A stretch of DNA of 28,996 bases, taken from contig PUNI01000286.1 in the NCBI GenBank assembly GCA_003551745.1, positions 1 to 28,996 on the forward strand, given 5' to 3'. The position numbers and the translations under genes are program-made. This document shows positions 1-28,996 of the stretch, piece by piece. Under the pieces are notes generated by a model that worked only from the letters and a program-made list of their open reading frames with translations, did not search any database and was not told the origin of the DNA. Origin of the DNA: Paracoccaceae bacterium. GTDB taxonomy: Bacteria > Pseudomonadota > Alphaproteobacteria > Rhodobacterales > Rhodobacteraceae. The stretch's first letter is position 1. Each line of letters begins with the position of its first letter.

Positions 1-2
1 AC

Positions 3-491
3 GGAGAGACGCGCGTGATCGACCTCGACCTGCCGGAGGCCGCGCCGACCGCGGATTTCGATCTCGTCATCTGCCTGAACACCCTCGAGCATGTCGGCGA
101 TGCCCGGGTCGCCCTGAACAACCTTTGCCGGATGCTCAGGCCGGGCGGCACCCTGGTAGTCGCAGCGCCCTGCAGACATGCGGTGTTCGCGCATCTCAAT
201 CGCCGGCTGCCCGAATTGCTGAAGCGGCGCCTGTTGTTCGGCCTCTTTCCCGGGAAACGCGGCGACGGCTTTCCTGCCCGCTACGACCGCGCCTCGCCGC
301 CGGAATACACCGCGATCCTGGAAGAGGACGGGCTGGAGGTGGTCGGCGTCGAGCGCATCTACTGGTCGAGCTACTTCACGCTGTTCTTCCCGCTCTACGC
401 GCTGTGGCGCGCGGTGTCGCTGCTTCAGCGGGCGCTCGTGCCGGGATACTGCGAGCGGTTCATCGTGATCGCCCGGCGGCCAGCAGGCTGA
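3..491 (+). CDS. Class I SAM-dependent methyltransferase, C-terminal part (5' end outside window)
   Basis: The reading frame is already open at base 3, with no stop upstream, so the start lies before the window; the GTG at 15 is internal. About 162 codons are visible. The segment DFDLVICLNTLEHV followed by a helix and RMLRPGGTLVV is the typical second half of a Rossmann-fold methyltransferase of the Methyltransf_11/23 type, covering the post-II acidic strand and the strand after motif III. The SAM-binding glycine-rich motif I must lie upstream. A hydrophobic stretch near the end (SSYFTLFFPLYALWRA) resembles a membrane-associated tail. It is the first visible gene of the polysaccharide operon, 13 bases before the next gene, so the likely substrate is a sugar or glycan end. 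The substrate is inferred from context only. Confidence 0.8.
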   Translation, partial: GETRVIDLDLPEAAPTADFDLVICLNTLEHVGDARVALNNLCRMLRPGGTLVVAAPCRHAVFAHLNRRLPELLKRRLLFGLFPGKRGDGFPARYDRASPPEYTAILEEDGLEVVGVERIYWSSYFTLFFPLYALWRAVSLLQRALVPGYCERFIVIARRPAG

Positions 492-504
492 GCGACGGAG
501 GGCC

Positions 505-1602
505 ATGCGCATCATCCAGATCATCAACCATGCCGGCCCTGGGTTCGGCGGCGCCGAGCTTCTGGCGGCACGCCTGCATGCGGATCTGCGGTCGGCGGGC
601 GTTGACGCGCGTCTCCTGGCCCTCGGGCCGTGCCGCTGCGACGGGCTCGCGGGCGCCGAGTCCCTCGACGCACGGCATCTGCTCGACCCGCGCACCCTGC
701 GACGACTTGACGGCTGGCTCCGGCCGCGGCTCCGGCCCGGCGATCTGGTCCACGCCCATCTTTTTCCGACAAGCCTGCATGTCGGGCTGTTGCGGCGGTC
801 GGGCCGCATCCGCGTGCCCTGCGTCTTCACCGAACACAGTACCTGGAACCGGCGCCGCGACCTTGCGCTTGGGCGCTGGCTGGACCGCCGCATCTACCGG
901 GGCTTCGACAGGGTGTTCGCGATCAGCCCGGCGACGGAGGCCGCACTTCTGACCACCCTGCCGATGCTGCGTGGCCGCACCGAGGTCGTCACCAACGGCA
1001 CGCTGCTGCGCTTCGCCGCGCCGCCCGACCGCTCCGCCGCGGCGCTGCCGCTGATCCTGTCCGTTGGCCGGCTCGATGCGGCCAAGAACCATGCCGCCGC
1101 GCTGCGGGCTCTGGCCCGGCTCGGCGACCGGCCGTTCCGCTACGCCATCCTCGGCGATGGCCCCGAACGCGGCGCGCTGGAGGCGCTGGCGCATGAACTG
1201 GGTCTCGCCGGTCGCGTGCAGATGCCCGGCCATGTGGCCGACATCGAGCCCTGGCTGCGCGCCGCCGAGATCCTTCTGATGCCGTCGCTCTGGGAGGGAT
1301 TCGGTCTGGCCGCCGTGGAAGGGATGAACGCGGCGCTGCCGGTGGTGGCGGGCGATGTCGCCGGTCTCGCCGACATCGTCGCGCCAAACGGCAGCGACGC
1401 GCCCGGTGCGGCCGGCCTTCTGGTTCCGCCACGGGACACGGCCGCGATTGCCCATGCCTTGGGCCGGTTGCTCGACGATCCCGCCCTGCGCCGCGCGCTC
1501 GGCAGAGCAGGCTTTGCCCGCGCCCCGGAGTATGGCAAGGATCGCATGACGGAGCGCTACATCGCAGCCTATCGCGCCGTGCTGGAAGGAGAGAGCCGAT
1601 GA
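505..1602 (+). CDS. Glycosyltransferase family 4 (GT-B fold)
   Basis: This 365-residue protein has the full GT4 layout. The N-terminal acceptor domain opens with a beta strand and a Gly-rich loop (GPGFGGAE, residues 11-18). The C-terminal nucleotide-sugar domain starts at SVGRLDAAKNH (186-196), continues with ILGDGP (215-220), and carries the retaining-enzyme E-x7-E motif EGFGLAAVE (264-272). It probably transfers a sugar from a nucleotide donor to a growing lipid-linked oligosaccharide on the cytoplasmic face of the inner membrane. The ATG at 505 is supported by GGAGGG at 497-502. The stop overlaps the ATG of the next gene, so translation is likely coupled. Donor and acceptor cannot be read from sequence. 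Confidence 0.93.
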   Translation: MRIIQIINHAGPGFGGAELLAARLHADLRSAGVDARLLALGPCRCDGLAGAESLDARHLLDPRTLRRLDGWLRPRLRPGDLVHAHLFPTSLHVGLLRRSGRIRVPCVFTEHSTWNRRRDLALGRWLDRRIYRGFDRVFAISPATEAALLTTLPMLRGRTEVVTNGTLLRFAAPPDRSAAALPLILSVGRLDAAKNHAAALRALARLGDRPFRYAILGDGPERGALEALAHELGLAGRVQMPGHVADIEPWLRAAEILLMPSLWEGFGLAAVEGMNAALPVVAGDVAGLADIVAPNGSDAPGAAGLLVPPRDTAAIAHALGRLLDDPALRRALGRAGFARAPEYGKDRMTERYIAAYRAVLEGESR

Positions 1603-2996
1603 TGCCCGGCACCACGGCAGGCCGGACCGCCGGAGTGGGCGCCCTGGCCGTTGCCGTCTTCCTGCTCTTCGCCATGCCGCGGCTCAACGTCCGCCTCGGT
1701 GGCATCCCGATCTACATGATCGATTTCGCCGTCCTGATGGCAGTTCTCTACGGGCTGACAGCCGCGCTGCGCGAATCCGCGCGCGGGGCCGCGCCGCGCT
1801 ATCCGTTCGGCGGAATGATGCTGCTGCTGGCCGGCTTCGCCGTGGTCGGCGAGGTGGTCAGCCTGCTCTATGGCGCGCGGCCGCTCGAGCCGGTCTATCT
1901 GACCATGCGCACCGCACTGGCCTTTGCGCTGTTCTTTGCCGTCCCCTATCTGGTGCGAACACAGGAAGACATTCGCCTGATCGCGCAGGCGGCCACCCTC
2001 GGCCTGCTGGTCACCGCCACTCTGATGGTGCTTGTCTCGCTGCCGATGACGCGCGGCTTCGTGATCACCAGTATCTTCTCGATCCCGCAGCTCGAGCCGG
2101 CCACCGAACGGCTTACCGAGCGCTACCTCTTCGTCCGCGACGCCGACGCCGCAACCCGGGGCCGGTCGCTGGTCGGCGTGTCGATCGTCAGCGCCACCTT
2201 CGTGAACCTCGCCTGGCCGCTGGCAGCGCTGCTGCTGGTCGGCCGCTTCCGTATCGGGCCGGTCTGGCGGGCGCTTGCGCTGGTCGCGGTGTTCCTGGCA
2301 CCGCTGGCTGTCCTGATGAGCTATTCCCGCGGCCCGATCGCCGGTACCGTTCTGGTTCTGCTCGCGGCCTTGCTGCTGAGCGTGGGCCGTCTGAAGCGGG
2401 CCCTGATCGTGCCGGTGCTCGCGACGGTGGGCGTCGTGGCCATGGTGGGCGTCGGATCGCAGCTGCTGATGATGGACCGGCTGGTCACCCGCGTCAGCGT
2501 CATGGTCGAGGATCCGACCCGCGACGCCGGCGACGCCGCGCGCTTTCTGGCCTATGTCCAGCCCTTCGAGCATGTGGTCGAGAACCCGCAGTTCCTGCTG
2601 ATGGGGCAGGGCACAGCCCTCAGCCGCACCGGCGAGCACGCCATGCGCGGACAGGCCGATCATGCGCTCTTCGCCGCGGCCTACTACACCCGCGGCATGG
2701 CTGCCGCCCTGATCTACATGCTCCTGATCGTGGCCGCGCTCTACTATGCGAACCGGCACCGCGGGCTGCGCGGCTGGGATGACGGCGGGCTCTATGCCAA
2801 GGCCATGTTCCTGTCGCTGCTGGCCATCATCCCGTGGGCGCTGTTCGGCCACATGATCACCACCGATGTCCGCGGGATTCTGATGTTCTCGCTCATTCTC
2901 GGGCTGCTTGCGTCGCTGCGCAACTTCCCGATCGCCACCCGGTACGACCTGCCCGATGACCGAGTTGCCGCCCACAGTCGTCCTGCTGCTGTCTGA
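1599..2996 (+). CDS. O-antigen ligase/polymerase-like membrane protein (Wzy_C family)
   Basis: This 465-residue, strongly hydrophobic protein has about ten or more predicted membrane segments. The central region contains MSYSRGPIAG, the S-x-SRG signature of the Wzy/WaaL (O-antigen ligase) family. It is followed by a long non-membrane segment with NPQFLLMGQG and the conserved-His motif ADHALF, then more membrane helices. Members polymerise or ligate glycans on the periplasmic side of the inner membrane. Within this operon it is the best candidate for the glycan polymerase. Start: ATG at 1599 overlaps the upstream stop by 4 bases; an adjacent ATG at 1602 is equally possible. The sequence cannot separate polymerase from ligase. 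Confidence 0.85.
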   Translation: MMPGTTAGRTAGVGALAVAVFLLFAMPRLNVRLGGIPIYMIDFAVLMAVLYGLTAALRESARGAAPRYPFGGMMLLLAGFAVVGEVVSLLYGARPLEPVYLTMRTALAFALFFAVPYLVRTQEDIRLIAQAATLGLLVTATLMVLVSLPMTRGFVITSIFSIPQLEPATERLTERYLFVRDADAATRGRSLVGVSIVSATFVNLAWPLAALLLVGRFRIGPVWRALALVAVFLAPLAVLMSYSRGPIAGTVLVLLAALLLSVGRLKRALIVPVLATVGVVAMVGVGSQLLMMDRLVTRVSVMVEDPTRDAGDAARFLAYVQPFEHVVENPQFLLMGQGTALSRTGEHAMRGQADHALFAAAYYTRGMAAALIYMLLIVAALYYANRHRGLRGWDDGGLYAKAMFLSLLAIIPWALFGHMITTDVRGILMFSLILGLLASLRNFPIATRYDLPDDRVAAHSRPAAV

Positions 2997-3903
2997 CAAG
3001 CGGTCGGGCTCGACGATGTTCCAGGACGAGCTGTGCCGTCATCCGGCGGTGCAGCACGTCGCCTATTCTCCCCACACCTATTCCGAGACGCATCACTGGC
3101 TGAAGGCGGCCGTGCTGCTCGACCGTCCTGCCCCGCTCTTCGTGGGCAACCGGGTCTATGGCAACTATGGCTCGGCGGCGAACGCGCGCACCTACATGAT
3201 AGACACGCTGGCCCGCAACATCCCGGGCTATGTCGCCCCGCAGGACGATGCCGCGCTCGTCTTCGAGGGCTGGGAGGCCCTCTGCGCCCGCTTCGCGCGG
3301 CCGGTGTTCTTCGAGAAGTCGCCGCAGATCCTCGTGCAATGGGCCGCGCTGTCGCTGCTGCTGGAATGGAAGGCGCGCACGCGGTTCCGGGTGCGGCTGA
3401 TCGGGCTCGTCCGCAATCCGCTGGCGGTCCAGTATTCTGCCCAGGCGCTGTTCTCCTCGGAGGCGGAAAGCCGGCAGTTCAGCTGGCTCATGGGCCAGCG
3501 CAACCTGCTGACGCTGAAGTCGATGCTGCCGGCCGAGGATTTCCTGCTGCTGCGCTATGAGGACATCATCGCCGATCCCCGCGGACGCTTCGACGCGGTT
3601 TGCGACTTCGTCGGACTGCCGCGGGACGGCACGGTCGGCAGCGGCGCCCATGCCGAGTCGCTGGAGAAATGGCGCGACGATCCGGAATATACGCTGCAAC
3701 TCGACCCTGCGGTGCGCCAGATCGCCGAGGTCTTCGGCTATACGGCTGCAGAGCTGGACAACCCCCACAAGCCCGCCGCCGCCCCCGCCGGGGCGCACAC
3801 CCGCGGGCCGCGGCCCTGGCGGCAGCGGGCCGACGGGCTGGCCAACCGCGTCCTGCGCCCGGCCTATCTGCGGCTGCGCGCCCGCCTCGGGCCGCGGGCA
3901 TGA
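2956..3903 (+). CDS. PAPS-dependent sulfotransferase family protein
   Basis: This 315-residue protein carries the two co-substrate signatures of the sulfotransferase fold. The 5'-phosphosulfate-binding loop appears as SDKRSGSTMFQ (residues 13-23) after the first beta strand. The 3'-phosphate-binding motif appears as LVRNPLAVQYS (151-161), with Arg153 and Ser161 in the expected places. A later LLRYEDIIADP (198-208) is also typical. The family moves sulfate from PAPS to sugar or other hydroxyl groups. I chose ATG 2956, which overlaps the previous gene by 41 bases, over an in-frame upstream start at 2908, because the first strand then begins near residue 7 as usual in the family. The neighbours argue for a carbohydrate acceptor, giving a sulfated exopolysaccharide or capsule; that is inference. 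Confidence 0.85.
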   Translation: MTELPPTVVLLLSDKRSGSTMFQDELCRHPAVQHVAYSPHTYSETHHWLKAAVLLDRPAPLFVGNRVYGNYGSAANARTYMIDTLARNIPGYVAPQDDAALVFEGWEALCARFARPVFFEKSPQILVQWAALSLLLEWKARTRFRVRLIGLVRNPLAVQYSAQALFSSEAESRQFSWLMGQRNLLTLKSMLPAEDFLLLRYEDIIADPRGRFDAVCDFVGLPRDGTVGSGAHAESLEKWRDDPEYTLQLDPAVRQIAEVFGYTAAELDNPHKPAAAPAGAHTRGPRPWRQRADGLANRVLRPAYLRLRARLGPRA

Positions 3904-4790
3904 GCGCGGCCGGCGCACTCCGCGGCGCAGCCGGAAACCCCACGCTGGGAGTGGTGACGATCTGCTTCAACGAGCAAGCCGACCTGCCCGGCTTTCTCGA
4001 CCATCTGCTGCCCTGGGTGGACGAGATCGTCATCGTGGACGACGGCTCGACCGACCGCACTGCCGAGATCGCCCGGTCCGCCGGCCCCCACGTGCGGTTC
4101 CTGGCCAACCCGCGTGCGCCGGGCGAGTTCTTCAGCCACCAGCGCAACAAGGGCATCGCCGCGGCGCGCAGCGACTGGCTGCTGCACATGGACGTCGATG
4201 AACGGGTGCCGCCGGCACTGGCCCGCGAGATCCGCGCCGCCCTTCCCGATGCCGGCAAGGACGGCTATCGCTACCGCCGGTTGAACCACTTCCTGCACCG
4301 CCCGATGCGCGGCGGCGGCTGGCAGGACTGGAACCTCGTCCACCTGGCCCGCCGGGACAAGCTGCGCTTCGGCGGCATGTTCCACGAAAGCTGCGAGCTC
4401 GATGCGCCGGAAGCCCGCGTCGGGCAGCTCGCGGAACGGATGCTGCATTTCAACGAGGCGGATTTCGAGAAACGGCTGCGCAAGAGTGCGCAGTATCTGG
4501 AGGAAACCGTCAGCCGCGTCGAGGCGCGGGCGCGCCCGGTCACCGCTCTCGACATCCTTGCCCGTCCGGCGGTGGAATTCCTGCGCAAGTTCCTGCTCAA
4601 GGCAGGCTTCCGCGACGGCACGCCTGGGCTGATCGCGGCGATCCACGCGGCCACGGCCGTCTTCCGGGCCCATGCCGTCGTCTGGGACCGGCAGAACGCG
4701 ATCCCGCGATCCGCGCTGGAGGCCGAGGTCGCGCGCCAGTGGCAGCGCGAGACCGGCGCGGCCGGGGAAAAGGCCGCGGGGAGCGGCTGA
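3900..4790 (+). CDS. Glycosyltransferase family 2 (WaaE/KdtX-like)
   Basis: This 296-residue protein has a GT-A fold. VVTICFNEQADL (residues 18-29), VDDGSTDRT (46-54), the QRNKGI segment (81-86) and the metal-binding D-x-D at 98-100 within HMDVDER are the classic GT2 order. The order TICFNE, then WVDEIVIVDDGSTDRT, then QRNKGI resembles the WaaE/KdtX group of core or EPS glucosyltransferases. The C-terminal part has basic, amphipathic segments (EFLRKFLLKAGFRDG) that could touch the membrane. ATG 3900 overlaps the sulfotransferase stop in an ATGA arrangement, which fixes the start and implies coupled translation. Sugar specificity is unknown. Confidence 0.92.
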   Translation: MSAAGALRGAAGNPTLGVVTICFNEQADLPGFLDHLLPWVDEIVIVDDGSTDRTAEIARSAGPHVRFLANPRAPGEFFSHQRNKGIAAARSDWLLHMDVDERVPPALAREIRAALPDAGKDGYRYRRLNHFLHRPMRGGGWQDWNLVHLARRDKLRFGGMFHESCELDAPEARVGQLAERMLHFNEADFEKRLRKSAQYLEETVSRVEARARPVTALDILARPAVEFLRKFLLKAGFRDGTPGLIAAIHAATAVFRAHAVVWDRQNAIPRSALEAEVARQWQRETGAAGEKAAGSG

Positions 4791-4793
4791 GCG

Positions 4794-5957
4794 ATGCCCC
4801 ATGTGCTCTTTCACCGGCCCACGGTCTGGCGTTCCGAGGTCGAATGCTCGACGAAGGTGCTGGCGCGTCTCTTCGGCGCGTTCGGCGCGGAGGTGAGCTA
4901 TCTTCAGGCGCCGCTCGATCCGGTGCACCTGCTGCGCGGGACGCAGGGGTATCTGCGCATCTGGCGGCGCGGGCCGGAACGCGACGGCCCGGTGCGGGTG
5001 CTGACCCCGGCCACGCCGGTGCCGGTGCGCGATCTCTGGCCGCTGAACACGCTGGCCGCGGCGCAGTTGCGCTATGCCGCGGCCTGGCCCGCGCTGGCCC
5101 GGCTCGCCCCCGCGCCCGATCTCGTCTGGACGACCGTTCCCGGCAGCGGGGCCGCCCTGCGCCGTGCCTTTCCCGGCGCGCATCTCGTCTTCCACGTGGT
5201 CGATTACTACCCGGCCTTTCGGGGCTCGGCGGTGCAGCCGCTGGAGCGCAGCGACTATGCCGCCGCCGACAGCATCCTCACCATCGGCGAGACCCTGCGC
5301 GACTATCTGACGGCAGAGCTGGGCGTGCCGGCGCGCAAGGTGGCGGTGCTCGGGCAGGGGGTCTCGCTGGAGCGCTATGCCGCGCCGGGCCCGGAGCCGG
5401 AGCCCTTGCGCGCCCTGCCGCGGCCCCGGGCGGTGTGGAGCGGCGTTCTGGCCAAGGGCGATCCGCCGCTGTTCCGCGCGGCGGCCGAAACCCTCGCCGC
5501 GGCCGGCGGCAGCCTCGTTCTGATCGGGCCGCCGGCCGGCTGGGCCACGGCCCTGGCGGACGCGTTTCCGGCGACCGTGCAGCTCCAGGGCCCGGTTCCG
5601 GCCGCGGCGCTGCCCGCCTGGCTGATGCACTGCGATGTCGGGCTGATGCTCTATGACCGCAGGCGGGCCGAGGTCTATCGCGGACAGAACCCGCTGAAGC
5701 TCTACGAGTATGCGGCGGCCGGGCTCGCCATCCTCTCCACCCCGCACGAGGAATACCGCCACCTCGATCCGCCCGTCGCGGTGGTGACCGATGAGGACGC
5801 GACACGCGCCGCCTTGTCCGCGGCTCTCGCCCGCCGCGAGAGCCTGCGCCCCGCGGCGCTGGCCTTCGCGCGCGGGCATTCGTGGCGCGACAAGGCGACG
5901 GCCCTCTTCGAGAGGTTTCTGGCCCAACCCGCGGCGGCTGACGGGGCCACGGCATGA
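4794..5957 (+). CDS. GT-B glycosyltransferase (TuaH/GumK-like)
   Basis: This 387-residue protein lacks a textbook GT4 E-x7-E motif but has a GT-B layout. Its C-terminal half reads VWSGVLAKGDPPL, then LVLIGPP, then a segment ending NPLKLYEYAAAGLAILST (near 300-317). That NPLKxYEYxAAG block is typical of TuaH-like and glucuronosyltransferase-like enzymes in polysaccharide loci. The N-terminal half contains a Rossmann-like strand followed by DLVWTTVPGSG and FHVVDYYPAF. The gene starts 3 bases after the previous stop and overlaps the next by 4. It probably adds one sugar of the repeat unit. The link to GumK or TuaH is by motif only, and the donor could be any nucleotide sugar. Confidence 0.85.
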   Translation: MPHVLFHRPTVWRSEVECSTKVLARLFGAFGAEVSYLQAPLDPVHLLRGTQGYLRIWRRGPERDGPVRVLTPATPVPVRDLWPLNTLAAAQLRYAAAWPALARLAPAPDLVWTTVPGSGAALRRAFPGAHLVFHVVDYYPAFRGSAVQPLERSDYAAADSILTIGETLRDYLTAELGVPARKVAVLGQGVSLERYAAPGPEPEPLRALPRPRAVWSGVLAKGDPPLFRAAAETLAAAGGSLVLIGPPAGWATALADAFPATVQLQGPVPAAALPAWLMHCDVGLMLYDRRRAEVYRGQNPLKLYEYAAAGLAILSTPHEEYRHLDPPVAVVTDEDATRAALSAALARRESLRPAALAFARGHSWRDKATALFERFLAQPAAADGATA

Positions 5958-7099
5958 GCGCCGGGCCACTCTCGGTTGCCCTCTTCTCCAACCAGTTTCC
6001 CGACCCGGCCGGGCATGGGCTCAAACGCTATGCGCGCGAGCTTTTCGGCGAGCTTGTCCGGCGTGACGGGCTCACGGTCACCCCGGTCGCTGCCTGGAGC
6101 GGCATGTCCGCCGCCGATCTCGCCCGCCTGAAGGACGACACCGACTTGCGGCTGGTGCCGCTCGGCCGCCGGCTGACCCCGCTGGTCTGGAGCTTTCTCG
6201 ACGCCGCGCCGCTGGAGCGCTGGCTGCCGGAACGGACGGATGTGGTGCATGCCACCGCCCTGGGGTATCCCGTCGCCACCCGGCGCCCCTTCGTGGTCAC
6301 GATCCACGATCTCGGCCCGCTGACCCATCCCGGCTTCTTCCGCAACAGTCGCCCCTGGGTGATGGCCCGCGCGCTGGCCCAGGCCGTGCGCCAGGCCGCT
6401 GCGGTGATCTGCGTCTCCCGCGCCACCGCCGAGGAGGTGCGCACGCATGTGGGCCCGGCGATCGAGGGGCGGCTGCGGGTCGTGCGGGAAGGCGTGGCGC
6501 CGCGCTTCTTCGAGGCCCCCGACTCGGCCTGTCTGGAGGGCCTGCCGCTGCCGCCGGGCGAGGTGCCCTTCCTGCTGGCCGCGGGCCGGATCAGCCCGCG
6601 CAAGAACATCCAGGGCATCCTGTCCGCGCTGGCCCTGCTGGCGCGCGACCTGCCGCACCATCTTGTGCTGACCGGGGCAAGCGGCTGGGACATGGAGGTT
6701 CTGGCACCCGCGCTTGCCAACCCCAGGCTGGAAGGGCGCGTGCATTTCCTGGGCCATGTCACGGATACGCAGCTGCGGGCGCTCTACGGCCGGGCGGCGG
6801 TCTATCTGCACCCCTCGCTCTACGAGGGCTTCGGCCTGACGGTGCTGGAGGCGATGGCGGCAGGCGCGCCCGTCATCACCTCGGACCGCTCCTCGCTGCC
6901 GGAGGTGGCGGGCACGGCCGGCCGGCTCGTCGATCCGGAGGATCCCGAGGCGCTGGCGGCGTCGATCCGCGAGATCTGCACCGATCCCGCGCTCGCCGCC
7001 CGGATGTCGGCGGCCGGCCGGCGGCATGCCGCGGGCTTTTGCTGGGCCGACTGCGCGCGGGCGGTGCACGAAATCTATCGCGAGGTGGCCCATGGCTGA
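5954..7099 (+). CDS. Glycosyltransferase family 4
   Basis: This 381-residue GT-B enzyme begins with [19 protein letters not shown], a usual GT4 N-terminus with a Gly loop. It continues with [17 protein letters not shown], then the C-terminal donor domain [11 protein letters not shown] (residues about 211-221) and the E-x7-E motif EGFGLTVLE, followed by [19 protein letters not shown]. It closely follows mannosyltransferase-type GT4 proteins such as WbaZ-like enzymes. The start overlaps the previous stop (ATGA), and the stop overlaps the following epimerase gene by 8 bases, so it is embedded in the operon. The linkage formed is not determinable here. Confidence 0.93.
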
Positions 7100-8117
7100 C
7101 GGGAAGACGCGGGTCTTCATCACCGGCACCGCAGGCTTCATCGGCTATCACCTCGCGCGCCTGCTTCTGGAGGCGGGCTGCACCGTGCACGGCTATGACG
7201 GCATGACCGATTACTACGACGTCGCGCTCAAGCGGCGCCGGCAGGCGATGCTCCTGCAGACACCGGGCTTTGCCGCGACCGAGGGAATGCTGGAAGACGG
7301 CGCCCGCCTCGATGCCGCGATCGACGCCTGCGCCCCGGAGGTGATCGTGCATCTCGCCGCCCAGGCCGGTGTCCGCTACAGCATCGAGAACCCGCGCGCC
7401 TATGTCGATGCCAATCTGGTGGGCAGCTTCAACGTGATGGAGGCCGCCCGGCGGCACGCGGTGCGGCACCTGCTGATGGCCTCGACCTCCTCGGTCTATG
7501 GCGCCAACCCCGAGATGCCGTACCGCGAGACCGACAAGGCCGACACGCAGATGTCGTTCTACGCCGCCACCAAGAAGGCCAACGAGGCGATGGGACACGC
7601 CTGGGCGCATATCCACGGCCTGCCGATCACGATGTTCCGCTTCTTCACCGTCTACGGTCCCTGGGGACGGCCCGACATGGCGCTCTTCAAGTTCACCGAT
7701 GCGATCCTCGCGGGGCGGCCGATCGACATCTACAACCACGGGGAGATGTGGCGCGACTTCACCTATATCGACGATCTGGTGGCCGGCATCCGGGCCCTGA
7801 TCGATGCGGTGCCGGGTCGGCCCGAGACGCCGGAAGCCATCGCGCCCGGCGACAGCCTGTCGCCGGTGGCCCCGTTCCGGATCGTCAACATCGGCAACTC
7901 CACCAAGGTGCGGCTGCTCGATTTCGTCGAGGCGATCGAGGCCGAGATCGGGCGCCCGGCGTTGCGCAACATGATGCCGATGCAGCCCGGCGACGTGCCG
8001 GCCACCTGGGCCGATGCGAGCCTTCTGCGCCATCTCACCGGCCATGCCCCGCAGACCGACTTCCGCGAGGGTGTGGCCCGCTTCGTGCGCTGGTTCCGTG
8101 ACTACTACGGCCGCTGA
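7092..8117 (+). CDS. UDP-glucuronate 4-epimerase-like NAD-dependent epimerase
   Basis: This 341-residue extended short-chain dehydrogenase has the NAD-binding GTAGFIG at 12-18, the catalytic Ser in MASTSSVYG (129-137), and the Tyr157-x3-Lys161 pair (FYAATK). [35 protein letters not shown] and the C-terminal [13 protein letters not shown] and [14 protein letters not shown] are characteristic of bacterial UDP-glucuronate 4-epimerases (LpsL/Cap1J type), which interconvert UDP-GlcA and UDP-GalA. It would supply UDP-galacturonate to the neighbouring glycosyltransferases. ATG 7092 is chosen because the Rossmann strand then starts at residue 7; an upstream in-frame ATG at 7026 would add 22 residues that lie over the previous gene. 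Confidence 0.9.
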
Positions 8118-9021
8118 CGCGCCGCTGCGGCTGCTCGCGGTCAATGACCGGGCGCTCTACAACCGGCGCTATCGCGGCCCGCTTCTGGATGCGCTGGCGG
8201 CCGAGATCGGCCCCGTGGACAGCCGCGGGTTTCTGGATGGGCCGGGCGCCTTTCTGGGCCTCTGCGTGCGGCTGCTGGCGGCGCGGGACGATCTGGTGCT
8301 GTCGTCGAACATGAAGGCGAACCTGCTGACCCTGGCGCTGTCGCGCGCGCCGATGGTCGTGATCGTCAACGGCATGGGCCGGCTGCGGTTCCGCAAGGGC
8401 TTCCGGCGCCTGCTGCTGTGGCTGCTGGGCCGGCGGCCAGCGGCCCGGCTGCTGGTGCAATCCTATGCCGATTTCCGGTTCCTGCGACGCTTCGCGCGGC
8501 CGCCACGGCTGCAGTGGGTGCCGGGCTCGGGCGGGCGGGCCAAGCGCGTCGGGGCCAGACCTGATCCGCTGCTGGTGCAGCGCGATGGCAAGATCGGCCT
8601 GGTGGCCGAGGATGTGCGCCGCCTCTTCGCATCGGGCGCCGTCGGCCCGCCGCTGGTCGTCACCGGCTGCCGCGATGAGGAGCGGCTGCGGCGGCTCCTG
8701 CCCGGTATTCCCTTGCAGGCCACGGGCTATGTCGCGGCCGAGGATATCCTCGCCGGAGGCGGCGTCTTCCTGCAGCCCTCCGGCTATGGCGAGGGCTTTC
8801 CGCACACGCTGGCCGACGCCATCGCCAGCGGGATGGAGATCCTGATCTCGGACCGCGAGTTCCTGCGCTATGGTCTGCATCGGCTCGGCGCGGGGCGAAG
8901 CCCGGTTTCGGCCGGCTGGTCGCGGCTGACCTACGGCGCCGCGCTGCAACAGGCGACGGGGGCGGAGGCGATCAACCGTCAGGTGGTCGCAGCCTGCCGC
9001 GCGGCCATGGCGGAGGGCTGA
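8098..9021 (+). CDS. Glycosyltransferase, GT4-like
   Basis: About 307 residues, compact for a GT-B enzyme. [16 protein letters not shown] and [16 protein letters not shown] form the N-terminal domain. The C-terminal half has LVVTGCRD, then [41 protein letters not shown], where the [10 protein letters not shown] block fills the place of the GT4 E-x7 motif. The start is uncertain: the frame is open back to 8014, but a GTG at 8098 gives a normal N-terminus and only a 20-base overlap with the epimerase gene. No strong ribosome binding site precedes it, consistent with coupling to the upstream gene. It probably works with the epimerase on the same glycan; the substrate is unknown. Confidence 0.8.
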
Positions 9022-9024
9022 GCG

Positions 9025-10011
9025 ATGTGGGCGATCACCGGCGGCAGCGGCTTCATCGGCAGCCAGCTGGCCGGCCATATCGCGCGGCATCAGATCCCCT
9101 TCGCGATCCTCGACAAGCGCGACAGCCCGCTCTTTCCCGAGCGGGTGCGGCGGGTCGACATCTGCGACCGCGACGCGCTGCGGGCGGTGCTCGACGGCGA
9201 TGTGATCGTGCATCTGGCGGCGGAACACCGCGACGATGTGCGCCCGCTCGGGCGCTACGCGGAGGTCAACGTTGGCGGCACCGAGACTGTCGCCCGGATC
9301 GCCCGCGAGAAGGGCATCGACCGGATCGTGTTCACAAGCTCCGTCGCCGTCTACGGATTCGCGCCTCCGGGCACCGGCGAGGCGGGCGCGATCCGTCCCT
9401 TCAACGAGTACGGGCGCACCAAGTTCGCCGCCGAGGAGGTGCTGCGCGCCTGGCAGGCCGAGGCGCCGGAGCGACGGGCGCTGACCATCCTGCGCCCGAC
9501 CGTGGTGTTCGGCCCGGGAAACCGCGGCAATGTCTACAACCTGGTCGACTTCATCCGCTCGGGCCGCTTCGTGATGGTCGGCGACGGCCGCAACCGCAAG
9601 TCGATGGCCTATGTCGAGAATGTCGCGGCCTTCCTGCACCATGCCGCCGGCTTCGGGCCCGGGCTGCGGGTCTTCAACTATGTGGACCTGCCCGATCTGA
9701 CCATGAACGAGCTTGTGGGCCGTGTGCGGCTGCGGCTGCGCGGCAAGGCCGGCGTCGGGCCGCGCCTGCCGCGCTGGCTGGGGCTTGGCATCGGGCATCT
9801 GGCCGACGGGGTGGCGGCCCTGACCGGCCGCAGGCTGCCGATCAGCGCAGTGCGCGTGCGCAAGTTCACCGCCACCACGCGCTTTGCCAGCGCCGCACAT
9901 GACGTGGCGGGCTTCGAGGCGCCGAAGACGCTGGCCGAGGGGCTCGACCTCACGCTGGAGCGCGACTTCCTGACCCCGGATCCCGCGGCGCCGGTCTTCT
10001 TCACCGAATAG
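9025..10011 (+). CDS. NAD-dependent epimerase/dehydratase family protein
   Basis: This 328-residue extended SDR has TGGSGFIG (residues 5-12) for NAD(P) binding, IVHLAAEHRDD (61-71), a catalytic-Ser region FTSSVAVYG (103-111), and Tyr129-x3-Lys133 in NEYGRTK. RPTVVFGPGNRGNVYNL (around 153-169) is the usual epimerase substrate loop. The C-terminal region is less typical than in GalE, so the exact sugar change (epimerase, dehydratase or reductase) cannot be assigned. It starts 3 bases after the preceding stop and is the last gene of the polysaccharide operon; 183 bases follow before the next coding start. Confidence 0.87.
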   Translation: MWAITGGSGFIGSQLAGHIARHQIPFAILDKRDSPLFPERVRRVDICDRDALRAVLDGDVIVHLAAEHRDDVRPLGRYAEVNVGGTETVARIAREKGIDRIVFTSSVAVYGFAPPGTGEAGAIRPFNEYGRTKFAAEEVLRAWQAEAPERRALTILRPTVVFGPGNRGNVYNLVDFIRSGRFVMVGDGRNRKSMAYVENVAAFLHHAAGFGPGLRVFNYVDLPDLTMNELVGRVRLRLRGKAGVGPRLPRWLGLGIGHLADGVAALTGRRLPISAVRVRKFTATTRFASAAHDVAGFEAPKTLAEGLDLTLERDFLTPDPAAPVFFTE

Positions 10012-10090
10012 CCGCGCCGCCCGGACCGACCCTTCCTGCCATGCCCGCCAGACCGGCGTGCACGACGCCCCGCGCCAGTGATCCGCCCGC

Positions 10091-10123
10091 GACCCGGCTG
10101 TGACCCGGCCGTGACCCGACCCT
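10091..10123 (+). repeat. Three tandem copies of an 11-base unit
   Basis: The units are GACCCGGCTGT, GACCCGGCCGT and GACCCGACCCT, end to end. They lie in the 183-base gap between the polysaccharide operon and the SLC13-type gene (10012-10194). I see no convincing terminator or promoter in the rest of that gap. The repeat may be a protein-binding element or simple GC-rich slippage. Confidence 0.55.
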
Positions 10124-10183
10124 GCCTTGCCGAATCGCGCGTGGAGGTCTTGGGTCGGCGGAGGGGCGCGATCCCCTGCGACC

Positions 10184-10188
10184 GGAGG
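10184..10188 (+). promoter_or_regulatory. Ribosome binding site that decides a TTG start
   Basis: GGAGG lies 6 bases before TTG 10195. It favours this start over the in-frame GTG codons at 10078 and 10141, which would add a Pro/Arg-rich, non-membrane leader unlike the family. Confidence 0.7.
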
Positions 10189-10194
10189 CAGCCG

Positions 10195-12063
10195 TTGACC
10201 GTCGAGCAGGGACTGATCCTGGGCCTTCTGGCGGCCACGCTGGGGCTCTTCCTGTGGGGCCGCTGGCGCCACGACGTGGTCGCGCTGACGGCGCTGCTGT
10301 CGGGCGTCGTCCTCGGGCTGGTGCCGGGGGAGGCGGCGTTTTCCGGCTTCGGGCATCCGGCCGTCATCACCGTGGCCTGTGTTCTGGTGCTGAGCCGGGG
10401 GTTGCAGACCTCCGGGGCCGTCGATCTTCTGGCGCGCACGGTTCTTCCCAGCGCGTCAGGGCGCTTTGGCGCGATGGCCATGCTCACGGCACTGGGAGCC
10501 TGCCTGTCAGCCTTCATGAACAATGTCGGCGCGCTGGCGCTGCTGATGCCGGTCGCGGTGCAGCAAGCCGGCCGGCTGGGGCTCACCAACGGCCAGATGC
10601 TGATGCCTCTGGCCTTCGGAACCATCCTGGGCGGGATGACCACCCTGGTGGGCACGCCGCCGAACCTGATCGTCTCGGGGTTTCGCGAGAGTGCCGGGCT
10701 GGGCGCCTTCGGGATGTTCGCCTTCACCCCGGTCGGCCTCTCGGTCGCCGCCGCGGGCGTCGCGTTCATCGTGCTCCTGGGCTGGCGGCTGGTGCCGATT
10801 CGCCGTGCCGGAAGCGGCGAGTCCTTCGAGACCGCGGCCTATCTGACCGAGGTGCGCGTGCCGGAGAAGAGCAAGGTCGACGGGATGACCCTGCGCGCCT
10901 TCGAGGATGCGCTGGAGAACGCCGAGGCGCAGGCGGTGGCGCTGATCCGCAACGACGTGCGGCTGACCGCGCCCCATGGCGGCCGGCTGCTGCGCAGCGG
11001 CGACATCCTGGTGCTGGAAGCCGATGTGGAGGGGCTGGCCGAGGCGCTGGCCCGGCTCGACCTGAAGCTGGAAGAGGACAGGGCAGGCGAAAAGGAGGCC
11101 GTCGCAGAGGACGAGACCGCGCCTGCGTCCGACGGGAAGACGGAGGGGAAGGCCGAGGAGGATGACGGCGCGGACAAGCGGAAGAACGAGCAGAAGCGGA
11201 AGGACGAGGAGGTCGTGCTGCGCGAACTGGCGATCCTGCCCGGATCGGCCCTCTCGGGCCGGTCGGCGACCGAGTTGCTTCTGCGCACGCGCTACGGGCT
11301 GAACCTTCTGGCCGTATCGCGCGAGGGGCGGCGGCCGAAGGGGCGGCTGCGGCGGATCCGGCTGCGCGTCGGCGATGTCCTGCTCATGCAGGGGCCGGAG
11401 GACGTTCTGAACGATTTCGCCATCGAGACCGGCTGCGTGCCCCTGGCCGAGCGGTCCCTGCGTCTGCCCGACCGGCGCAGCGCGGTGCTGTCGGTGGCCA
11501 TTCTCGGCGGGGCGATCCTGATCGCCACGCTGGGCTTGCTGCCCACGCCGGTCGCATTCGCCCTCGGGGTCCTCGCGTCCATGCTCTTGCGCACGGTGCC
11601 GCCGCGATCCGTCTATACGGCCATCGACTGGCCGGTGATCGTTCTGCTGGCCGCGCTGCTGCCGGTGGCCGGCGCGATGGAGACGACCGGCGCGGCCGAC
11701 CTTGTCTCGGGTCTTCTGGTCGCGAATGTCGCGCAGGGCAACGCGATCGTCGCCCTCGGCGTCATCATGGTCGTCACCATGTTCCTGTCCGACCTGATGA
11801 ACAATGCCGCCACCGCCGCCGTCATGTGCCCGATCGCGCTCGGTCTTGCCGCGACGCTCGGCGTGGCGGCCGACCCGTTCCTGATGGCCGTGGCGATCGG
11901 CGCCTCCTGCGCCTTCCTCACCCCGATCGGCCACCAGAACAACACGCTGATCCTGGGGCCGGGCGGCTTCTCCTTCGCCGATTACTGGCGGCTCGGACTG
12001 CCGCTCGAGGTGCTGGTGGTCGCCGTCAGCCTGCCCCTGCTTCTGGTGGTCTGGCCCCTGTGA
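10195..12063 (+). CDS. SLC13/DASS-type permease with two TrkA-C (RCK-C) domains
   Basis: From TTG 10195 the product is about 622 residues. Two membrane halves flank a cytoplasmic insert, the layout of the bacterial SLC13 family with RCK-C domains (CitMHS/ArsB superfamily). The first half has SAFMNNVGALALLMP and VGTPPNLIVSGF, the second LSDLMNNAATAAVMCP and LTPIGHQNNT: the paired NN and Pro-rich re-entrant signatures of sodium-coupled anion carriers. The insert has two RCK-C-like units (about residues 215-290 and 340-415) joined by a Lys/Glu/Asp-rich linker (about 293-339). Substrate is unclear: a di- or tricarboxylate, sulfate or another anion is possible. It has its own leader and is probably transcribed apart from the polysaccharide operon. 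Confidence 0.87.
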   Translation: MTVEQGLILGLLAATLGLFLWGRWRHDVVALTALLSGVVLGLVPGEAAFSGFGHPAVITVACVLVLSRGLQTSGAVDLLARTVLPSASGRFGAMAMLTALGACLSAFMNNVGALALLMPVAVQQAGRLGLTNGQMLMPLAFGTILGGMTTLVGTPPNLIVSGFRESAGLGAFGMFAFTPVGLSVAAAGVAFIVLLGWRLVPIRRAGSGESFETAAYLTEVRVPEKSKVDGMTLRAFEDALENAEAQAVALIRNDVRLTAPHGGRLLRSGDILVLEADVEGLAEALARLDLKLEEDRAGEKEAVAEDETAPASDGKTEGKAEEDDGADKRKNEQKRKDEEVVLRELAILPGSALSGRSATELLLRTRYGLNLLAVSREGRRPKGRLRRIRLRVGDVLLMQGPEDVLNDFAIETGCVPLAERSLRLPDRRSAVLSVAILGGAILIATLGLLPTPVAFALGVLASMLLRTVPPRSVYTAIDWPVIVLLAALLPVAGAMETTGAADLVSGLLVANVAQGNAIVALGVIMVVTMFLSDLMNNAATAAVMCPIALGLAATLGVAADPFLMAVAIGASCAFLTPIGHQNNTLILGPGGFSFADYWRLGLPLEVLVVAVSLPLLLVVWPL

Positions 12064-12139
12064 GGCGGCAATGAGCGGCCCTCATGGCACCTTCGGCGGC
12101 CCCCGGTCCATGCCGGGCGCCATCCGTGACCGGCCCGAA

Positions 12140-12176
12140 GGCCCTGCCCCGCGCGGCCTCGACGGTGGTCAGGGCC
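12140..12176. terminator. Possible shared terminator hairpin between convergent genes
   Basis: GGCCCTG (12140-12146) and CAGGGCC (12170-12176) are a perfect 7-base inverted repeat with a 23-base loop. They lie in the 125-base gap where the SLC13-type gene (+) and the stress gene (-) converge. There is no T-run on either side and the loop is long, so this is a weak call. Confidence 0.25.
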
Positions 12177-12188
12177 AATCGCGACGGA

Positions 12189-12473
12189 TCAGAAGCGTTT
12201 GGCCGCGTTGCGGAAGCCTTCGGCGATGCTGTCCCAGGCCGAGGTGAAGCTCTTCTGCATGTCGTCCCAGGCCTTCTCGCCGGCGTCGCGGACTTCGCGC
12301 AGCTTCTCTTCCGCCCGATCGCGCTGCTCCCGCATCTCCTTGAGCTGGGCGTCATAGCGAATGCGCGCGTCGGCCTCGGCCTCTCGCGCCCTGGCCTGCA
12401 TCTTGTCGATCTCGGCGTTCCACTCGTCGATGTTCGCCTTGACCTTGTCGATATAGGCTTGCCGGTCTGCCAT
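12189..12473 (-). CDS. sll1863-family coiled-coil stress response protein
   Basis: A 94-residue, highly charged helical protein. It starts MADRQAYIDKVKANIDEWN, has a continuous heptad-like stretch through the middle (KMQARAREAEADARIRYDA, KEMREQRDRAEEKL), and ends with WDSIAEGFRNAAKRF. I recognise this layout from small bacterial proteins annotated as sll1863 family stress response proteins, whose biochemical role is poorly known. No signal peptide or membrane segment is seen, so it is likely cytosolic. The ATG at 12473 (read leftwards) is fixed by a strong GGAGGAGG at 12479-12486. The frame continues upstream to 12611, but without similar support. It is divergent from the AIG2-like gene. Confidence 0.85.
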   Translation of the reverse strand: MADRQAYIDKVKANIDEWNAEIDKMQARAREAEADARIRYDAQLKEMREQRDRAEEKLREVRDAGEKAWDDMQKSFTSAWDSIAEGFRNAAKRF

Positions 12474-12503
12474 CGCATCCTCCTCCCAGGCGGTTGAGAC
12501 GAA

Positions 12504-12513
12504 ATCACGTGAT
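12504..12513. promoter_or_regulatory. Palindrome ATCACGTGAT in a divergent promoter region
   Basis: This perfect 10-base palindrome sits in the 124-base space between the divergent stress gene and AIG2-like gene, about 30 bases upstream of the stress-gene ATG. Its place suits an operator. No regulator is identified, and a chance occurrence is possible. Confidence 0.3.
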
Positions 12514-12597
12514 CCTATGTGGAGACCCGCACGGGGCGCTGCAACCGGTTTGTGGCGCCTCAGTCTTGCAAGGGAGACACGGAGCGAAGGTATCGCA

Positions 12598-13128
12598 ATG
12601 GATGGCAGCAACCCCCGGAAGACGGAGCAGGCGACAGGCCGGGCGCCGCAGTCGCCACGAGCGCGTCATCGGCGTCTGGCCACCCGGGTCTGGTTGCCAA
12701 GCCTTCTGGCCTGCGTGGCCGCAGCCATGGTCGTGGTGCGAGAACTGCCGTTCTTTCTGCCCGATCTGCCCGCTGCGGCGCCGGAGGTGCCCGAGGACAG
12801 GCAGCTCGTCTTCGGCTATGCCACGCTGGCCAACCCGCTGATCCGCACCCTGGTGACCGGTCGGTGGCAGCCGTCCTCGCCCGCCACGCTCGAGAGCATG
12901 GAGCGGGTCGGGCGCAATCTCTTCCCGGTGCCCGCCGGCGAGGTCGAGGGACGGGTCTTCAGCGTCGGCCCGCAGGAGCTGCGCCGTCTCGACCGGTTCG
13001 AGGAGACCGGGCTGCGCTATGACCGCGACCTTGTCCGGCTCACGGACGGACGCGAGGCCTGGGTCTACCGGATGATCCCCGTCCCGGAACTGGACGTCGC
13101 GCTGCACGCGCAGCGCGCCGTCCGCTAA
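12598..13128 (+). CDS. Membrane-anchored AIG2/gamma-glutamylcyclotransferase-like protein
   Basis: A 176-residue protein with a basic N-terminus, one membrane segment (about residues 32-48) and a C-terminal GGCT-like fold. LVFGYATLANPLI (70-82) occupies the position of the family's YGTLxxG substrate loop. VEGRVFSVGPQELRRLDRFE (116-135) ends with the region of the catalytic Glu (probably Glu135), followed by YDRDLVRL. Family members act on gamma-glutamyl peptides or other gamma-glutamyl amines. Here the loop reads YATL rather than YGTL, so activity is not certain. The ATG at 12598 follows GAAGG with a 7-base spacer. An N-terminal anchor is unusual for the family. The stop overlaps that of the converging channel gene by 4 bases. 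Confidence 0.75.
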   Translation: MDGSNPRKTEQATGRAPQSPRARHRRLATRVWLPSLLACVAAAMVVVRELPFFLPDLPAAAPEVPEDRQLVFGYATLANPLIRTLVTGRWQPSSPATLESMERVGRNLFPVPAGEVEGRVFSVGPQELRRLDRFEETGLRYDRDLVRLTDGREAWVYRMIPVPELDVALHAQRAVR

Positions 13129-13895
13129 TCGGCGCCGCCGGTTTCGATTCGCAGGGTGCGGCCGCAATGCTTGCAGTGGACCGCATCGGGATCGTGCCGG
13201 TTCAGCCCGCAGTCCAAGCAGCGATGGCTGATCTTCGGTGGCACGAAGATCGCCCGGGCGAGCCGGAAGAAGAGGGCCACGCCGATCACCATCATCGCCA
13301 CCGACAGAAGCTTGCCGGCGGGGCTGATAGGCGTGATGTCGCCGTATCCGGTCGTGGTGAGTGTGGCCACGGTGAAGTAGAGCGCGTCGACATATCCCGC
13401 GAAGCCGGGCTCGGCGTCGAAGAGCAGCACGAAGACCATCGACGTCGCCACGAATATGAACACGAACAGATCGACGGCCGCGATGATGGTATGCTCGTGG
13501 TCGCGGAAGAAGGCGGTGTCGCGGCGCAGGTCGCGCAGCACGCGGTAGGAATGGATCAGCCGCAGCGCCCGCAGGACCTTCAGGAAGGCGAGGTTCACCC
13601 CGAACAGCGGCTCGGCGATGATCGACAGCAGCACCACGATATCGGCCAGCGTGTAGGCCTGCCGCAGCATCTTCCAGCGATCGGCTGCGATCCAGAACCG
13701 TGCCAGCAGATCGGCCGCGATCACCAGGCCGATCACCGCCTCGGCGGCCAGCAGGACCGGCGTCGGCGCGAGGGGAGCGGTGAGGATGAAGAACAGGATG
13801 GTGGCGACATCGAGCGCCATCAGCCCGTAGCGGAACCGGGCGGCCCGCCGGTCACGACCGGTGTATAGGGCGTCGAGGGTCTTGCGGAAGCTCAT
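13125..13895 (-). CDS. Voltage-gated-type potassium channel with C-terminal zinc ribbon
   Basis: A 256-residue ion transport protein. Helices S1-S3 span about residues 22-98. An S4-like segment with regularly spaced Arg (109, 112, 118, 121) follows, then S5, a pore loop with the potassium filter TTGYGD (181-186), and S6 (about 195-215). After S6 comes a short zinc ribbon with CxxC pairs at 226/229 and 241/244. It should form a tetrameric inner-membrane channel. The ribbon may serve assembly, metal or redox sensing, but nothing in the sequence shows which. The start at 13895 is supported by GGAG five bases upstream. The gene is single and converges on the AIG2-like gene. Confidence 0.9.
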   Translation of the reverse strand: MSFRKTLDALYTGRDRRAARFRYGLMALDVATILFFILTAPLAPTPVLLAAEAVIGLVIAADLLARFWIAADRWKMLRQAYTLADIVVLLSIIAEPLFGVNLAFLKVLRALRLIHSYRVLRDLRRDTAFFRDHEHTIIAAVDLFVFIFVATSMVFVLLFDAEPGFAGYVDALYFTVATLTTTGYGDITPISPAGKLLSVAMMVIGVALFFRLARAIFVPPKISHRCLDCGLNRHDPDAVHCKHCGRTLRIETGGAD

Positions 13896-14023
13896 GCGGG
13901 CTCCGGCCTTTCCAGCAACGCGAACCTAGCGCCTGAGCGCAGCGGCAACCAGCGCCGCGCGCCGGCTGCCCTTGGCCGGGGCCTTGCAATCCGCACCGCG
14001 AGCACTTACTTCCGGTTCAACAT

Positions 14024-14039
14024 ATTCTAATGGAGGAAT
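14024..14039. promoter_or_regulatory. Candidate SqrR/BigR-type operator ATTC-N8-GAAT
   Basis: ATTC at 14024-14027 and GAAT at 14036-14039 are separated by exactly 8 bases. As I recall it, this is the consensus described for the persulfide-responsive repressor SqrR of Rhodobacter capsulatus. The site overlaps the ribosome binding sequence (GGAGG, 14032-14036) of a sulfur-type metallo-hydrolase gene, where a bound repressor would block transcript elongation. Confidence 0.5.
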
Positions 14040-14042
14040 GTG

Positions 14043-14930
14043 ATGTCTGCGACCAACACGCCCTCTCCGGTGGTGCGCGCCTTCTTCGATCGCCCCACGG
14101 GCAGTCTGCAATACGTCTTTCACGACCCCTCGACGATGAAGGGCGCCATCGTCGATCCGGTGTGGAACTTCTATCCCGAGGCCGGCGCGGTCACCACCGA
14201 GAGCGCCGACGAGATCCTCGCCTATGTCCGCGAAGCGGGTATCGAGATCGTCTGGATCCTCGACACGCACCCCCATGCCGACCATTTCTCCTCGGCGCCG
14301 TATCTCGCCGAGAAGCTGGGCGCGCCGCGTGCCATCGGCGCGAAGGTGACGGGGGTGCAGAAGCTCTGGAAGGGCCTCTACAACCTCGGCGACGACTTTC
14401 CCTGCGACGGCAGCCAGTGGGACCGGCTGTTCGCCGAGGACGAGGAGTTCATGGTCGGCGAGATCCCAGTGCGGGTGATGTTCTCGCCTGGCCACACGCT
14501 CGCCTCGATCACCTATGTCGCGGGGGACGCCGCCTTCGTGCACGACACGCTGATGATGCCCGAAAGCGGCACCAGCCGGGCCGATTTTCCCGGCGGCAGC
14601 AGCGAGGTGCTGTGGGCCTCGATCCGCGCGATCCTCGACCTGCCGCCCGACACCCGGCTCTATGTCGGCCACGACTACCCGGCGAACGGGATGGCACCCG
14701 AATACATGGCCACGGTGGCCGAGCACCGTCTGCGCAACCGCCATGTGAAGGACGGCATCTCGAAGGAGGAGTTCATCGCCACCCGCGATGCGCGCGACGC
14801 CACCCTGCCGCTGCCGGCGCGGATGCTGGCCGCGCTGCAGATCAACATCCGCGGCGGCCGGATGCCCGCGCCGGAGGCCGACGGGCACAGCTATCTGAAG
14901 GTCCCGGTCGGCAAGTTCGAGCCGCGCTGA
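14043..14930 (+). CDS. Metallo-beta-lactamase-fold hydrolase, Blh/ETHE1-like (putative persulfide dioxygenase)
   Basis: This 295-residue protein has all MBL-fold metal-site motifs. THPHADH spans 75-81, with His76, His78, Asp80 and His81. His151 is in SPGHT, Asp168 in FVHDTLMMPESG, and His210 in YVGHDYP. The TSRADFPGGSS block after Asp168 is typical of the Blh (beta-lactamase-like hydrolase) and ETHE1 persulfide dioxygenase group, which oxidises glutathione persulfide to sulfite in sulfide detoxification. Blh genes are commonly under BigR/SqrR control, which fits the element overlapping the ribosome site. ATG 14043 is chosen over the adjacent GTG 14040 because it sits 6 bases from GGAGG. No regulator or sulfur permease gene lies beside it. 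Activity is inferred from the family. Confidence 0.85.
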   Translation: MSATNTPSPVVRAFFDRPTGSLQYVFHDPSTMKGAIVDPVWNFYPEAGAVTTESADEILAYVREAGIEIVWILDTHPHADHFSSAPYLAEKLGAPRAIGAKVTGVQKLWKGLYNLGDDFPCDGSQWDRLFAEDEEFMVGEIPVRVMFSPGHTLASITYVAGDAAFVHDTLMMPESGTSRADFPGGSSEVLWASIRAILDLPPDTRLYVGHDYPANGMAPEYMATVAEHRLRNRHVKDGISKEEFIATRDARDATLPLPARMLAALQINIRGGRMPAPEADGHSYLKVPVGKFEPR

Positions 14931-14936
14931 GCAGGC

Positions 14937-16559
14937 TCAGCCCGGCGCGGTGACGCGCCGGGCGAGCACCCCGGTCAGCCAGTCCGGGTCCATCTCGGGC
15001 ACCGACGACAGCAGCAGTTCGGTATAGGGGTGGTGCGGCGGCGCGAAGACCTGCCGCTTCGGGCCCCGCTCCACCACCCGGCCCTGCCGCATCACCACCA
15101 CCTCGTCCGCGATCGCCCGCACCGTGGCGAGGTCGTGGGTGATGAACATGTAGGCGAGCCCCAGTTCGCCCTGCAGGCGGTCGAGCAGCTTAAGGATCCC
15201 CTCCTGCACGATCTGGTCGAGCGCCGAGGTGACCTCGTCGCAGATCACCACCGTGGGCTCGGCGGCCAGCGCCCGGGCGATGCCGACACGCTGTTTCTGT
15301 CCGCCGGAGAGTTCGCCGGGCAACCGGTCGATATAGACGTCGGGCTCCATCTCGATCATGCGCAGAAGCTCACGGACGCGCTCGCGCAGCGCGCGGCCGC
15401 GCAGGCCCAGATACATCTGCGCCGGCCGTCCGATCTGCTCGCGCAGCGGCAGCTTCGGGTTCAGCGCGGTGTCGGCCATCTGATAGATCATCTGCACCCG
15501 GCGCAGCTCGTCGCGGCTGCGGCGCCGGTAGTCCGGCGGCAGCGCCTGCCCCTCCAGTCGCACCTCGCCAGCGGTGGGCGGCAGGAGCCCGGTGATCACC
15601 CGCGCCACGGTGGACTTGCCCGAGCCGCTCTCGCCCACCACCGCAACGGTGCGGCTGGGGGGAATGTCGAAGCGCACATCGCTGAGCACTTCGACGCTGC
15701 CGTAGCTGGCGCTGACCCCCGCCACCGACAGGACCGGCGTGCCCTCCACCGGCGGTCGCTCGGGCCGTTCGAGGCTGCGCACCGCCCACAGCGTGCGGGT
15801 ATAGTCCTGCTTCGGATGCGCGAGCATCATTCGGGTGTCGGCCTCCTCCACCTCGTCGCCCCGGAGCAGAACCTTGATGCGGTCAGCCATCTGGGCGACG
15901 ACGGCGAGGTCATGGGTGATGTAGATCGCCGCGGTGTCGAACTGGGCGACGATATCGCGGATCGCCGCCAGCACCTCGATCTGGGTGGTCACGTCGAGTG
16001 CCGTGGTGGGCTCGTCGAAGACGATCAGATCCGGTCGGCACGCCATGGCCATCGCGGTCATCGCGCGCTGCAACTGGCCGCCAGACACCTGATGGGGATA
16101 GCGGAAGCCGATCTCCCCGGGGTTCGGCAGCTGCATGCGCCGATAGAGCTCCACCGCATCGTGCTCGGCCTGCGCGCGGCGCATCACGCCGTGGACGACG
16201 GGCGCTTCCACATACTGCTCCATCAGCCGGTGCGCCGGGTTGAAGCTCGCCGCCGCCGATTGCGCGACATAGGCGATGCGCTTGCCGCGCAGGCCGCGGC
16301 GCGTTGCTTCCGAGGCGCGCACCAGATCGATCCCGTCGAAGGTGATCGCGCCGCCCGCGATCCGGCAGCCGTCACGCACGAAGCCCATGGCGGCGAGGCC
16401 GAGGGTGGACTTGCCGGCACCCGACTCCCCGATCAGCCCGAGCACCTCGCCCCTGTGCAGGGTCAGGTCGACCCCGTTGATGATGGGCAGCCAGGCATCA
16501 TCGCCCGAGCGGCCCTCGATCCGCACGTCGCGCATCTCCAGGAGCACGGGCTTGGCCAT
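14937..16559 (-). CDS. Fused double ATPase of a Dpp/Opp-type ABC importer
   Basis: A 540-residue protein made of two complete ABC nucleotide-binding domains, equivalent to DppD and DppF joined. Domain 1 has Walker A GESGAGKS (44-51), signature VSGGQLQR (158-165) and Walker B LIVFDE (178-183). Domain 2 has Walker A GESGSGKS (309-316), signature LSGGQKQR (417-424) and Walker B VVICDE (437-442). Each is followed by an H-loop ITHDLA. The C-terminal [12 protein letters not shown] is the usual tail of oligopeptide/dipeptide ATPases. It powers import of the ligand caught by the binding protein of the same operon. Last gene of the operon, 4 bases after the second permease gene; its stop is 6 bases from the convergent Blh-like gene. 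Confidence 0.93.
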
Positions 16560-16563
16560 CGCG

Positions 16564-17496
16564 TCAGTCCTTCAGCCCCGAGGCGCGGTAGAGCTGCCAA
16601 TCGACCACGAAATTGATCGCGACCGTCAGGAGGGCGATGGCGCCGGCCGGCAACAGCGGGGTGATGTCGCCGAAGGTGATCAGCGTGGCATTCTCGCGCA
16701 CCATCGAGCCCCAGTCGGCGGTGGGGGGCTGGATGCCGAGGCCGAGGAACGAGAGCGCCGAGATCGCGAGGAAGACGAAACAGAACCGCAGCCCGAACTC
16801 GGCCACCAGCGGCGCCATGGCATTGGGAAGGATCTCGCGGAACACCAGCCGCACCATGCCCTCGCCGCGCAGGCGGGCGGCCTCGATGAAATCCATCACC
16901 ACGATCCCCTGCGCCACGGAGCGCGCGATGCGATAGACCCGCGTGGCGTCGATCACCGCGATCACCAGGATCAGGGTCACGATCGAGGTGCCGAAGATCG
17001 TCAGCAACAACAGCGCGAAGATCAGCGAGGGGATCGCCATGAACACATCGACGATGCGGCTCATGCCCTGATCGATCCAGCCGCCGAGGATAGCGGCCAG
17101 AAGGCCCAGCGCGGTGCCCAGCAGGAAGGCGAGCAGGGTGGTGGCGAGCGCGATGCCCACCGTGTTGCGCGCGCCGTAGATCATGCGCGAGGCCATGTCG
17201 CGCCCGAGGTTGTCGGTGCCGAGCCAGTGCGCCTCGCTCCAGGGCAGGAACTGCGCACCCACCACCGCGCGCTCGCCATAGGGTGCGAGGAGCGGCGCGA
17301 AGACCGCGACGAACAGGTAGATCAGGATCACCAGCATCCCGAAGCTGGCGGTCAGCGGGGCGCCGCGCAGGCTGCGGCGAAGCTCCCCCCGCGTGACCAG
17401 CACGAGCCCGGCGCGGAACAGCCATCCCGCCGCGGCCGCGCCGGCGACGAAACCCGCGATCAGCAGAAGCCAGCCGAGGGGTCCGAACGCGTCCAT
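16564..17496 (-). CDS. ABC importer permease, DppC-like
   Basis: This 310-residue membrane protein of the binding-protein-dependent transport family has LGTDNLGRDMASRMIYGAR, the standard DppC/OppC entry motif. The EAA loop, EAARLRGEGMVRLVFREILP, contacts the ATPase. The N-terminus carries an additional hydrophobic segment (about residues 8-26, LLLIAGFVAGAAAAGWLF) ahead of the usual first helix (SFGMLVILIYLFVAVFAPLL), so it probably has one helix more than the usual six. It pairs with the DppB-like permease, separated by a single base, to form the inner-membrane channel. Substrate class is peptide or a similar small solute by family; the specific ligand is unknown. Confidence 0.92.
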   Translation of the reverse strand: MDAFGPLGWLLLIAGFVAGAAAAGWLFRAGLVLVTRGELRRSLRGAPLTASFGMLVILIYLFVAVFAPLLAPYGERAVVGAQFLPWSEAHWLGTDNLGRDMASRMIYGARNTVGIALATTLLAFLLGTALGLLAAILGGWIDQGMSRIVDVFMAIPSLIFALLLLTIFGTSIVTLILVIAVIDATRVYRIARSVAQGIVVMDFIEAARLRGEGMVRLVFREILPNAMAPLVAEFGLRFCFVFLAISALSFLGLGIQPPTADWGSMVRENATLITFGDITPLLPAGAIALLTVAINFVVDWQLYRASGLKD

Positions 17497-17497
17497 C

Positions 17498-18523
17498 TCA
17501 GCGCGGATAGAGCAGCCGCGGGTTCGACAGCGTCGAGATCACGTCGGCGGCAAGGTTCAGCAGCACATAGGCGGCGGCGAAGATCAGGGCCACGGCCTGC
17601 ACCACGGGGATGTCGCGCCGCGCCACGCTGTCGACCATCAGCTGGCCGAGGCCGGGATAGACGAACACCACCTCGACCACCACCACGCCGGTGATGAGAT
17701 AGGCCATGTTGATCGCCACCACATTGGCGATCGGCGCGATGGCGTTGGGCAGGGCATGGCGCAGGATCACCCGCATCGGCGACATGCCCTTGAGCCGCGC
17801 CATCTCGATATAGGGCGAGGCCAGCAGGTTGATGATCGCCGCGCGCGTCATCCGCATCATGTGGGCGGTGACCACCAGCGTCAGGGTCAGCGCCGGAAGG
17901 AAGGCGCGGTAGAGCCGCTCGCCGAGGTCCGCTCCCGCCGGCACCCGCGCCATCGACGGGAAATACCCCGACTGCGCCAGCAGGAAGATCAGGATGTAGG
18001 CCACGAAGAACTCGGGAAAGGAGATCGCGCCGAGCGCGGCGGAGTTCGAAGCGCGGTCGAAGACCGAGTTGCGCCACAGCGCGGCAAGGATTCCGAGGAT
18101 CAGGGCCAGCGGCACCGCCATCGCCGCGGCATAGCCGGCGAGAAACAGGGTGTTCCCCAGCCGGTTGCCGATCATGTCGGCGACCGGGCGGTTGCCGCTG
18201 GCCAGCGACCGGCCGAAATCGCCCTGCAGCACGCCGCCGAGCCAGTCGAAGTAGCGAACCGGGGCCGGCTGGTCGAGGCCGAGCTCGCGGCGGATCGCGG
18301 CCACGGTCTCGGGCGTGGCCGCCTGCCCCAGCACCGCTTCGGCGAAGTCGCCGGGCAGAAGCTCGGTCGCCCCGAAGATCAGCAGCGAGACCACGAACAG
18401 GGTCAGCAAGCCGAGTGCCAGCCGCTGGCCAACCATGATCCAGACATGCGCGATGCCCGGCCGGCCCTTCGGTGTCCCCGGCGCTGGCGTCGGCGCCGGG
18501 GGCGTGTCGACTACGCGAACCAC
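17498..18523 (-). CDS. ABC importer permease, DppB-like
   Basis: This 341-residue DppB/OppB-type permease has a first helix at about residues 32-52 (QRLALGLLTLFVVSLLIFGA). A periplasmic segment ATPETVAAIRRELGLDQP follows, which is the conserved DppB pattern. The EAA loop reads EMARLKGMSPMRVILRHALP, and FVYPGLGQLMVDSV is a family marker near the C-terminus. The N-terminal 25 residues are Pro-rich and non-membrane. The start is taken as GTG 18523, which overlaps the binding-protein stop by 13 bases; no clear ribosome site is seen, so translation is probably coupled. An internal ATG at 18436 would remove the Pro-rich part but start inside the first helix region. Confidence 0.9.
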   Translation of the reverse strand: MVRVVDTPPAPTPAPGTPKGRPGIAHVWIMVGQRLALGLLTLFVVSLLIFGATELLPGDFAEAVLGQAATPETVAAIRRELGLDQPAPVRYFDWLGGVLQGDFGRSLASGNRPVADMIGNRLGNTLFLAGYAAAMAVPLALILGILAALWRNSVFDRASNSAALGAISFPEFFVAYILIFLLAQSGYFPSMARVPAGADLGERLYRAFLPALTLTLVVTAHMMRMTRAAIINLLASPYIEMARLKGMSPMRVILRHALPNAIAPIANVVAINMAYLITGVVVVEVVFVYPGLGQLMVDSVARRDIPVVQAVALIFAAAYVLLNLAADVISTLSNPRLLYPR

Positions 18524-20076
18524 CAGCGCTCGGGCGCGCGGAAGCCGTCCATCGTCCAGTTCGCGCCGATCTCGTCGGGTGTCGCCACCGCATCCGACAC
18601 CGCCATCACGTAATTCGCGAACATCGGGATCACCGTGGAGCCCTCGTCGCGGACGATGCGCTGCATCTCCTCATACATCTCGCGCCGCCGTTCCTCGTCG
18701 AGTTCCGAGCGCGCGGCGACCAGAAGCTCGTTGAAGCGCTCATGCTCCCAGAAGCCGTCGTTCCACGGCGCGCCCGCGGCATAGCCGGTGGAGAACATCC
18801 AGTCCTCGGTCGGTCGGCCGCCCCAGTAGGAGGCGACGAACGGCTTCACCATCCAGACGTTCGACCAGTAGCCGTCGGAGGGCTCGCGCACCACGTCGAT
18901 GGTGATCCCGGCCTGTGCCGCCGTTTCCGCGAACAGCACCGCGGCATCGACCGCGCCGCCGAAGGCCGCGTCGGAGGCCGAAAGGCTCACGCGCAGTTCG
19001 TCGAGCCCGGCCTCGCGCAGATGGTGGCGCGCGCGCTCCGGGTCGAACTCGCGCTGCTCGAGCTCATCGGCGTGGAAACGGTTCGAGCGCCCGATCGGAT
19101 GGTCGTTGCCCGGCACCCCGAAGCCCGAGAGGATCTTGTCGACCATGTCCTGCCGGTCGACGGCGTATTTCAGCGCGAGACGGACATTGTTGTCGGTGAA
19201 GGGATCCGCCCGGCTGTCCATCACGAAGGTGTAGTGCTGGGTGCCGGGCACCGAGATGATGCGGATGCCCGCCCGCTCCAGAAGATGCACGGTGCTGGTG
19301 TCGACCCGGTCGATCACGTCGACCTCGCCCGTGATCAGCGCGTTCTGGCGGGCGGCGGCGTCGATGATCGGCATCAGGACGAGCCCGTCGAAATGCGCCC
19401 GGTGCGTCTTCCAGTAATCGGGGTTGCGGGTCAGCCGCGCCTCGACCCCCGGCTCGAAATGGTCGAGCACGTAGCCGCCGCAGCCGTCGGCAGAGGTCGG
19501 GTCGATGCGCCCGTCGCTGCTGGGCATGATCGGCAGGTGATAGTCGGACATGATGAAGGGGAAGTCGGCGTTGCCGGCCTCCAGCGTGAAGATCACCGTG
19601 TTGCCGTCGACGCGGATGTCGGTGATCGCCTCGACGATCGGTTTCGCCGCCGAGGTGCTGTCCTCGCCGCGGTGATAGTCGATAGAGGCGGCGACGTCCT
19701 CGGCGGTGACGGTCTTGCCCGAATGGAAGGTCACGCCGTCGCGGATCACGAAGGTCCATTCGGTGGCGTCGGACGACGGCTCCCAGCTCTCGGCGATCTC
19801 GGGGATCAGGCTGCCGTCGGTGTCGATCTCGGTGAGGTAGTTGTGGATCGCGCTCGACAGCACCTGGACATAGGCATTGTCCCAGGTCGCGGGGTCGAGG
19901 CTGTCGCCGGTGTTGCCGTGGCCCATGGCCACGCGCAGGATGCCGCCGCGCCGCGGCTCGGCGGCCGCCGCCCGCATGCCCGCGGGCAGGATCAGGCCCG
20001 AGGCCGCCACGGCCGAGGCCCCCTGCAGCAGCGTCCGGCGCGTCACGCCGCCGGCGCGGTTCAGTCGGTGGAGCAT
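18511..20076 (-). CDS. ABC importer substrate-binding protein, family 5 (DppA/OppA type)
   Basis: This 521-residue periplasmic binding protein has a twin-arginine-like leader: TRRTLLQGASAVAASG then an AAAA end (near residue 39). It is followed by GGILRVAMGHG and ATWDNAYVQVLS, the family-5 opening. The core has WTFVIRDGVTFHSGKTVTAEDV, NPDYWKTHRAHFDG, and NNVRLALKYAVDRQDMV, all standard SBP_bac_5 blocks. It would capture a peptide or other small solute and deliver it to the permeases encoded next. ATG 20076 is set by GGGAGGG at 20081-20087. The frame stays open far upstream without a better start. It is first in a four-gene operon. A Tat leader suggests export in folded form. Ligand unknown. 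Confidence 0.92.
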   Translation of the reverse strand: MLHRLNRAGGVTRRTLLQGASAVAASGLILPAGMRAAAAEPRRGGILRVAMGHGNTGDSLDPATWDNAYVQVLSSAIHNYLTEIDTDGSLIPEIAESWEPSSDATEWTFVIRDGVTFHSGKTVTAEDVAASIDYHRGEDSTSAAKPIVEAITDIRVDGNTVIFTLEAGNADFPFIMSDYHLPIMPSSDGRIDPTSADGCGGYVLDHFEPGVEARLTRNPDYWKTHRAHFDGLVLMPIIDAAARQNALITGEVDVIDRVDTSTVHLLERAGIRIISVPGTQHYTFVMDSRADPFTDNNVRLALKYAVDRQDMVDKILSGFGVPGNDHPIGRSNRFHADELEQREFDPERARHHLREAGLDELRVSLSASDAAFGGAVDAAVLFAETAAQAGITIDVVREPSDGYWSNVWMVKPFVASYWGGRPTEDWMFSTGYAAGAPWNDGFWEHERFNELLVAARSELDEERRREMYEEMQRIVRDEGSTVIPMFANYVMAVSDAVATPDEIGANWTMDGFRAPERWWFA

Positions 20077-20151
20077 CTTTCCCTCCCGGTTTTCTTTCCA
20101 TGCGCCACGCCGGGCCGGCGCGGCCTTTGCAGACGGCGAAGCGGGGGCAGG

Positions 20152-20173
20152 GTTCTGGCCGCGTTCTGGCCGC
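20152..20173 (+). repeat. Perfect tandem duplication of an 11-base unit
   Basis: GTTCTGGCCGC occurs twice, end to end, in the 261-base divergent space between the binding-protein gene and the phosphohexomutase gene. The same space (20077-20337) holds an inverted repeat CAGTC-CCCC-GACTG (20204-20217) and a TTGACA (20276-20281) without a good -10 partner. No firm promoter can be called. Confidence 0.5.
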
Positions 20174-20322
20174 CGCCCCGCAGGCCGGCCGATCCTTGCG
20201 AAACAGTCCCCCGACTGCGCCAAGATTACAAGTCGTTTAGGAGCCGCAGATGGCAGCCCGATGACAGCGCCCGCCTTGACAGTCGCGACCGGCCGGCCGC
20301 AAGCAGGGCGGCAGCCGCGCCC

Positions 20323-20328
20323 GGGAGG
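20323..20328 (+). promoter_or_regulatory. Ribosome binding site that decides a TTG start
   Basis: GGGAGG ends 9 bases before TTG 20338. It sets the phosphohexomutase start in a frame that would otherwise remain open for more than 1.8 kb upstream. Confidence 0.65.
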
Positions 20329-20337
20329 CCCGCCCCC

Positions 20338-21711
20338 TTGACCCCGCTCACCTGCTTCAAGGCCTACGACATTCGCGGCCGGCTGGGCGAAGAGCTCGAT
20401 GCCGGCATCGCCCGGCGGATCGGCCGGGCCTTCGCGGAGGTTCTGGGCGCCCGCCGGGTCGTTCTGGGCCGCGACTGCCGCGCCTCGTCGGAGGAGTTGA
20501 TGGCGGCAACGGCCGAGGGGCTGATGGCCGCCGGTGTCGAGGTCCTCGATCTCGGACTGTCCGGGACGGAGGAGATGTATGCGGCCACCGCAGATCTCGG
20601 AGCCTGCGGCGGCATCACCGTCACCGCCTCGCACAACCCGATGGACTACAACGGCATGAAGATGGTGCGGGCCGGGGCAGCGCCGCTCGATGCGGCAAGC
20701 GGCCTCGCCGCAATCCGGGCCCTCGCCGAAAGCGGCGATTTCGCCGCGCCCCGGCCCGGCGGGCGGATCGTGCCGGCCGCTGGCGCGCGCGACACCTATG
20801 TGGCGCGGGTGCTTTCCTTCGTCGATCCGGCCGCGATGACGCCGCTCCGGATCCTGGTGAATGCCGGCAACGGCGCGGCCGGACCGACCTTCTATGCGCT
20901 GGCACAGGCGTTATCGGAGGCCGGCGCGCCGCTGAGGTTCGAGCGGCTGCACCACACCCCCGACGGCCGCTTCCCCAACGGCATCCCCAACCCGCTCCTG
21001 CCCGAGAACCAGCCGGTCACCGGCGCGGCGGTGCGGGCGGCCGGCGCTGACATGGGCGTGGCCTGGGACGGCGACTTCGACCGCTGCTTTCTCTTCGATC
21101 ACGAGGGGCGCTTCATCCCGGGCGAGTATATCGTCGGGCTTCTCGCCGAGGCGTTCCTGGTCAAGGAGCCCGGCGCCACCATCCTGCACGATCCGCGCGT
21201 GATCTGGAACACGCAGGATGTGGTGGCCCAGGCAGGCGGCCGCGCGGTGGCGGTGCGGACCGGCCACGCCTTTCTCAAGCAGGCCTTGCGCGAGACCGGC
21301 GCCGTCTATGGCGGCGAGATGTCGGCCCACCATTATTTCCGCGATTTCCATTGCTGCGACTCGGGCATGATCCCATGGCTGCTGGTGGCCGAACTGGTCT
21401 CGCGCCGGGGCCGGCCGCTGGCCGATCTCGTCGGCGACCGGATCGCACGGTTTCCGTCGTCGGGGGAGATCAACTTCCGCGTCGACGACGCCGCGGCGAC
21501 GGTCGCCCGCGTCCGCGCGGCGCTGGAGCCCGAAGCCACCGCGATGGACGAGATCGACGGGCTGAGCCTGGCCTTCGACGGCTGGCGCTTCAACCTGCGC
21601 GCCTCGAACACCGAGCCGCTGCTGCGGCTGAATGTCGAGGCCCGCGGCGACGCCGGCATGGTGGCGCGCGGGGCGGAGCGGGTGCAGGCGCTGGTCGCCC
21701 GGCGCGCGTAA
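20338..21711 (+). CDS. Phosphomannomutase/phosphoglucomutase (AlgC/ManB type)
   Basis: This 457-residue alpha-D-phosphohexomutase begins TPLTCFKAYDIRG, the usual family N-terminus. The phosphorylated catalytic Ser is Ser98 in TASHNPMDYNGMK. The magnesium loop is DGDFDR (244-249). The sugar-binding loop is GEMSAHHYF (326-334), the form seen in enzymes that accept both mannose- and glucose-phosphates. The C-terminal phosphate site is RASNTEPLLRLN. It interconverts hexose 6- and 1-phosphates for nucleotide-sugar synthesis, and so may feed the glycan operon at 3-10011, though about 10 kb away. All four domains are present at normal length. It stands alone between the divergent ABC operon and the protease operon. 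Confidence 0.95.
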   Translation: MTPLTCFKAYDIRGRLGEELDAGIARRIGRAFAEVLGARRVVLGRDCRASSEELMAATAEGLMAAGVEVLDLGLSGTEEMYAATADLGACGGITVTASHNPMDYNGMKMVRAGAAPLDAASGLAAIRALAESGDFAAPRPGGRIVPAAGARDTYVARVLSFVDPAAMTPLRILVNAGNGAAGPTFYALAQALSEAGAPLRFERLHHTPDGRFPNGIPNPLLPENQPVTGAAVRAAGADMGVAWDGDFDRCFLFDHEGRFIPGEYIVGLLAEAFLVKEPGATILHDPRVIWNTQDVVAQAGGRAVAVRTGHAFLKQALRETGAVYGGEMSAHHYFRDFHCCDSGMIPWLLVAELVSRRGRPLADLVGDRIARFPSSGEINFRVDDAAATVARVRAALEPEATAMDEIDGLSLAFDGWRFNLRASNTEPLLRLNVEARGDAGMVARGAERVQALVARRA

Positions 21712-21775
21712 CCCTTGCGTGTGCGGATTGACCCTGCGTAACCTCTGACGGGTAGAGGGCCGGCCGCATGACGCG

Positions 21776-21800
21776 CGCAGGCACCACGACGCAGGCACCA
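21776..21800 (+). repeat. Direct repeat of CGCAGGCACCA upstream of the protease operon
   Basis: Two perfect 11-base copies (21776-21786 and 21790-21800) are spaced with a 14-base period. They end 19 bases before the first ATG of the protease/STAND operon. A second direct repeat, GCGTAACC, is found at 21707-21714 and 21736-21743. They may be regulator or transcript-level sites for the operon; the function is unknown. Confidence 0.45.
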
Positions 21801-21819
21801 GAGCGCGGGGGAGGGAGCG

Positions 21820-24591
21820 ATGAGCCTGGAGATCCTGAAGGCTGCCGCCAGCATCGCGCCGCCGGAACCGGTCGAGGGGTTTCCGCCCGACCTGCTGCGC
21901 ATCACGCTGGAATACCCCGAGGCCCCCGACCCGGCCGTCGAGCGCGCGCGCCTTGTCGCGCTCCTGGAGGGCGAGGGGTTCTCGCTGACCGTGCTCGATG
22001 AGGATCTGCCCGAGTTCCTGGTCCTGCAGTTTCCAGAGGTGGAACGCAGGCAGGCGCCCGATACGCTCTTCGCCGCGGCCGATGCGCTGGTCGACGCGCT
22101 CGGTCTGGTCTCGGCGGTGCCCGACATCCCGAGCACCTTCGTGGTCGCGCCCGACGATCCCGACCGGCTGGAATCCGTGGGCGAGCGGATCCTCGACCAG
22201 ACCTGCTGGGTGGAGGAGCGCGATCATGGCCGGCTGTGGCAGATCGAGAAGATCCGCGCCCTGCCGGCCTGGTCGAAGAGCAAGGGCAAGGGCGTCCTGA
22301 TCGCGCAGCCGGATACAGGCGTTGCCTCCCATGCCGAGCTGGCCGAGGCGCTGGACCTCGCGAGCGGCTTCAACACGCTCACCGGCACCAGCGATCCGAC
22401 CGACCCGCTGCACCCGGGGATGGGCAACCCGGGCCATGGCACCGCTACCGCCAGCGCCGTCGCCGCCCGCGGGGTGTCGATGGTGATGGGCGCGGCCCCC
22501 GAGGCCAAAGTGGCGCCGATCCGCTGCATCGACCGTGTGGTTCTGGGCGTGAGCCCGACACCGGTGGCCAAGGCGATCCTGCACGCCGTGCAGGCCAAGG
22601 CCGATGTGATCTCCATGAGCCTCGGCGGCGGGCTCTATTCCCCGGCGATGGCGCGGGCCATGCAGCACGCGGTGCGCCAGGGCCTGATCATCGTCGCCGC
22701 CGGCGGCAACTGCGTGCAGCCGATCGTCGTCTTCCCGGCCAATGACCGCAACGCGATCGCGCTCGGCGGCAGCAACATCGACGATGCGCCATGGAAGGGC
22801 AGCAGCCGCGGACGCCGGATCGACGTCTGCGCCCCGGCCGAGAATGTGCGGGTCGCCCGCCGCAATCCCGGCGATCCCGACGAGACACTGGTGAAACCGA
22901 GCCAGGGCACCTCCTTCGCCACCGCGCTCACCGCCGGCGTGGCCGCGCTGTGGATCGCCCATCACGGGCGCGACGCGGTGCGCGCCGAGGCCCGGCGTCG
23001 CGGCACCACCGTCAACGAACTTTTCCGCCACGCGCTTCGGTCCAGCGCGCGCAAGCCGACGCCGGACTGGGACGAACGCCGCTTCGGGGCAGGCATCGTG
23101 GATGCCGCGGCGCTTCTAGATCTCGATCTGGCCCGCATCCCCGCCGGCAGCGGCCTCGAAGACGCCGGCCCTGCGGCGGACCTGCCCGAGGAGGATCTGG
23201 TCGCCGCGCTGGAGGAGGCGTTCGAGGGCATCGAGACCCATGCCGGGGACTGGCCGCGGCTGGGCGCCGAGGGCGTGTTCCTGCTTCACGACGCGTGGCT
23301 GCGGCTGAACCGGCCCGGCGCGATCCCTCTGGAAAGCCCGGCGCAACCTCGGGCCAGTGCCGGGATGCGGGCGCGCATGCCCGCGGCCGTGGCCCGCGGC
23401 CTCGCGGCGCTGCGTGCCGAACCCGAGGTGCTGCCGCCGGCCGGCGCACCGGCAGGCACCGTCTCCCACGTGAGGATGCTCGCCGCCCGCGGCGCCCAGG
23501 GCCCGGAATCCAGCGCCGCGCTCAGCCTCGAGGCCGCGCGGGAGCGGCTGCGCAACGGCGGCAAGGAGCGGCTGGTGCAGCTTGCCGACAAGGCGCTCTC
23601 GGCCATCGGCAGGCGCGCTGCCGACGGCGGCGAGGAGCGGGGCCTGGTGATGCGTGCGGCACCGGAGGTCATCGACAAGGCGGCCGCGGGTGAGCTGGAT
23701 AGCCTCGATGCCGCCGGCCGGATCACCCTGGAGGCCCTGATCCGGATCAACGACCGCCCAGCCTATCGCGTCGTCGATGGCAGCATCGACCCAGAGGATC
23801 CGCTCTACGGCGAATGGGGCGGGTTCCTCGCGCTTCTGGTGGGGCTGGAGCGCTGGACGGCCGCGGTGTGCCGGGTGAACCTCGACGGCCGCCATTTGGG
23901 CAGCGGCTTTCTGTGCGCGCCGGGCCGGGTGATGACCAACCGGCATGTGCTGGAGGCCTGCGCCGACGAGGTGGCGCTGAAGGGCGAGGGCCGCTGGTTC
24001 TTCACCCGCGGGGCGGTGACGGTGGATTTCTCCGACGGCGCCGACGGCAGCCGCGGCGCCGAGGTAACCGGCGTGGCCCAGGCCGGGCCGCTGCCGATCG
24101 GCGGGCTCGAGCGGCTCGACCACCTCGACATGGCGGTGCTGGAGATCGACCCTGCGCAGGTGCCGGAGGGCGCCGCGCCGCTGGCCTTCACCCGGAGCCT
24201 CGATGGCGACGCCGATCTGATGGTGATCGGCTTTCCGGCGCGTCCGGGCACGGCAGCGATGGTCGATCCGGCCACCGGCCTCGTCAACCGCGAGATGGCC
24301 GAGCGGCTGCGGGTGATCTTCGGCACCGACTACGGCCGCAAATACGTCAGCCCCGGCCATATGATGGCGCCGACCGGCACGCTGGCCGCCGACCGGCACG
24401 GCTGGGTCTTCACCCATGACAGCACCACGCTCGGCGGCAATTCGGGCTCGGTGGTGGTGCAGCTGGGCGGCACGCCGGCGGTGGCGGGCCTGCACTTCAG
24501 CGGCGCGCCGCTGACATCGAACCGGGCCCATGCGCTGGGTGCGGTGGATGCGAGCTTCGCCGGGCCGATCCGGGGGCCGGGCTGGATCTGA
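21820..24591 (+). CDS. Double protease: subtilisin (S8) domain fused to trypsin-like (S1) domain
   Basis: A 923-residue protein without signal peptide or membrane segment, so probably cytosolic. Residues 1-145 form an acidic N-terminal region that could be a propeptide-like or sensing domain. The S8 domain (about 155-435) has the full triad: Asp165 in PDTG, His206 in GHGT, Ser365 in GTSFA, plus the oxyanion Asn297 in AAGGN. A helical, Ala/Arg-rich linker (about 445-660) follows. The C-terminal trypsin-like domain (about 675-915) also has a full triad: His709 in TNRHV, Asp770 in LDMAVL, Ser875 in GNSGS. Two complete serine protease centres on one chain is rare. GGGAGGG directly before ATG 21820 fixes the start. 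The next gene begins 7 bases after the stop. Probable role: effector or activator protease of a conflict system. Confidence 0.9.
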   Translation: MSLEILKAAASIAPPEPVEGFPPDLLRITLEYPEAPDPAVERARLVALLEGEGFSLTVLDEDLPEFLVLQFPEVERRQAPDTLFAAADALVDALGLVSAVPDIPSTFVVAPDDPDRLESVGERILDQTCWVEERDHGRLWQIEKIRALPAWSKSKGKGVLIAQPDTGVASHAELAEALDLASGFNTLTGTSDPTDPLHPGMGNPGHGTATASAVAARGVSMVMGAAPEAKVAPIRCIDRVVLGVSPTPVAKAILHAVQAKADVISMSLGGGLYSPAMARAMQHAVRQGLIIVAAGGNCVQPIVVFPANDRNAIALGGSNIDDAPWKGSSRGRRIDVCAPAENVRVARRNPGDPDETLVKPSQGTSFATALTAGVAALWIAHHGRDAVRAEARRRGTTVNELFRHALRSSARKPTPDWDERRFGAGIVDAAALLDLDLARIPAGSGLEDAGPAADLPEEDLVAALEEAFEGIETHAGDWPRLGAEGVFLLHDAWLRLNRPGAIPLESPAQPRASAGMRARMPAAVARGLAALRAEPEVLPPAGAPAGTVSHVRMLAARGAQGPESSAALSLEAARERLRNGGKERLVQLADKALSAIGRRAADGGEERGLVMRAAPEVIDKAAAGELDSLDAAGRITLEALIRINDRPAYRVVDGSIDPEDPLYGEWGGFLALLVGLERWTAAVCRVNLDGRHLGSGFLCAPGRVMTNRHVLEACADEVALKGEGRWFFTRGAVTVDFSDGADGSRGAEVTGVAQAGPLPIGGLERLDHLDMAVLEIDPAQVPEGAAPLAFTRSLDGDADLMVIGFPARPGTAAMVDPATGLVNREMAERLRVIFGTDYGRKYVSPGHMMAPTGTLAADRHGWVFTHDSTTLGGNSGSVVVQLGGTPAVAGLHFSGAPLTSNRAHALGAVDASFAGPIRGPGWI

Positions 24592-24598
24592 AAGCGGC

Positions 24599-26434
24599 AT
24601 GGCCGGGATCGACAACCGCCAGATCGCCCATCTCGCCGCAGGGCTGAAGATCGCCCGCGGCGTCTTCGCCGATGCCTATGACATCTTCGCCATGGCCTAC
24701 GACACGCGGCTCTTCCGCCAGATCGCCATGGAGGCCGACGAGGAAAAGGCGATGGCGCCCGGACCGGCGCGCGACCGGCGCGACTTTAACGCCGCCCTGC
24801 GCGCAGCCCGCGACGCCGGCTGGCTGGTCGAGTTCCTGATCGATCGCTTCGCGGATCTCTCGGCCGCAGGCGACGCCCCGGCGCGGGTGGAGCTGCAGGC
24901 GATCGCCCAGCGCAACCAGCCCTTCGTGGAGGCCGGCGACGTCACGGCGCGCACGCTGATGGCGGCGCGCCGCTGCTGCCAGATCCTTGCGACCGAGGTG
25001 GGGGCCGCCGGCGACCGGCAGGAACGGGCCATCGGCTCGGGTTTTCTCGTCGGCGCCAATGTGGTGTTGACCAACCACCATGTGGTGGCGGAGCTCCAGG
25101 CGTCGGGCGGCCCGCCGCCGCTGCTGCGCTTCGATCATCACGCCGGCCCGCGCGGCATGGCGCTGGCCGAGACGCTGCGCTGTCCCGACGACTGGCTGAT
25201 CGATCACGCGCCTGCGGCCGAGGGCGATGCGGTGACGGCGGACCGGCTCGACTATGCGCTGATCCGGGTCGACGGCCTGCCCGGCCATGCCCGGGGCTGG
25301 TACGACATCACCCTGGCGCCGCCGCCGCCGGAGATCGGCCTCGGGCTGGAGATCTGGCAGTTTCCGCGCGGCCAGCCGATGCGCGTGGCGGGCGGCACCC
25401 GGCATGCCGCCCCGGCGGGCGACGCCGCCGACATGCCCGAGCGGATCTATTACGATGCGAACACGCTGCGCGGGTCGTCGGGCGGGCTCGTGCTCGGCGC
25501 CGACCGGGTGCCGGTGGCGCTGCATGAAGCCGGTTACGAGGACGCGACGCAGACGCTCAACCGCGGCATTCCGCTGCATCTGATCGCCGCCCGGGCCGGC
25601 GGCCATCTGGCGCAGGAAGCCGCCAACCTACAGCCGAAGATCGGCTGGAACGCGAACCGGGCCTTCCCGATCCTCGGCCGGGCAAAGCTGCAGCGGCTGA
25701 TCTTCGAGGCGCAATCCGGCCGGCCGCGCCTGATCGTCGTCGCCACCCGCCCCGATCCCGCCACCGAGCAGCGGATCCCACGGCTCGGGCGCAGCTTCAC
25801 GCGCCTCGTCCTCGAGGCCTGCCTGCCCGACGACGCCCATCATGTGGTGGACTTCAACGCCGCGCTGATCGACCCGGACGCCCACCTGACGGCCGCCCGC
25901 CTGCTGAGCATGCTGGGCACGTCCGGTCCGGAGCCGACGGCGACGGATGACGGGCCTTTCGACGCCGAGGCCACCGGGCGCCTCGTCGATGCCACGCTGG
26001 CCGCCCTGCGCGCCGCCGCGCCGGGCAAGACGGTCTGGCTGATGATCGACGATCTCGACGCCCACCCCATCGGCACCCAATGGGCGGCCAGCAGCTATCT
26101 GCTCGCGCTCTACCGCCGGGCCGCCGACGACGACCGTCTGCGCATCGTTCTGGCCGGCTTGTCGCGACCGCTAGAGGCCCTGCGGGACATGGAGCAGGAC
26201 GGGCTGATCGGCTTCGAGACCCTCGACGCCCCGCCCAGCGACACCGACCTCGGCTTCTGGATCGAGGCGCATCTCTTCCCCGCCGCCCTGCCGGCCGACC
26301 TGGCGCCGCGCATGGCCCGGTTCGTCCGCTCTGTCGCGCAGCCCGCCACCCGCTCCGGGCGCGTCTGCCTGACCGAGGCAACGGCGCTGGTGCTGCGCGA
26401 TCACGCCCGCGGCGCCTTCCGGGCACAGGCGTGA
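24599..26434 (+). CDS. Helical adaptor + trypsin-like protease + STAND-like domain lacking a P-loop
   Basis: 611 residues with no signal peptide. Residues 1-90 are helical, with FNAALRAARDAGWLVEFL near the end; the size and pattern resemble the effector-associated (EAD) adaptor domains that join effectors to STAND NTPases, but I cannot assign a specific one. A trypsin-like domain (about 125-335) has His161 in TNHHV, Asp218 in LDYAL and Ser294 in GSSGG. From about 353 a STAND-like region begins with FPILGR. At the place of the Walker A loop (about 372-388) there is no GxxxxGK[ST]. A Walker-B-like strand VWLMIDDLD (479-487) and a following arginine-bearing strand (RIVLAGLSRP) remain. I therefore read it as an inactive STAND partner. 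Start ATG 24599, 7 bases after the previous stop; its stop overlaps the next ATG by one base. Confidence 0.82.
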   Translation: MAGIDNRQIAHLAAGLKIARGVFADAYDIFAMAYDTRLFRQIAMEADEEKAMAPGPARDRRDFNAALRAARDAGWLVEFLIDRFADLSAAGDAPARVELQAIAQRNQPFVEAGDVTARTLMAARRCCQILATEVGAAGDRQERAIGSGFLVGANVVLTNHHVVAELQASGGPPPLLRFDHHAGPRGMALAETLRCPDDWLIDHAPAAEGDAVTADRLDYALIRVDGLPGHARGWYDITLAPPPPEIGLGLEIWQFPRGQPMRVAGGTRHAAPAGDAADMPERIYYDANTLRGSSGGLVLGADRVPVALHEAGYEDATQTLNRGIPLHLIAARAGGHLAQEAANLQPKIGWNANRAFPILGRAKLQRLIFEAQSGRPRLIVVATRPDPATEQRIPRLGRSFTRLVLEACLPDDAHHVVDFNAALIDPDAHLTAARLLSMLGTSGPEPTATDDGPFDAEATGRLVDATLAALRAAAPGKTVWLMIDDLDAHPIGTQWAASSYLLALYRRAADDDRLRIVLAGLSRPLEALRDMEQDGLIGFETLDAPPSDTDLGFWIEAHLFPAALPADLAPRMARFVRSVAQPATRSGRVCLTEATALVLRDHARGAFRAQA

Positions 26435-28996
26435 TGCCCGAGGGCTTCATCCGCCGGGTGATCGAGCACGCGGCCCTGTCGGGCGCATTCGTGCCCGCAC
26501 GGTTCCGCTATTTCACGCCGGCCGAACGCCGGCCGCGGCCTGAAGAGACAGACGCGGAACGGGACGCGCGGCTCGCGGCGCTCTGGAGCCTGGCGCTGCG
26601 GCGGCTGGCGCCGCTCTGCATCGAGCGCGCGACCGGGCGGCAGCTGCGCTGGGTGATGCGCAACCCGGAGCGGTCGGAAGTGCTGCGCCGGCTCGTGTCG
26701 AACCCGGCGGATCTCGCCGCGCGCTGGCGCCGCCGGCCGCCGCTGCGCGACGACGCCTTCGGCCAGGCCCTGCGCCTGTGCCTCGGCGATGGCCCGCTGG
26801 ACGGCATTGCATTCGAAGCGGACTCCCGCCGCCCCGCCCTCGCGGCGGCGGTCTTCGCGCTGCCGCTCGTCGATGCAGGCCGCCGGCCGGCCATCCAGGC
26901 CTTCGAGGCCGCGCTGCATCGGGCCGCCGTTGCCGAGGACGCCGACACCCGCCAGCAGGCCGCGCTGCCCGACAGGTTCGTGGGCCGGCAGGCCGAGCGC
27001 GCCGCGGTCCTAGCCTTTCTCGAAGACGGCAGCCTCCACCCGCCAGCCGTCAGCGGCGCACACCCCGAAGAACCTGTCACCGCGCGCCTGCTGCTGACCG
27101 GGTCGGAGGGTATCGGCAAGACCGCGTTCCTCGCCGACCTGGGCACCCATCTGCCCGAGATCGTCGCCGCAGCGCCGACCTGGCTCGTCCGGCTCGATTT
27201 CGATGCGGCCACGCTGGCGCGCGGCGGCGTCGTGGGCTGGACGGAGGAGGTCAGCCGGCAGATCGCCGCGCAGGATGGCAGCATCGCGCAGCGGCTGTCG
27301 GATCTGCGCAGCCGACAGGCCCGCCACCGCCGCGAGGCCGGCTGGGACGATCCCGAGACCGCCGCGCATCTGCTGATGGGCGCGATCAACAGGCTGCTCG
27401 CGACCCGTCCGCGGCGGCGCCTGCTGATCCTGGCCGAGCATGCCGAGGCCCTGATCGCGCAGGATGATCCGCTGCGCTTCGACCTCGCGCCCGCCGACAG
27501 CCTGCTGCACCGCTTCCTGCGCTGGACCGACGAGCTCGCCGCCGGGCTGGCGGCGACCTCCAGCCGCGCACTGATCGCCGCCGCCGCGCCGCCGCCGGTT
27601 GAGGAGGCCGTAGCGGAGCGCTGGTTCACCGGCCGGCTGGCGCTCGGTGCGCTCGACGCGGCCGCCGCGGCCGATCTGGTTCGCATGCGGGCCCCGGATC
27701 TTGCCGATCTTGCCGAGCGCATGGTTGCCACGGCGGGCGGCCATCCGCGCTGCCTGTTCCTGCTGGCGGACAGGCTCGCCGGTCTCGATCCCGACGCCCG
27801 GCCGTCCCTCCTCGATGCCCTCGCCGCGGAGCGGTTGCCCGCGCTCGACCCACCGAGGGCACTGGCGCGGATGACCACCCGCTTTCTCGCGCAGCTTCCG
27901 GCACGCGACCTGCCTGCGGGCCTAACGGAGGCGGAGTTCCGGCGTCTCGCCCGAGCGGCGCTGGTTCTGCCGGAGGTGACGCCGGAACTCATCGCCGATG
28001 TGGTCGGCCCCGCCCTCGGCCTGCGCCTTCAACGCACCACCGGAGCCACGCGGGCGCTGAGGGGTCTCGCCCGCGAGGCCTGGCTCTGGCAGCCGGCGGA
28101 CCGACCGCTGACCTTCCGGCCCGATGAGGTCCTGAGGCAGGCGGTCCTGCCCGGCCTCGCTGCCGACGATGGCGACGGCGCGGCGGTGCTCGCCCGGGCC
28201 GCCGCCTGGCATGAGGCGCGGGGCAGCGACGACGACACCGCCGCAGCGCTGGTCTACCGTGCGCTCCTCGGCGACATCCCTGCGCTGCGCGACCGGCCAC
28301 AGGACGCCGCACGCGCCCTCACGCAGGCGGGAAGCGACGTCGCCGCGATGCCACCCGCGGCGCGGGCCATTCTGAAGCTGCGCGCGCCGGGAGGCAGGAC
28401 CCTGGGCGCTGACGAGCTGGCCGCCCTTCCGGAGCATCTGCGCGCGGAGGCCGAGCTGGCGCGGCAGGGTCAGGCAATCCGGGATTTCGGCGGCGCGCTG
28501 CCCGCCGAAGAAGGTGCGGCATGGAATCCGGCCGGCAGCAGTCCCGCCGCACCAGCCCTCCAACCGCTCGAGACCTGCGACGCCTACCGCATTCTCAACG
28601 ACACCCGGCTCGACGCGGCGGTGGCGGTGGCCTTTCTGCGGGCCGATTTCGAGGCAGCGGCGGCGACCGGTCTGGCCGCGCTGGCGCAGGTCCGAAGATG
28701 GCCCGACCTGCACCGTCCCTTCGGCCTGCGTCATGCCTTCGAGAAGAGCTGGCTGTGGCGCACGGCCCTCGCCGCGCTCTGCGCGCCCGAAACGGCCGCG
28801 ACCGTGCGCCTGCCGGGCCTCTCGGAGGCAATTGCCGGCGCGCATGAGGCCGAGCGACCGCCCCCGTCGCCCGGAGCCGCGGTCTTCCAGCTTGAGGCGC
28901 TGCTCGCCATGGCGAGGGCGCCCGGCGACATGCCGTCCCAAGCTGAGTTCGAGGGTTCACCGCTGCTCACCGACGGCATCGGGGATTTCGCGGCGC
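26434..28996 (+). CDS. STAND-type P-loop NTPase, partial (3' end outside window)
   Basis: Open from ATG 26434 to the right edge without a stop (854 codons seen). Residues 1-175 are a basic, mostly helical domain I do not recognise. The STAND core starts with FVGR (182-185), followed by Walker A GSEGIGKT (223-230). At the Walker B position the strand LLILAEHAE (330-338) has Ala334-Glu335 where Asp-Asp/Glu is usual, so hydrolysis may be slow or altered. ALGALDAAAAADLVR and the GGHP motif (435-438) followed by a Leu-rich helix match the helical and winged-helix parts of STAND proteins. After about 600 the chain is Ala/Leu/Arg-rich and helical, perhaps superstructure-forming repeats that sense a signal. 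The ATG shares one base with the previous stop, so translation is coupled. Likely the NTP-dependent switch for the two protease proteins upstream. Confidence 0.85.
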   Translation, partial: MPEGFIRRVIEHAALSGAFVPARFRYFTPAERRPRPEETDAERDARLAALWSLALRRLAPLCIERATGRQLRWVMRNPERSEVLRRLVSNPADLAARWRRRPPLRDDAFGQALRLCLGDGPLDGIAFEADSRRPALAAAVFALPLVDAGRRPAIQAFEAALHRAAVAEDADTRQQAALPDRFVGRQAERAAVLAFLEDGSLHPPAVSGAHPEEPVTARLLLTGSEGIGKTAFLADLGTHLPEIVAAAPTWLVRLDFDAATLARGGVVGWTEEVSRQIAAQDGSIAQRLSDLRSRQARHRREAGWDDPETAAHLLMGAINRLLATRPRRRLLILAEHAEALIAQDDPLRFDLAPADSLLHRFLRWTDELAAGLAATSSRALIAAAAPPPVEEAVAERWFTGRLALGALDAAAAADLVRMRAPDLADLAERMVATAGGHPRCLFLLADRLAGLDPDARPSLLDALAAERLPALDPPRALARMTTRFLAQLPARDLPAGLTEAEFRRLARAALVLPEVTPELIADVVGPALGLRLQRTTGATRALRGLAREAWLWQPADRPLTFRPDEVLRQAVLPGLAADDGDGAAVLARAAAWHEARGSDDDTAAALVYRALLGDIPALRDRPQDAARALTQAGSDVAAMPPAARAILKLRAPGGRTLGADELAALPEHLRAEAELARQGQAIRDFGGALPAEEGAAWNPAGSSPAAPALQPLETCDAYRILNDTRLDAAVAVAFLRADFEAAAATGLAALAQVRRWPDLHRPFGLRHAFEKSWLWRTALAALCAPETAATVRLPGLSEAIAGAHEAERPPPSPGAAVFQLEALLAMARAPGDMPSQAEFEGSPLLTDGIGDFAA

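Follow-up and report, generated by a model that had tools for sequence, protein, structure and literature searches.

In Lysobacter, a gasdermin is activated by proteolysis upon phage infection, by way of a CARD protein and an NLR-like protein, and other CARD-NLR variants have a phospholipase or an endonuclease as their output (PMC13236601, citing Wein et al. 2025 for Lysobacter). In Caulobacter crescentus, the LypABC system is required for lysis mediated by a gene transfer agent (GTA) (Banks et al. 2026, PMC13236601). The CARD of LypA was shown to bind the N-terminal domain of LypB in that organism, the peptidase activities of LypA and LypC are both needed, and the LypC nuclease is dispensable (PMC13236601). 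Its authors propose an unknown downstream lytic effector and describe the way in which CARD-NLR systems bring about cell death as unknown (PMC13236601). Kaur et al. 2020 described a mostly alphaproteobacterial "System 3" (trypsin-NucA), in which S8 and trypsin domains at times flank NucA (PMC7159879). Here we describe an operon of a Paracoccaceae bacterium that is a nuclease-free form of the LypABC, CARD-NLR, and "System 3" group.

The operon lies at the right end of the window (the whole stretch of 28,996 nucleotides that was analysed) and consists of three tightly packed genes on the + strand, with the following features:

21820..24591, + strand: gene 1, S8 subtilase and S1 trypsin double protease of 923 aa; output protein, no nuclease domain
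22285..23094, + strand: gene 1, S8 domain (residues 156-425), triad D165/H206/S365, invariant in 13/13 aligned loci
23137..23739, + strand: gene 1, poorly conserved stretch between the proteases (about residues 440-640), from the conservation profile
23899..24471, + strand: gene 1, S1 domain (residues 694-884), triad H709/D770/S875
24599..26434, + strand: gene 2, modelled CARD, trypsin, and decayed STAND ATPase, 611 aa; LypA architecture
24599..24913, + strand: gene 2, N-terminal CARD-fold domain (residues 1-105), by structure model
25034..25507, + strand: gene 2, trypsin domain (residues 146-303), triad H161/D218/S294, kept in 36/36 sequences compared
25787..25798, + strand: gene 2, decayed Walker A (G397-R398-S399-F400), by sequence comparison
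26036..26059, + strand: gene 2, Walker B (W480-D487, WLMIDDLD), retained
26434..28996, + strand: gene 3, NLR-like STAND ATPase, LypB architecture; truncated at residue 854, where the contig ends
27100..27123, + strand: gene 3, Walker A GSEGIGKT (residues 223-230), intact
27436..27438, + strand: gene 3, Walker B acid, Glu335 where relatives carry Asp

Genes 1 and 2 are separated by 7 bases, and genes 2 and 3 overlap by one base; by the coordinates, the spacing given in an earlier, sequence-only reading of this DNA is correct. The window ends with its contig, C27, where the gene 3 frame is still open. The first 121 bases of contig C358 from the same genome are the same as the end of C27, and there the frame runs on to a stop, giving gene 3 a total of 1,097 aa by count, with the remainder at L041:1-852. 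A broad gene 3 profile missed the C358 piece; pairwise searches placed it on the C terminus of gene 3 relatives, the best alignment being 34% over 119 aa (E 4e-11). A cobalamin riboswitch (L041:850-1042, on C358) comes directly after the stop, followed by an ORF that, by reading of the sequence, resembles a TonB-dependent receptor. The operon therefore comprises three genes and ends with gene 3, without the further members for which the earlier reading had proposed a look to the right.

Pfam identified Peptidase_S8 (E 2.4e-31) and Trypsin_2 (E 3.6e-11) in gene 1, and both triads were located, in agreement with its earlier description as an S8+S1 double protease. Across 13 aligned loci (window included), D165, H206, N297, and S365 of the S8 domain and H709, D770, and S875 of the S1 domain are invariant. 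Residues 451-630 have the lowest conservation of the protein in the conservation profile, and this variable stretch between the proteases is a candidate site for an activating cleavage. Endonuclease_NS was absent by Pfam from gene 1 of the window and from 9/9 scanned relatives with an S8+S1 protein. The PADLOC model PDLC03010 "nacht" matches the trypsin end of gene 1 (residues 614-908, window 23659-24543, E 8e-27); we treat this as a matter of naming and set a NACHT domain in gene 1 aside.

A maximum-likelihood tree was built from 34 S1 domains, with LypA and LypC themselves outside it. The S1 domains of gene 1 and of the trypsin-nuclease proteins fall together, split from those of gene 2 with a support of 100/100; the gene 1 group itself has a support of only 78/83, with three long-branch trypsins of uncertain place on its side. 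Because of that split, the two trypsins of the operon are, as judged from the tree, old and separate lineages, one of LypC-like and the other of LypA-like layout. The same pairs recur in both lineages (window/L024, L026/L004, L028/L031, and L044/L062), as expected if the genes travel together.

In gene 2, Pfam found Trypsin_2 (E 4.7e-11), and the fold search showed a resemblance of this trypsin to HtrA/DegS. Trypsins filled the results of the whole-model fold search, so the N-terminal domain, which the sequence-only reading had missed, was modelled by itself. Its top structural matches are solved domains of Azospirillum and Lysobacter, and according to the model it is a CARD-type fold; sequence searches of solved structures found no CARD. 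No EAD1 match was reported, and the adaptor of gene 2 is of CARD type by the model, so the reading of an EAD1-type adaptor was dropped. The description of gene 2 as a trypsin joined to a P-loop-less STAND was right about the trypsin, and the P-loop is better called decayed: the window protein reads ...LGRSF, with Walker B (WLMIDD) kept, and in its clade an arginine takes the place of the lysine and an insertion breaks the loop. This decay is probably derived, because relatives such as P0018 and L029 retain GxxxxGK[ST]. An [ST][FY] pair stands behind the lysine position in 35 of 36 sequences, the exception being P0019. Caulobacter LypA also is without Walker residues, and its T356A/S360A/F361A mutant lost lysis (PMC13236601). 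Going by the published description of LypA, S399/F400 of gene 2 may be the counterpart of its S360/F361.

The intact P-loop ascribed to gene 3 is present as GSEGIGKT, but the Walker B acid is a glutamate; LypB requires K230 and D335 (PMC13236601). Pfam gave only a sub-threshold AAA_22 match (0.074) for the window copy and AAA_16 matches for its relatives, above the cut-off in some. Among the 12 S8/S1 loci (window included), all gene 3 pairs match, the weakest being window versus L004 (E 0.002-0.009), and by direct comparison the window protein matches 12 of 14 other gene 3 proteins at E < 0.01, the exceptions being L035 (E 6) and L029. A protein search with gene 3 alone returned nothing at E <= 0.001, and one with a 10-row gene 3 alignment returned only 3 distant proteins at E <= 1e-5. 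Since direct comparison succeeds with 12 of 14, this poor yield is likely due to GC-rich composition and to the candidate limit of the search.

The sequence-only reading had been made to depend on homologs of the three genes occurring together in other genomes, which they do from the sides of both gene 2 and gene 1. Starting from gene 2, the order S8/S1, CARD-trypsin, STAND was found in 14 loci, the window included (the others are L024, L025, L026, L027, L028, L030, L031, L004, L042, L043, L044, L045, and L062). Ten of these are in the S1 tree and represent five lineages (window/L024, L026/L045/L004, L028/L031, L042, and L044/L062); the remaining four are near relatives, with L025, L027, and L030 sharing genus labels with L024, L026, and L031, and L043 resembling L042. 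Three fall short of a complete set: gene 3 is shortened in L043, the record of L044 begins inside gene 1, and gene 2 of L045 is spread over two frames. On the Sinorhizobium meliloti plasmid (L043:9926-10621), only a short piece of gene 3 (ORF of 231 aa) is found past gene 2. The gene 2 match in Ruegeria pomeroyi DSS-3 (L045:7523-9539) lies in two overlapping frames, either a true break or a sequence error.

By source, 17 loci of other genomes, a count that leaves out one further match (G017), included 7 with the S8/S1 three-gene order, 1 (L035) with a trypsin-NucA-S8 version, and 2 (L029 and L036) with gene 2 and gene 3 relatives and no S8; in the other 7, a trypsin protein matched the gene 2 profile only in part, and L032, one of these, also has a gene 3 relative next to it. 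Plasmid records numbered 25, of which 7 were inspected, 4 with the order and 3 without (two of these, L046 and L047, with a gene 3 relative). Six further regions yielded one with the order (L062), one in which a trypsin-nuclease gene adjoins relatives of genes 2 and 3 (L059), and four without it.

From the gene 1 side, 13 of 380 order genomes matched at E <= 1e-60. Eight matches, one of them in the window's own genome, cover almost the full profile, and 8/8 adjoin genes 2 and 3; some genomes of this sample had also served to find the loci, so that these counts and those from gene 2 are not independent. The other five matched through the S8 part: G140, which is L035, and L078-L081, each with a stand-alone S8 gene ahead of relatives of genes 2 and 3 and of a gene for trypsin + Endonuclease_NS:

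L078:8295-16851, L079:1250-9868, L080:8074-16729, L081:8251-16810: form with four genes (S8, gene 2-like, gene 3-like, and trypsin-Endonuclease_NS)

This form is likely the split counterpart of the fused gene 1 of the window. At L035:4008-7799 a single protein combines trypsin, Endonuclease_NS, and S8; its gene precedes another trypsin gene and relatives of genes 2 and 3. On the Polaromonas plasmid a separate Endonuclease_NS gene (L044:7376-8311) lies 21 bases past gene 3. Taken together, the cases seen all link S8 to this type of operon, with a nuclease that is fused, encoded by a separate gene, or missing.

The gene 2 profile, own genome counted, matched 13 of 394 family genomes and 15 of 390 order genomes at E <= 1e-10, and 3 of 385 class genomes and 6 of 398 phylum genomes at E <= 1e-20. 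The samples overlap, and trypsins from other systems account for many of the weaker matches. In one genus, 2 of 16 genomes matched, and the family sample's only other member of the window's genus did not. A contig scan with one sequence as the query gave 1 locus, and viral contigs, queried with two short patterns, gave no relative. The copy on a Rhizobium phaseoli plasmid is near an integrase and an IS110 transposase, and that of S. meliloti is near an IS110 transposase; other plasmid copies are in Polaromonas (with its nuclease gene after gene 3) and on the Ruegeria pomeroyi megaplasmid.

Ten upstream ORFs of the window were compared with Pfam, and 8 matched ordinary families (glycosyltransferases, O-antigen ligase, transporters, and phosphomannomutase); ten upstream ORFs, a set partly shared with the Pfam scan, gave nothing at E <= 0.001 with PADLOC. 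The location in a defence island that had been anticipated is thus not seen in the window. A ternary vWA-MoxR-iSTAND system was considered and is not favoured; no vWA or MoxR family is among the Pfam matches of the ten upstream ORFs. A polysaccharide cluster with glycosyltransferases and an O-antigen-ligase-like protein occupies window 505-7099, and two of these glycosyltransferases also match Pfam GT4-conflict, below general families. Window 14937-20634 (- strand) encodes an oligopeptide ABC transporter ATPase and a family 5 solute-binding protein by Pfam, with ORFs between them that read as permease-like. The upstream phosphomannomutase has only 29-33% matches in the one congener compared, which therefore offered no syntenic site for an empty-site comparison.

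We hold it to be very probable that the operon is an inflammasome-like immune or programmed-death system of the CARD-NLR type, working by a cascade. All parts would be silent at rest. Gene 3, whose intact Walker A is observed, would sense a sign of infection, exchange its nucleotide, and oligomerise, and its N-terminal domain would recruit gene 2 through the modelled CARD, as the anatomy of LypA and LypB suggests; the binding between CARD and NLR and the need for the ATPase and both proteases are known from relatives only. Clustering would turn on the gene 2 trypsin, with the decayed ATPase module probably still binding nucleotide without turnover. Gene 2 may then cleave and so activate gene 1, the simplest site being the variable stretch between S8 and S1. 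The active S8 and S1 would next destroy proteins that the cell cannot do without, or switch on a lytic protein whose gene lies elsewhere, and the infected cell would die or stall ahead of phage release. All three protease centres retain intact catalytic residues, and the genes are linked across the loci described above. The earlier proposal of an NTP-controlled conflict-type operon, with a sensor STAND and a degenerate STAND-trypsin, is supported by these observations, and the proteolytic cascade is supported as likely.

The operon is patchy and partly plasmid-borne, which argues against a role in the lysis or release of a GTA or prophage in place of defence. TIGR02217, a GTA gene, has no match in the window's genome (87% complete), whereas the control, Caulobacter vibrioides, matches. 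The GTA of Rhodobacter capsulatus uses holin-endolysin (PMC13236601). Such a role is improbable here, even though LypABC, the nearest relative of known role, serves GTA-mediated lysis. A housekeeping or stress-response protease operon for protein quality control would suit the ordinary metabolic genes upstream and the HtrA/DegS-like trypsin fold of gene 2, but we regard it as very improbable for an operon that is rare (full-length S8/S1 gene 1 in 8/380 order genomes), that combines a CARD-type domain with an NLR-like STAND, and whose plasmid copies adjoin transposases and an integrase.

A rival reading turns on the part played by gene 1. It is a serious possibility, if short of an even chance, that gene 1 is the last activator and not the killer, its S8/S1 cleaving and switching on a lytic or toxic protein whose gene lies at another place on the chromosome. 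The essential LypC peptidase, dispensable nuclease, and proposed downstream effector of Caulobacter are in keeping with this (PMC13236601), as is the activation of a gasdermin by the fungal subtilase HET-Q2 (PMC10989679), and inspection of the ORF lists by eye showed no fourth gene common to every lineage. Copies on the plasmids of different hosts, however, would need an ever-present target, and in four loci a trypsin-nuclease gene accompanies the separate S8 gene. More tentatively, the operon may be a bacterial inflammasome that kills by proteolysis itself through a fused subtilase-trypsin, without a pore-former or nuclease, and that arose from a split ancestor with separate S8 and trypsin-nuclease genes by fusion and nuclease loss. 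If proteolysis is the final blow, the dispensable LypC nuclease in Caulobacter would be explained, the protease being the real output. A bacterial gasdermin operon was set aside: the three genes include no gasdermin, the target that had been offered as an example.

The operon family supplies natural variants, with the nuclease separate, fused, or absent and the protease centres conserved in every aligned full-length copy, so the question of whether protease or nuclease is the output is directly testable. It also invites comparison with caspase cascades and with the subtilase-gasdermin pairs of fungi.

The CARD-NLR features present in the window are a CARD on the protease protein by model, its combination with a trypsin and a divergent ATPase, and an adjoining NLR-like STAND ATPase. 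DefenseFinder has a CARD_NLR subtype named after subtilase, which would cover the S8/S1 form. No description of this form was found among the matches listed in a literature search, and the LypABC paper makes no mention of "subtilisin" or "subtilase" (PMC13236601). The operon had been put forward as a new system, yet its anatomy is that of CARD-NLR/LypABC (PMC13236601), with overlap with "System 3" (PMC7159879). Matched by architecture and not by sequence, gene 2 has the layout of LypA (CARD, trypsin, and ATPase without Walker residues) and gene 3, again by architecture, that of LypB (N-terminal domain, STAND ATPase, and long C-terminal region); the gene 1 S1 groups with trypsin + Endonuclease_NS proteins, the LypC layout. 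Unlike LypABC, gene 1 carries a fused S8 subtilase and no Endonuclease_NS, the S8/S1 gene stands first, and the window's genome gives no indication of a role in GTA release. "System 3" likewise has trypsins, S8 in some cases, and a trypsin-STAND protein that carries a Death-like domain, bDLD2, but its core is NucA (PMC7159879), an endonuclease present among the relatives (L035 and L078-L081, and as a separate gene in L044) and absent from gene 1 and the window operon. With the CARD-NLR anti-phage systems, including the Lysobacter gasdermin operon, the operon shares a CARD-bearing protease, an NLR-like ATPase, and a swappable output position, which in the window is filled by a double protease in place of a gasdermin, phospholipase, or endonuclease (PMC13236601).
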